A stretch of 64,000 nucleotides of DNA from Rhododendron vialii. Taxonomy: Eukaryota > Streptophyta > Magnoliopsida > Ericales > Ericaceae. The notes under the pieces are model-generated. The model made no database searches and was not told where the DNA came from. It worked only from the letters and a program-made list of their open reading frames with translations. The stretch covers positions 23,955,501 through 24,019,500 of the forward strand of contig NC_080568.1 of NCBI RefSeq assembly GCF_030253575.1, read 5' to 3'. Below, in pieces: positions 1 to 64,000 of this stretch (positions within the stretch are counted from its first letter, which is position 1; each line of letters begins with the position of its first letter). The position numbers and the translations under genes are program-made.

Positions 1-671
1 AATCATCCTTTTGATCGGATACCTATTGATATCGTTTCGAAACACATTTATCTTGGGATAAATGAGTTCTGATCTAGCATTACAATCGTAAGATAAATGT
101 TTTCTGAAATCATATCATACGATATTCAATCAATGCCATGTTGGCATACTTGATGTTTTCAACGAGTTCAATAAAAATAAAAATAAAAATAAAAAATGAA
201 CATTTCACATCCAAATCTTAACATGACAGAGGGATGAGACAAGATCCAAATTCTCAGTAGTTTGTGTGGAGGAGCAGTTGTCTCCAACAACCAATTTCAT
301 CATTTCAACAATGAAGTCAGTGCGTTAGCTAAGCTTCTTCACACACCTTTTAGGTGACCTAACTCTCTTCTGTGTTTGGATATACAGTCTTTCCTTATTT
401 TCATTTGTAGGACTAAATATCTTTACTTTCTTTCTCAAACTTCCCTATCAAAGTAAAACTGTATACATAGAGCTAATGATGTCTTCCTTCAGTCTTTGTT
501 TTGTGACGTGTAAGAAACCATAAAAATCCTTGTTAATGGTGATTTAATGGCAATTCAATATGCTTATTCTAACATATAATAGTAATTAGAATTAAGTACA
601 TCAGAATAGTCAATATTGGGCGTCGGGACAGAGTAAACCACAATGCTTCTGGACCATAATCATTGCTTAAT
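1..671. other. Intergenic, no gene seen
   Basis: AT-rich DNA with only short chance reading frames. I see no gene, RNA gene or clear element before the foldback repeat at 672. Confidence 0.5.
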
Positions 672-857
672 GGGATCGGATCCTATTTGGTCCAAGTTTT
701 GAACGGGATGAGACAGTCTAAATTTGGATCATACATTGAAAAAATCTATGGTTCAAATTTGCTCAGAAACTCTTACCGGTGAGCAAATCCGAACCATTAG
801 GACTGTCCAAGTTTTGAATTTTCTCCTCCCGTCCAAAACTTGGACCGTAGAGGATCC
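672..857. repeat. Foldback MITE-like inverted repeat
   Basis: The two ends are imperfect inverted copies of about 40 bp: the left end carries GGTCCAAGTTTTGAACGGGA and the right end carries its near-complement TCCCGTCCAAAACTTGGACC. Both arms also contain GGATCC further out. The 66-codon reading frame inside is not a gene. No clear target-site duplication was found, so the superfamily is open. A looser relative with GGTCCAA/TTGGACC arms may lie at about 56650-56940. Confidence 0.6.
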
Positions 858-1199
858 AACCCCTTGTTTAATATGCTTGTACGATTCCGATACGAAGACA
901 CTAAAGTCTTCTAAACATATTTAAAGCCCCAAAACACCATTATTTTTGCATTTACAGATCACTAGATCTGTCATAATTTATTGTCATTTCAAACTCGAAA
1001 TCCGGGGGAGGCTTCCAAGGCCAAGAGGATTTTAACTACACCCTTTTGACACTTTCAGCAAACCAAACCCCAATAGCAGAAGCCTAACACCAACCTCCAC
1101 CGATGCCAAAAAATAAAAAGTCAACAGCAACTCATTCAACTTCGACCCCCGCTCTCTCTCTCTCTCTCTCTCCCTCTCCAATTCTAATCCAAATTTCTT

Positions 1200-3652
1200 A
1201 TGGCTACACAAATTCTCTTCCTTTCCCTTGTGCTCCTTTCTGCTTTTCCTCTCTCTTTCTGTCAATTCAATTCCCAGCAAAATATTCAGACCTTCTATCC
1301 ATTTCCACTTCCTCCAGTTGGCCAGACACCACCTTCTCCTCAAACAAAATCTACCTCCCCTCCACCACCGCCAACGCGTCCAGCGCCACCGCTACAGCCA
1401 CCAAAGTCGTCATCAAAAGGGGCTGTAGCTAAGGCTGTCGGTGTGACCGCGGCAAGCACGTTAGTACTGTCCGCTCTCTTCTTCTTTTTGGTATACATGA
1501 TGTTCTCGCGACGGAAGAAGGAGAAACCGCCCAATCCTTACAGTTATAGCAGAAACAAACTGGGGGCTCCAAAGGAATTCACGCGATTCAGTGGGAAACT
1601 CAAAGGAGTGATAGTCGATGAGGACGGCTTGGATGTGCTTTATTGGAGGAATCTGCAAGGGGAAAATGTCAAAGACAGTTTTAGTAGAGAGGTGTCCGAA
1701 AAAAAGGAAGAAAAACGGGCGATTAGTCCAGAGGAAAGGCGCCAGAAATCGCAACTTGGGATACAAGAGGTACCTCTCCCTCGCGAAAAATCGTCATCTT
1801 CCCATCAATTTCGGTCCGAAGGGGAAACTAGGAATCCTGGTTCGTCAATTCAAGCTATATCGCGCTCTCCACCTCCACCAGCACCACCACCCCCGCCTCC
1901 ACTACCAGTGTTGCCTATACCCAAAAGGAAAAGTGGTGCAACACCGCCTCCACCACCACCACCACCACCACCCCCGCCTCCACTACCAGTATTGCCTATA
2001 CCCAAAAGGAAAAGTGGTGCACCGCCGCCTCCCCCTCCACCAATTCCATCAAAAGAATCTCCAGCGCCTCCGCCAGGACCACCACCACCGGCAAAAGGAA
2101 TCCCGAGCAAAAATATAACAGGTGAATCTTCAAATACAGGAGGTGATGGGAATGGACAAGTGAAACTTAAGCCCTTACACTGGGATAAGGTGAACCTGAA
2201 TGTTGATCATTCAATGGTTTGGGACAAAATTGAAGGTGGCTCATTCAGGTAAAACAATAACTTTGAAAAAATCATCCTTATATTTATTATGCTTCCTTCT
2301 TCATTTTGGTACTGATTTTCAAAAATCTTCCATTGGGATCCAGGTTTGATGACGATCTTATGGAAGCGCTCTTCGGAAACGTTGCAAGCAACCGAAAATC
2401 CCCTAGAAAAAAAAGCAACACATTGAGTCCAAATAGTGAAAGACCAAATCCGCCCCCTCAGGTTTTCATCCTTGATGCCCGAAAGTCCCAAAACACGGCA
2501 ATTGTGCTCCGGTCCCTAGCCGTTTCTAGAAAAGAAATCGTTGATGCACTCACTGAAGGCCACAGTCTAGACAACGATACGCTGGAAAAGCTGACCAGAA
2601 TAGCCCCCACAAAGGAAGAAGAATCCCAAATCGTTGCGTTTGATGGGGACCCAACAAGACTCGCCGATGCTGAATCCTTCCTCTTCCACCTCCTCAGGAT
2701 AGTTCCTTCGGCTTTCACTCGCTTCAAAGCCTTGCTTTTTAGGTCGAACTATGACTCAGAGATCCTCCACCTCAAGGAACTCTTACAAACGCTTGAAACG
2801 GGGTGCAAAGAGCTTAGGACTCGCGGACTCTTCTTGAAACTTCTAGAAGCCATTCTAAAGGCTGGAAATCGCATGAATGCCGGAACATCCAGAGGGAATG
2901 CACAAGGTTTCAGCCTCAGTTCCCTTAGAAAGCTCTCTGATGTTAAAAGCACAGATGGGAAAACTACTCTACTTCACTTTGTTGTAGAAGGAGTGGTCAG
3001 AGCCGAGGGGAAACGTTGCGCTGCCAATACAAATCAAAGCTTAAGTCGCAGCAATGGTAGCAAAAAAACATCCGAGGATTCGACAACAGAAGAAGATTCA
3101 GAGAGGGAATACAAATCGCTGGGGTTACCGATTGTGGGCGGCCTTAGTGCTGAGTTTTCCAATGTGAAGAAATCAGCAACAATAGACTACGATTCCTTTG
3201 CCAAATCCTCCTCGGTCATAGAAGCCCAAATCGCCGAAATTGTACAAGCTTTGACGCGATGCGGGGATGCAGACGGAGGGAGTTTTTTGAGAGAGATGAA
3301 AAGTTTCCTTGGAGAGGCAGCACTAGAAGTAAAGAAAGTGAAAGAAGAGCAAGTAAGAGTGATGGCGCTCGTGAAGAGAACAACGGAGTACTACCAACCG
3401 GGGGCTTCGAAGGAGAAGGAGAAACATCCACTTCAACTGTTTGTGATAGTCAAGGATTTCTTGGACATGGTTGATCAAGCCTGTATCGATATCTCTAGAA
3501 CCCTGCAGAAGAAGAGAAGTGCAACCGCGAATGTTGGATCGTCGTCCTCATCGTCATCGCCACCGATGATTTCCGTGAGGTTTCCTGTTTTACCGGATCA
3601 TTTTTTGTCGGATAAGTCGAAGAGCAGTTCTAGTGATTCAGATGATGATTGA
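1200..3652 (+). CDS. FH: Class I formin-like protein, two exons
   Basis: Exon 1 is 1200-2248 and exon 2 is 2344-3652. The intron is GT...AG, and splicing rebuilds the Arg codon in [16 protein letters not shown]. The product is about 785 aa. Visible order: signal peptide (residues 1-21), short Pro-rich outer segment (about 35-68), transmembrane helix (79-102) followed by RRKKEK, proline-rich FH1 (about 221-300), and an FH2 domain starting at [10 protein letters not shown] (about 322) and running to about 740, with the conserved [16 protein letters not shown] stretch. The tail is Ser/Asp rich. Class I plant formins are membrane-anchored; FH2 nucleates and caps actin filaments and FH1 binds profilin-actin. 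The overall look is closest to the Arabidopsis FH4/FH8 type, but that subgroup is my inference. The start is the only Met giving a signal peptide. A (CT)n tract lies just upstream (about 1152-1173), probably in the 5' UTR. Confidence 0.95.
1890..2021 (+). repeat. 81-bp in-frame tandem duplication in FH1
   Basis: The segment encoding [17 protein letters not shown] occurs twice, 81 bp (27 codons) apart (about 1890-1940 and 1971-2021). Only one base differs in the 50 or so bases that can be aligned (GTG versus GTA). The duplication adds a second polyproline track and a second basic KRKSG spacer to FH1. Confidence 0.9.
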
Positions 3653-3655
3653 TAG

Positions 3656-5029
3656 ACAGGCCTGGATTTGTACAGGGGTGAAGATAGAAGATAGAGTGGA
3701 AGGTAGATAATTGTAACTTGAGAGATTAAAACCTGTTCATTCTTTTCAAAATTGTAGAAATTACCCAAAAAAAAAATTTATTGTACTTTAGTATCTCGGA
3801 GATCAATTTAGTTTAGTTGCTTTTTCTTGACATGAGTCTTCCTTTTTCAAATTGCTTGACATTTTCAAACAAAAAAAGTCTTTCTTTTCAATTGGAGTAG
3901 GTAATCAGTTAACTTATGGGGACCATATTTTCTGCCTCCATAGCCTTATCAATATAGATATCAACCACTACAAACTTGCAAATAAAACAATACGTCACGA
4001 AATATTCCATGGGTGGAATGGAGATCTCCATCCCTCGCCGGATCCGCATCCTCTCTGTTCCATGGGTGGAATGCAGATCTCCGTTTCATTTAATGTGGAG
4101 CCAACACCGCAACTATATTTGACCTAGGAAATTTGAAATACAAGACTGTGTGTTAGTATTCATACTCTAATTTTCTTGAGCCTGGGGATGATTTTTACTA
4201 AGCCCTGTGGAGTGTTAAGTACAAATACTATTATTTGTTGTCATCATTTGCTTAGAACAATTTACTTACTTCGTTATAATCGTTGAAACAGGATTTTTGT
4301 GTTTTGATTATTAGGATAGACGATGCTTGATACAGCAATCAAAATCGATCTTTATTAGAGCTCAACAAGAATATCGATCATACCAAAAATCTTATGGATC
4401 AGATACAAATTAGTTCCTCATCCAAATGCATTTATCTTTCATAAAATTAATTCGACGGGTTTGATGCATTCAGATGAGGTATTAGTCTTTTGTCAGATCA
4501 ATTTGATTTCTGCCATAATGGCTGGATCCAGACATTAGGAAAAAACCCAGGGTTAGGTTGAACCAAGGCCCAACTCATTAAGAGTTTTTACCTTGGGTTC
4601 TTCCATGATACGGAGACTTGTAACATCAGTTTTAGTTGATGTTTTCATCTGAGTTCTACAAAATGAACGATCCTAATCATTGGAGTGAACTTGAAAAATG
4701 AACGATCCTAATCATTGGAGTGAACTTGACACGGGCCCACAAAGGGGAAGCTGCACACTGCAGTCCCCTCAGTTCCACTGTGGGGACAGCTGAGAAGCCG
4801 CATCCTAAAAAATCTCACAGAAAATTCACGCATTAATTAAAAATCCAGAAACACCAATATAATTCCATAATATCACAGCAACATTCATCACAGTAAACAG
4901 CGGGATGTCTAATTTCCTACTCTTCTACTAAGACAAGCTAAACCACCACCTAATTCATACTGGTTTTCTCCCAACAAAAAAGGAAGAGAAAGAAGGGGAA
5001 AAAAACTAACCGAAGACCTACGACAACTT
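3656..5029. other. Intergenic region with small duplications
   Basis: This is the 3' flank of the formin plus about 1.3 kb without a gene. A 25-bp segment beginning TTCCATGGGTGGAATG is present at 4006-4030 and again at 4058-4082 with one mismatch. The 91-codon frame at 3852-4127 spans these copies and has no recognisable content. Confidence 0.55.
4661..4729. repeat. Two-copy 35-bp tandem repeat
   Basis: A 35-bp unit starting AAATGAACGATCCTAATCAT is repeated head to tail at 4661-4695 and 4696-4729 without an internal mismatch, so the duplication is recent. Confidence 0.9.
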
Positions 5030-7834
5030 TCACTTTCTCTTCTTAGCCGGTGGTTGATCCTCTTCATCCTCGTCTTCTTCCTCATCTTCGTCTTCATCAT
5101 CACCATCATCATCCTCGTCGTCATCGTCATCGTCTTCATCCTCGTCGTCCTTTCCCCCGTTTCCATTCGCCGGCGGACCATCCTCAGGATCCCCCTCCTC
5201 ATCATCGTCGTCGTCCCCACCTTCTTCGCCCGAGAAATCTTCATCGCCCCCGTCATCTTCCTCGTCCTGGTCATCATCCTCGTCATCGTCTTCATCATCG
5301 TCGTCCGTATCGCTAGCATCTTTGTTCTCTGGACCGGGACGTTTCCTTCTATGAAGCTCGTCAATGGGAAAACTGCAAGTGAGAGTACATCTACAATCTT
5401 AATTAAAAAAAATCAATTTCAAACCAAATATGCAGGGCTTAGGGCTCTATTTGTTTCACCATGGAACGTGAGAACAATCAATTTCTGCAAAAATACAAAA
5501 GCTCCGTTGTTTCCTTAATAGAATTTTTTTCCGAACTTTATGTAAAGATGTTCTCACTTGTATAAGAAACATTGGAAAACAAAATCCTAGATCCTGTTCT
5601 ATAACTTGTTTTCCGATAGCGAAAGAGGAAAAAAAGTGTAACCTTGACTTACCAAAAAATAGCTATAGTTTCTATTATCAACAAACACAGCTAGAAAGTT
5701 ATTCAGCAAGAGACTTTTTTCACTCCAAATATTCTCATTTTATAACTAGAACTCTTGTTCCATAGAAAAGGCAGAGCCTAAGGGACACCGAGAGAGTAAA
5801 ATAGTTACCTTCCATCAATCCCAGTAAAGTTTGGCAGCACATTAACATCATTCAGCAGAGTTCCTGTCTGAAACTCAACAGATTTAGGTCAGATAGCTTG
5901 AACAAAGGCAGTAAGTATGAGTGACAAATCAAACAAGGTAATTCAATTTTAAACCACCAATCAAACCCCAAGTGCGTTTGGATCTTGGATATGTGAAGGG
6001 ATTTCTCAAAGGAAAAGAAAACGCTAGGATTTCTCTCCACAAATCCGAGCAGTGACCTTTTTTCCTTTCACAGAGCCTTCACAATTCCAAGATCCAAGTA
6101 TAGCATAAATGTGTGCTATGAACAGTATAAGGTGAAAACACAATAGTAAATGAACATGAAACAAGGCAGAAAATAAACAACTCCAATCAATTTGGTCTAC
6201 ATATCGATCCGACCAAAAACAGGACACAATGTGAAGCTATCACAGAGCTTAGCAAGCAACGGACTAAAATTAATTTGATGTTACAAAACCATTTCAAATA
6301 TGGTCTATAGAACAACAGAGCCCTAAAAACAAAAGTTTTTGTTTAAGAGAATTATAAAATTTGTTAGAACTTGGACTGTCAGATATTCCGATGGCTCCAA
6401 CACGAACATAATCAAAATTTAATGAACTTTCCTGAAGGTTAGGTAAGATGCAATAGCTCGATACATAAGGCCAGAACTTCATAAACTATTTTTTAGATTC
6501 AAGCAGGAGGCAAATTAGAGAGAGCAGTTAATTAAAAACATTCAAAAGTAGACAAAACAGATATAATTATCACCCATTATCAGTCAAGAAAGGAAAATCA
6601 TGGAACAAGATTACCCTAGAAGGAAGTGTGCTTCGTAATGTGGCCCCAAATAGTTGACCTGGGAACCATAAATGAGAACCAGTGAACAGCACTTCCCATA
6701 CACATTCGCGGGATTTTTTGTCATATTACGGCCAAGGCCCATGGTTCTCACCAATTATGTACCATAAATTCTGAAACTAAATTCATTTATTCCAACCAGC
6801 ATCCTAGATATAGATAGTTGATGAAACGATATCTTGAAAAGACATTGGTACAAGGAAAACCACCAAGTGAGAAGGATAGTACAGGTCAGAGGATGGTCAC
6901 TGATATGACCTTACGTTACATGGACTCAGGTGTGAGTATCGGGTGCGGATGTACATCTAGGGGTCGGCCATCTCAAACCTACAAATGGAGGATACGTGGA
7001 TATGGATCCAAAATTGGATACGTTAAATAAATGCTTTTTAGTCAGACAACAGTCAGGATCTTCCCTTGAAAAATTTAAGACAGCTATACAAAAGGATCCG
7101 AATTTACCTGTGTTCTTAAAGTCCCCGCCTAGGCACTAGGCAGGGGTCCAACGCCTAGGCGATTAAGCGGCCGACTAGTCCCCCGCCTAGGTGCTAGGCG
7201 GTACCTGGCCGACTTGGGAGCGCCTAGCGTCTTTTAGAACCTTGGAATTTACATGGCAGTGTCCATAAAAAATCTCACACACACACACTCATATTGTGGA
7301 CGCAGGAGTCGCCCAAAATGGCAGATCCATGTAACGTAGCACGTGACATAACAATAAAAGTTGTGTCCGGTTTCAAAGTCCTTCTCTTTTTGTATAGGGT
7401 GATATTCCTTAATGCCCTTTTGAAGAATAATACTTTTACTAACCATAATAAATGGAAGTTACGTCTGGAGCTTTGAGCTATTTAAGCTAAACAAATCCAA
7501 AAACCAAAAACAGCGGCACCTCCTAGGAGGCAAAGAAGGGAATCTATAACGGTAATTGATCAGGGAACACATCACAAAAGCTGAAAGGGTACGTTTCATG
7601 CAAATAACAACAGCACGATCAATTCCTATCTGCACAGAGAAACTTATGGGATCGACAAGCTTGTATATAACTTTCTCCGCAAAAACGTTAAAGGCCACAT
7701 AAAGCCCCTAATTTTCCGACAGCCACAGGAGTACCAGACGCACAGCTAACTAATTTGTTTAACACCCGGACTTTCAAACAATGAATCCCAATTTCTGAAG
7801 GCTGAATGACACAAAGCATCAGAACATGAAGGTT

Positions 7835-7888
<54 letters not shown>

Positions 7889-8208
7889 GGGGATACAAAA
7901 AAAAAAAACAGAAGGAAAACCCTACTACATGAAAAGGAGTATAGAACAATAAAAGACCCAATTCTAGAAATTAGCCCTAACAGCAAGAATAGAGCATAAA
8001 ACACAAGACCCAGAAGACAAAAATCCCATCTTTTACCAAAAAAGAAAAAAAAAAAAAAAAAAGGGGGAGAAGTTTATACCGCCATGAGAAAGAAAGCAAT
8101 AGATCTCTGAGCAGCCAAAAGGGCCTCCACCACCAAAGCCTCCACAACAGAGAAAAGCATCATCTTCTCCAGAGCAACCACATCGGAGCTTAACCTACCC
8201 ACCTCCAT
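5030..8208 (-). CDS. Small protein with long Asp/Glu tail, three exons
   Basis: I infer three coding exons on the minus strand: 8206-8080 region (ATG at 8208), 5867-5809 and 5372-5030. All four splice sites are GT/AG and the phases agree (0, then 2), giving about 176 aa. Exon 1 encodes MEVGRLSSDVVALEKMM and continues as a Leu/Val/Ala-rich helix of 43 residues. Exon 2 encodes TGTLLNDVNVLPNFTGIDG. Exon 3 opens with FPIDELHRRKRPGPENKD, then about 85 mostly Asp/Glu residues, and ends PPAKKRK, which looks like a nuclear localisation signal. I do not recognise the family. Acidic tails of this kind are known in histone chaperones and nucleolar proteins, so a nuclear basic-protein-binding role is possible but unproven. 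The first intron is about 2.2 kb and holds repeats. The apparent hydrophobic frame on the plus strand at 5054-5518 is only the complement of the acidic codons. Confidence 0.65.
6918..7028 (+). repeat. Dispersed repeat fragment
   Basis: The stretch around TTACATGGACTCAGGTGTGA followed by GTATCGGGTGCGG matches, in reverse orientation and diverged form, the sequence near 29095-29155 (complement of CCGCACC...ACTCGTACCCGAGTCCATG). This makes it a dispersed repeat family with at least two copies here. The type is unknown. Confidence 0.45.
7108..7244. mobile_element. hAT-like MITE, CCTAGGCG family
   Basis: A 137-bp element flanked by a perfect 8-bp duplication GAATTTAC (7100-7107 and 7245-7252). 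Its ends are CTGTGTTCTTAAAGTC and, from the other side, CAAGGTTCTAAAAGAC, imperfect terminal inverted repeats in hAT style. The body is made of GCCTAGGCG-type palindromes. It lies in the long first intron of the acidic-protein gene. The 8-bp duplication and the CAAGG end are what place it in hAT; no transposase is encoded. Confidence 0.8.
7837..7884. repeat. (CT)24 microsatellite
   Basis: A pure CT run of about 48 bp in the intron of the acidic-protein gene, reading as GA on the transcribed strand. The reading frame that covers it encodes only Arg/Glu repeats and is not a gene. Confidence 0.95.
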
Positions 8209-8488
8209 TCCCACAATTAAAGCCCGGAACACCCTGTAAGAGTTTAAATTTAGAGAGAGAGAGAGAAAGAAAAGAAGTCAGAAGAAAGAAAAAGGAGAGA
8301 GAGAGAGAGAGAGTGTACAGTAGAGTTGTTTCTGGTTAGGGTTGCTTGTGTCCGGAAGAGCGTGAAAAGGGCGAAGGGCAAAAAAATAAAAGGAAAAGGA
8401 AATTAGGGTTTTTGTTTGGAACTGGATTTAGGGTTTTGTGGGGGTGTGAAATGCAATTTTGTCTTCTTGTGGTTTTTTTTTTTTTTAA

Positions 8489-8675
8489 GGAATTGACTTT
8501 TACACTTTCCTTTTTACTACATACACTCCCTTTTAATATTCATTCATGTGAATTTATATTTTTACCCTTTCATAAATTCATTTTTTTACACATTAAGGGG
8601 CAATAGAGTAAATTCATACCAAATAAAGACAAAAAATGAGTGTATGTGATAAAAAAAGAGTGTAAAAGTCAATTT
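8489..8675. mobile_element. Foldback MITE, GGAATTGATTTT family
   Basis: The ends are GGAATTGACTTTTACACT and AGTGTAAAAGTCAATTTC, inverted copies of each other, with short inner repeats (ACATACACTCCC / GAGTGTATGT). Related elements are at 17539, 53491 and 58348. The poly(T)-rich flanks could include a 9-bp duplication but are too simple to prove it. Confidence 0.65.
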
Positions 8676-8699
8676 CTTTTTTTAATTTCCAATATTAGT

Positions 8700-9343
8700 A
8701 GGGGGTTGGTGGGTGTAAAGTTAGATTGAAAGAGGTTCAGAAGATGTTAATAATTCTAAACCTATAATCGCCCCAATGGAGCTCAAACCACAGAGAATCA
8801 GAAAATGTTAACTGAACTAGAGACCATTAACCTTGGGTTATATTTAGTTTTTGGAGTATGACTCCATACTTCAAGAATACCACTGGAATGAAAGAATATA
8901 AGAACAACAAAAGCTGTACATACGTACAGATTGATTTTGGGCTCATTTCGGATAAAAAAAAATAATCAGAATTGTTTATTTTGTTTAAAATATTATTTTA
9001 TTGGATATGGTCAAGGGCTCATTTTGTTCAAAATATTTATTTTATTGTGTTAGGATCGACACATACGCACACACGATTTACGAATATAAAACTGTAAAGA
9101 AATCAACACAGAGATATACGTGGTCCTCTAATATCGGGTACATCCACGGAAGCGAGAGCGGCTACTGTTCTTATTATCACAGTACGAAATAGGGTTTACA
9201 ACATAGAGTATTTATACTTACTTTATTCTAACCGTAACCTAGTATTTGGCCTATATCCCAAAAATATTTTTGTGACCTTCTTTCTAGAACTCCTTAGTAT
9301 CTCTTCATACATAACATATGAGTTGCAATTCTAACATATTAGA
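8700..9343. other. Intergenic, no gene seen
   Basis: AT-rich spacer upstream of the acidic-protein gene. Only short chance frames occur (for example 9001-9192). No element could be delimited. Confidence 0.45.
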
Positions 9344-10884
9344 TACTAGTGTTTGCCCGTGCCTACGGCACTACGCACCTCGGTTGAAATTGAAATTATC
9401 CTTTGAATCTTGATAGTGGCTCAAAACATTATTTCAATTTGTGGGTAGCTAAAATTTTTTAGGTAATTCCAAATTGCTGGAAATTAACCCATTTTTCTTG
9501 AATGGCGAAGATTTTTTTTATTGATATAAAAAAAAAAAGAATTACCCCACGACAATCATCTGCAACTCAGCACAAATTTGATAAAATAAAAAAGGAACAG
9601 TACAAAGCAAAAAAGGAAAAGAGTTTTCAAATCACAACCCGACACAGAATGTGCATAAACCCAACTAAGAGATATGAGAGCACAAACCAACTTAAAGTAT
9701 TGATTCAAAATGAGCCCATGTCTGCTTGAAGCATGAAAATGCCGAGCACCACCTAGAAATTAGTGCAGCATCCAAAATCAGTATTGATCCAAGCTACCAG
9801 GGTATTGTCCATAAGCCATAACAACTAAGCATTTTGGTACTGAATCATATAAACACTATCAGGTGTCCTAGAGATAAGAAAAGTTCATAAAAGTGTGAGG
9901 TACACCGAAATGAGAAGCTACAATAAATATGACAGTTTAAGTGTCGGCCTCCAAAAGAAATCACTTCAAGAAGGGAATCATTGAGCTACGGTCTCCAAAC
10001 AAAAGCCCAAAAAATTATAAGAAAAAAAACTCATCGAACCACCACATAAGCAACCCACTGAAATGAATAGAATTTGTCAATCTTTCTTATCAACTCAGGC
10101 CAAAAATGTAAGAGCACTAAAACCATCAAGGAAGAAGGATTATTGGTAATCATTAAAGCAAAATTGGTCCCCATGCAACATTGTACAGTTCCACAGCATC
10201 AACCAAAAGTTATAATGTATAAGAAAGGTGTGAAGATTATTACTCAAAACAGCTGACCTGCCAACTTGTATATGAAAAAATAGGCTTCTTGACCACAATT
10301 TAAGGGAATAAAAGGAAAAAGACTATTTGATCAAGTGAATCCGAGCCTCTGGGTCCCTACACTTCCCGCGATTTCTTTCCAAAACTATTTTCTGTTTTTC
10401 CTCGGGGCCTATTTGCTTAATTGGCTTAAGAATACTTCTCTTGCACCAGAATTGCCGGTAAGTACTGATCAAAAAAATAATGTTGGTAAGTCTTTTTTCC
10501 TTTGAGTTCTGCTTTTCGTCTACAATTTGCTGCTTATTTCATTTCCTTTTGTTTTTTTTCAAAAGGGATGGGAAAAAAATGCCTGAATGGGGAAAAAAAG
10601 CCTATAAGCTAAGGAGTTTTGAATGATGTTTAGAATTTGAAGAGCCCATAAATTTTTTTTGCTTTTGTTTCCTTAGCTTTTTTTAAGATGTCTGAATGGA
10701 GTTCATTCTATTTCTACCATGCATTTTAACAGACACCTTGAAAGCAAATGTGTGCCATGGGTGATTAATAAGAAACCAAAAACCCAGAAATAATTGCAAA
10801 CTTCAAAACAGAAAAGAGTGCTAAACGAATAAAACATTGAACTTACAAAGGAGGGAGAGAGGACGATGGTGATGGAGGTGGTGC

Positions 10885-10920
<36 letters not shown>

Positions 10921-11137
10921 ATTCTGGCGTGGGGGTTTCAAAAGACGAAGTACGGTGAATACGTTTTGGAATGTGGTGGCGAGGCATGTATGGCAGTTGT
11001 GTAATTAGCTTTAAAATGGGGGTTCTTTAATGAAATGGGCTCTTTAATGAGATGAGGAGAATGCCTCTCAGCCCTTGGATCAAATCAATCCTAGCCATTC
11101 CAACAATTTGTCCTTACACCCTTCTGTTTTATAATAG
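9344..11137. mobile_element. Possible non-autonomous transposon, ends uncertain
   Basis: The left edge TACTAGTGTTTGCCCGTGCC and the right edge TTTTATAATAGAGA resemble end sequences often seen on small plant elements. Between them is about 1.8 kb with no coding content and a (GA)n tract at 10888-10918. I could not demonstrate a target-site duplication, so both the boundaries and the class are tentative. Confidence 0.3.
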
Positions 11138-11139
11138 AG

Positions 11140-11328
11140 ATGGTTAAGGGTGTTTATATAACTTCCAACTTTGCTTTATTTGGCAATCAATTTTATTTTG
11201 AATTATATAATATCCACCAAAGCTGCTTTATCATTATGGTTAAGGGTGTTGACATAACTTTCAATTTTGCTTCATTTGGCAATCAATTTTATTTTGAATA
11301 TAATACCTATCAAAGTTGCTTTATCATT
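11140..11328. repeat. 95-bp tandem duplication
   Basis: A unit starting ATGGTTAAGGGTGTT is present at 11140-11234 and again from 11235 with scattered mismatches. The 68-codon reading frame here (repeated FGNQFYFE words) is a by-product of the duplication and not a gene. Confidence 0.85.
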
Positions 11329-11345
11329 TTCTTGAACTTAACTTA

Positions 11346-11572
11346 GGCCAAGTTTCTCTAAACTAGTTTTTTTTTTTTTGTTTTGTTTGTGTTTGAAATT
11401 TTTTTTAAATTTTTAGTTTTGTGTCAAATTTTTTTACTTTTCTGATTCATCTCGTCGAGACGAATCGAAAAGTCATAAAAAAATTGGCGTAAAACGAACA
11501 AGCGAGAAAAAAATTTAAATAAAGACAAAATGTTAACTTTTAAAAAAAGTTAAGCAGAATAGGAAACTCAAC
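11346..11572. mobile_element. Tourist-like MITE (TTA duplication)
   Basis: A 227-bp insertion in the left arm of the foldback host. It is bounded by TTA at 11343-11345 and 11573-11575, the 3-bp duplication typical of PIF/Harbinger (Tourist) elements. The ends GGCCAAGTTTCTCTAAAC and GCAGAATAGGAAACTCAAC are weak inverted repeats. The opposite host arm lacks this insertion, which supports the boundaries. Confidence 0.7.
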
Positions 11573-11787
11573 TTAAATATGAAAGTTTTGTCCTTTATTT
11601 GAATTTTTGTCGCATTTGTTAATTTTGCACCAAACTTTTGTGAGTTATTGATTCGTTTCGACTAGAGGAATCGGAAAAATATTTTTTTTTACTTTTACTT
11701 AAGTATTTAGAAAAATAACTACTACCTCTATCCATTTTTAAGTGTCCTGCTTCGTAATTCCAATTTATTAAAAAGATATTATCATTA

Positions 11788-12163
11788 CAGTAATGCTACA
11801 CACACAGCATTTATGCACAGATTTGTTGTGGGGCCCACTACGGGTCCCACACAAATAATCCGAGCCGTTCATTAAATGTAAAACATTTTTTCAAGGGCCT
11901 CCACGAAAAATCAACTTAATCCGATACTTAAAGATGCTCGATTCAATCATTTAACTTTTCATTCGAATTTCAGGATAATGAAAAGTTAGATGATTAAATC
12001 AAGCACTTATAAGTATCGGATTGAGCTGATTTTTTGCGAAGACTCTTGAAAAAATGTTTTACATTTAATGAACGGCTCGGATTATTTGTGTGGGACCTGT
12101 AGTGGGCCCCACAACAAATCTGTGCTCAAAATCTATGCATAAATGTTGTGTGTGTAGCATTAC
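11788..12163. mobile_element. TA-duplicating foldback MITE, copy 1
   Basis: A 376-bp element inserted in the Stowaway copy, flanked by TA (11786-11787, 12164-12165). The ends CAGTAATGCTACACACACA and TGTGTGTAGCATTAC are inverted repeats, and the pairing continues inward through GTGGGGCCCACTACGGGTCC and GAGCCGTTCATTAAATGTAA. A sister copy is at 59836-60186. The intact Stowaway at 43501 provides the empty site (ATCATTATACC). Confidence 0.85.
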
Positions 12164-12203
12164 TACCTCTCACATCAACTTTTTCCTCCACTTTCCCTAC
12201 TTA

Positions 12204-12406
12204 GGCTCCGTTCTAGAAACTTTCTTAAAAAATAAGCAGTTTATTTCACATTTTCAAACTCAAAAATAAAATAAATGAAAAATAATTTTTTAATTTTTTT
12301 TGCATTGTATTGCATATTTTTAGATTTCAATAAACCCATAATATTTGAGCTTGAAATTGCCTTCTTAAAAAATAAGGGTTTTTTTTTTTGTTTTCGGAAC
12401 GGAGCC
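12204..12406. mobile_element. Tourist-like MITE with perfect ends
   Basis: A 203-bp element with ends GGCTCCGTTC and GAACGGAGCC, perfect inverted repeats, and the 3-bp duplication TTA (12201-12203, 12407-12409). The intact Stowaway copy reads CTACTTACCCATCATC at this point, which is the exact empty site. It belongs to the PIF/Harbinger (Tourist) group by its duplication and ends. Confidence 0.93.
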
Positions 12407-12894
12407 TTACCCATCATCATTAACACTTTTATTCACTAACTTTTCAAAATGGAATATACTTTTAGGGACAAAATAGATAATGAACCAACTTTTACCCACT
12501 AACTTTACAAAATGGACACTTATTAAGAGATAGCCCAAAATAGAATATTGGACTCTAAATAAGTGACGGAGGGAGTACTTTTTAGAAGAAAAAAAAAGTG
12601 ATTTTTTGCTAAAAAATTAGTTATCTCTCAAAATACTTTGGTAAAAGTAAATTTTTTTTTACTTTTCCGATTCTTCACGTTGAGACGAATCAATAACCTA
12701 CACAAGTTTAGCACAAAACTAACAAATGCGGAAAAAATTCAAATAAGGACTAAACTTTCAGATTTAAATTAAGTTTAAGTTAAGTTCAAGAGCAAAGGCT
12801 TTTTTTTTTTTTTTGGACTTTTTACCTTTAGGTCCATAAAATAGAAAGTAATTTTCACTAGGTTTTCTTTAATTAATAAAACACTAAAATCCTA

Positions 12895-13200
12895 CGAAAG
12901 AGCCTAAAACCCTAAACCTTGAAAGTGCTTAAACCCTAGAGTATCATATGAAAGTGCCTAAACCATTAGGTACCCTATAAAAATGTCTAAACCCTTAGGA
13001 TACCCTATAAAAATGCTTAAACCACTAAAACCGTATAATAGGAAAGTACACCCTAAAACCTCTATGAAATTGCTTAAACCTAAACCCTAAGGCTCTATGA
13101 AAGCACCTAAACCTAAACCCTAGGATATCCTAAACTCTAAAGCCCTATGGTACCCTACGATTTTAATCTCTAAAATCCTAGGATACCGTAAAATCCTAGG
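12895..13200. repeat. Degenerate telomere-like minisatellite
   Basis: About eight imperfect units of roughly 37-40 bp follow the pattern GAAAGTGCCTAAACCCTAGG plus a GTACCCTAT-like end. Many units contain TAAACCCTA, the plant telomere word in permuted form. The array gradually loses order toward 13200. Confidence 0.7.
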
Positions 13201-15156
13201 GTGACATTTTCATTAATGATAAATGTATTTTTGTAAAAGTGAACCTAATGGTAATTAAGTATTTCATCTCTCCTTAATGAGAATTAAGTTTTACTTTTCT
13301 GTAATTAGAGGTAAAAATATCTTTTTTACTAGTTTGGCAATCAATTTTTTGTCTTTCCAAATTCTTCTTGAAAAGAGGAATCGAAATGGTAAATTTTTTT
13401 GGTAGACGGTTAAAATAAAACGAAAAGTACCTAGGATAATATTCTATTTACTTAAAGCCTATTTGGTTACTTCTGCTTATTTGTTTATTTGGAAGAGTCT
13501 TTTTGGTATCTTTTCATTTTCGGTGCATTTTTACTTTTGTCGATTCCTCCTTACAAGACAAATTAAAAAAAGTAGCAAATTATGTTGGGGACATGTTAAG
13601 AGAGAATCTATTAATAAATAGGAACATTCCGAAATTACTTTTACAAAACAAAAAATGAGCCAAAATATAGCAAAGCCAATTTGGCACCCGAAATAACTCC
13701 AGCCATTTGCACCACGCTAGTGTCATTCAGTGACAGAATTTAGCTGACAGGGGAGTTCTTTGGACGTGGTCCCAATCCCGACGGACGTATGGACAGTATT
13801 TGGCTTTGGCCTTAGTTTGGCTGTAGCGCGTTGGAGATGACAAGCCGAAAGGCCATTTTTAAGATGCTGGAAATTTGGCCTTTTTTGGCTATGGCTTTAG
13901 CCATAGCATTGGAGACGCTTTTATGTTTATTCGTTTAAAAAAGAATAAAATAAAGAAAAATAAAATAAGATATTGAATCTTGTAGCTACTTCTTCTTCTT
14001 TTTTGTGTGCAATTGGAGGTGTTTTGATTACATTCTGATATACGTACATTTTTTGTTGTGTAAAAGTACTCAAAATATTTTAGTTTCCCCATTTTCATGA
14101 ATTTTTTTCTGTTTTTGTTTGAAGGGTGAAATTTTAAGTACTAATCTCCCAAAATCAATGTGTTCATTAAGTAATAAGTAATAATTTGACAATACCATCA
14201 TCATCCATCCAAGCCATGATCGATTAGTGCGAATTGCATGCTAAGAGCCTATTTGCCAACGCAGTATAGTGGGAGGTTGATCAGTCGGAATGACTCTAAC
14301 GCAGCAGAATTCACGAGAGACTAGTTAGCATACTAGTCTAAACGAGATAAACAACTCGTCGCAACGAGTAAATCTTGCGCACAAAAAAGAAAGAGAAAAA
14401 CTCTGCAATATTATTGATTTAAAGCTTAAAAGTTGAATAGGTTACAGTATTTTTTATAAGACCCTAACCCTAGGAATTCTAGTAAAAATAAATCTTAAAT
14501 CATGCCAAACAAGTGGCATGAAAGAAAAGATATTTTCTATAGTAATTAATTAAAATAAAATCATAATTCTTGTAGATCAAAAATCCTAATAAAAGTAGAA
14601 ATTAAAATCAAACCGAATACGAAAAATTAATAATTATACCTAAACAAAAATATTTCTAGTAAAAATCTTATTCTAATGCAATAGAAATAAAATAGAGAAA
14701 CATCCCAATCTTGTCCTACATTAGACTCGATCAACCCTCACTCATTTGCTAATGTGGTATGGAGGGAGGCTGATTCATCTGTCTGAATGACTCGTTCGAA
14801 CCCGCCCTTATTTGATGTTTACTCGCTCGGATCCTCCCTCATCCGATGTTTGGCACCTAGGTGAGAAGGGAGATGACTCATCTGCCTGGAAGGTATATCC
14901 CAGATAAGGGGGACCCGAAAACATATCTTGCTCGTATATAATGCGTGTTGTAATTTGGTTTGAATTATTACGGCTCGTTTGTCAGGCGGATAAGGTTTCG
15001 GAATAGAAAGAAAGGTGGATATATGTACAATGAGAGATTAGCAATAGAAGGGGAAGCTTATACTTGGTTTGAGAAGTAGTTGATATGTGATCGTGTCGTT
15101 TCCGTATCAAAAATAATTAATAAAACAAAATAGTTACTACTACCTAAAAGATAGAG
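13201..15156. other. Gene-free, eroded repeats
   Basis: No gene was recognised. Fragments such as GGCTTTAGCCATAGCATTGG near 13885 and the two ATTTGC...GTATAGTGGGAGG / GTATGGAGGGAGG words near 14250 and 14755 suggest old transposon debris. None could be delimited. Confidence 0.4.
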
Positions 15157-16091
15157 GCAAGTATTCCGAGTATCATCCTCAGGGATATGAAGGCTAAGTT
15201 GCAGTTATTTCAATCGATTTCTAAATTAATTCGGAAAAGGATTTGATTGTTGGATTTCGAAAATATTAAAAGCTAAATTAAATTAGAGCAATTAAGAAAT
15301 AACGAGAGTTTATGAGAGAAAAGATCTAGGTTTCGAATCCACTCGACCCGTTGTAACAATATTTATGCGATGATAAAGGTTAATTATTCGAATCAATCCG
15401 GATATCGTTAGGATTCGCGGGCCCTCACAGTATCGCTTAAAGATATTTATGAATCACTAAATAGCATGGGGTATCGCTACTTAGCACGAACCGTCTTACT
15501 AGTACGACCCGTCTCTATGGTACGGATCGTCTAATAGCACGGCGCGTCTTACAGAGCATAATTCATCTTACTTAGTAATCACAAACAATTAAAAACCGTT
15601 GTATGAACGTGCATAAAAATATAAAAAATCATACACAAGATTTGATAGATAAAATTAATACCGCAAATAAATCCTCAAGTCATACAACCACGATTCGAAT
15701 AATAAAAACACTAAATCAAAATATAAAAATCGTTACTCAAAATTCGAGTTTCATCTATACCCTAAAAACGAGTTTAGCCAGACATCGGAGTTGAAACTAT
15801 CGAAAAGTTCTGTTGAAGGCTGACATGATAACAAAAGTTTACACGCAGCCTCTGTTTTCAGATTCAATCCGTGGCCACCTCCTCTTTTTCTTCTCTGTAG
15901 TGCGTCCCCAAAAGTCCCCTTTTAAAGTGCTGTAGCCGACCCTTTATATATGTCGTCGTAACCGACCTTCGGTAGCAGAATTAATTTAGAAATTCAACAA
16001 TCAAATCATTTTTCGAATTAATTTAGAAATCGATTGAAATAACTGTAATTCAGCCTTCATAATCCCTGAAGATGATACTCGGAATATTTGC
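15157..16091. mobile_element. Element with about 100-bp terminal inverted repeats
   Basis: The left arm (15157 to about 15257) begins GCAAGTATTCCGAGTATCAT and the right arm (about 15991-16091) is its inverted copy, with over 85 percent identity by eye. The 935-bp unit has no transposase. Inside are repeated CGTCT words (ACCGTCTTACTAG, ACCCGTCTC, GATCGTCTAATAG). Long arms fit a Mutator-like or foldback element, but no target-site duplication was found. Confidence 0.65.
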
Positions 16092-16937
16092 CGCAGTGGG
16101 CATAAACTCTCGTCATATGCCCACTGCCGAGAATTGGCATGGGCCAATTCTTTTTTCCTTTTCTCTTCTTAGTCCAGCCGACTTACACTTGATTGCAAGC
16201 CCAAGTCCACGCGCTGGCTTGGTAGGCCATATGTCACCCCAATGGAGTTGGCCGGTTGACCCAATTTTGCAATAATAAAGCCCATTAAAATGGTAAGCCT
16301 CCAAACACCTAAAATACAAAAGTAAAAACATAAAATTTCAAGTAATAATATAAATGAACTTAGCAATGATAAATTAATGGGCACATATGTGAACATTTAC
16401 GCGCCTATCAATATGGGTGGATAAGAGTGGGTGAACAAGAGGGAATGATATGAGAAATTACTTGTTTGTCCTCTTTAAATTATTACAATGTAAATACACA
16501 AAAGGTTTGAGGGTCAATTTATCCCCAAAAAGTCTAGATACCACAAACAAAAATAAACAAACATTCACGCACAAACACATTTACAAAAGATGTGAACCCA
16601 GCAAACACTAGAAGTGTAGTGTATGCGGGCCCCACGCACCTTTTGGGTGTGTTTGTGTGTGTATAAGTATATGTCAGTTTGGTTGTGGATGTAGACTTTG
16701 TTGATTGGAGGGTTTTGTTTAGCAGTGTTGGGCTGCTAAATCCCAGTATAGAGCAGTAAAACCAGCTTTGTTTTGAATTTCTGAAAGGTAGAGGAAGAAA
16801 AGAATTTTTTTTTAAAATGTCTTCCGCTAGAGCAGGAAAAAGATGAATTTTTAATATTGTGAATAGTACTACATCTTTCCTCCCATTTTTTTCCCTTTCA
16901 ATTCCCCACTCTCCTTGAGTTCCATACGGGGCATGAG

Positions 16938-18265
16938 AGCATCTCCACTCTTTCACTAAATTTAGATTCAAACTCAAATTTCAGTAAAAAATATCCAAAC
17001 CCACCTCCACTTCTTACTCAAACCTATACCAAATTTGAGTTTTACTCAAATGTTTCACCAAATTAGGTGAGACTTAGACCCTATATCAATTTTCTCACCA
17101 CTACTTTGTGTGGGGGTGGTGTTCGTCACCATCCAGAGTTCGTTGTCGTCGTCATCTTTGGGACTTGTTTGCACTAGAGAATGAGTTGGTTCATCGTCAA
17201 CACCCCAAACTCATTTTTTAGTGACGACATCGTCATTTTACTTCTTTGAGTGTTCTCAGTTTACTCCACAAACATAGCTTACTCCACAACCCAGCTTATC
17301 CGGAGATGACGACGACGATGTAGCTTTTACCCGGAGATGAGGACGATGACCATATTCCCGCTATAAATGGCCACAAAACCCAAATCCAGCAAGAAAAATA
17401 GTACTTGTGAATTTGTTTCAAGCAAATTTTGAGTAAAATTCGGGTTACCCTTGGATTGAGCCATATCAAATGAAGTTTTTACTTAAATTTTTATTCAAAT
17501 GAAGTCATATCAAATGAAGTTGTTACTCAAAATTTTAAGGGAATTGATTTTGCCACTCCCTTTTTTGTTAATGTCACTCTCCTTCTCTTACAAAACAAAT
17601 CATTTAATCAAGACACAAAGGGGAGTGACATTAACAAAAAGGAGAGTGGCAAAATCACTCCACATTTTTAATCAAATTTCAATAAAAATTTGGGTAAGGC
17701 TTTTTAACTCAAACTCAAATTTGAGTAAAAAAATCCTCAAATCACGGCTCCACCCTTACCAAAAATCAATACCAATCTTGGGTTTTACTCAAACTTTCCA
17801 CCAAATCTAGTCCTTCACCAAATCCTTCAGGGCTGCTTTGTGGTTGTGTTTGTGAGAACCCACCTTATGAAAATGAGTCCCACGTCGGAGACAAATTTAA
17901 AGGTATAAGGAAACCCTAGCATCTACTATATGACCTGAAATTAATCTTTTGAGTCACGTGGTTAGGTAAAGGGTTAGCAGGTCAGCTGCCGCGAGTCATT
18001 ACAGTGTTTGTTACCGGAAGTACCCTGTTGTCATCATCGTCAACTCAAGCAAGGATAAGTTGCCAGAAGTGGGTTGTGCTCGTCATCGTCAACCAATACC
18101 CGACTTAAACCTGACTTGTTGAAGTTCCGATGGCGTTGAGCGGCAGAGGACGGTGGTTAGGGCTTCAAATTTGAGTCAAGGGCCGGATACTCTCATACCA
18201 AATCCAGGTTTTACCCAAATTTTCACTGAAATTTGAGTAAAAATTTGGATAAGGAGTGAAGATGG
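16938..18265. mobile_element. GCATCTCCA-type transposon, about 1.3 kb
   Basis: The left end GCATCTCCACTCTTTCAC and the complement of the right end, CCATCTTCACTCCTTATCC, are imperfect inverted repeats, followed on both sides by CTCAAATTTCAGT. The interior contains GTCGTC/GACGACG-rich stretches unlike the AT-rich ends, possibly captured sequence. A smaller MITE (17539-17661) is inserted in it. The start of a related element is visible at 46681 (GGGCATCTCCACCCC). Confidence 0.6.
17539..17661. mobile_element. Foldback MITE, GGAATTGATTTT family, nested
   Basis: The left end GGGAATTGATTTTGCCACTC pairs with GAGTGGCAAAATCACTCC, and inner stems pair as well (GTTAATGTCACTC / GAGTGACATTAAC). Flanks AAATTTTAA and CATTTTTAA may be a decayed 9-bp duplication. 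It lies inside the larger element at 16938-18265. Confidence 0.7.
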
Positions 18266-18808
18266 TACAAGGAGAGAGGCTCCTATATCCTACTCCTAGA
18301 GTATCTGATACACATGCTGAGTTCTTCTAAACTTAACTTATTTTTTCATTTTGTGTATTTTGCTCATCTTTTTTGAATTTTTATTAGATTCATGTGATTT
18401 TTCTTGATTAATCATCTATCTCGACGAGAGGAGTCTAAAAATTACAAAAAAAATATTACTCACACAACAATTCAAACACAATAATTCACACAACCTTTCA
18501 AATACATGTGGGCTTTACACATACTACTATTTGTGGGCCTCAAATGGATGTGAGTTATTGTGTGAGTAGCATTGTTAAATTAATTATGACCAAAAGCAAA
18601 AAAAAATTCATTAAAGACGAAAAAAATATAAGTATCACACAACTGTCTTTTGGAACTTAAGTGTCATCTTATTTGAACCCCATTTTCTCCATAGTTTTCC
18701 TCTTATACATTTTCTCTTCTCTTTGCTTTCCTTCCGCAATTTACAAGCAAAGCCATAAGTTTAAAAGAAGGCCACCACAATCTCCAATTTCGGACGGAGA
18801 ACCCTAAT

Positions 18809-19870
18809 ATGGCATCCTCATCGCAATCTTCTCTTCCTCCCACCGAGAAATCTGTCTACGTTCGAGCAATTAACAGCGACTTCGACAACGAATGGTATTC
18901 CTTCCCCCTTAACGGCCCTCCTTACATACGCGATGGAAAGCGAAAACGAGGTCTTGGTCGTAGGAAGCGAAAACGAGGTATTGGTGGTCGTAGTCTCCCG
19001 CTTCTCACCCCGCTAAATCCGAAGATGAATTCTCTGTTTGCCAGCTTTGCAGTGGTCGACTCCACAATATACAGTATTGGAGGTAATTCCCCCGGCATGG
19101 ACACTGCTTGGGAGGTCTACCGTGAGGTCTGCAGTTGGGATACGAGCCGTGTCGAAGAAGAATCCTGGGAGACAAGTCCTTCAATGGGCGGTGCTAGATC
19201 CATTCCCCAAGTGGTTACGCTGAACGGTATGATTTATGTGATGGGTGGGATTAGTGGCGAAGATGATGGTCCTCACCCATGGGCCGAAGTTTTTGACCCC
19301 AAGTCTGGTTCTTGGAGTTCCCTCAATCAACCTTGTCCAAAGCCTTCGTTTGGCGGATCCTTTTCCGCGGCTCTGCCTAGCACCAATCAGGTGTTAGTGG
19401 GATCAGCCGTAGATGGATTCATTTGTTTATACAACGTAGGATCGAAAACTTGGGAGCATTTGCATCATGAGATTGATTGTCTTCCCTCCTCAGATGAGCG
19501 CCCGGTGGTAGCAGGCACAACTTTGTTCTGGTTTCAATACGGCATGCTTCACGCCTATGATTTGCTCGGGAAATGGAATTATTCAGCCCCTGTAAGGGGC
19601 TTGGAGGATGTTGTGCCGCTAGAAGTGTTCAAACCGGATAGTGGTTGTTCCTCTTCACAGTTGCTTTGTCTCGCCGACAATGACGTCTGTTTGGTTTGCT
19701 GCGAGTACTCAAACACCAAAAAACATCTGGGTCTGCTTCATTGCATCAGAATTTCCGTTTCACCAATTATTTTGCGCGGTCGCAAGGCTCACTTTGATGC
19801 CGTTGTTGCAACTTCCCAAGCTTATTTCTTCAAAATGCCGCGTGCAATCCGTGATGCAGTGCTGATGTAA
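18809..19870 (+). CDS. Kelch-repeat protein
   Basis: The frame gives 353 aa from the first Met, which follows a 5' leader ending CCCTAATATGG. At least two kelch blades are clear: SFAVVDSTIYSIGGN (about 79-93) with a following Trp, and VVTLNGMIYVMGGISGED (about 135-152) followed by AEVFDPKSGSWSSL. Later repeats are weak. There is no F-box at the N terminus; instead a basic patch KRKRGLGRRKRKRG (44-57) arises from a 27-bp tandem duplication. Plant kelch proteins of this kind often act as substrate-binding or scaffold proteins; the partner is unknown. The last codons read CTGAT|GTAAGT, a perfect splice donor, so the gene may continue: an acceptor-like ATGATGCAG|G at 23029 would splice in frame. 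If so, the apparent stop at 19868 is intronic and two hAT elements lie in the intron. The single-exon model is equally possible. Confidence 0.75.
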   Translation: MASSSQSSLPPTEKSVYVRAINSDFDNEWYSFPLNGPPYIRDGKRKRGLGRRKRKRGIGGRSLPLLTPLNPKMNSLFASFAVVDSTIYSIGGNSPGMDTAWEVYREVCSWDTSRVEEESWETSPSMGGARSIPQVVTLNGMIYVMGGISGEDDGPHPWAEVFDPKSGSWSSLNQPCPKPSFGGSFSAALPSTNQVLVGSAVDGFICLYNVGSKTWEHLHHEIDCLPSSDERPVVAGTTLFWFQYGMLHAYDLLGKWNYSAPVRGLEDVVPLEVFKPDSGCSSSQLLCLADNDVCLVCCEYSNTKKHLGLLHCIRISVSPIILRGRKAHFDAVVATSQAYFFKMPRAIRDAVLM

Positions 19871-19896
19871 GTACACATCTTTGTCAGTCTGTTAAT

Positions 19897-20819
19897 CATA
19901 GTTGTTAAAAACCTACGAGACGTATCCTATCATGTATCTTTTTTATTAAAATCCTGCGATATCCTAATTCTATATGTATCTTACGATTACTTATTCGAAA
20001 AAAAAGTCGGACATTATTTCAAGAAACGGAACCCCAAATGCATTAATCTAAGCCGTTTAATCTAATTGGCATCTTTCAAACCCTTTGATAGAAATTCAAC
20101 CTCAATGTAGGTTTTGTATAAAAGAAAGAACAATACTTCGATTGTATTTTGTCTTACTTTTCTTTTCCTAACAAAGGGAACATAAAGCCTTAATGTAATA
20201 GGTTCTAGTTGAGAGACTTGAAATTTTACATCTTAATCTTTTTAAAATTGTAAGCATAGTTTGTTGGTGTTATTAGGTGTATCTACTTCTTAATTATATT
20301 TTAATTATGATTAACGTTGTTGAAACATAAACTAAATTTAGTATTTTGACAAAGTTCCAATTGACAAAACCCAAATATGATAGATATTATTGAAAAAGAT
20401 ATAAATATCTAGTTTTTAAAAACTCTAAAATATCTAGCTCTAGAATATTCTTGTGAAATATCTAAAGTTTTTTTTGTGAGAATTAGTCTCGTGTGCAATT
20501 CTAGAATTACCTCAAAGTTTATCTTGTATTATGAAAATATCTTTGTACTAGAGTCTTCCATAAAGTAGTGCAAATATGGATGGGTTCTAACCATTTTGTA
20601 CCAAGCCAAAAAAAAAGTTTGAGTTCAGGTGCAACTCAAATACTCTCCTTCCCCACTCGTCTTTAGTATTTTCCCTCCCCAAAAATATTGTCCAACTACA
20701 TAATAATAGAAACTCCTACTCTTCCAGCAAACATATCTCAAGATACACGATACGTATCTCGATATGAACTATACAATTGAAAAACGGTACACGATACGTG
20801 TCCCGATTTGAAAACATTG
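19897..20819. mobile_element. hAT-like non-autonomous element
   Basis: A 923-bp element flanked by CTGTTAAT (19889-19896) and GTGTTAAT (20820-20827), an 8-bp duplication with one mismatch. The ends CATAGTTGTTAAAA and CAATGTTTTCAAAT (read from the right) are imperfect inverted repeats, and ACGTATC / GATACGT words occur near both. It begins 26 bp after the apparent kelch stop codon. No transposase is encoded. Confidence 0.7.
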
Positions 20820-21024
20820 GTGTTAATATAGATGATGTAGGTATATATGTATATTCAAGTTTTTTGCATCTGTAGATACATCTAAGCTATAATTGAGATT
20901 TAGACCTCTTTGTGAATGATGTTGGTGAGGTAGGCATAGTCATGGTTGCACATGTTCTCAGACTAAACGCCTATGATTGTTTTTGTGATGGTTAGATCTT
21001 TCATCATAAAATAAATATTTATAT

Positions 21025-22619
21025 TAGAGGTGGCAAACGGGTGGGTTTGGGTGGATTGAAATGGGCCGTGGGTTGAATATGGTCCAATAGTAGGCAGGTT
21101 GAATATGGATGGGTCAAATATGGATAAGTCAAACCCATAAAATCCGACCCGATCTCGTTTCCCCCCATCTTCCCCCAATCTGATTTGAGAATACACATTC
21201 GGTTTTACCACCCAAAATTGGGCAACGTGCCCTTAACGATTTAAGAACATTCACCACCTTGTAGACGGTCACATATGTCGTTGAGTATGCTTTAGTTGCC
21301 TTTCCGGGTTGATTACGGAGTTATCTTTGTGTGTCAAGTGCATGCCCTTTGTTGTTTTAGTGTATTGAATCATTAGTTGCACAAAGCGGGAGCGGGAGCG
21401 GGAGCGGGTGCGGGTGCGGGTGCGGGAGCCGAAGCGGGTGCGGGAGCGGGAGCGGGAGCGGGAGCGGGAGCGGAAGCGGAAGCGGGAGGGAATATAGAAG
21501 CTCCCAAGGTTGGGAGCGTGTACATATATTATGAAAATAATGTAGCATAGAGTATTCAATTTAAAAGTACAATCATTTTTGGAAGTAACAATATGGGCCA
21601 AGTCCTCCATAAGTGTAAGAAATGGGCTAGTATTACAATACTATAATATGATTGTCTTTTCAATATATCATGACTTGGGCTAGATAAATGAGTTCATCAA
21701 AGACCAATTAATAAAGCCAAGTGATAAATTTCTGTTTTTCTATATAAAGATCATACAAAAGCTCCCATCTTAATGGGATCGGGCTCCTGTCAAGTTCCTT
21801 AGTTGGGAGTGGAAAAGTGGGCTCCCAAGGTGGGAGCGGCACTACTTTAGGAGCTCTTTGCAACTTAGATTGAATGTCTGTAATTCAATCCGCGGATCCT
21901 CTTTCAATATCAATGACATCTATCTTCAATTCAAAAAAAAAAAAAAAACTTCACCAAAACAAACTTTCCAAAATATCATAAGGCAAGTATTTTAAAAGCA
22001 TAGCCTAACCTATGTTCTTTAATTCCTATCAACAAGTATTGGTATGGGAAAATTGAGTATTGAATCACATTCAAAAATGCAAATAAAGGAGAATCCACCA
22101 CCCGTTGACACAGTTGGAACAACCCAATTTATTCGTTCGTATCCTGTATATCCATTTACATATGAAAACCCTAATACATATACCCATTCGCATGATCCAT
22201 GTGAATTGAAAATTTGGATTGAATTGCATGCATTTCTTTGTCTTTCTATAGTTATGAATATTTGCAATTAGGTTTGTAGGAGAGGAGAGAGTCGAAGGTA
22301 ATGGTCGTTTAAATCCCAATTCCCCATCCTCTGTCTTCTCTCGGTCTCTTCAACTTGCTAAAGAAGAGAGAGAGGAGGTTAAGACGTGTGAGACAGAGGT
22401 TAGCTGATGAATACAAGGAATGAATAATGTTGAAATGATGTATTGCCCACCCAAGGTCCAACCCATTTTAGACCCATTTTAAACCCATTCGGACCCGTGT
22501 ATGTGTGGGTTGTGGTTTACACATTTATGCCCCATCATTCAATATGGGTGAATTTCGGTGGGTTTTAAGTGGGCGGGTATGAATGGGTTCATGGGTGGGG
22601 TTGAAAATCGCCACCTCTA
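21025..22619. mobile_element. hAT-like element with TAGAGGTGGC ends
   Basis: The left end TAGAGGTGGCAAACGGGTGG and the right end GAAAATCGCCACCTCTA form short inverted repeats, with GGGTGGGTTTGGG-like and GACCCATTTTAAACCCATT-like subterminal repeats. This AGAGGTGGC end is common on plant hAT elements. The duplication is not clean: TAAATATT upstream and TAAATCTT downstream match at 7 of 8 but leave 5 extra bases on the left. A (GGGAGC)n hexamer block lies inside. Confidence 0.65.
21386..21487. repeat. GGGAGC/GGGTGC hexamer array
   Basis: About 17 hexamers, mostly GGGAGC with several GGGTGC and GGAAGC variants. On the minus strand this gives apparent Arg/Ser- or Pro/Leu-rich proteins, which are artefacts of the repeat. 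Confidence 0.92.
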
Positions 22620-23624
22620 TAAATCTTGTATCAAACAATAGGCAAATAGGATTGATTTTCAAACTTTTAACTGGCTGAATTTTCTAAGAACTGGATGATC
22701 TTGGCAGCAATCCAATCTCAGTTTCAGGGTTAAGTTGAAGGTCAAAAGCTGGACGCCATGGCGTTGAGCTATCCTGGGGCTGTGAACCATGTCCTGAGAA
22801 CATGCTATAGTTTTCGTTGTTAGGGGTGGGGTTAAGGTTTTATGGTGATTACATGTGGCTACTAGAGTATAATTCATGGTAGAAATTTTAATTCTCAAGT
22901 GCATGTAATTAGTTTCCCATTTCATTATCGATTGGCTAAAGATCTTAAAGCTCTAAGCATACCCGAGTAAAGGCCACTTGTAAGCCATTTGCGTAGATGT
23001 AAACGCATGTTCATTTTGCTATGATGCAGGAGTTTCACCCATGGAAGTGGTATAGGTTGTGGGTTGTGGTATGTATTTTCTTTTAGTAAATTGTTCTCTC
23101 CTTTCAGATTGTTTTTTTCTTTTAAAGTTTTGTGTATGTTATTTGCTTGTTGATGTTAATAGATCCAATATTGTCTCTTTATAAATATATAAGAGTGCAA
23201 ACATATCTGGTTCTTTCAAATTCCCCTGATTAGTATTCTTAGTTAACGTGGAATGTAGTTCATTATGAAAACTATTCAGGGTATTGGTTGGATAGAAGAA
23301 GTAATATTACTTGGTGCTTTTTAGTGGTGTAATAATCAGAGGGAAGATAAGGTTTCGATTTGGGCTTGCACTGCATTGTTTTCTTTGCGGTCTTGTCTTT
23401 GGTAACATAGATTTATATGTTTGAGCTTTTTAAAAGGGTAGTGATAATGCTAAAACCCAATTTGTTGCTACCAAAACTCCCACTGAAATTTATAATTAAA
23501 AATGACTTTTTTGTCCTCTAAAATTCTAATTTATCATTCAATGCCACGATCCCTTCTTTTGTACTATTGCTACTTCTCCGATTCTATTGATCTATTCTCT
23601 CATCATTTATCTACCACTATCTGC

Positions 23625-23813
23625 TAGTGTTCTAAAAGGCGGCCGCCTAGGCCAATTAGTCCCCTTCTAGGTGCTAGGCGGTGGTCTGATGACTAGATTA
23701 GACAACCGACAAGTCGGGCGCCTAGTCCCCGCCTAGGCGCTCGGCGGCCAACTAGTCGGGGCCTAGGCGCCCCTTTTTTGCCCGACTAGCACCTAGCGAT
23801 TTTTACTACATTG
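23625..23813. mobile_element. hAT-like MITE, CCTAGGCG family
   Basis: A 189-bp element with ends TAGTGTTCTAAAAGGC and, from the right, CAATGTAGTAAAAATCG. Its flanks CTATCTGC (23617-23624) and CTGCCTGC (23814-23821) agree at 6 of 8. The body is GCCTAGGCG/GGTGCTAGGCGG palindromes as in the copy at 7108. Confidence 0.7.
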
Positions 23814-24928
23814 CTGCCTGCATTTCTACTCCAAACACCCCCAATTCTACACTACTCATTTCTCTACTTGCAAAGCAACTCGATTTGGGAGTTCATTTCT
23901 TTACTCGCAAAACCCAGTTAATTTATGACTTTGAAACTTGTTGTTGAGCTTGAATCTGGACAAAACCCAAAGACCATGTCTTTGTTGAAGCTAATTAACT
24001 TAGCAATGGAGAAAGCAACTTGTTCTTTCACCGATTTTGAGTTCTTCGGTCTACACAACCGATTCGAGCTTTGAAAATAGCTTCGATTTGATAACTAAGT
24101 CCTGTGAATAATTCACGATTCAACCCGAGAAGGTCATTAATGGCGGAGGCCATTAAAGACCAATCCAATTCGATTGAGCAGCGACTGGGGAGATTTCATA
24201 ATTCTTGACTTGACGAGTCAAGAACAATCCGAGCCTGTAAGAAGACTCCCTGGAGATTTCTTGGTTTAGAGTTTGAGAGGACTTTAATGGCGGAGGATGA
24301 ATGGTGAAGCGGGTAATAGAGCAGCTAGGGACTAGGGAGGAAGAAGAAACATTAGAAAAGAGGGGTCTTGCCATTGAATGATGGGTTAGGACTTAGGACT
24401 TAGGAGGTCAAATAAGTCATTCAATGGTAAATTTCATTGTTGAATTTTGGCAGCAACAAATTGGGTTTTGGCATTATCATTATCATTTAAAAAAGGTCGA
24501 TACGTATTTATAATCCTGTTGGTTTTGCAAGGTTTCCAAGGAAGGGTTTATTTGGGAAAAGATTCGGTGTGATCATCTTTGCTTAGTTGTTGTCTTATTT
24601 GAGTTAACCTGGAACTAAAACAATGCTTGAAAAAATAGCTGAGCAGCTTCATAATCTGGCATTATCTTTTCTGCATGGATTTGAAGTTACACTTGCACTT
24701 TGTTTGTACTTGTGTATGCACTAGTGTAGGCAGTTTTGAAACCTCTTGCTTATGCACTTGTGTAATTTGTGTGCAGCAAGAAAAATATCAAAGATTTTCC
24801 ACCCCACAGGACCCGACAATTAATTTTCAGTTTAGAGTACATTTATTTGAAGATGTCTTCTGAGGAAGGCAATGGACAACTGACGAGCAGGATTTTTCTG
24901 TTGTTGCTCTACACTTATTTATGCAAAG

Positions 24929-25997
24929 TCAGTCCCCTCAGCCAAAACTAAGACCTGTCATTCTCTTTCTTATCATATGCTTTGACAGTGGTACCAAGAG
25001 GTCAATCTCATGATTTGTTTTTTATTTAAACTATCAATGCATAACAATGTATGCGATCATTGTTTTCACCTTTCATGTCCCAGAATATCCAAGCTACTTG
25101 CAAAAGGTTAGGCTCTTTTTTAAGTAAAGTGGAAAGGTTATTCCCAAAGCAATAAAACAAAAGGATTAGAACAGGAGGTAGATAAAAAAAACGTTAAAAC
25201 ATTGAGACAAGTTCAATATTTATCAAAAAAATAGAATAGACAAGTACCCAAACATGCTCACAAAAACTTGCTTCCTCTTCACGTAAAACTCAACGAGGCC
25301 ATAATAAAACGTAGCAGAAGCTTGAGGTAGGATTACAAAAAGCTCCCTTTCAATTTGCATCTGATAAATCTAATCTATAAAATTAATGTAAGAACTAGTA
25401 GGTGACATTAGTGATTGAAAAATCGCGCCTAGGCGAGACAAGGCGTGAGGCGAGCCTGTGATGCCTCACAGTCTTGAGGCAAGGTTGAGTGAGGCGGGCG
25501 ACTAGTCGTGAGTCGAACGACTAGTCACGATGTGTGAGGTGACTTAAAAATCACGCCTAGGCGTCGTTAGGGAAAAAACGCGATCAGATCTTATATTCCA
25601 AAAAACGTGATCAGATCTTATCACATACCTCTCTGCTTCTCTCCTCTTCTTCACTCCTCTGCGGCGTCAAACGGTCATAGACAACCACCACGATCAGATC
25701 AAATCTCAGAGGTAAGATCAGATCTCTCTCCCTCCCTTTCTCTCTCTCGCACAGTTGCACGACCAGCCACCCACGATCTAATCTTGTTTTCTTCTTCTTT
25801 TTGCCGACATGGTGTGTGACTGTGTGTGTCTATATATATACATATGTGTATATGTGCTGGGTCCTTTTTTTTTCCAGTCAATCATCAATGTAACAAGACC
25901 TTTCTAAAGAGAAGCAGACATGGCCTACATGAATACTAGTACTTTACTTACTGAACTGAGTTTTTTATTTGTCTTTTATATGTTTACTAGTTAGTGG

Positions 25998-26029
<32 letters not shown>

Positions 26030-26052
26030 TCCTAGTTAGTGGAGTGTGTATA

Positions 26053-26085
<33 letters not shown>

Positions 26086-28165
26086 TAGTCAGTGGGAGAT
26101 GTGTTATACAGAGAGACCAGACAACAGAGTATATAAAAGTCCTTTACCCAAAAAAGTAGAGCAAAAATAGTCTAATAAACTTTTTTTAGCTAGTGTATTG
26201 CATATTTAGATCACAAGATCATTATTCAAACTTGAAATTGACATTTTTTATGCATTTTTAAGAATTTGACTAAATCGGAGCGATTTGCGATTCAATACAA
26301 TTCACGATTCGCAAATGGATTGTTTGTTATTATGCAATATGGTAATGTTTATTCTTGTTTTGATGGTAGGAGTGAATATTGGTCATTTATGTAGTTTATA
26401 TTTCTTTTTTTTAAATGCTCGCCTCGCTTGGATGAGGCTCTCGTCTCGCCTCACTTCAATGAGGGCTTAGTCGCCTCGCATATTTAAATCACTGGGTGAC
26501 ATACCAGAAAACTACATACGTGATCTTGATAGTGCGCCTTGGAATTCCTCTGAAAGTCAAACAAATTCATTTTCTTGGTTATAGATCCTTGTTGGATACC
26601 TCCAATGCCTAGGTTTTTTCTTCTTCGAACCATTGTATTTCAGCACTTGACGAAGATTAGGGTTTCCCGATCTCCTAACTTTTCGTTGCCAACCCAGCAT
26701 GTCAGTTGGTTGGGTGTTAAAAGGGAAGTAGTTGTCAAAGTAGACTGTGTTCGCCCCCCTCTTTATATTCCATCCAAGATCTGAAAAGATATGTCTGTCA
26801 GCTTCTGTCCAAAATAATGGATTATGGTATATATAAAAAAAAAAGAAGCCAATTCTATGCACACAATAAAATTACACTATGTTATAACTTCGCTCAGTTA
26901 GCAAAATATGAAATAATGAATATTAAGTAGGAATGTACCTCACTTCATTGACTAAAGCCACATAATTCACTAGACTACACAACTCATAGAACAAGTCAAG
27001 GGCATTCGGGAGCTGAGTTTTACAAGGGTTATTTGCAACATCATCTTTAACAATCTTCTGAAAGCCTGCCAGATCTTCTAACTTTCCTATTTTTAGACAA
27101 CATTCCTATTACCAGCAAATGATATGAAAATAGGAATGCTAAAAGATCTGGCAAGCTTTCAAAGGATTGTTGAAGATATTGTTGCAAATAACCCTTGTAA
27201 AACCCAGCTCCCAAATGCCCATGACTTATGAGTTGTGTAGTCTGGTGAATTATATGGCTTTAGTCGATGAAGTGAGGTACATTCCTAGTTAATATTCATT
27301 ATTTCATATTTTGCTAACTGAGCAAAGTTATAACTTTGTGTATTTTTAATTGCGTGCTAAGGATTGGCTTTTATATATATATATATCATAATCCATTATT
27401 TTGGACAGAAGCGGACATACATATCTTTTTCTTGGATGGGATATAAAGAGGAGGGTGGACATAGTCTACTTTGAAAACTACTTCCCTCTTAACACTCAAC
27501 TAACTGATATGTCTTGGTTGACAACGAAGAGTCAGAAGATGGGGAAACCCTAATCTTCGTCAAGTGCTGAAATACAATGGTTTGAAGAAGAAAAAAAACT
27601 CAGGCATTGGAGGTATACAACAAGGATCTATATCCAAGAAAATGCATTTTTTGACTTTCAGATGAATTCCAAGGCGCATTATCAAGATCATGTATGTAGT
27701 TTTCTGGTATGTCATCCAGTAATTCTTAGCCTGATACAAATTGAAAGGGAGCTTTTCGTAATCATGCTTGCGCTATGTTTTATTATGGCCTGAGCATGTT
27801 TGGGTACTTGTCTATTCTTTTTTTTTGGATAAATATTGAACTTGTCTCATTTTTAACATTTTTTATCTACCTCATGTTCTACTCCTTTAGTGTGTTTTAT
27901 TGCTTTAGGGATGACCTTTTCACTTTACTTAAAGAATAGTCAACCCCTTGCAACTAGCTTGGATATTTTGGGGCATGAAAGATAAAAATAATGATGGCAT
28001 ATTCTTATAAATGTGTGATCACATACATTATCATGCATGGATAGTTTAATGAAGACAACTTGGTAAGTCTTGCATCCATCATGTTTGAGATTGACCTCTT
28101 GGTACTGCTGTCAAGGCCTATGGTAAGAAAGAGGGACAAATCTTAGTTTTGGCTAAGGGGACTGA
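24929..28165. repeat. Large inverted repeat, about 1.05-kb arms
   Basis: The left arm is 24929-27094 and the right arm 27127-28165, with a 32-bp loop. Matching words include AGTCCCCTCAGCCAAAACTA (left) against the complement of TTAGTTTTGGCTAAGGGGAC (right), and GGTACCAAGAGGTCAATCTC, GACAAGTACCCAAACATGCT, AAAAGCTCCCTTTCAATTTG and CATACCAGAAAACTACATAC, each found inverted in the right arm. Pairing runs to the centre (CCAGATCTT). Without the hAT element at 25409 the left arm is about 1,072 bp, against 1,039 bp for the right. The arms differ by scattered substitutions and small indels. No gene is evident in either arm. Confidence 0.93.
25409..26494. mobile_element. hAT-like element inserted in one arm
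   Basis: A 1,086-bp element with a perfect 8-bp duplication GGTGACAT (25401-25408, 26495-26502). The ends are TAGTGATTGAAAAATCGC and, from the right, CAGTGATTTAAATATGCG. The subterminal regions are rich in GCCTAGGCG, GAGGCG and GCCTCGC words, linking it to the elements at 7108 and 23625. The opposite inverted-repeat arm reads GGATGACATACCAG, the unoccupied site. The middle holds GATCAGATC repeats and (TA)n/(TG)n microsatellites (about 26003-26086). No transposase was seen. Confidence 0.92.
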
Positions 28166-30581
28166 TTCATCCCAATTACACACCTCCCACCATCTCCATT
28201 TTGTCAATTAGGGGAGAGCAAATACCATTCTTGACTGTTTTCTACGTGTTACGGTCGAAAGTGGGTAACATGCATCATTTTAGGTTTTAGGTAGAATGAG
28301 GCGCATTTTTTCAAAATTTTATGCATCGAGTGTGCAATTTGGATAGTGCATGCTGTCACCTATTATAGGTGTATGTTACGCCTAAACAGAGTAACGTGAT
28401 TTTGTTTATTGGACAAGGTGGACACATGGTTTGCCGCTAACTTGGGCACTCCACTTGTGGCGTAGGGCTGACCTAATGTATAATTTCTCTTGTTAGATTG
28501 GAATTGAGAGTTCACATGGTTGATTCCATGAATTATGTTGTTTTATCTCCGAATTCAAGAAATCGAGCGCATTTCTAGCAATTTATGTTTGGTTACAGTG
28601 TCGATATCAAATTGTTAGTTTCAATATGGTATATGATCCTTAATTGTCTTGTATGGTTGGAATGGGTTCATTAGGTACAAGTTGTACATTACTCATAGTG
28701 GACAAAATTTTTGGAAAGGAAAAATAAATAAATGCCTAGGTATTGGAGTTCACATATACAAAGGGTGTGCTAGCACTCTTGCAGTGTGCTTTTGGAATAC
28801 ATTGAACTACTAATGGTTTATTTTTAGCTATGTTACGTGAAATCTTCAATATGAAGCACCTGTTTTGGTCAATCGACACTCCAGCATGGGTATGGCCCTT
28901 GGGATCCGTGTCCGATGTATTTAGTTGGACACTCAACTAGAAAACATATTTCGCAATTTGAACTATTCATAGAAATGCTTTATATGCATGAAATGCCCTA
29001 ACCTCCTAGTAAACACCATGTATCTTAGAAAACAAAAGAAATATATCGAGGAATATGAATATTTTGCGATGCCCCCGTGTCTTGAGAATCCTACACTTGA
29101 CACCTAACCGCACCTGATACTGAATACTCGTACCCGAGTCCATGTAATAGACGGTTAGAATTAGGGTTGTAGTGATCTAGCGTTATTCTCAACATCACAT
29201 TGAACTCACCTAGAATTTATGCATGCCCATAAAATATTCAAGTACCATACTTTGCGTTTATGAGCCAAAGTTCTAGCACAAGAAAGTTGAATTATGTACT
29301 TCATTCACTACAAACTAATTTTTGCTCTCTTCTTATTTGCATTCTCCATATCATTTTTGACAACCATGTCTATGGTAGCACTAGGATTTTTGCAAACCTC
29401 GTGGTGAAAGTGCCTCTCCATTGCCTTGTTTATTTGGTGTTATTGAGAAGCATTTGACCATCTTATTATGGTCGGTTGTTTTGTAACTAAATGCAACCTT
29501 TCGTATACATGTAGGGTGAGTTTTTTTTTTCAATCAGCGACAAAGCAAAGACATGTCTAAAGACCTCATGTGTCCATGTCAGATGCGTGTCAAACATGCC
29601 CAAAATATGTTTCCTATTTATTATTGTATTTTCCTTGTTGGACATGCTAGGGATATACTTGGACAAGTTGAGACACGTTAAGAGGTGATAATTAAATTTT
29701 TAATGGTTTGGTAATGAAATTTTTGATGGTCGGTTATGTTCAAATTTGTCATAGCTGATTAGTTCTTGAATATTTATTAGTGACTGTTGTGCTTATAGCC
29801 TTTCTATTGTGTTAATATCGTTTGTATCTTACATCCGAAATTTTATAAAAGTTATTTATTTTTATGTGAATTGTCTAATCTAGCTAGAAGGAATATAATT
29901 TTAAATATAAATATTCAATATGCCCGTGTCCTGATCTTTTAAGATGAAGTGTCCTTTCATACGTGTCCTGTGTCCCTATCTGTGCTTATAATTGGGACAT
30001 TAAGACTGCTTACTAATTTGTTCATCTCCTTTTGGTCAATTACATTGTGTTGTCTTGTTTACTTGTACAAATTATTGTCTGGAGTGCTTTGGCATATACT
30101 TTTGACTACTGACTCGACAGAGTTACTATTTTCATCTTTGTTGCACATTTAATACCTTTGTGGAGCTTGAGCATTTAGAAAGCTGCAGTATGCTGCGTTC
30201 ATTTTTCTTTCTTTTGGCAGCCAAAAGAGTTGCCACTGCATCGTTGTGTTTGTTGGTTTAAAGGTACTCTCTGTGCCTAGTTTAAATAATAGTACACCAA
30301 TGATGCTTGTCTACGCTACCTACCAAACATTTATGCTAACACATGTTATGAATATATGGGCTATTAGCTTGTTTGATTATGATAGTTATATACGTATCAG
30401 AAAGTTCCATTGGATCAAACGGAGTATTGTCTGAACATGCATCACTTTTAAGTGGAATAGGTATCTGTTTATTTCAAATTTGGATCAACATGAACTTTGT
30501 TTACTGAACCTGATTGATGGGAAGAGAGGAATGTATTGATTTTGCAAATACTCTTGATCGTCGCTTTTCTTAGAGCCAGGG

Positions 30582-30640
<59 letters not shown>

Positions 30641-33600
30641 GTTTTGCTGAAGCTGATTGTGGGTGTCCTGCTTTACCTATCCCTCATTTGAATGCTCTGT
30701 GAAGGATTTGGTGCTGCTTTTGAAGATGACTTCAGGTAGCTTAAAAATATTACGTCCGTGAACAATTTGTAAGACAATGACTACATTATTATGTATTAGG
30801 ACAATGACTATGACTATGTTTCTGTGTTGAATTATTAAGTGTAATGGAAGTTTAGTTGTGTTATTAGTCTGTCCCTACAAGTTAAGCACTGCGAATTCAT
30901 GTGGATGTCTTTGGTTAGATTTTGTCCTTGTGAGGTCACTGTTTTATGCGGCATCTATTCAAGCCAACTCCCTCCTGCAAAGTAGTAACCAATTAAGCAG
31001 TGGGCTGCAATAAAGATAATCAATTGAGAAAAACTTATTCAAGGATCAACGGTGAATAAGGTGTTCGTAGCAGCAGCCTGTAGTCTTTCAACACCTCAGC
31101 CAAATTGACCCTACACGTGGGGGAAAAAACAGTTGAGAATCACACCGAATCAAAATCTCTCCTTGCTTAGGCCAATTCTATCTTCATACAACCCCATTTT
31201 TTATATACAACCCTTGCCACTTTTGTACTTCAACTTATTTTCTAAATACAACCCAACTAAAAACAAAAACTTTCCCCAAAAAAAAAAAAAACTTCTCTAC
31301 CCATTCGTCATCCTTGCCGCCAGTGAAACTTATATCCATTCCCGGCCACCAAAAGAACATCAGGGCTCGGTGGGGAAACTAGTATTGACACGACTTGATG
31401 CAATGAAATTCGTACTAGTAGGAAAAAGCAAGAAGCAACCTATTTGATTAGAAAATAGAAAATGTGCTGCTGATGCCAAAACTGTTTTTGTTAATGCTAA
31501 AATTATAATGCATAAAAGCGTTGTACCTTGGGAAAATAGAAATTGGTCCCAAAAATCAAATTTAGAGGGGAAAAAAACCAATTGCCCAGGAACTAATCCC
31601 CTCCCCAGATCAACCTAATGTTTTTCATAGATGATCATAAATGATCTACACACCAAAATCCAAAAGACTCTCAGTTCGTGGCATCAAAGCAGATCCTGTG
31701 TTGCACCTGCACGGCTGACTTGGACATTCCATAACTTCATTTCTTTTCAGAGACCTGAGAGGATCCAGTATCTTTCAAAAATGATGCAACAAAACAAGAA
31801 GAATAATCAGGACCAAAACTATAAGTTTATCGAACCAATGTCTAGAACGAGGAATATGCATATTGCATTATACAAAATGTAGATTACAGAACTTCATCTT
31901 CTTCTACATATAGTTAAAACAACTAAATGCATATACATATTGATTTTCACACTACCTCTACAATACAAATAATAGGAATTAGGGGGGAAGATCAAGAGGG
32001 AGAAGAGCTAGTCAATGTAAACGAAAGCCATGAGCCTCCACCTCTTCTATATCATCTTCACATCTTTGAGAGGGAAAAACAACCAGACGAGAATTTCTCC
32101 ATGTTACTCAACAAGGGTACCTTAGGCCAAGCATTAGTACGATGGCGATATGCTCCTCCTTACTAAAACAATCTCTTCTTTGCTAGTGTATTGCCTTATC
32201 CACTAGTGTATTTCTTCTTCAGAGCTTATTCTGCTTCCCGCATTTCTTATCTTCAGCCAAAAAAATTCATGAATTCATTCGATCTCTGCGTAATCGCACC
32301 AAATTCTTTTACCTCTGTGTTTCTGGTCGATGGTGGTGCAGCTGGTGCTTATCCTTGGCACGCTCCTGCATTAAAAGAACCATGACATAAGTCCTTGTTT
32401 GGATGAAAAAAATTAAAAGACTTTTTCCGTTTTTCTATTTCATTGTATATTTTTTAATAACTTTCTATGGGAGGGAGCTATGTGAAGAGCAAATAAGAAC
32501 AAGAAAACAACCAATACAAAAGCTCGAAATTGTTTTCAGGGAGTGTACATCTTTTTCTCCATCTTCCTTATCTTCTTTCCCATTTGTTCCGACTCTTGCA
32601 AAAGCATATATCAACATCTTAGTTACTCACAAAGGTAAGTTTACTTAGTAATTTGAGATGAAGGATGCAAAGACCTGGAATCTACATAAATAACAAAAGG
32701 CCGATCAAACTTTCGTGAGCCAATATATGGTTTCGTGGATGTTATTCCACCGTAGACATTGTCAAAAAATAGGTTACCATATCATTCCAAAGATCCCAAG
32801 ATATTTCTGAGCAAGTCGTTCTTTAAGCATTTCACAGTAAAATAAGCCAAAATATAAATAACAGAGAACGAGAAACAGCTAAAGCTTACAATCACTTTAA
32901 CAATCTCATGAACAAAGCTAACAAAAGCTTTTGCTCAGTTTTGGCTCTCTCTTCCTATTTCAACAATGGCTCTGTCTATAAAACGGATTGCTACAAACTA
33001 TGCACTCGAAATTGAAGCTGGCTCATGCTATTTTGGTTCTCAAAAATATCCACAGAATACAACTACACCCGTATCACGAGGGCTGTAAATTTTTTAAGCA
33101 CCCAATGACACATACAAAATATGAAAACACCCAATTTCAGAAAGAAAGTAAACGAATAGGATGGAGACCCATCGTCTCACGAACTTCTTGACCCCTGGAT
33201 TTAGTCTTTATTGGAGAGTGTTATGCCTAAGGTAAATTCTGTGTCTGTTGTAGGTTGCAAAATCTGTTATATTTGGAACCATTTTGATTAGATACAGATC
33301 TCTTTTGTAATATAACAAGATTTTCTGGGTCAGACTTTCATTAAGGTAATATAAAAAATACACTATCGATATGTGTAGCACAAACTTCTTGTACAAGTGA
33401 AAAGGAGCAACTTCCCAACATAGTTTTTGGTAGACACAATCTGAGAATTTTCCAAGAATTAGAAGTGAACATGATATAAAGTCAACAAAACTCGCATATC
33501 TACGTATAGATAAATAAATCCAGAGTCAAACATTGTTCTCAAACATTTGCTAAGAAACTGCAATGTTCTCAAAGGACCCGGGTTAATATGACAAACAAGG

Positions 33601-34234
33601 AGCTAGTATTTGTTTTAAGTTGTCATGTTTACAACTCCAACATGGGCAAAAAGCACTCCAATAAGTATAACCACCAAAAGTAGCCATTCTCCTCTTAAAG
33701 AAGCCAAACAAAAAAATAAGTCCCCTTTCTTGCTGGTTCTAAAGACCACATCCTTTAACCAAGCCTTGCTTGACGTAATGCTACTAGACAAATAACGAGT
33801 CTTGGTATGGGAAAGAAAACAATGATAGGCATCTCCAGCCACCAACCACCACTAGCCAGAACTAATCTAGCACTAGTTATCCTGTGATTTTTGAACTGTA
33901 TCTTCGTTTTATATAATTGCACAAAGAAACTTTCAAGAAAACATAGAAACTTAGGAGTGAAGATATAAGCTTGTTTGACCCCACCACTCCCCACCACCAC
34001 CAAAGGTCTAATAAGTACTATGATGGCAAAAAGAATTTGCTAAAATTAAAAGGAAAGTCAAAGGTTCTTCTTGATGACTCCTCATGGTAGGTATGTGCAA
34101 GGTAGACGTCTATATTCCACTAGTATTATCATACATAAGAATCTGTCTCGAAGGGAAATTTGTTTCATTTAACCTTAAGGAGACAATTGATTTCAAGATT
34201 TTGACTGGGATAAGATATTAGAATTAAGATATAC
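28166..34234. other. Long stretch without a resolved gene
   Basis: Only short frames occur. A reverse-oriented copy of the dispersed repeat at 6918 lies near 29060-29160. The 3' coding exon or exons of the WVD2-like gene should lie in the right part. One possible exon on the minus strand is 32313-32365, with good splice signals (AATGCAG and GTAAAA), but its reading phase and content (SVPRISTSCTTIDQKH in one frame) do not prove it. Confidence 0.4.
30585..30638. repeat. (CT)27 microsatellite
   Basis: An uninterrupted CT run of about 54 bp, followed directly by CAGG. Confidence 0.95.
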
Positions 34235-37200
34235 CTTATCTAAAGAGTTTTTCGATATCGTGTGCCCTCGATAGAAACTTGGCATAGGAGTGGCTTTGAA
34301 ATTGAGGCTCTGTCTTAGCTTCTTCATCTCAGCCTCCTTTTCCTCGTGAGTCAACTATAGGATTAGGATTTTCAAATAGCCACACTAGAGATAATTCCAC
34401 AGTACAACATGAATGTATCTGATGAAAGGTTCCACAATTTATAACTAAAGTTATACCTTTGACTTTGAACTAGGGCGTGTTTTTTCTGCCTCTTTGGAAT
34501 ATGATTTTCCCTCCAGTTTCTTGACAAACAATAAGTAAAAGGTTAGCAAATTCTAGTACATGTACTTAATTCGAACTGCAATCACATCTAAATGATATTA
34601 AAACAAGTTATCAGATAGGGGTGGTGGTCAAGGCTAACCTCTTTTCTTTTTTCAGATCTCTCACTACTTCTCATGCTGAAAGATGGGGCAGGCTTTGCAC
34701 TCCTGTGATCCATACCAGCTCCTTTTAGTGACCTGTTCTTCATAAACCGACATGATTGAGGTTTCAGGAAGAAGACTTAACAGCACTTAAAAGTCAATTT
34801 ACATGTAGAGCACAAAATAAACATACAAAAACTCCTTTCATGCACAAAATCTTGATAACAAGCTAAATGACAATTTTATCAGCAGAATAAAAAGCTAGAG
34901 TTATGTTGTACACCATTATTTTGGTCTACGATTTGGAAGCATCAAAGAAGGACCCTCACACCATTAGAACTAGATTCATAAACACGTGGGACAATTCTGT
35001 GGCTTCCCAGGTTGAACAAGGAATATGTATGACACCAGACCCATAAATGTGCAGGCAAACAATATCTATTTAGTACCGGCCCAATCAAGGATGTCTATTG
35101 AGATATTTTTCTCAAAAGTATCTCTCTTTCTTTGATAACTCAAGGTGTTTGGGCAGCTTGAGCGCATGGACTGGCCCTATGGTACCAAGGAACACTAATA
35201 CCCTAGCGGATTACGTTTTGGTACGCACATTCGGTAATACTATGATACAATTCCACTCCGATATAGTAAATTTTGAAATCCAAAGTGATCCCCAAAGTTT
35301 TTCCAAAATATCAATTTAATAAGGCAAAGATCTAAAGAGAGAGCAAATTTTTGATGAGATAAAATGTAAAAAATTCCGTCAAGCTCTTAAAATGTTTTTT
35401 TGTATGGATAATTTGAAAAAAAAAAAAAAAAACCTTCGTCTACTAGATGTTTATCGTTTGAAGGAGCAAGTTCTAATTTTGCTATCAATTGAAGCCTACC
35501 CCTTGCATCCCACAATTTAGGCCCATGGTATACCAAGTTCCCCTTCTTCGTACCAGTATGATCTGCGCTTCAGGTAACATAAGACTAGCCCCTGAAAAGT
35601 TGATAGCATCTAGTTGGTTTCAAAAGAATCTTACCCGGCTGAGATAGTGTTCCAGCTTCTTCCCAGTTGAGCTCTATGAGCATCCATATTCTCTGCAGTC
35701 TTCCTTAATCTACAAATCAAATAGATAATTCACAATCAAAACTCATAGAAAAGTCAAATGGGCAACTCTCCGAAGCATTTCATTGTGAAAATAATTTCGA
35801 GGTATCATACATCTTCCTTAAACATTCAACTGGAAAGTCCTAATTATTTCCAATAAAGCATATAAGACAGATTACCCCTCTTTTTCCTTCTGAGGAGTCA
35901 AAGAAGTGGACAGCTTATGTTCTGGCATTGTAGTCGATACCTGCCCGAAAGTTTGGCATCAATGTTCCAAAAGTGGAAAGATTCAAATTCACTGCCAACG
36001 GCTTTATAAAAGCATAACTATAAGCAACAATAAACATCGCACAATGACCAACCTCCTTTCTTCTAGAAGATTTATCATCACCAGAAGCTCTTACTTGGGT
36101 GAAACTGTTTTGAAATGTCTTAAATGCTCGCTTAACAATGTCTTTATCCCCCATTTTCTCCATAAACAGCGACTTCCTGGGTGTGGTAATTGAAGTTGAA
36201 TCAGAATTTGCAGTACCAAGGTTAAGGGACATGTGCATCGATGGAGCGACTTTCTTGCTTTCTCCTGCATTAAGAAATTTGCTCCTTGGTGATGATGAAC
36301 TGTATGCATTCTTTGAAGATGACCAAGAGGCATTAAGCCCAGTAGAGGTTGGTGTTGGTTTTGATGTTTTGGGGGTGGATATTTCTGGAGATTTTTTGGG
36401 CAAAGGTGATGCTTGTTTCTTCTTTGTTCCTGGAAAACTCTTCTCCTTTTTGGACAGAATCATCTAAACGAAATATTGTGAAACAATGAGATTAAGAGAG
36501 ACACCACATAACCTAATAATTAAACAATCCATGCAGTCATAAATATGCTTAAAAAAGCTACTAACTTCACCTTTTGATATTTGTTTGATGCATCCAGTTT
36601 ATCGTTCTCCTTTTTCGAGGGAGTAATCTAAAACCAAATTATGAAAGAAAATGTGAGATGGTGGAAATCAAACCATGAATAACCTCTACGGTAAGAAGTT
36701 TATTTAAACAAGGACTATCTAGAAAAACTGATTACCTTAACCCTTTGAATTTTGTTTGCCGAATCCAATCTGATTTTCTCATTTTTGTTTTCCATAGTGT
36801 TTCCCCTCCCCTTCTCAAAGCTACTTGGTGGTTGGACTGGCGATTCAACCTCCACCTTGTCTTGAAATTCACTTACACAGGGATTCTCTTGAATCAAAAC
36901 AGGTGGCAATTCCCCTTTCCCCTCAAATCCATTTAGACGAGTTTCCTCTTGAACCAAAACGGCTTCTTCTGATCTATTCAGTTCAAGCTTTTCCATGATG
37001 GATAGAGTTTCCTCTTGAACCAAAACAGCTTCTTCTGATTTATTCAGTTCAAGCTTTTCCATGATGGATAGAGTTTCCTCTTGAACCAAAACAGCTTCTT
37101 CTGATTTATTCAGTTCAAGCTTTTCCATTATGCTATCCATCTCATCTTCCTTAATTCCATCAACTGGCAGGCTTTGACGCTCTATGGATATTGATGCATT

Positions 37201-37956
37201 CTCATTGGACTCATCAGATCGGCTTCTACTCGAGACTCCAATCTGATCAACTAGTTCAGCTTCGGCAGAGACTTGACCATTACTGGCTGTACCAAGTTTG
37301 GTATCAGTCAAAGAAGTGTTTCCAACATTTTCTTCACCATTTTGGCCAGCGTTTGTTTCCATTTGCCTCTCCTGCTCCAGTTGTTCAGCCGCCTTTCGGG
37401 CAGCAATTTTCTTGTAATGGGCTTCAAAGTAAGCCTTCTTCTGAGCTACCGATCCGGGAGTCGAGCACTTCTCAACTTCTTCTAAGTACTTATTTGGGGA
37501 AAAAGTTGACCATTTCTCCCACGAAAGTGAATCATTCTCAAACCTACCAAACGAAACTGATACTTCCAATGTAGTACTAGAGGCAAGTGATGAATCTCTC
37601 ATCTGTTTATATAATCCAAAATCAGCACAACTAGCGACGCAATCCGGAAATCATGCAATCAGGGATTGGAGATCCATCATTTAACTTAAAAGAAAGAAGG
37701 TACTTTTGGTGCAAGGACAAATCCAAAATCAGTGCAAATTGCCAAGCAACAAATAGAGTCAACTTAACAAACACCGACAACCACACACAATACATAAACT
37801 ATGCAATCATGGGTTGGAATCAATAACAAATCTAAACAGAAAGAAGATGATTTTGATGCACAATAATTTCAAAGGAATTAAACTACCGGGTCCGAATTCA
37901 CGGATGAAAATCGAGATATGGGTTACCTTTGGAGCTTCAACAATTGATTCACCCAT
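34235..37956 (-). CDS. WDL7: WVD2-like TPX2-family microtubule protein (3' end missing)
   Basis: Nine coding exons are resolved on the minus strand: 37956-37927, 37602-36736, 36632-36576 (approximate), 36463-36053, 35940-35876, 35709-35635, 34732-34639, 34519-34457 and 34354-34235. All use GT/AG and keep phase, giving 594 codons before an unresolved tail. Exon 1 encodes MGESIVEAPK; exon 2 has SFGRFENDSLSWEKW and KKAYFEAHYKKIAARKA, the N-terminal signature of WVD2-like 7-type proteins. Exons 8-9 carry the TPX2 domain (KLEGKSYSKEAEK; KLRQSLNFKATPMPSFY). These proteins bind and bundle cortical microtubules. The first exon is tiny and an upstream 5' UTR exon is likely at 38693 to about 38815. The Pro/Arg tail expected after FYRGHTISKNSLDK was not found. 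An alternative acceptor would start exon 9 at 34342. The symbol reflects best family resemblance. Confidence 0.9.
36941..37138 (-). repeat. 66-bp coding repeat, three copies
   Basis: Three head-to-tail units (36941-37006, 37007-37072, 37073-37138), each encoding SIMEKLELNKSEEAVLVQEE plus two residues. They differ by only a few bases (for example Asn-Lys versus Asn-Arg), so the expansion in this acidic, probably disordered linker is recent. Confidence 0.95.
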
Positions 37957-38692
37957 TGGTTCTCTAAAATTCTCCTTGAATTATCACAGATCTACCACAA
38001 AACACCCAGAGGTTCAACACCATGTCCTGTTACAAGCATATGGGCAATCCCTGAATCAAACGTACTTAGAACAAGAGGCCAAAGGATAAGCACATCACAA
38101 TGAAGACAAAAAGAAAAAGATCAGAAGAAATGCAACCATGGAAGACACTGGCATGTGCTGTGTTTTCTATTTTATTATTTTAAAAATGTACTTCAAAATT
38201 AATATTATACTAAGTGTCAGAACTGATTGAAAACAAAAGACCCATTGCTCGATCTCACAAATTAAGAATCAGCACCGCCAGTTTTTGTTCCTTCAATTGT
38301 CAACGCCACCATTTTTTACAGTTTACCAAAAACCTGCGTCAAATTTTTTGGTACTTTATTGGAAACTGCTAAATGATTACCTCAATCGTGACAAAAGCAA
38401 ACATTATCAAAAGGGAATGGAGAAAGATTTCTTCACAACTCCAAAAGGTGCCTCATCTTTTTACTGCTGGTCTGATACTGTTGGTAAAAGGACAAGAAAT
38501 GTTGAACTTTTTGTAGCTTCCATAAGAAAATGTGTGCAATGTTTAATGATTTAGTGAGAGATAGAATCGAATAAAGAGATTGGTTGGCTGAATTGTGGGA
38601 ATCCAATGAAACATGGTGTACTAAAAGCATAAACAAATCAAGCAAATGAGGAGGGAAAAAAAAAACTGGGTTTCCTTAATTGAGATATTTAC

Positions 38693-38815
38693 CTGATGAT
38701 TTCTCATTCATGAACTTCAGAAAGAAAGACCCATCAATGATCAAGCCGTGGAAAAGTAGATGGTGCCCACTGGCAAAGCAGAGGTGGTACAGTGGAGAGA
38801 GAGAGCGAGAGGGGG
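38693..38815 (-). other. Probable 5' UTR exon of the WVD2-like gene
   Basis: The minus strand reads AAATCATCAG|GTAAATATC, a good splice donor at 38692, preceded by a (GA/CT)n-rich leader (about 38797-38836). It sits about 740 bp upstream of the first coding exon. The transcription start is not determined; the upper limit is a guess. Confidence 0.4.
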
Positions 38816-38839
38816 GAGAGAGAGAGAGAGAGAGAGGAC

Positions 38840-41400
38840 ACGTGACAGATCAATAATGGAGGTAAAGGGGATGCGCACTAGTGGGCCCTACGAATTTAAT
38901 CGGTTGAACTAGTTGATCTCATTTGGATCTCATTACTACTAGTACTAACCAAAGAGAAATGACGGAAGGAGGAGAACGACGTCGCCTGGAGTTTGAATCG
39001 TTTGAAACGACGACGTATCTTGCCCTTATCAAGGATTTGAAGAAACAGAAAAGCTATGTGCACAGAAGCTGTGCACAGCAGCGGGGCTAAATTCTGAAGT
39101 GATTTTGAGTGTTTTGTTAATGCCTCTAACGATATCGAACGAAGTTCATTTTTTACAGAGACCTTAAACGACATATTTTGAACAAAATGAGCGGCTCCGA
39201 TCATCTTTTTGGGACCCGAGGCGGGAGAAAACCGCTGCTGTGCAAGTAGCACAGCTCTTGAAGAAATTATTTAGTGGTATGGTTGCATACAGCGACAAGT
39301 CCTACTATGGGGTATTGGCCATTGGGTACACCAACCAAATGTACCGGGTTGTATGGAACTCATTTAGAAGTCTCAATAAATGATCGAAATCGTTCAATTT
39401 GTTAAAAATATTTGTAAAAAAAAATCAACTCAATCAGATATCGATAAGTACTTGAGCAAAAAATTGATCAAGCATTTATCTGAATGAAGTCCGAACCCTC
39501 CGAACAAGGCAATTGACTCGGTGGATGTCCTTGCTTTGAATTGTGATCCTAAAAAATTAATCTTCAATTATGACTCATAAAAAATTGGCATGGTGGGGTC
39601 ATATTTATTCATGTCAATGTGATTTTGCTAATCACAGTTTTCTTGAATAGTATATGACTAATAAAAAATGAATCTTGTAATGGGAGCAATTGGTTTTACA
39701 TTTTTACAATGTCAATACTGTTGGAACTAAACAAAACAATGTGAATACGAAACTGACAATAATGAGTATCTCAAAATTATTCGTCCATCCATGAAAATCA
39801 ATCGAAAGGACAGACGTATGATACATAATAGTCTACGAGTCTGTACATAACGGTAAAGAAGTAACAAATACACTATCAACCTCATACAATTGAATTGATG
39901 ACAAAGAAATATTCAAATTAATCAAAATAACGCTATAGGAAAGACTTGGTTTTAAAAAAAAAAAGGCTAAAGAGAATAAGAGATGACAAGAGGTCAATGT
40001 TGTTTCTTGACGGGATTAATTTTTAATTCAAGAAAAGATCACACGTAATAATAACAGTTGTACTTTTTTTTACAGGGTCAGCTGACACTCCACACCTGTA
40101 TTTATGGAGTCGCCTTGTGATTATAGTGTTCAAGACCATTTAAAAATATTAAGTATCAAATGATTTACAAGAAACATGTCTCTGGAGCCCTTAATAGTAA
40201 TTTCTTAGGGCCTATTTGGTTGGGCAACTTATTGTTTGTTTCGTATTGCTAAGAATAAGACACAATCGGATCAATAATAAGAATATAAAATAAGTTAAAC
40301 TTGTTTGATAACCATAGTTTCTTAAGCTTATACTATGCTTTTACATTTGTAGATGGTGATTTAGTAAAATAAACAAACTATATAAATAAGCAATGGGAAT
40401 GGTTCAAACTTCAAAATATTTTTTTCCTTTTTCGGGTTTAGCAATGGGACCCTTAGACCAGGGAAATTACTGAGCACCACGCAGTCTTTCAGGGGCTTTT
40501 TCTATCACACATTAGTGTGAGTTTCATTATAAAGCGTATGCCTACCGCACTACTGTGCCGCGGAGAGGACCTGTGGTTATATAACACAAAATAACTTTTT
40601 CATGAATTTTTTTTGGGTAAGTATTATCCCTTCAAGCCACAGCACAATGTGGGAGACCCACTGTGTTTTTATTTTTTATTTTTTATTTTTTCTGTACAAT
40701 GTGATTAGGCTACAGAGACATGGATGGCCCAGATCATCTGGTACAGTTTAAGTCGTGAGGCCGATGTTTCCTTTAAGTGGGCCCTACTTGTTGATCAACC
40801 CAACCCTTGCTCGGCCCGAACCAGGTGGGTTCTGACTGAAATGGTTAATTAAATGTCGGTCAAATACTTCCCAATATAAGTTCTTACTGGGCCTATCATT
40901 TTCAAGTGGGCCAATTGACAGCTTACTAAACTAAAGATTTTTTTTAAAAATCCTCTTAGGGCAGCCAGGAAGGATCCATTCATTTTTTCAAGGGTTGGCT
41001 CGGTTGTCATTGGAGTTAGGGGTTTGCTCCTTCCTAATGCTCAGATTCGATTCTCTTGCCAGCAATTCTTCGGGCCGGTCATCTCATTTCACATGTAAGC
41101 GTGTAAAAAAACTGTAAGATGGACTAGTAAAAATGTTCGAGGCGCACGCAAACTGACCTGGAACACCTATCATTACAAACGGGGGGGAGGGGGGGGAATC
41201 TTTTAGATGTTTAATCAATTCGGATTTCATTTGTTCAAATTTCTGGAGGTTTCAGTATGGTCATTTTCACGTGGGACAATAGGCATTGCTCCAAAGTCGA
41301 AACACCTTTAACTTGCCTTATTTCCGAATCCTGTAATGCTCTTAAGCTACTCCACCACCTCTCACATCTGATGGGAAAATACTCCACTCCCAACATGTTG
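38840..41400. other. Intergenic region between WVD2-like and germin-like genes
   Basis: No gene was recognised. Frames are short and without family signatures. A G-rich tract (GGGGGGGAGGGGGGGG) lies at about 41180. Transposon debris is likely but no element could be delimited. Confidence 0.4.
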
Positions 41401-41408
41401 TATATATC
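41401..41408 (+). promoter_or_regulatory. Probable TATA box of the germin-like gene
   Basis: TATATATC lies 44-51 bp upstream of the first ATG, a normal distance for a plant gene with a short leader. Confidence 0.5.
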
Positions 41409-41451
41409 AGAAAATTACCCCCTAGTTCTATATTGATTCTTACTAGTACAT

Positions 41452-42126
41452 ATGTACATTATGAGCCCCAAATCTTTCCCACTCCTGTTCTTGATCCTCA
41501 TACTAGCTCTATTACCGGGCGTCGTCAAACCTGACCCAGACCCGCTCCAAGACTACTGCATTGGAGACACAATAAAACCCCAATCTTTCTTCGCAAACGG
41601 TGCGCCATGCCTCGACCCCTCGCTAGTGCTCCCTTCTCACTTCACAACCTCAGCCCTGACCGAACAAGGCAACACCGCCAACATGTTTGGGTTCAACCTC
41701 ACTCTGACTAGCACCGTAAACCTCCCCGGAGCCAACACCCAAGGCTTGACCATGGCTCGAGTCAACCTGGCGGCCAACGGGATTGTACCGCTTCACTCGC
41801 ACCCGCGGGCATCTGAAGTGACCATATGCCTCCAGGGCTCGATTCTCGTGGGATTCGTCAACACTTCCAATTACCTCTACACGCAAAACTTGAGACAGGG
41901 CGACTCGTTTGTTTTCCCCAAGGGTTTGATTCATTTCTTGTACAATGTGGACGCCATGAATCCTGCGCTAGCTGTGTCCGGGCTCAGCAGCCAGAATCCT
42001 GGCGCACAAATTGCTTCCCTTGCTGCATTCGCCTCAAAGCCGGCCATACCGGATGATGTTCTTAAAAAGTCATTTCAAATCAGTGGCCAAGACATGGCTA
42101 CAATTAGAAAGCACCTTGGAGGGTGA
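41452..42126 (+). CDS. GLP: Germin-like protein
   Basis: A single uninterrupted frame of 224 aa. An N-terminal signal peptide (about residues 5-25) precedes DPDPLQDYC, the usual mature start. Cys36 and Cys53 would form the conserved disulphide. Germin box 1 is PLHSHPRASE with metal ligands His115, His117 and Glu122; box 2 is FPKGLIHFLYN with His161. All four manganese ligands are present, so the cupin fold should bind metal. Likely N-glycosylation sites are NLT (82) and NTS (137). Germin-like proteins are secreted, cell-wall-associated hexamers with superoxide dismutase, oxalate oxidase or other activities; which one cannot be read from sequence. The second Met (MSPKS, 41461) could be the true start. 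The stretch after Cys36 (IGDTIKPQSFFANGAPC) differs from the commonest VAD...NGFPCK form. Confidence 0.94.
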   Translation: MYIMSPKSFPLLFLILILALLPGVVKPDPDPLQDYCIGDTIKPQSFFANGAPCLDPSLVLPSHFTTSALTEQGNTANMFGFNLTLTSTVNLPGANTQGLTMARVNLAANGIVPLHSHPRASEVTICLQGSILVGFVNTSNYLYTQNLRQGDSFVFPKGLIHFLYNVDAMNPALAVSGLSSQNPGAQIASLAAFASKPAIPDDVLKKSFQISGQDMATIRKHLGG

Positions 42127-43498
42127 TTGCTCTTTCACTTAATTAGTAGTGTGTTTAACGTACAACTTTTTAATTTTTTTGATCCTTTTCTCGGAACATG
42201 TCGATCGGACTGGAAATCTTGTTAAACTTGTATCGATCCAACCGTTTAGGTGTTCATAAAGATTCGCGCTTCTATGAATTTGGCCGCGAAGTTTGGTGCC
42301 AACTTGTCGCAATAAACAACACAGGGAATCCCATTGACACAAGCATGAAAACGTAAAGATCCGTTGTACGTATATTATCAATTAACTTGCTCTATTGCTC
42401 TGTAATTAATGAGTTGGAAAGTGTTCCTTGGATGCCAAGTCACTTGGAAAGTATTCCTTCGCCAGTGAGCCTTTTGGTCGATCTTGTTTATATTTTCCAT
42501 AGATCCAAGCAGATAATAAGAACTCTTCCGATCCCTTGCAGATCAATCCGTATATGCCTTGCTTGTAATTCGCTTCGCATTTCCTACCATTCAAGTGAAA
42601 GTATACAAATATATACTTATAATCTGTTTATATATATCGTGATCCTAAAAATAGCATGTGTCAGTTTTGGGAATCAATACTATGCACATGTTTCATGTTT
42701 GCAAGATCAGCAGTGCGATCACCAAAGTGGCTTGGTATTTTGCTGTTCTTTTCTGGGGAAAATGTGAGCGAAACTCCACGTGCTAGTCTATTAAGCCAAT
42801 GTCTTAAATGGGCGTTGATATATCTTTTTTCGGCCCTCTGATACCATGACACCTAACGTGAAGCAGTCAATTCTTCTATAGGTATCGCTTTTGTATCTGA
42901 TTTTTTGTCCGCTACGCAAAGGTTACGGCTGATACTTGACTGCTACAATCGCTTTAAACGCTTTGGGGCCAAAAAAAATAGTTTAAGAAATACACCACCG
43001 CTAAACCTGGCCCAATTTCCACTTAGTAGTAATGAATATTCCCGCTGCTATTGTTATCATTATCGCTATGCATTTGCTAGCGCTATTTAAAACCTTGCTT
43101 CCTGCGCGTAGAGGAATAGTATTACTTGGCCCAAGCTCCTTCCTTGAATATTCACATAGTCATTCCCTCCTCAAAAGTGATATCAAGCCCTCTCCAGAAG
43201 CCAAACCCCCTGATCATTGTTCCTGGAATTCCGCCAATCCTCGCCTCTTCATTTGCCCTGCTATCAGTATGCATTCGTATTTTTTTTATCGGCGAAAGTC
43301 AATATATATTGTTTGAATAGTTAGATTATTAATGTTTTGACGAAGGAATTGAACTTTTAACCTTCTTTTTCCTATCACTTAAGTGCATCATTTGACGCCG
43401 TTGGGCCAAAATCCTCTTGATATCCATTCATATTAGGGACAATGACGGCCATGGATGTGTTTTGATAATAATACCCGTCAATAACATGCTGAGAATAT
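42127..43498. other. Intergenic, no gene seen
   Basis: 3' flank of the germin-like gene and spacer. The frames at 42387-42767 and 43032-43316 show no domain or codon pattern. Confidence 0.45.
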
Positions 43499-43500
43499 TA

Positions 43501-43771
43501 CTCTCTCCGTCCCTTTTTAAATGTCCTGCTTCGTAACTCCCACTTATTAAAAAGACATCATCATTATACCTTTCACATCAATTTTTTCCTCCACTTTTCC
43601 TACTTACCCATCATCATTACACTTCTACTCACTTACTTTTCAAAAAGAAATCTACTTTTAGGGACAAAATAGACAATGTACCAATTTTTACCCACTAACT
43701 TTACAAAATGGACACTTATTAAGGGACAGCCTAAAATGGAATACTGGAATCTAAAAAAGGGACGGAGGGAG
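43501..43771. mobile_element. Intact Stowaway-like MITE
   Basis: A 271-bp element with ends CTCTCTCCGTCC and GGGACGGAGGGAG, flanked by TA at 43499-43500 and 43772-43773. It is the uninterrupted relative of the nested copy at 11722-12575. Confidence 0.92.
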
Positions 43772-43939
43772 TAGTTAATATTGAAAATATCTTTGGTGGG
43801 TATTAATTATCAAAACATTTCCTGGGCCGTCAAAAGGGGAGTATTGGAGAGCCTATTGGGCCAAAATTCAATGTCATGCACATGTGAATACCAAAAATAT
43901 TAGGCCAAAATTCGTGTTTGAATGGACTCATTAATACAA

Positions 43940-43971
<32 letters not shown>

Positions 43972-43975
<4 letters not shown>

Positions 43976-44345
43976 TCCGTCTCTCGTAAGGACCACCTTA
44001 TTTTAATAAAATGCGGACCTCCCTTTCCTGATTGAATTTTGATGATCCGAGCCGCTCAATATGTTCAGAACGTGATTTTAAGGGTACCCGCGAGAAATCA
44101 GCAAAAAAAATGACCAGAAAGGGCTTCATCCGAGCAGTTTTTGTTTGTTTTTTATCGAACGGTTCAAACAAAAAATGCTCGGATGAAGCCCTTCCCGGTC
44201 ATTTTTTTGGCCAATTTCTCGCGTGTACCCTTAAAATCACGTTCTGAACACATTGAGAGGTTCGGATCATCGAAATTTGATCGGAAAATGGGAGAAATGA
44301 GGAGGTCCGCATTTTAACTAAAATAAAAACTCCATCATTTGAGAC
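43972..44345. mobile_element. Foldback MITE, GAGCCGCTCAAT family, copy 1
   Basis: An inverted-repeat element of about 370 bp. TGCGGACCTCC...GATCCGAGCCGCTCAAT on the left pairs with TTGAGAGGTTCGGATCATC...GGAGGTCCGCA on the right, as do the inner AAGGGCTTCATCCGAGC and GCTCGGATGAAGCCCTT. It is preceded by a (TA)n tract and followed by (TG)n(TA)n, so its exact ends and duplication (probably TA) are hidden. Confidence 0.8.
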
Positions 44346-44349
44346 TGAC

Positions 44350-44390
<41 letters not shown>

Positions 44391-44392
<2 letters not shown>

Positions 44393-44755
44393 GAGTCCCC
44401 TTCTTATAAAGACTACCTTATTTTAATAAAATGCGGACCTCCTTTTTTTTTCGATCGAATTTCGATGATCCGAGCCGCTCAATGTGTTCAGAACGTGATT
44501 TTAAGGGTACCCGCGAAAAATCAGCAAAAAAAAAAAGACCAGGAAGGGCTTCATCCAAACAGTTTTTGTTTGTTTTTTATCTAACGGTTCAAATAACAAC
44601 TGCTCAAATCAAGCCCTTTCCGGTCATTTTTTTTGTCGATTTCTAGGGGGTACCCTTAAAATCATGTTCTGAACACATTGAGCGGCTCAGATCATCGAAA
44701 TCCGATCAGGAAAGGCGAGAAATGGGAGGTCCGCATATAAGGTCCTTACCTGAAG
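44391..44755. mobile_element. Foldback MITE, GAGCCGCTCAAT family, copy 2
   Basis: A second copy in the same orientation as the one at 43972, separated only by a (TG)n(TA)n tract and followed by another (TA)n tract. It shares TGCGGACCTCC, GATCCGAGCCGCTCAATGTG and the inner AAGGGCTTCATCC stem. The reading frames here are shadows of the repeat. Confidence 0.8.
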
Positions 44756-44840
44756 ATTTTATATATATATATAGACACACACACTCGATAGAGTGAGTAA
44801 TCTGACACTAACTAAATCATCAATATTTAATGGAGTGCCA

Positions 44841-45606
44841 TTATACAAAGCTTTAGACAAGATCGAAACATCCAGCTCTTCCTTCTCTCTAAACTTTCTC
44901 TCTCTAAACTTTTCAGAAGATAGGGTTTGTGCTTGGGGGGTGGGGCTGCCGCCTCCCACCTCCTCCCTCCTCCGGCCACCCACCCTCCTCCACCATACCG
45001 CCCCCTCAAAACCCTCTCCTCGGCCGCTTTCCTACCCTCCGCTTCTACCTCCCTCACCCGTCCTCCGTTTCCCCCTCTCAATCCCCCTTTCCCGCTTCCT
45101 TCTTCTCCTCTGTGGCTCAGGTTGGGTTCAGATCGGGCGTTGTAGTGTTGCTAGGGTGGCTTGGCTTCTCCTCCGGCGAATAAGTTGCAGGTTCCGTCGC
45201 GGCGGCTCCGACTTCATTTCCAGCTACCAGAGGTTTTTTTCCTTGTTTTTAGTTTTTGTTCTATTTTTTACTCTCCGGTTTCGGAGAGGGTTGTTCCCTG
45301 CGTGGAGCTTTTGCTACCCTTTGTGGGTGTTTCCGTTGAGAGTTGGTCGGAGAAGAGGACGGTGAGGCGCATCAAATTACAGCTGCCGTCTTCTTCTCCG
45401 TTTGCGTCTACATCCACTCCCTGCGTGGAACTTTCTCTACCACTTTTCGGTAGTGTTTTCTGTACTCAGAGTATTCCTATCCAAACCATATGGATTACCC
45501 TTATTGTGGGTTTGTTCCCATCAATGGGCTCCGGTTTGGGGTTTGTAGCCCTTTGGGCGGATTTTGAGTAATCAAAATCTTCTGAGTCTGTTCAAAAAAA
45601 AAAAAA
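44841..45606 (+). mobile_element. Poly(A) retroinsertion with 12-bp duplication
   Basis: The 766-bp insert is flanked by AATGGAGTGCCA (44829-44840 and 45607-45618) and ends in a run of about 15 A after CTGTTC, the signature of target-primed retrotransposition. It starts with a pyrimidine-rich leader (CTTCTCTCTAAACTTTCTCT) and has GC-rich Pro/Ser/Leu-coding-like sequence at 44935-45110. The frames inside (for example 44793-45365) cross the insertion edge, so they are not a native gene. It could be an internally deleted LINE or a retrocopy of a cellular mRNA. Confidence 0.82.
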
Positions 45607-45618
45607 AATGGAGTGCCA

Positions 45619-47274
45619 CGTATCTTGAGAAATCATTTGTGTTATGTTTCATGAGATTTGTTATCCAATGAATAAATACCCCTTAATTACTTATTGTGTT
45701 GGATTCTAATTTATAGATTTCAATTTCATGTTTAATTCAGCCAATCAAACAGAATGACACTATCTGCTTTAGAAAAAAAAATTTCCTAAAAAATCAGCAC
45801 GAGTCTAAAGTCATATATAGATTATAATGTTGGCTAATATGGCTGTTAAAAAAAAAAAATTGGATCGTCTCATGTCCTTAATTTAGGCCGTAGGAGATCA
45901 ACAGTCCAAATTAGGATCATTCATTATTGCAACTAATCCATGATTCGAAGAGATTCTGAACAAGCTTGAACCATTATTTATCTTAACATATGGTCTAGAT
46001 TTGGACTGTCTTGTCTTGTCCAAATAACGTTTTGAACTAGGGAGAATCCGAACCTGAAAGAAACATAGTTATATTATGCTCTTCCAGTCAAATGGCCTTG
46101 TATCAATCAACCACCTAATAGTGTAGCACCAAATGTGTGAAAGGAAATTTTGAAGTCAATTAAAAAGGCCAAAAAAAGGCGGCCTAAACCTACTTTGAAA
46201 TTGTCCAGGTGTAAAAACACATAGGGCTGTCCACAGCTGTGAGCTGGCCTGGTATAATAAAAGAATAAGGATTCGGGCAAGGCAAGCATATGTGAGACGT
46301 AAGAAAGAGACTTCTTATTAAAACAACTACTCCCAACCCACTATCACAAGCAATGCCCCCATGAGGTGGTGGAGTGGAGGAGAGACACTTTCTTCACAAT
46401 CTTTCTTTTACAGTAAATTATTACTATTATTAATAATAGAAGAATGATTTTTGCACTCTCCAAATTATTAACTGTACTTTCAAGGGAATTTTCGCACCTC
46501 CCAAAATTAACAATTTAGAGAATGCAAAACATAACTCCATATTCATTTTCGTATTATCAATTTTGGGGAGTACGAAAATCACTTCCCTGTTAATATTATT
46601 ATGTCTTGGTTTTGAATCATTGTCATCTCAATTCAATCATAAACTTCGTCAAAGTGTTCCAAAAAAGCAAATCCAATTAGGGCATCTCCACCCCTATCCA
46701 AATTTACAACCAATTCGAATATGAGTAAAAATCATCTAAAACACTAAGTACCCTGGTGAGTAATGAAAGAAAAAAAAAATTTCACCCAAAACACAACTCC
46801 ACTTCTTTATCCAAATCCATAGCAAACTGACTTTTACCCAAAATTTTCACCAAATTAAGGGGGACCCAAATCCAATTTCAAAATTGCAACGGCTATTTTT
46901 TGGTCGTTTGCTAGTGGTTGTCGACATTGGTGATGGTTTTTCAGCAGTAGTGGTCGATGTTTTTATGTTTTTGTAAACATCATTATATCTTACGTACTCC
47001 AGCCGGTTATACCCCAAAGGAATCCCAATTTGTGGTTCATTTTTATCCCAATGGAATTTCAATATTTCATTTTGGTTCATTTTTATCCAGCTGGCTGTTG
47101 CCTGCAGTATTTTGCCAATTTTTGACATTTTTTTACTACTCCTGTTCATTAAGAATAAGAACCCTACGCGGAGCTTTCAACATTCACTATGCTACACGCT
47201 ACGCTGCGCAGCTCTATTCATTCCATCATAGACTAATTTATTCTTATTCTTTTATTTTGTCGACCTTTATGTAA
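45619..47274. other. Intergenic with transposon debris
   Basis: No gene was recognised. From 46681 (GGGCATCTCCACCCC, then ATGAGTAAAAAT and TTTTCACCAAATTAAGG words) there is the left part of an element related to 16938-18265; its right end was not found. Confidence 0.4.
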
Positions 47275-47276
47275 TA

Positions 47277-47491
47277 CTCCCTCCGTCCCTAAATAAGTGT
47301 CCGGCTCGCAAAACTAAGCCTTACAAAATATGCATGTTTTTCATTAAAAAAATTTAATTTTTTCCACAATCTAATAGAACTCATTGCTATCAATTGATTT
47401 GTGAAAAAAATTTGATTTTTTTAAAGAAACAAATGCATCTTTTTGAAGGCTTAGGTTTGCGCGTCGGACACTTATTTAGGGACGGAGGGAG
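47277..47491. mobile_element. Stowaway-like MITE
   Basis: A 215-bp element with perfect ends CTCCCTCCGTCCCTAAATAA / TTATTTAGGGACGGAGGGAG and flanking TA (47275-47276, 47492-47493). The interior differs from the copy at 43501, so it is another Stowaway subfamily. Inverted pairing continues inward (AAGTGTCCGG / TCGGACACTT). Confidence 0.94.
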
Positions 47492-48590
47492 TATAAAGAA
47501 AAAGCATAAAAAGACGGCCGGAACGCAAATCTTAGATTGAATCATTGTCATCGGTTCAATCACAACTTCGTCAAAGTGCTTGAAAAAAAACATTGTAACG
47601 TTCACACAATTGGAAATGTGAAATGTAATCCTAGTACTTTATTACCCCGTAAATCTCCATCAGATTTATTACCGTTTCTGAATGGTCACATTCCACTATC
47701 CGCAAAATATTACTATATGTCAATATTTACTCCTTTGAAACAAAAAGAAGGGAAAGCAAAAGAAAAGAAAAAACTATGAGGAAACTTTAGAGAAAATAGT
47801 GTTTCGGTTTCTCCATAAAGTAGTTTTTGAAAAAAAAGTAATTTCAAGCTCAAAAATCATGTGTTTACGTAAATAACTTTTCTACCAATATAGATCTTAT
47901 TTGATAAATCTTAATGAGATCTTTCTTTTATAAAATCCAAAAAAAATCCAAAAATTATTTTTTATTTTTATTATATTTGAATTTGAAAATTTAAAAAAGA
48001 AGGTAAACTGAAACACCTCTTAAATTCCTTTTCTTTTTTTTTCCTTCTCTGCTCCTTCTCAAACCAAACAAAGAAAAATTAATTTACTTCTCTTCCATTT
48101 TCCTATGTTCCATCAAACCCCTAGACCAGAAAAAAGCCAAAGGGTATCATCGAGCAATTCTCAGATTCGTATTTAACTACTAGGTGAATAGTTGTGTAGG
48201 AATCTCTTCAAATTCGTGCAAACTCCGATCGAAGACAAGAGTTAAAAAGATTAGAAAAAAGCAATAATCCAGCAATCCAAACAAGACTCTAGAAAAACAG
48301 TATATCATTGGTTCCATCTATGAGAAGAGAAATGAATCGAATCAACCACACGTTGATGTTATTCTTGCCCGTCCATACAAAACACCCATCGCCCGAAAAA
48401 CTGTTCCCAGCACAGGAACACCACCAGCTAGACCCAAAAAATAAATTCAAAAAAAAAAAAAAAAACAAGTACAAAAAATAATAAACAAAAAAAATACAAT
48501 AAATTTCCCTACACAATTTGTACACGGCTACCAAAGAATGACCGAATGGCCTGCCCTGTGTATGTATCGCCCGACAAAAAAAAAATCAAA

Positions 48591-49748
48591 TCAAACGAAA
48601 TAATTTGAGTATCCAATGGAGCCTGAACCGGACAGAACCAACGGCAGGTGATGGGAAGAAGGATTGTGCCGGAGTCTGTCCCGGTTGGGCTTGTAGAGAT
48701 CGTACGGCTCCCACAAGTGATCCAACGGACACGGTCTCCTCTCGTCGAGCCGGACCCACGGCTTCCCCTTGCCGGACCAATGCAACAGGCTCACCGGACC
48801 GGGGTGCAGAGACCGGCAGCTCCCCTTCACGTTGTCCCCGCCCAGACCGTGCTGGTTCCACCGGTGATCCACCGGCTCCACGTCGCCGCCGAAAACCACC
48901 AGGAACGGCGGCAGCGAGCCCAGCTCGTATATCCTCCGCTTCCTCTGCAGCTCCATCCAGTTCTCGATTTTCCTCCGGTAATTCCCCTCGCGCCATTTTA
49001 CCAAGTCCATCACCATCACCCCTGTGTTGAAGTAGCACGGGGTTTTGGACCCGAAAACCCGGGGGAGAATCGGGTCGGACCAGAAGTCGTCGGTGAAGTA
49101 CTTGGTGAAGTTGGCGTGGCAGTACTCGGGCGCCCCGATGACCCGGTTTCCCGTCAGGGTTATGGTCCAGAGCTTCCTGACGTCGTCGACTAGGATTACA
49201 TCAGAGTCCAGGTAGATGACCCGGTTCACGCACGGGTCGAGTATGTCGCCGAGGTAGTTCCGGGCGTAGTTCAGCGGGTTCTCCAGGGCCTGCCGGATCG
49301 AGGAGGAGATGAGGTTTATCACGGTGTCCTCGCGGAAGATGTAGACCTTGAAGTTGAGGGAAGGGAAGGTGGACCGGACGAGCTGGGTCAGGACCCGGGG
49401 GCTCACCGGGTCGAACTCGGCGGCGACGAAGTGGAAGAACACGTGCTCGGGGCAGGAGGCGTGGCGGAGGACGGAGTGGACCGCCGCCACGGACCCGCGG
49501 AGGTACTCGGAGTCGAGGGTCATCGCGATGTGGACGACGGACCGGTCGCACGACGACGCCGGCTCCTCACCGGACGAGGCGGGGCACTCGCCGCCGTTGC
49601 GGTACTCCGGCGCCTCGGCGAATCGGGAGAGGATCGAGGCTCTGGATTCGGGGAAGGAGCGAATCGCGAGGCACGCCGACGGCCATAGGAGGAGGAAGAG
49701 AAGAAGAGGAGAGATGTTGGAAGAAGTGATTGGGCGGCGGGGAACCAT
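48591..49748 (-). CDS. GATL: Galacturonosyltransferase-like (GATL), GT8 family
   Basis: An intronless 385-aa frame, full length for the family. A hydrophobic N-terminal segment (about 12-29) acts as signal peptide or Golgi anchor. The GT8 core begins at [14 protein letters not shown] (73) and shows NYARNYLGD (160), the metal-binding DSD in [11 protein letters not shown] (179-189), [12 protein letters not shown] (207), [12 protein letters not shown] (238), NQHGLGGDN (298) and the nucleotide-binding HWSGKGKPW (323-331). All key residues are present, so an active retaining glycosyltransferase is expected. GATL proteins work in the Golgi on pectin or xylan; the family is not fully proven biochemically. 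The lack of introns is usual for GATL genes. The coding region is much richer in G+C than its surroundings. The closest subgroup looks like GATL3/GATL4, by impression only. Confidence 0.96.
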
Positions 49749-50960
49749 TGGATGGTGATGGAATGGAAGGTTTTCAAGAAACCCCCGCCTCCACCCAAAT
49801 GAATTATCAAGAAACCCCCTCTAACCAAATGCTGTGATATGTACGTGTAGGTTGTGATAGTATTGTATTACCACTCCAAAGGAAAGGGATTGTCGGTAGA
49901 GATGGAAAGGGGGGGAATGAAGGTCAACACGTATATACGGGGCGGGGGTTTAAAGAATGCAAAGGCAAACACGTAAAATGGAAAAAGGAAAACACGGTGC
50001 TAAAAACGCGGTTTAACGCTACTAACGGCGGATGGGGGAGGAGGGCGACAGTCAAGCAAGACACAAATATGGAGAGAGAGAGAGAGAGAGTCTCCTATTC
50101 TCCTTCCCGTGCAGTATTTCATGAATCTCTCCTTCCGTCTCCCTCTGGGTTCGCGGTAGGATTTTCGGTTTTCCTTTATACGGAGCAGAATTGGTTGGAG
50201 GTTGTAGGACAAGGGAAGCTGTGCGTTGTGAACTTTTTATTACACGCGCGTGTAGCTTCAACAGTTGGGACCGGTTTTCCGCTTTTTCCTCTTTTTTTTT
50301 TTTTTTTGCCAGAAGGATTGGACCAGTTTACGCTGTAACCTTCAACAAATGTACTGTAAAATTTTGGGATATGTAGGTCACAAATAGTAATAAATCCGTA
50401 TAAATATGATTAACAGAAATACAAGGGAAATGATTTTTGCTCTCTTTTTTTTTTTTATAATTGCACTATATCTTTTTGTTTTTTAGTGAAAAAAGTCCAC
50501 ATAAAAATTTCAGGAATAACAAAAAATTGAGTGTACTTGTCAAAAAATGGGATGTGAAGATCATTACGAACGGATTAAAAAAAAAAAAAAGAATCATTAC
50601 CCAAATTAAAACACCTCCCCTTTCCATTTTTTGTGTTTTTTTAAAATCTTTGTATCAAACTTAAAACCTTGAAATATAAAGTGCAGAGGTCTCATCATTA
50701 TAGTAAATGATCACTCATTTTATTCCAAAATAATGTGAAATTGTATTATTTAACACTTTCTAAAAAATCTTGCAAGATTGATTTGGAATCTCTATGAGGA
50801 TTCTTTTTTACTGGTCAAAAATACAAACATATCCGGACCATTGATTGTCGAGATGGACGGTTTGGATAAAAACCCTCACACGATCCTCATAGAGGATCAG
50901 GATTGAGCATCATCAGAGGCGTTTGGGGTTTAGGATTATGGATGGCTTCTGAACCCCTGT
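49749..50960. other. Upstream region of GATL
   Basis: Promoter and spacer for the divergent side of GATL, with a (GA)n tract at about 50071-50090. No gene was recognised; the 113-codon frame at 49997 has no domain. Confidence 0.4.
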
Positions 50961-50962
50961 AA

Positions 50963-51144
50963 ACTCCATTCCAGAAACTCAAAAAGTACTCTTTTTTTTG
51001 CAATTTTCAAACTCAAAAATATGGATCTTGTTTGAAACGATGCAAAAAAAAAAATTTCAATTTATTTTCGTAAGCTCATTATTTTTAAGTTTGAAAATAA
51101 AAAATACGTACTTATTTTTTTAAAAGTTTTAGTGGAATGGGGCC
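50963..51144. mobile_element. Tourist-like MITE
   Basis: A 182-bp element with flanking TAA (50960-50962, 51145-51147). The right end GTGGAATGGGGCC and the left ACTCCATTCCAGAAACTC pair imperfectly, and AAAGTACTC / GTACTTATTTTTT follow. It resembles the copy at 12204 (GGCTCCGTTC ends). Confidence 0.65.
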
Positions 51145-52639
51145 TAACTAATTCTCATGTCAGCCCCCATTGATGTATACAATATTGGCAAAAAAAAGTT
51201 TTGTTGACACATGTGACAAGTTGAAGAGTCATTTACGAGTACATTCCAAAGGATCATTCAAATTCATAGTTTTTTTTTTTTATGACTTTTTGATTTTAAG
51301 GGACCCACTTTCCCATATTATGAATCAATTAACCAATCATAAGAAACAAGACTTTGTGAGTTGGCATTTCGAATAATCATTTATCTCTCTGTCTCTTCAA
51401 ACTTGAAAAGTGAGAGAGCTATGCTAAAATAGTATAGCAAGTTTTCTATTTCTCTTATTATTATTAGAGTGCAATTTTTATTTTATTTTTTGTAGTAATT
51501 ACCTAAGAGTGCATTTTGTTTACATGGCTCTTCAATTTTAGAAATAATAATTGTAATGGCGTACCTGTTTGAATCGTTTTCTTTATTCTGTACAAGGCAA
51601 TTACGCGCATGGAGACTGGAGGAGAAAACTGGAATTGATTAGGTTATATGGTTGTAGCTGGTAGGATGCTCTTCAACTACTTACCTCCACTTTACTACTT
51701 ACCTCCACTTTACGGGACATTGTCACCCTTTCCGATTGACAATTTACTGCGACCACCGTCACTCCATGAATTACAAGCCATTTTTCACGGACCCAGTGTG
51801 CCGCTTGGCAGCAGTATCAAGCGACCAATCCGGCTATTTATCTCGGCAATTGACAGCTTGACTGACGGTTTAGATTTTCGTGCGCTCGGATTCGTCCGTG
51901 CCGAGATGAACGACCAAATCGGCCACTCGGCATCGTTGCCGAGCACCTCCGCTTAGCAGCATCTCCCATTCCCAATTTGCACAAATGCATCAAATTGTGT
52001 TGAAGTCACAAAAAATTAGATGGTGCAGTCCAAACAAATATGTGATGGAGAAGAGTACTCTGTAGCGGTGCTCCCATAGCGACCATGTTCGTTTTGGGTC
52101 TCTAGACCCAACCTTTTTTCTATGCGTACAATTTTTAAAAAAATTTTACTCTCATTTCTTTATCTCGGGGTACTCATTATCCCAAAAAATTACTTTACGA
52201 GTCAGTCAATTTAGCAGTTACCACTAGGAAATAACCAGACCTTTTGACTTGTTCATACCCTATACGAGAGGAAAACCCTGTTGATCGCATTAACACGTAT
52301 GCATTGCAAGTCTTAGAAGCTACTACTAGTAAATTTGGTGATGTTTTAGGGATAAAGGAAACTGGTAATTAAATTTATTTAATATATTGGAGTATAACAT
52401 ACATTAGCGAGCAGTCATATGACTTGCAGTATACTCCTATTGAATTCTTCAAAGATAATTAAGCATGAACAGATAAAAAAATAATAATTAAGCATGGTCG
52501 TGTTGGCTGGACCACCATATTAAAATGAGGAAAATGTAGTAATTATCCTTTTTTGAGTAACTATTTCTTTCATCTTTCATGGAATTGATACAAAATTGCT
52601 TTTATATATATATACACACACACACATACATACAGTCAT
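51145..52639. other. Intergenic, no gene seen
   Basis: AT-rich. The 102-codon frame at 51648-51956 has no recognisable domain and contains a short duplication (TACTTACCTCCACTT twice, about 51677 and 51693). Confidence 0.4.
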
Positions 52640-52930
52640 TTTCAAATGAGGAGGTCTTTATTTTAGTTAAAATAAGGAACTCTCGATTTCTCCCATTTCC
52701 CATTCGAATTACGATGATCCGAGCCGCTCAATGTGTTCAAAACGTGATTTTAAGAGTACCCGCGAGGAATCAGCAAAAAAAAAGACCGGGAAGGGCTTCA
52801 ATCGAGTAGTTTTTATTTGAACTGTTCGATAAAAAACAAACAACAACTGCTCGGATGAAGCATTTTCGGTCATTTTTTTTTGCTGATTTCTCGCGGGTAA
52901 CCTTAAAATCACGTTCTAAATATATTGAGT
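52640..52930. mobile_element. Foldback MITE, GAGCCGCTCAAT family, copy 3
   Basis: It shares GATCCGAGCCGCTCAATGTG, ACGTGATTTTAAG, the AAGGGCTTCA stem and the CGCGGGTAACCTTAAAATCA end with the pair at 43972/44391. It is preceded by a (TA)n(CA)n tract, as those copies are. The right end is truncated after TATTGAGTAC. Confidence 0.75.
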
Positions 52931-53490
52931 ACTCTTTAAAATTATATATAGAGATATTGTCATAATATAAGGCTCTGTTCCGCTAAGGCAAATAACTTGT
53001 ACTCCAGTACTTATTTTTCAAACAAGTACTTATTTTTTGAATTAAATGTGATGTATTGCGAGAGAATGACATGTCTCGTAAAACAGGAAATAAGTACTCA
53101 AAACAGGGGAATGGTGTTGTGCGACTGGTGCATAGCAATCCAACGACCCATATCTCGTCTCGGCACCGTGTAGATACGAGCCATTCATTGCCGAAATAAA
53201 ACATGAACTATTAAATTGCCGAACAGACGACTCGAATGGTGCACGCTTGCATCTTGCAATTGAACATGTAGTAAGTAGAAACCAATTACTCAAAGGCATA
53301 ATTCGAAAAATATCAAAACGAAACTTCTACAAAATTAAAAGTTCATCCTTTTAATTTAAGTTATTTTTAGCTCATGATTGAGAACGGAAATTATGTCAGG
53401 CAAATTAAAGCACTACCTTGAAGATGGGGTGTCTGGAAATCAAATATTTTTTAAAATTTTACATCTTGAATGATCATTCAATTATAATTA

Positions 53491-53641
53491 GTGAATTGAT
53501 TTATACATTCCCTTTTTTTGATAACCACACTCCTTTTTTTGGATTTTAGTGTTGAAAGAGTATGTATTTATTTTGCTAAAAGACATAAAAAAAAAAAAAA
53601 AGAGTGTGAATATCAAAAAAAGAGTGTAGAAATCAATTCCC
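53491..53641. mobile_element. Mutator-like MITE, GGAATTGATTTT family
   Basis: A 151-bp element with a perfect 9-bp duplication TTATAATTA (53482-53490, 53642-53650). The ends GTGAATTGATTTATAC and, from the right, GGGAATTGATTTCTAC are inverted repeats. A 9-bp duplication suggests Mutator-like mobilisation, and by relation also for the copies at 8489, 17539 and 58348. Confidence 0.85.
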
Positions 53642-54679
53642 TTATAATTAAAGTATATTACAAATAATAACGTCACCATATATATTTTCTTGAATAGCAA
53701 TTCATGAAACTATAATGAAATCGGATTTATGTATTTATTTTCGTCAAATATAACGCTTCATTCGAAACTCATGAAAAAAAAAAAGAAAAGGAAGAAGAAT
53801 TAAAAAATAATAATTCCCTCCCCTTATTTGGTTTAGAAAATAAGCGGGACAAAAATAAGAAAATAAAAAGTTCCGAGCACAGTACATTTTCCTTTAAGCC
53901 ATTCTCTTTCTTTCTTTTCTTTTTTCTACAAGTTCCAAACGGAGCCTAAAAACTGATTGGTTCCAGCCCTTTTTCTTTTGTCCTTTTCTTACTTTTGTGA
54001 AAATAAAAGGAAAGAAAAGAATTCGGAGTGGGGTCGGGGAGCTGGCAGCGGTGAGGTATTGGTGAGATCATAATACTTCTGCTGGGCCCTCCCCTACTAA
54101 TAAAGGTTGATGGTCAGGTTCCATCTCTCTCCAGTAGTGCAACGCCAGCCATGCTGATTCCATGAGTCCCAGCCAGCTGTTACTGATTTGACGTCTACGG
54201 ACTCCGGTCGCCACCGAATCACGTGCTCCTTACTCTCTCTGTTTTTTTGAACGAAATCATAGTAGAAGTAGCAAGAGTACGCTGCAAAATCGGGACATTA
54301 CATCAATTGTGAATTTATAAGAGTCCACAAAGATAACTTAATTCCAATAAATTCAATTAATTCAAGAAATAAACTCATCAAAAGCAAAAAAGAAGAAGAA
54401 GAAGCTCATTTAAGAAATTCACACGCTGGTGAGAAATTTCAAATTCCTGACTAACTACATTAGTAATCATGCACAGATCACATGTGTGGAGCCTACTCTT
54501 AGACAGATTTCACATAAACGATCCAAATCGTTCCTTAAAATATACTCTCATTTTCGTTACCCAGTTATATAAATATAAGTCATTTTCATATCCCTTTTAT
54601 ATATTCAAATAGACTCATTTTTATTGGCTTGTGTTTTTTTTTGAACACAAGGCAATTACAATTCGTATCATTCCAAAAG

Positions 54680-54891
54680 AATTGGGGGACGGTGTAGTGC
54701 AGTGGTGTGCGCAGTGCCGTGCTACGCACCTCCGAACCGTCGGATCGTGCATCCGACGGCTCGAATCTCATCTTGATAATGAACGGTTCTCGATCGTTAA
54801 TTGTCAATATGAGATCCGATCCGTCAGATGCATGATTCGACGCTCGGAGGTGCGCATGTGCACCTCACTGCACAACACCAATTTGAAGTCC
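54680..54891. mobile_element. Mutator-like foldback MITE
   Basis: A 212-bp element flanked by a perfect 10-bp duplication ATTCCAAAAG (54670-54679, 54892-54901). The arms pair over about 80 bp: GTGCAGTGGTGTGCGCAGTG and CACCTCCGAACCGTCGGATC on the left, with inverted partners GCGCATGTGCACCTCACTGC and GATTCGACGCTCGGAGGTG on the right. The 120-codon frame across it is an artefact. Confidence 0.82.
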
Positions 54892-54901
54892 ATTCCAAAA
54901 G

Positions 54902-57264
54902 GCCCAACAACATTTACAATAGAATCTAGTCATAATTACAAAGTAAGAAAATCTTTTCATTTTTTTTTTGTAGAGCGATTTTTTTTTTATTAATCTTTGA
55001 AAATCTTGCATTCAATCATATCATTTGGACAACGCTAATGCCGCGGGCACTTCTGATAGTGCCACGTACATGTAAATTTTTCTCTCTATTTGGTTCATGT
55101 TCTTTTCTAGGGGGACCTAACAAAGAATGCACATTTATGAGAAGAAACAATCAATCTTTACTTGTGACATGGATTGGTCACTTCCCGACCTCGTGTTTAA
55201 AAGTGTTAGAAGGCGGCCATCGGGGCAAACATGTTATTGAGACTCTCTTTGATTTTGTTATGAGAATATTTTGGAGTAATGAGGGGAGATAAATAGATAT
55301 TAAAAAAATAAGATGATTAAAGAGAAAACTTATCGAGGATAAATACCAAGAGATATGAGTGGTTCTAAAAAATCAGAGTTCACTCTTTTGAAAGCCTTTC
55401 TGCCTGGCGAACAAAGTCATTTGTCTCAGACTTGTCTCTAGGCAGGAGTATTTGATACCAGTAGCAATCAAACGACAGCTCTAAAATTTCATCAAAGCCT
55501 GAGCTTTCAATCAACTTCAGTAAACATTTTTAGTCAAAGACAAGCACAATCAAAATTTAGAGGCAAATTTTTTTTGGGTCTTTTAATGAGGCATGTAATT
55601 CACACAAAAAAAATAATAATCATACAAAACTAGCGAAAGTTCATAAACGACAAAAAATTTAAAGAAAATAATCCGCTGATCAGGGGCTGATTTAAAGTGG
55701 GAATAAGGGGTCACATGTCCCCATGCATTTTATCACTTAGACCCCAAGCATCCATAGGATTTTTCATTTACCTCCACGCATAATTACACTGGCTCCTAAA
55801 ATGAAAGTAGCCCTTATTGCTTCAGCATTCTTCTCTAAAACATCATCTCTTCTCTATTTGTTCGTAATTTTATATAAGAAATTTTCCCATATGCATATTT
55901 TCATAGTTAAGCTTTCGTTTGCTTTATTGCAAATTGCTTATATTACATTCTCAAAAGGTATGAGCTGTGATTTCTAAATTAGTAGAGTAATTGTTAAGCT
56001 CGTTTGTTACATCTTAAATTTTTTTTTTATTGATTCATTTGTAGATCGCATATCAACGTCTAAAGGTCTGCTATTTGAAAAACAAATTATCTTCCAAACA
56101 TATGAAACAAGACCAGAAAATAAGATTAGTCTTTATCGTGGAAAATATTTCAAGACCATGAGTAAACAGCGCCCCCTCCATGCCGAATTCTCGGATCCGC
56201 CACTGCCCATAATAAATTCGGTGCATGCATCCCCTCAATCTAAGTAATTAAAATTTCAATAAATTATCTCAAAGCCAAAGTTCAAATAAAGACAATTATG
56301 TGGATAACTGATAATTAACTGCGCTAAATAGCCACTCATCGAGTCTAATAGTGGCTGCCCAGCTCATCTAACTCCCTCTCTATATTTTTTATATTAACTG
56401 CATAGTTTGCCCCCAGAACAGTCAGCCCAGAGTGAAATTGAGAAAGTAGGAGCACGAATATTATTACTCCTATATCTATGGTATCGCTGTAGGTAGATAG
56501 GTTTTAAGTTATTATTATTATTATTTTTTTGTTTAAACAAGGTTTTAAATTAGTTTAGCCCTAAGATTCTCAGCCCTACTTCCATTAATGTAATACTTCT
56601 ACCAAATTTAATGTGCCTCGTTTGGTACAGAACTGAATATAGCACAGAGGTGCCTTGTGGGAGAGTTCCAACTAGTTTGGTCCAATTTTGGACCGTTTTG
56701 TGGGTCATAAGTGTTAGCAACACTGGATTGCAACTCATTTGACACAATTGTCTGAAGATAAAATACATTTCGATATCACATCAAACAATATCCGATCAAC
56801 GTCAGTTTTGATGTGGTCAATGTTCTCGACGAGTTCTAGAAACGAACGGTCCCGATCAATGTTATGGGCTCAGAAAGAGCCCACAAATGGTCCAAAACTG
56901 GACCGAACGTACTGGTTGGAATCAAACTTGACTAAACCCTTGCCCGCCATTTTGTTAGGGGGCAAGATTTGAAATTTATTTATTTTTATGTTTTTGTTTT
57001 TTTTAATGGTAGATGAGAGAATATTATACTCTCCATCACATTGTAGAGTCAACTACTAATTAGTTAGAACTCCGATCGATAAGAGCACGATTCCATTGAT
57101 AAGAAGGAAACTGCATTTCAGCTTCCTCACAGCATAGTCATATAAGCACACAATTGCATTGACAAGAGAAGGAAAATCACTTTCGGTCCAAGTCGCAGCT
57201 TCCTCATATATTTCTTCGCCAATTCATTTAGGGAGGGTGTGTTCTTTTCAAAAAGTCTAGGACC
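54902..57264. other. Gene-free spacer
   Basis: No gene was recognised. Around 56650-56940 there are inverted GGTCCAATTTTGGACCG / TGGTCCAAAACTGGACCG words (each also self-palindromic), probably an old foldback element with unclear ends. Confidence 0.4.
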
Positions 57265-57535
57265 ACCGCACGTCGTGTGGGGCCCACCACAGGTCCTACA
57301 AAAAATACATAAAGATACCCGTAAGTTTTAAAACAATTATTCATGGGGCCCTGTAAAAAAATCAGTTACTATAACGGATATCGGTAGGTATGTTTTCTGA
57401 GTTTGTAAGGCGACACTGTGACAGTTTCGCAGTTTTGTCCTTACAGATTAAAAAAACATACCTATCGATATCCGTTGGGTTTGATTTTTTACAAAACTCT
57501 CGCCCGGGCCCACACTGCGTGCGATGGGCTGTTTC
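57265..57535. repeat. Foldback MITE-like repeat
   Basis: The outer arms pair as CCGCACGTCGTGTGGGGCCC and GGGCCCACACTGCGTGCG; the inner stem is ACGGATATCGGTAGGTATGT (57378) with ACATACCTATCGATATCCGT (57456). No duplication could be assigned. Confidence 0.7.
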
Positions 57536-58347
57536 TTCTTCATGGTTCTCTGGCTTTGTTTCAGGTTATACTAGCAAAAAATATAAAAGAAGTAAACAAC
57601 GCGTATAGAGAACATAGGATGCAAGAGTAAGCAATGTTTGGCTTATAACTTAAATTGAATGACTTTTCCTTGTCTTTTTTCAAATTCTTTAGTTTGAAAT
57701 TTAAATATTTTTACTTATTGCAATTATTCTTAACAAAAAAAATCAAAAGATTAAAAAAACTACACAAAAAAGTTAAAATGATTCATATAGGCCAAAATTT
57801 AAAGGTCAAAAAGTATAGGTCAAAATTTGTATTTTACTTTTCTCTCTTTTGGGTACACGATTCATGTCTCTTTGCTTTTTCGATTTCTCTCATTTAAACG
57901 AAATAAAATAACAAATATTCCCATTAAAAAATGTCAACTGAAGTGAGAGCGAACCACTTTACAAAAAAAGTGAAGTTAGTCCATACTTGTTATAATTTTC
58001 CTCAAAAAATGTTGAGAGAGAAAATACCACCAATGAAAACAAATATTTGATCCAAATTGCCGGGATTGCAAAGCATATAAATGTTCAATATTTTAATTTA
58101 TTTGGTGGGATTTAAATTCGAAGTTTAATGAGGAATAAAATATCACTTGGAAGGTGCAATAAATAAGGTTAATGTGGAGGCCGGCGGTGGGTAGTTGGGA
58201 GCGGCGGTGGGTGATAATATGGCATGGGATTCTCTGTCAAAAACAAAAAGCAACGGGTTTTGATGGGTCCGATCTCTTCTGTCCTGAAAACCTCTATGCC
58301 TTTGTGCTGATGAGTTTTTCGATTATTAGATTGTGTGATTTTCTTTG

Positions 58348-58465
58348 GGAATTGATTTTATTACTCTTATTTTTTCTAACGGCATTTTTCTTCTCTTACA
58401 AAATAAATTACCTAATAAAAACATAAAATGGAGTTCTATTTAAAAAAAAAGTGACAAAATCACTC
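58348..58465. mobile_element. Foldback MITE, GGAATTGATTTT family, decayed
   Basis: It starts GGGAATTGATTTTATTACTC and ends AAAGTGACAAAATCACTCC, matching the copy at 17539 in order and spacing, including TCTTACAAAATAAATTACCT in the middle. Flanks show no clear duplication. Confidence 0.6.
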
Positions 58466-59316
58466 CTTTTTAATGTTTTAAATTCAATAACTAAAAAATC
58501 CCTCGGCACGTGAATTTTCGCGTAATGCCTCGTTTTGACGAGCCGCACTCTGCTCACAATACAAAAGACTGATGAAAAGAGTATAATAAATGCACAGAAT
58601 AATTTCCCTGTGCAACCTGTCAGACGGTACCGCTTGTCCGCATATGGATGCCATTGTAGATGCTTCGAATTATTGAAAAGTCACTCGTTACAAAAGGAGG
58701 CTGTTAATGCCAAAGAAGAATTTGTTAATGCCACATACATTAATTAGGTAGAATGCTAAAATGGCTTAATTGCCCTCCCTCCATTGTACTCCTCAGTAAC
58801 TTTTCGTAATATTGCAAATATATCTCTTCGGATTCTTTTTCATTTCTAATCTAATTTACTAATCCTCCACCAACACAAGACCCCAACTACGGAAATTGAT
58901 ATTCGCGCTTTTTTTTTTTTTATGCAGGTGCTCCAAGCTACAATGTTTTGCCTAAACTACCCTTTCACAAGTTACATGATTTACTTCAGGCGCTCCAAAA
59001 AACATTACTCTTCTCCTCTGCCTCCTCTCGTTAACGGAAGAAGGAAAAAGAGGAAGACAATCGTCTGCTCACCCACCCACCAAACCCTAGCCGCCCACCC
59101 AAACCCTAGCCCTGCTCCTTGGGTTTTGGGTTTGCTCTGTTTCTATCGTCGCCAGTAGGAAGATATTTTTGCTTGGCTTTGTTTTTGTTTTTTTAAATGG
59201 GCTATGCAAAGAGGAGAAGTCAAAACAATTTTAATTACTAGGGAGGGAGGGCAATTAAGCCAATTTAGCATTATATGTAGTTAATGTCTGTGGCATTAAC
59301 AAATTCTTCCGTGGGT

Positions 59317-59715
59317 GGACAGTCCAGTTCGGAGTTCAGTTTAGGCTTTTGTGGGCCCATCCCGGGTCTACAACGATGATCAGAATCGTCCATTTTGTAG
59401 ATCTCGTCAATTTTGTAGTTCACGAAAAAAAATTGAACTTATCAAACCCGGTAGATACATAATAGAAACAAACTTGTACAAGAAAATGGGATAAAAAAAA
59501 AAAAAAACCGAAACTTAATTTTTTTTATATCTGTTTTCTACAAATCTGTTTCGATCATGTATCTATCAATGTTCAATTAAGTTATCTAATTTTTCACGCA
59601 ATTTACAAACTTAATATGCGCTATAAAACAAACGATTTTTATCATTATTATGGCTCGGGATGGACCCACAAAAGCCTAAACTGAGCCCCGAACTGAATTG
59701 TCCAAAACTGGACAG
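59317..59715. repeat. Foldback MITE-like repeat
   Basis: About 45-bp arms: CAGTTTAGGCTTTTGTGGGC on the left and CCCACAAAAGCCTAAACTGA on the right, with CCCATCCCGGG / CTCGGGATGGA and CAGTCCAGTT / AACTGGAC around them. The interior is AT rich without coding content. Confidence 0.75.
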
Positions 59716-59835
59716 AAGCCCCTTTGAGAGAGGGGGTGAGAGAATATTAGGTGCCCCAGTCCGTTTACCCATTTCTCTCACAAGTCTCAAGTGTGTATAG
59801 AATTCATACATTTTTGTACAGTAAGTCTATTGTTA

Positions 59836-60186
59836 CAGCAAAATCGTACAAATTTTGCAGATTTGTTGTGGGGTCTACTACGGGTCCCACAGAAATGATC
59901 CGAGCCGTTCATTAAATGTAAAACAGTTTTTCAAGGCTCCCCGCGAAAAATCAGTTCAATCCGATACTTATAGATGCTCAATCCAATCATATAATGTTTC
60001 ATTAGCCTGGAATCTAAATCGAAAGTTAGATGATTAGATCGAGCACCTATAAGTATCGGATTGAGATGACTTTTCGCGATGGCCCTTGAAAAAATATTTT
60101 ACATTTAATGAACGGCTTGAATCATTTGTGTGGGACCCGTAGTGGGCCCCACGACAAATCTATACACAAACTGTACGATTTTGCTG
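59836..60186. mobile_element. TA-duplicating foldback MITE, copy 2
   Basis: A 351-bp element with perfect ends CAGCAAAATCGTACA / TGTACGATTTTGCTG and flanking TA (59834-59835, 60187-60188). It shares the GTTGTGGGG...CTACGGGTCCCAC, GAGCCGTTCATTAAATGTAA and AATCCGATACTTA blocks with copy 1 at 11788, while its outermost 20 bp differ from those of copy 1. Confidence 0.88.
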
Positions 60187-60499
60187 TACCAGTAGACATA
60201 ATTAAAAGGATGAAGTTGTATTTTCCTCGTGAGAGAATATTAGTTGCCCCAGGCTGGTTCTTGCCCATTTTTGAAGTTCATCCTTTAATACATTTTTGAT
60301 CAGGAGAATCCATACGTATGGTGGTAGGTTTAAATATATATATATATCCCTAATAAGAACCAGTTGACAATCTCCAAAACGCATTTTCATCATCATTAAA
60401 AAATTGCTACATATGCTATGGTCAACATTGTAATCTATAACACTTTCCAGTTTCATCACTGTCTTTAACTGTTCTAGAAATTATTCTTGTTCATATGAT

Positions 60500-61546
60500 A
60501 TTGGTTCACTTCCGACTGCTTTTCCCATCCTCCGACGGAGGCGGTGTTTATCGCGGGAGATGTGGTGGCGGTAGGAGCGGGCGTGGGAGCCGTGGGGTCC
60601 AGATGACCGGTTGGGATTTTGAGTGGTTGCGTGCAGTGACAGATATGTTTTCGGAGCTCTTGTCGGTTTCGCTTCTGGTGTTACTGGTTTTTGGTCTAAC
60701 GAGGTGTTGGAGCTTCTTCGGATGGTGGTGATGAGGTTTCCCGACGGTTTCATCTCTTGGGTGTAACCACCGCCGGCTCTAGGCTAAGGCCCAAGAAGTG
60801 TGGGCCTTAAGCCCCAAAAAAATGTCAAAAAATAGGGTCTCATTTATTTTTAGGACTTAGCATATATGTGTTGTTTTAGGACGCAATTTTAAACCTAAGA
60901 AGACATTTTACACTTAAGGCCCAATGGCCCAGAAAAATAGAACACACAACGCAGGAAAAAACAAAATAAAAAAAAAAGAGGAAAAAAAGGTCGCGGGATC
61001 ACCAAAAATCTCTGGGGGCCCTTCAAAATTATTCAGTATGGTGGGTGCATAGATGCACTTTTTTCCCCCTTAAATGCTACTTTAGTCTACTACTCCAGTA
61101 CTTCCCATTACAAACAAATACTATATTCGAATCAAAATTACTCTACTTTTTATTTGATTTCCGTTTACACTTATTAAGGACCTCACTTTCGAAGATCGTC
61201 TTAGGCCTCCAAAACTTCAGAGCCGGCCCTGGGTGTAACTGGTTCATGCTAAACGGCAACGTGGCGGCAACAATGTTTGGGGCGGCAATGACTGTTAGTT
61301 AGGGTTAGGGTTCTCTTTTTGGTTGAGCTTGTCCCATTAGGTGTTTTTAGGCTTAAGCTCTTTAGGTGTGGGCTTTGGATTTCCTTGATTGGTATCTTAT
61401 CAATCGAGGATTTGGGTCTCAGACTGGGCATATGATTGTTCTTAGTTTTATTAGAAATTTGATGCCGTTCTCCTTGTTCCTATTGGTCTTTGTAACAATT
61501 TCAAAGATATATGAATTTTTTTTATTGTTCAAAAAAAAAAAAAGTG
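60500..61546 (+). mobile_element. Probable LINE-like 3' region with poly(A)
   Basis: GC-rich sequence reading into a T-rich 3' region that ends TTTTTATTGTTC followed by a run of 13 A (to about 61545). The end resembles that of the retroinsertion at 44841 (CTGTTC then poly(A)). No reverse transcriptase is left, and the 5' limit is uncertain. A hAT MITE interrupts it at 60768-61231. Confidence 0.45.
60768..61231. mobile_element. hAT-like MITE, GCCGGCTCT ends
   Basis: A 464-bp element with a perfect 8-bp duplication GGTGTAAC (60760-60767, 61232-61239). The ends CACCGCCGGCTCT and, from the right, CAGGGCCGGCTCT match at 11 of 13, followed by AGGCTAAGGCC-type words on both sides. No coding content. 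Confidence 0.88.
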
Positions 61547-62100
61547 TAAACATATGCATAGATGCATACTCTAAAACATTTACATGCGTGAACATAAGCA
61601 TTATTATGATAATGAAGTTGGTTTGCAATTCGAGAAGAGAGAGGTTCTCTTGGATTACCTATATGCCCTGATGCTGTTCTTCATGTGATGCAAAATAAAA
61701 CTCATATATATCATATTTGTATTCGGTGATCTGTATTCTGAGCCGTTCATGTATATCTGAATTCAAGAATGCTTACCATAGGCTTATCACCAAGAACATT
61801 TCAAGAATGCCCAAGAATTTTTCCATTTCTCATTAAACTCATAACGACACAAATTTGTTCGCAAATAGGTCTTTTCGAGAAATAAGCGAGAGCACAAGTC
61901 AAATATCTCTAGCTCTCAAGAACTGATACCCATACCTTGGTGACATTGCTTGTTTTAGATTGATGATGATGATGATTATGCTATGTTTTCCTATGATACA
62001 TCAAAGATTTTGGGGGTATGAAAGGATTATGATTTCAGGAGGGACTTCTATGTTTTGACGCATTCAAACCATGGGAATATACTAGTATTTCAATTCGTTT

Positions 62101-63086
62101 GTTTACTCAAACGTGAGAATTTACGAGTATGGTATCATCCCAATATACCATGACAAGTGAAAGGGTGATAAAGGCAAAGATATATGTTACGTAGCAACTG
62201 CTGCCAATGACTTGATGAGTTCACATCAATGTGAGGTTGCTCCCGAAAACAAATTTAATAATGTCACTAAAATTTAAATTTAAAAGAATATAAGGTACAC
62301 AATAATGTGATTCTACGTACTAGGTTTCGCCATACATAGTCATCCTTTATAAACAAGACAAGATTTGAGGCCAATTTTTTTTTTGGTTTGCTCATGATCA
62401 AACGTGAGAATTTACAAGTATGATATCATCCCAATAGACCATGACAAGTGAAAGGGTGATAAGGACAAGGATGTTATGCAACAACTGCTGCCAATGACTT
62501 GACTAGTTCACATTCAATGTGAGGTTGCTGCCGAAAAATTGTTGTCATGGACTTGATCAATTCACATCAATGTAAAGTTGCCTCCAAAAACAAATTTAAT
62601 AATGCGACTAAGATTTAAATTTAGTAGAATCATTTCCTTATCAAATATACGCTACACAATAATGTGATTTTGCGTACTAGGTTCTGCCATACATAGTCAT
62701 CCTTTAAAGACAAGATTTGAGGCCAATTATTTTTTGTTTTTTGTTTACTCAATTGTGAATTTACAAGTATGATATCATCCCAATATACCATGACAAGTGA
62801 AAGGGTGATAAGGGCAAGGATGTTACATAGCAACTATTGTCAATGACTTGATTAGTTCACATCAATGTGAGGTTTCTCGTGAAAAATTGCTGTCAATGAC
62901 TTGATCAGTTCATATCAATGTGAGGTTGCTCCCGAAAACAAGTTTAATAATGCCACTAAGATTTAAAATTAAGTAGAATCATTTACTTATTAGATATATG
63001 GTACACAATAATGTAATTCTACGTACTAAGTCTGCCATACATAGTCATCCTTTATAAAAAAAGATTTGAGGCAAATTTTTTTTTTT
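62101..63086. repeat. Tandem array of three about 280-360-bp units
   Basis: The units are 62101-62383, 62384-62742 and 62743-63086. Each begins near GTGAATTTACAAGTATGATA, runs through ACCATGACAAGTGAAAGGGT and AATGACTTGATNAGTTCACAT-type words and ends CATACATAGTCATCCTTTA, AAGATTTGAGGCCAATT and a T tract. Units 2 and 3 hold a second internal copy of the GACTTGATCA...TCACATCAATGTGAGGTT block, which unit 1 lacks. Function unknown. Confidence 0.92.
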
Positions 63087-64000
63087 GTTTAACGGTCAAT
63101 GGTGTTCAAGTTAGCTTACACACATCTCAACTAATCTTCTCCCCGATCCGACCAATGACAAGCTATCCATGCCGAGAGTTAAAAACTTTCTTACAGCCTG
63201 GCTCAAGAATTGAATCCTAATCAATTGTGTAGGGCGCACACCCACCAATCAACCAAACTAACCCTTGGGGTTAGACATGAGGCAATTTGATCGTGCGGAA
63301 ATCAATCATCCATGGTGATGCACCTGATAGCCCATGGTAAACAAACGCCCGCTGGATAATATCCCCAAAAACTATCGTATTGACACTCAAATTAGCAAAA
63401 TTAGTTTAAAAAAACAGCATGCAAAAAGAATAAATAAATAAGAAAGATATAGGAAACACCACATGAAAAGAAGCACCGAGAGCAAGTTGAAGGCTACCCA
63501 CATCTGTTGTATCTGCTCGGGAGTTGAGAGTATAGCAAATCTAAACGACCGTTTGTGTCGCAAAAAAGCCTCCTAGAGCATGCGAAAAAACTTGAACGGA
63601 AACAAATGATAAATTCGGGCCCCGTTCCGCTAACAAAAATAAGTACTTATTTTTTCAATAAGTGCTTGTTTTTTGAATTAAGCAAAAACCCAATTTACAG
63701 ATTAAACTTTTCCATGACTCCAGAAAGCACGTGAGAGTGGTAAAACATAAGCTGCGACCCAAATATACTCCCCAACAAAAAAAATTCTCCCCAATACCTG
63801 GAAAAGAAACCTTTACCATACCCAAAATGAGCAAAAGAACTTTACAAATCAGCATTAATGTTCAAAACTCTCCTTCCAATTTCTTGAGGGTTGGAAAATT
63901 TCCCCGAATCTGCCTCAAGGGAGTACAGCTCTGACTTCTTTCCTATCTGCTCCAAACGCCTGCAACAAAAATCCGCAAGCAATTTGGGTGACCTTAGGCA
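63087..64000. other. Right edge, no gene seen
   Basis: No gene was recognised. At 63617 a Tourist-like end (GGGCCCCGTTCCGCTAAC, then AATAAGTACTTATTTTTTCA) starts but no right end is found within the window. Confidence 0.4.

Follow-up and report, generated by a model that had tools for sequence, protein, structure and literature searches.

A kilobase-scale inverted repeat with gene-like arms in Rhododendron vialii and a related palindrome at a collinear locus

Structure of the Inverted Repeat

We analyzed a window of 64,000 nucleotides from Rhododendron vialii (contig NC_080568.1, here C12, positions 23955501-24019500) and searched it against the genome, 532,647,506 bases in 13 contigs. Genes in the window encode a formin, a kelch protein, a cupin, which we take to be germin-like, and a family-8 glycosyltransferase. 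A further gene at 36718-37650, without a Pfam match, is presumably TPX2-like. Rfam at gathering scores and a tRNA scan gave no match anywhere in the window. Downstream of the kelch gene lies a large inverted repeat (Table 1).

Table 1. Features of the C12 locus and of the related C13 locus (window positions unless another contig or stretch is named).
Feature	Location	Strand	Basis or remark
Kelch-repeat gene	18695-19870	+	Neighbor of C12 palindrome; nearest relatives at C13 palindrome locus
Left arm, outer part	24929-25408	Gene copy on -	Inverted-repeat search, arm alignment, insertion ends
Exon-like block (IERELF...)	25247-25357	-	Related peptides in C13, C7, C9
Target-site copy 1	25401-25408		Within outer left arm
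Non-autonomous hAT-type element	25409-26494		Inside left arm; 8-bp target duplication, terminal inverted repeats
Left arm, inner part	26495-27093	Gene copy on -	Inverted-repeat search, arm alignment, insertion ends
Target-site copy 2	26495-26502		Start of inner left arm
Second exon-like block	26662-26844	-	46% protein identity to C13, 61 aa
Exon-like open frame A, 60 aa	26926-27105	-	Left arm; conserved in C13
Loop, 33 bp	27094-27126		Inverted-repeat search
Right arm	27127-28165	Gene copy on +	Inverted-repeat search, arm alignment
Terminal-exon block	27907-27957	+	Matching C13 frame ends in stop
Three C13-collinear blocks	29415-29512, 29996-30167, 30457-30828		Right of palindrome
C13 palindrome, 2392 bp	C13 stretch (L040) 3773-6164 = C13:20755773-20758164		83% self-match

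An initial annotation of this DNA had described a large inverted repeat with an insertion in one arm. Both were recovered, with a correction of the loop length, which had been given as 32 bp. A right-arm open frame (27097-27228) passes through the loop. Aligning the arms, as had been proposed, gave 884 identical positions in 984 aligned columns (89.8%) and 142 gap columns in a first alignment, which retained one extra base at the insertion join and contained 64 transitions and 36 transversions; a MAFFT alignment gave 88.3% over 985 columns. The claim that the arms have diverged and still pair from end to end also held: without the insertion, the 2.1 kb of arm sequence folds with -1356 kcal/mol, versus -474 to -500 kcal/mol for six dinucleotide shuffles.

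Near-continuous palindromes elsewhere were shorter, reaching at most ~0.7 kb in a random sample of the genome (20 stretches of 10 kb, 200 kb in total) and at most ~0.8 kb in the rest of the window, there within a repeat array. A single one of the 20 stretches contained longer inverted arms (1.38 kb), which were separated by 4.8 kb. The initial annotation had argued against a MITE or foldback element, and in agreement with this, neither a target duplication nor transposon ends were found at the outer ends of the repeat, and close DNA relatives were not found elsewhere. A whole-genome DNA search with the right arm returned the two C12 arms only, and a search with the outer left arm likewise returned the arms only, apart from the hAT insertion. 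Since the right-arm search also missed the C13 locus described below, it speaks for the absence of close copies only.

The insertion in the left arm is flanked on both sides by the 8-bp duplication GGTGACAT, and its ends match each other as terminal inverted repeats. We take these features to indicate the hAT superfamily. The element is repetitive, with at least 66 matching genome stretches including itself (40 of 166 candidates scored). Among six relatives, two have exact 8-bp duplications and a third has a shifted one with one mismatch, while the ends of the remaining three were not placed in the flanks inspected. Because ~25952-26318 matches a different repeat set, the insertion seems composite. 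It is presumably one of the hAT-type MITEs of the R. vialii genome, sitting within the left arm and not identical with the inverted repeat.

Gene Content of the Arms and Distant Paralogs

The arms contain a series of exon-like blocks whose order, from the center outward, is identical in C12 and C13, even though not all blocks are open in every arm. Near the outer ends, a stop codon lies 129 nt before the end of both C13 arms.

The same gene occurs elsewhere without a palindrome. Linked tblastx matches to the C12 repeat were found on contigs C7 (E 4.8e-20, 3 kb examined) and C9 (E 8.4e-12, 0.8 kb examined). The blocks of the C9 copy run open, and the 3 kb of the C7 stretch contain no long inverted repeat. 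Exon peptides from C12 and C13 are 47% identical, and either is 31-37% identical to those from C7 or C9. Taken together, the exon-like blocks, the C7 and C9 copies and the stop near the C13 ends suggest that the palindrome is an inverted copy, truncated on the 5' side, of the 3' end of a gene, with arms that face each other head to head and each hold the last exons of this uncharacterised multi-exon gene. That the repeat arose when part of a gene was duplicated in inverted orientation had been suggested in the initial annotation and is borne out by these distant paralogs. The parent-locus search that it proposed was successful only in part, as the C7 and C9 paralogs are recognizable at the protein level and a close parent was not found, the right-arm search, which speaks for close copies only, giving no DNA-level match outside the arms.

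Pfam and PDB searches with the exon peptides gave no match at the curated cut-off, and neither database assigned them to a family. A cysteinyl-tRNA synthetase origin was considered and rejected, as the best match obtained, that of one arm peptide to Pfam DALR_2 (E 0.008), falls below the curated cut-off and a genome search with DALR_2 had no match.

Beyond the gene, the C7 region has two weak matches to the region right of the palindrome (E 1.5e-6, in simple-repeat-rich sequence, and E 0.011). Since the downstream blocks follow the right arm in C12 and C13 alike, these matches suggest that the original gene copy may be the one in the right arm. On C7 itself, one exon of the gene was found on opposite strands 26 kb apart, at C7:39324055-39324165 (-) and C7:39349950-39350069 (+), and a kelch relative is located between the two.

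A Second Palindrome at a Collinear Locus

When the exon A peptide was searched against the genome, five matching stretches were obtained, three in the C12 arms and two on C13. The two C13 matches lie on opposite strands, ~360 bp apart, and belong to a second palindrome. The corresponding C13 peptide, used as query, identified the C12 and C13 loci and none other at E-values up to 10. The check for dispersed copies that had been proposed thus yields two loci only, both in a collinear segment. The C13 palindrome was missed by the initial annotation because it lies outside the window, and it alters how old the C12 repeat is likely to be and what it probably means.

The kelch gene at C12 (18809-19860) is collinear with L040 2226-3638 on C13, and the palindrome comes next in both. 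Among kelch relatives, the two that come closest to the window gene both lie at C13:20.75 Mb. Of these, the one beside the palindrome has several in-frame stops, and the other (C13:20748152-20749191) is situated ~5 kb ahead of it. On the right-hand side, the C12 blocks correspond to L040 9449-10497 plus L045. The stretches 22661-23311 and 21759-21852 are out of collinear order, and part of the block 30457-30828 has another match at 15016-15314. The shared segment is short, as neither the formin nor the 36718-37650 gene is matched near C13:20.7 Mb and one block is misordered.

The palindromes also differ at their ends. No homology to C13 is detectable for the C12 arms over their outermost 150-177 bp, and the flanks are not alignable either. 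The case for shared outer ends therefore relies on similar distances and not on sequence: past the terminal-exon block, the outer end follows after 129 nt in C13 and after about 160-207 nt in C12. At the inner ends the two loci differ as well, by roughly 150-190 bp per arm, and the inner 150 bp of C13 have no clear match within the window.

Concerted Evolution of the Arms

A four-arm tree groups the arms by locus (support 100/100). K2P distances are 0.128 within C12 and 0.149 within C13, versus 0.62-0.65 between loci. Depending on the alignment, the arms are 88-90% identical within C12 and 83-87% identical within C13, and identity between loci is about 57%. The arms are thus closer within a locus than between loci, as in palindromes that undergo gene conversion. 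In the four-arm alignment, 844 columns are filled in all arms; 417 of them are identical, 236 differ between loci and agree within both, and 3 point to separate arm histories.

The C12 and C13 palindromes fold with -1354 and -1558 kcal/mol, respectively, and a hybrid made of one arm from each locus with -521 kcal/mol, which is at the level of shuffled C13 sequences (-564 to -578 kcal/mol, n=3). As both loci fold and the cross-locus hybrid does not, pairing has been kept, although free divergence of this extent would abolish it.

The substitution pattern bears on how pairing was kept. Concerted changes comprise 102 transitions and 134 transversions, versus 116 and 89 for changes within loci (p 0.006). 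Relatively fewer transitions among the concerted changes mean that stepwise compensation via G-U pairs, which we considered, is not indicated, and copying from arm to arm fits the data. Mismatches are spread evenly along the C12 arms (p 0.15), a distribution that is also compatible with a single event of such age. Along the C13 arms the spread is uneven, mostly due to one 50-column window with 20 mismatches.

Origin and Age

The available part of PMC7572368 places a whole-genome duplication, seen as Ks peaks near 0.65 in three Rhododendron species, at ~78 Mya. Arms of different loci are ~0.64 apart, which fits this peak. The Ks of the kelch genes of C12 and C13 is above it (1.13 over 276 codons, after one segment was removed to keep the frame and stop-containing codons were passed over). 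From these values, we infer that the segmental duplication is at least as old as the ~78 Mya whole-genome duplication. At the rate implied in the same source, within-locus distances of 0.11-0.15 would translate to ~13-18 My since the arms of a locus were last alike. The C12 palindrome is probably a very old structure, which has stayed foldable throughout its changes of letters.

The explanation that we favor, with somewhat more confidence than doubt, is a single inverted partial gene duplication that predates the segmental duplication, was kept at both loci and was homogenised by gene conversion. An inverted, 5'-truncated duplication of the 3' end of the gene would have set a copy head to head, downstream of the kelch gene. 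The chromosome segment itself would have been duplicated afterward, perhaps in the Ericales whole-genome duplication and perhaps earlier, and both descendants would have retained the palindrome. At each locus, occasional gene conversion between the arms could have kept them alike. Later events on C12 would include the loss of roughly 150-190 bp per arm from the center and the jump of the hAT element into the left arm. One origin is supported by the use of the same part of the gene, the location on the same side of the kelch gene, and the similar outer-end distances. Points against it are the outermost ends and flanks, which do not align between loci, the differing inner ends, the shortness of the shared segment, the kelch Ks above the 0.65 peak, and the second, opposite-strand C7 match 26 kb from the first.

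The strongest competitor, which we regard as unlikely without dismissing it, is that the same gene underwent two independent inverted duplications, one at each duplicated locus, which the rate taken from the available part of PMC7572368 would date to roughly 13-18 million years ago. Within-locus divergence is indeed similar at the two loci, its spread along the C12 arms is even, the outermost ends are without homology between loci and the inner ends do not coincide. Against two events, they would have had to hit the identical part of the gene on the identical side of the kelch gene at a similar age, and to end at similar distances past the terminal-exon block, in a genome in which none of the 20 random 10-kb stretches contained a palindrome of such length.

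Long inverted repeats are commonly held to be young and short-lived. If the single origin is true, an inverted repeat derived from a gene can survive beyond a duplication of the segment that carries it without losing its pairing, and C12 and C13 would together offer a natural test of gene conversion alone versus selection on double-stranded RNA.

Potential for Hairpin RNA

Like endogenous hairpin-RNA loci, the C12 locus has a long inverted repeat able to fold as extended double-stranded RNA, and any transcript through either locus would form ~1 kb of it. Either locus might be transcribed and its product processed, as the initial annotation had supposed for C12. In Arabidopsis, according to the available part of the review PMC12595863, 634 of 885 inverted repeats lie within 3 kb of a gene, with ~486 of those making 24-nt siRNAs, and about 68% are likely TE-derived.

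A second alternative, rather improbable in our judgment and a little more so than two independent duplications, is a hairpin-RNA locus under selection, in which Dicer-like enzymes cut the long double-stranded RNA and pairing itself is selected. It may be combined with a single origin and gene conversion. Pairing has been kept at both loci despite ~43% change between them, and IR71 of Arabidopsis, as described in the accessible portion of PMC12825306, operates likewise. The CpG ratio of the right arm (0.25) is the lowest or close to the lowest among 253 overlapping 1-kb windows in the analyzed window, which would be in line with this explanation, but the signal is weak when compared with 380 overlapping genome windows, where the C12 arms rank at percentiles 4 (right) and 18 (left) and those of C13 at percentiles 24 and 34. 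The lack of a transition excess among the concerted changes, the lack of a close DNA target elsewhere in the right-arm genome search, and the tolerated hAT insertion also argue against selection on pairing. That a kilobase hairpin of single origin, older than the whole-genome duplication, was retained for tens of My at both loci with its structure kept and its sequence almost free, as would be expected for a functional source of double-stranded RNA, seems doubtful to us.

Changes of C to T at CG sites amount to 11 of 40 in the C12 arms, a higher share than in seven repeat pairs elsewhere in the window, which range from 0 to 19%. Methylation decay was set aside as support, as the CpG ratio is unremarkable compared with the genome sample, the right arm excepted.

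Our literature searches found no report of the C12 locus, which is not proof of absence. Known systems share some of its properties. IR71, a ~3 kb inverted repeat for which 21-24-nt small RNAs are reported in the accessible portion of PMC12825306, is similar in that a long inverted repeat can give kilobase double-stranded RNA; in contrast, the C12 locus is a candidate described at the DNA level and has a related palindrome at a paralogous locus. Young MIRNA and siRNA loci that arise from inverted gene duplication (PMC3237417, as far as the available text goes) likewise have parts of genes head to head. The C12 arms differ from these in being ~1 kb long and probably very old, and in that the right-arm search found no close parent copy in the genome. 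Sex-chromosome palindromes with gene conversion between arms also have arms more alike than their age allows, but the arm identity given for them in the available part of PMC8981503 exceeds 99%, whereas the plant palindromes described here have ~1-kb arms with 83-90% identity.

Less Probable Explanations and Neighboring Repeats

The arms could also be two working gene copies that are divergently transcribed, an explanation to which we give very little credence. Pooled changes within loci in exon A affect 12 of 53 synonymous and 16 of 196 nonsynonymous sites (p 0.006), and exon A is open in the left arm of C12 and the right arm of C13. At each locus, however, exon A is broken in the other arm, by a frameshift through a 5-base gap in the C12 right arm and by a stop in the C13 left arm, and there is no room for upstream exons between the arms.

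A foldback or MITE-type transposon is at least as improbable. It would account for the inverted-repeat architecture, and shorter palindromic repeats are common in the genome, yet a target duplication was not found, the right-arm search returned only the two arms, the contents are exons of a gene, and the two loci are both in the collinear segment. An assembly artefact, for which we found no point in favor, is hardly conceivable, as the arms are ~10% different and the HiFi reads, with a mean of ~18 kb at ~60x in the available part of PMC10338486, are expected to span the 3.2-kb palindrome.

Other repeats were noted in the window. A 1.08-kb stretch adjoining the inverted repeat (23423-24498) has inverted ends of ~160 bp (76%) with CGCCTAGGCG-type repeats inside, and a clear target duplication was not found for it. 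The palindromic repeats at 11810-12122 and 59858-60170 are 85% alike in both orientations and probably represent a MITE family. A tandem pair of ~370 bp occupies 43945-44736, with an additional copy 8 kb off at 52603-52929, and a direct repeat with a shift of ~300 bp and 77% identity is located at 62107-63090.

Follow-up and report, generated by a model that had tools for sequence, protein, structure and literature searches.

Exons of a Rhododendron gene family in a long, decayed inverted repeat of Rhododendron vialii, with comparable repeats at related loci

The window analysed here, a stretch of 64,000 nucleotides on contig 12 of the Rhododendron vialii genome, contains a long inverted repeat which, as judged from its sequence, is an inverted duplication within a host gene and not a foldback transposon, because its arms carry exons, a remnant of exon 1 lies next to them, and neither a target duplication nor a further DNA copy was found. 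With a probability of roughly 60%, we consider it a decayed duplication of the host-gene exons A, B and C which, if transcribed, would likely form a long hairpin, enter the siRNA machinery and silence its own locus.

Self-comparison of the window placed the left arm, insertion included, at 24929-27093 and the right arm at 27127-28165; without the insertion the arms are 1,071 and 1,039 bases long, respectively. The repeat is composed as follows (window positions):

24929..25408, no strand assigned: left arm, outer part, including the first of the two hAT target-site copies (25401-25408)
25409..26494, no strand assigned: non-autonomous hAT-like transposon of 1,086 bp, recognised by its 8-bp duplication, ends and relatives
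26495..27093, no strand assigned: left arm, inner part, from the arm alignment
27094..27126, no strand assigned: loop
27127..28165, no strand assigned: right arm, uninterrupted and kept at full length, with exons A, B and C on the plus strand containing frameshifts and stops

An initial annotation had described two facing arms with an insertion in one of them, and coordinates, loop and interruption proved to be as claimed, apart from the loop length, which is 33 bases and not 32 bp. The arm alignment proposed there gave 882 identical positions out of 984 (89.6%), with 66 transitions and 36 transversions (K2P 0.113) and 22 gaps of 1-36 bases each. In the self-comparison of the window the outer segment alone reached E = 6e-73, which excludes a chance origin of the repeat. 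Conforming to the description of diverged arms that still pair, pairing as RNA is retained almost from end to end; the longest perfect run is 41 and the longest run with G-U allowed is 55. For the inner 1,238 nt the predicted fold has -866 kcal/mol, so that this inner stem is predicted to be very stable as RNA; if transcribed, the repeat could fold into the long double-stranded RNA that had been suggested. One strand thus carries the long, near-perfect stem by which hairpin RNA (hpRNA) siRNA loci are recognised. The outer flanks do not extend the pairing beyond the arm ends. An inverted repeat of 10 bp lies around the loop, with CATTCCTATT at 27101-27110 and AATAGGAATG at 27129-27138, and is a possible priming site for folding back.

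Protein comparison identified exons A, B and C of a gene family in the arms, which bears out the earlier reading as an inverted duplication of gene sequence. In databases this family consists solely of uncharacterized Rhododendron proteins, namely P0001 of R. vialii (LOC131299906), P0002 of R. griersonianum (338 aa) and P0007 of R. simsii (424 aa). These three alone were found at E 0.01 or better in the last protein search, and the family appears to be confined to Rhododendron as far as a word-based search sees; an earlier search for proteins, which used the peptide of exons A+B and in which candidates were limited by length, gave no match. P0007 matched the left arm over exons A and B with E 6e-15 (tblastn), and a peptide derived from the arms matched other loci of the R. 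vialii genome. The search for a single-copy parent locus proposed by the initial annotation yielded no parent at the DNA level and did yield relatives at the protein level. The following copies were assigned to the gene:

24813..24928, plus strand: exon-1 remnant of the same gene with one stop, cut where the left arm begins (tblastn with P0007)
25289..25369, minus strand: left-arm copy of exon C (tblastn with P0007 residues 372-398, E 0.027)
26542..26838, minus strand: left-arm copy of exon B, ends approximate; KEN-like by eye, no Pfam match
26938..27096, minus strand: left-arm copy of exon A, from a protein match, ends approximate

The exon-1 remnant was matched by residues 73-115 of P0007 with 32.3 bits and E 0.001 (tblastn), compared with 27.3 bits for the best among 200 shuffled queries, and it was the best place for P0007 in the window with the repeat masked. 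Its alignment (24813-24941) extends 13 bases into the left arm, and by eye the sequence reads like a kinase N-lobe. On the plus strand the order is exon-1 remnant, antisense exons C-B-A in the left arm, loop, and sense exons A-B-C in the right arm; therefore any transcript through the gene includes both halves of the stem. Stops and frameshifts are present in both arms. Of the differences between the window arms, 4 of 16 in exon A and 9 of 24 in exon B fall at third codon positions; this is no excess and indicates that both exon copies drift. Together with the strand-neutral arm differences described below, this means that the pairing retained in the window copy is not evidence of function there. 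The long gene-derived inverted duplication of the initial interpretation thus stood, while the gene setting, the exon-1 remnant and the recurrence across the family had been overlooked.

Elsewhere in the window, Pfam matches identified genes for a formin (FH2; 1188-3652, the first part, 1188-2252, being read by eye), a Kelch protein (18695-19870), a germin-like cupin (41437-42126) and a family-8 glycosyltransferase (48591-49820). A 66-bp tandem repeat with repeated LSIMEKLELNKSEEAVLVQEET units lies within a minus-strand ORF at 36939-37132. No tRNA or Rfam match was obtained within the window using bacterial-style tools.

An 8-bp duplication, GGTGACAT, flanks the left-arm insertion at 25401-25408 and 26495-26502, and the element ends in TAGTGATT/CAGTGATT; according to the arm alignment, the right arm has a single near-copy of the GGTGACAT target site. 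A 972-base query that joined the outer left arm to the beginning of the element had 44 matches listed in the genome, most of them within the element part. Four of six fetched relatives (L002, L005, L006, L007) have the same ends and 8-bp duplications, and none were found in the remaining two (L004, L008). As shared ends occur with 8-bp duplications in relatives, the insertion is classified as non-autonomous and hAT-like: it has the 8-bp target duplication, short terminal inverted repeats (TIRs) and many relatives of such elements, features of ends and duplication from which we take it to belong to the hAT superfamily. The transposon would have entered the left arm later, and it interrupts the stem. 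Another inverted-repeat element, with arms of about 155 bp (76%) and a nested GGCG-rich, hAT-like stretch inside, lies at 23423-24498, 430 bp left of the main repeat.

The genome (532.6 Mb, 13 contigs) was found to contain five loci of the family, namely C12 (the window), C13, C7a, C7b and C9, and all five carry a long inverted repeat (4 of 4 without the window locus, whose repeat was the reason for its choice). Six further loci, C6, C10a-d and C4, were matched by PF06479, the KEN model of Pfam; judged by its score, C6 appears to be IRE1 itself. Two of these six IRE1-type (KEN-domain) loci, C4 and C10d, have such repeats; none was found within 9.9 kb each at C6, C10b and C10c, and C10a has only a 377-bp palindrome, which was excluded from the long-repeat count. 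In both groups together, repeats occur at 7 of 11 loci; leaving the window aside, the count is 6 of 10. Five weak, unconfirmed places were left out of the locus count (C7:12640353, E 0.21; C12:12091823, E 0.41; C6:8253592, E 4.1; C8:24051259, E 0.24; C9:27887375, E 8.7), and at these no repeat with arms of at least 0.48 kb was found. The seven repeats have arms of 0.49-1.41 kb that are 89-95% identical and loops of 0-57 bases:

C12 (window): 984 aligned columns, identity 0.896, K2P 0.113; exons A-C
C13: 1,142 aligned columns, identity 0.889, K2P 0.121; exons A-C
C7a: 1,388 aligned columns, identity 0.918, K2P 0.088; exon 1 and the next exon
C7b: 558 aligned columns, identity 0.903, K2P 0.104; exons A-B
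C9: 532 aligned columns, identity 0.940, K2P 0.063; exon 1 (convergent copies)
C4: 917 aligned columns, identity 0.932, K2P 0.072; KEN exon
C10d: 477 aligned columns, identity 0.952, K2P 0.050; catalytic-loop exon

A search of literature titles revealed none that dealt with inverted repeats of this gene family. At C10:37010500-37205900 (L057-L060), four IRE1-type kinase/KEN loci form a cluster that spans about 190 kb; the KEN matches of L057 and L059 are broken or split.

The background frequency of such repeats was determined in 131 kb of control sequence comprising the rest of the window, six hAT loci, the five weak-match loci and three random 9.9-kb stretches. Just one comparable repeat was present, at 3055-5859 of the random stretch L063 (C4:20600001-20609900), with arms of about 1 kb, 84.8% identity over 955 columns and a loop of about 0.7 kb; it adjoins an ORF which we take to encode a CACTA transposon protein-like product. 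Compared with one repeat per 131 kb, the 6 of 10 loci represent a strong excess, although the control is small and the size limit (arms of at least 0.48 kb) was chosen post hoc on data already seen. Within the window, a palindrome at 43959-44773 has arms of about 0.4 kb with 86% identity over 371 columns. Small foldback MITE-like palindromes lie at 11789-12164, 43924-44773, 47274-47494, 59316-59704 and 59822-60200, and 44055-44381 and 52603-52929 as well as 11810-12122 and 59858-60170 are mutual copies.

As the arms of a palindrome serve as mutual composition controls, arm differences can be tested for a strand-specific lean by counting transitions after which the plus RNA still pairs by G-U against transitions after which the minus RNA does so, the two being equal if there is no strand bias. 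The window repeat itself gave a null result (34:32), and only then was the test extended to the other loci, with counts of 48:25 for C13, 51:21 for C7a, 20:29 for C4, 17:8 for C9, 8:23 for C7b and 10:8 for C10d. The lean amounted to a chi-square of 32.2 (7 df, p 3.8e-5) for all seven repeats and 32.1 (6 df, p 1.5e-5) for the six without the window, compared with 6.74 (p 0.88) for 12 control repeats; the L063 repeat gave 46:46. L060 was moved from the controls to the family, having a kinase exon in its arms, and L035, a duplicate of L057, was removed from the controls. The lean suggests strand-specific transcription or selection on pairing. From the contrast between the seven repeats and the controls, a strand-specific process is at work at C7a, C13 and C7b at least, be it transcription with strand-biased mutation or selection that keeps the stem; strand bias in mutation alone would have this effect as well. 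At C7a the lean favours the strand along which exons A-C continue and is in line with the gene, and at C9 the lean, which is not significant, is on the antisense strand, opposite to the gene.

C-to-T differences between the arms of the seven repeats were found at 68 of 432 CG, 55 of 441 CHG and 211 of 3,402 CHH sites, compared with 73 of 517, 48 of 365 and 157 of 1,442, respectively, in the control repeats. In the seven repeats such differences are thus more frequent at CG and CHG than at CHH sites. The odds ratio for CG against CHH is 2.8 in the family and 1.35 in the controls; the contrast lies in the lower CHH rate of the family, the CG rates being alike. This pattern fits past CG/CHG methylation, which is possible for any silenced DNA.

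Foldback and long-TIR transposons have two long arms and a short loop, a shape which the window repeat shares. It could be one copy of a foldback or long-TIR (MULE-like) transposon with captured gene exons, in line with its hairpin shape and with the small MITE-like foldback palindromes common within the window; it differs, however, from such elements in having no shared ends, target duplications or copies. No target-site duplication was found at its outer ends, in agreement with the earlier verdict that it is too large for a MITE and has no transposon-like ends, and target duplications of 8 bp or more were absent at the six repeats tested. Ends are not common to the six repeats compared (C10d left out), and the exons covered differ between loci. 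In the whole-genome DNA search, by a program that skips very common words, the right arm matched the window alone, and the check for wide copies of an ordinary foldback transposon, proposed at the outset, was thus negative. For lack of target duplication, copies and shared ends a foldback transposon was rejected, and we regard a transposon with captured exons as very improbable. For an assembly artefact no supporting point was found: an assembly join is unlikely given about 10% arm divergence with indels, a transposon in one arm only and, according to its description, a matching published assembly made from PacBio HiFi reads (PMC10338486), and the chance of such an artefact is negligible.

Alternatively, the inverted duplication may have inactivated a single copy of a dispensable gene and then drifted without any role as RNA, the family loci being dispensable or prone to fold-back repair. 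The stops and frameshifts in both arms, the lack of a third-position excess and of a G-U lean in the window copy, and the tolerated hAT insertion all agree with such a neutral relic, which nevertheless leaves unexplained why repeats recur at so many loci of one family and why C7a (51:21), C13 (48:25) and C7b (8:23) show a strand-specific lean; we consider it possible, though rather unlikely. The genes could also be ancient palindromes in which gene conversion maintains the similarity of the arms, C12 and C13 being derived from one palindrome. These two loci do share their layout (exons A-C, similar length), and arms within a locus are 89-90% identical against only short blastn matches of 68-77% between loci. 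On the other hand, mismatches are unclustered along the arms at C12, C13, C7a, C4 and C7b, with clustering at C9 alone (8 of 500 shuffles), and other loci cover other exons, so that at least several repeats are independent; ancient palindromes therefore seem doubtful.

Under the preferred reading, that of a decayed exon duplication with hairpin potential, each repeat would have arisen independently when repair synthesis folded back or switched template locally, a route favoured by the loops of 0-57 bases, the differing ends and the 10-bp inverted repeat at the window loop. A transcript of the gene may then fold into a long hairpin RNA, the hairpin may be diced to siRNAs, and these may guide methylation and self-silencing of the locus. 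Dicing and self-silencing would follow from plant RNA interference as established, in the accounts given there, for Arabidopsis IR71 (PMC4687873) and the soybean I locus (PMC3804491). The CG-biased decay lends weak, indirect support to dicing and locus methylation. Silencing in cis is a reasonable guess, and silencing in trans between family loci looks unlikely, since these are only about 25-60% identical in protein. The window copy itself may be inert, given arm divergence of about 10% and the interruption of one arm. Its lack of a G-U lean counts against this reading, as does the occurrence of a long repeat away from these loci, in one of the three random stretches (L063).

Among known systems, the soybean I locus is likewise an inverted repeat of plant gene-family members, inverted CHS1-3-4 clusters for which, as its report outlines, siRNAs and trans-silencing of CHS7/8 (82% identical) were demonstrated (PMC3804491); the Rhododendron repeats differ in recurring at many loci, in spanning single exons to few exons, and in that their siRNA role is predicted. 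Arabidopsis IR71 and IR2039 resemble the window repeat in their long, near-perfect stem, and their transcription and processing by DCL2/3/4 are described as shown (PMC4687873), whereas for the window repeat, with arms 10% diverged and one interrupted, both are hypothetical. With the inverted-duplication model of MIRNA origin, as sketched in PMC3237417, it has in common a gene-derived inverted duplication as starting material; unlike the loci of that model, it has old, decaying arms of 1 kb, no miRNA-like short stem selected and, by Rfam, no known RNA family in the window.

The family is likely, with weak support, to be related to IRE1/RNase L. Inspected by eye, its exons read in the order kinase N-lobe, HGN-type catalytic loop, linker and KEN-like exons B and C. 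Neither PF06479 nor Pkinase matched the window's exons, P0001, P0002 or P0007 in Pfam, and a joined C7 reading gave a Pkinase match at E 0.07 only. Profile-profile comparison of A6 with a KEN set including C4 resulted in E 0.011, at a probability of just 3.8% and colinear over 81 columns, and in E 0.31 without C4. The best hit of a PDB profile search for KEN was unrelated (E 0.36), and the predicted structure of P0002 (pLDDT 36) was too poor to use. At C4, PF06479 scored 28.3 bits against a cut-off of 23.3, with KEN in both arms, and at C10d the catalytic-loop exon is present in both arms with KEN exons 1.2 kb further on; judged by these matches, some of the inverted-repeat loci (C4, C10d) are beyond doubt KEN or IRE1-type kinase genes. 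Should the kinship to IRE1/RNase L not hold, two groups remain, with repeats at 5 of 5 loci in the Rhododendron family and at 2 of 6 among IRE1-type genes.

Gene-derived inverted repeats have been proposed as seeds of siRNA and miRNA genes, and to our knowledge such cases are usually single. Recurrence across a family would give a natural age series (K2P 0.05-0.12) along which formation, transcription, silencing and decay could be compared, and it would allow a direct test of whether palindromes are favoured or merely frequent. The strand-specific G-U test is applicable to any long inverted repeat, even where expression data are lacking. One can speculate, although we think it improbable, that a family derived from IRE1/RNase L-type genes made hairpin RNA genes repeatedly, exon by exon, because silencing of a dangerous enzyme was favoured. 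If this hairpin-silencing reading is true, the plant would direct self-made RNA interference against a self-made RNase.
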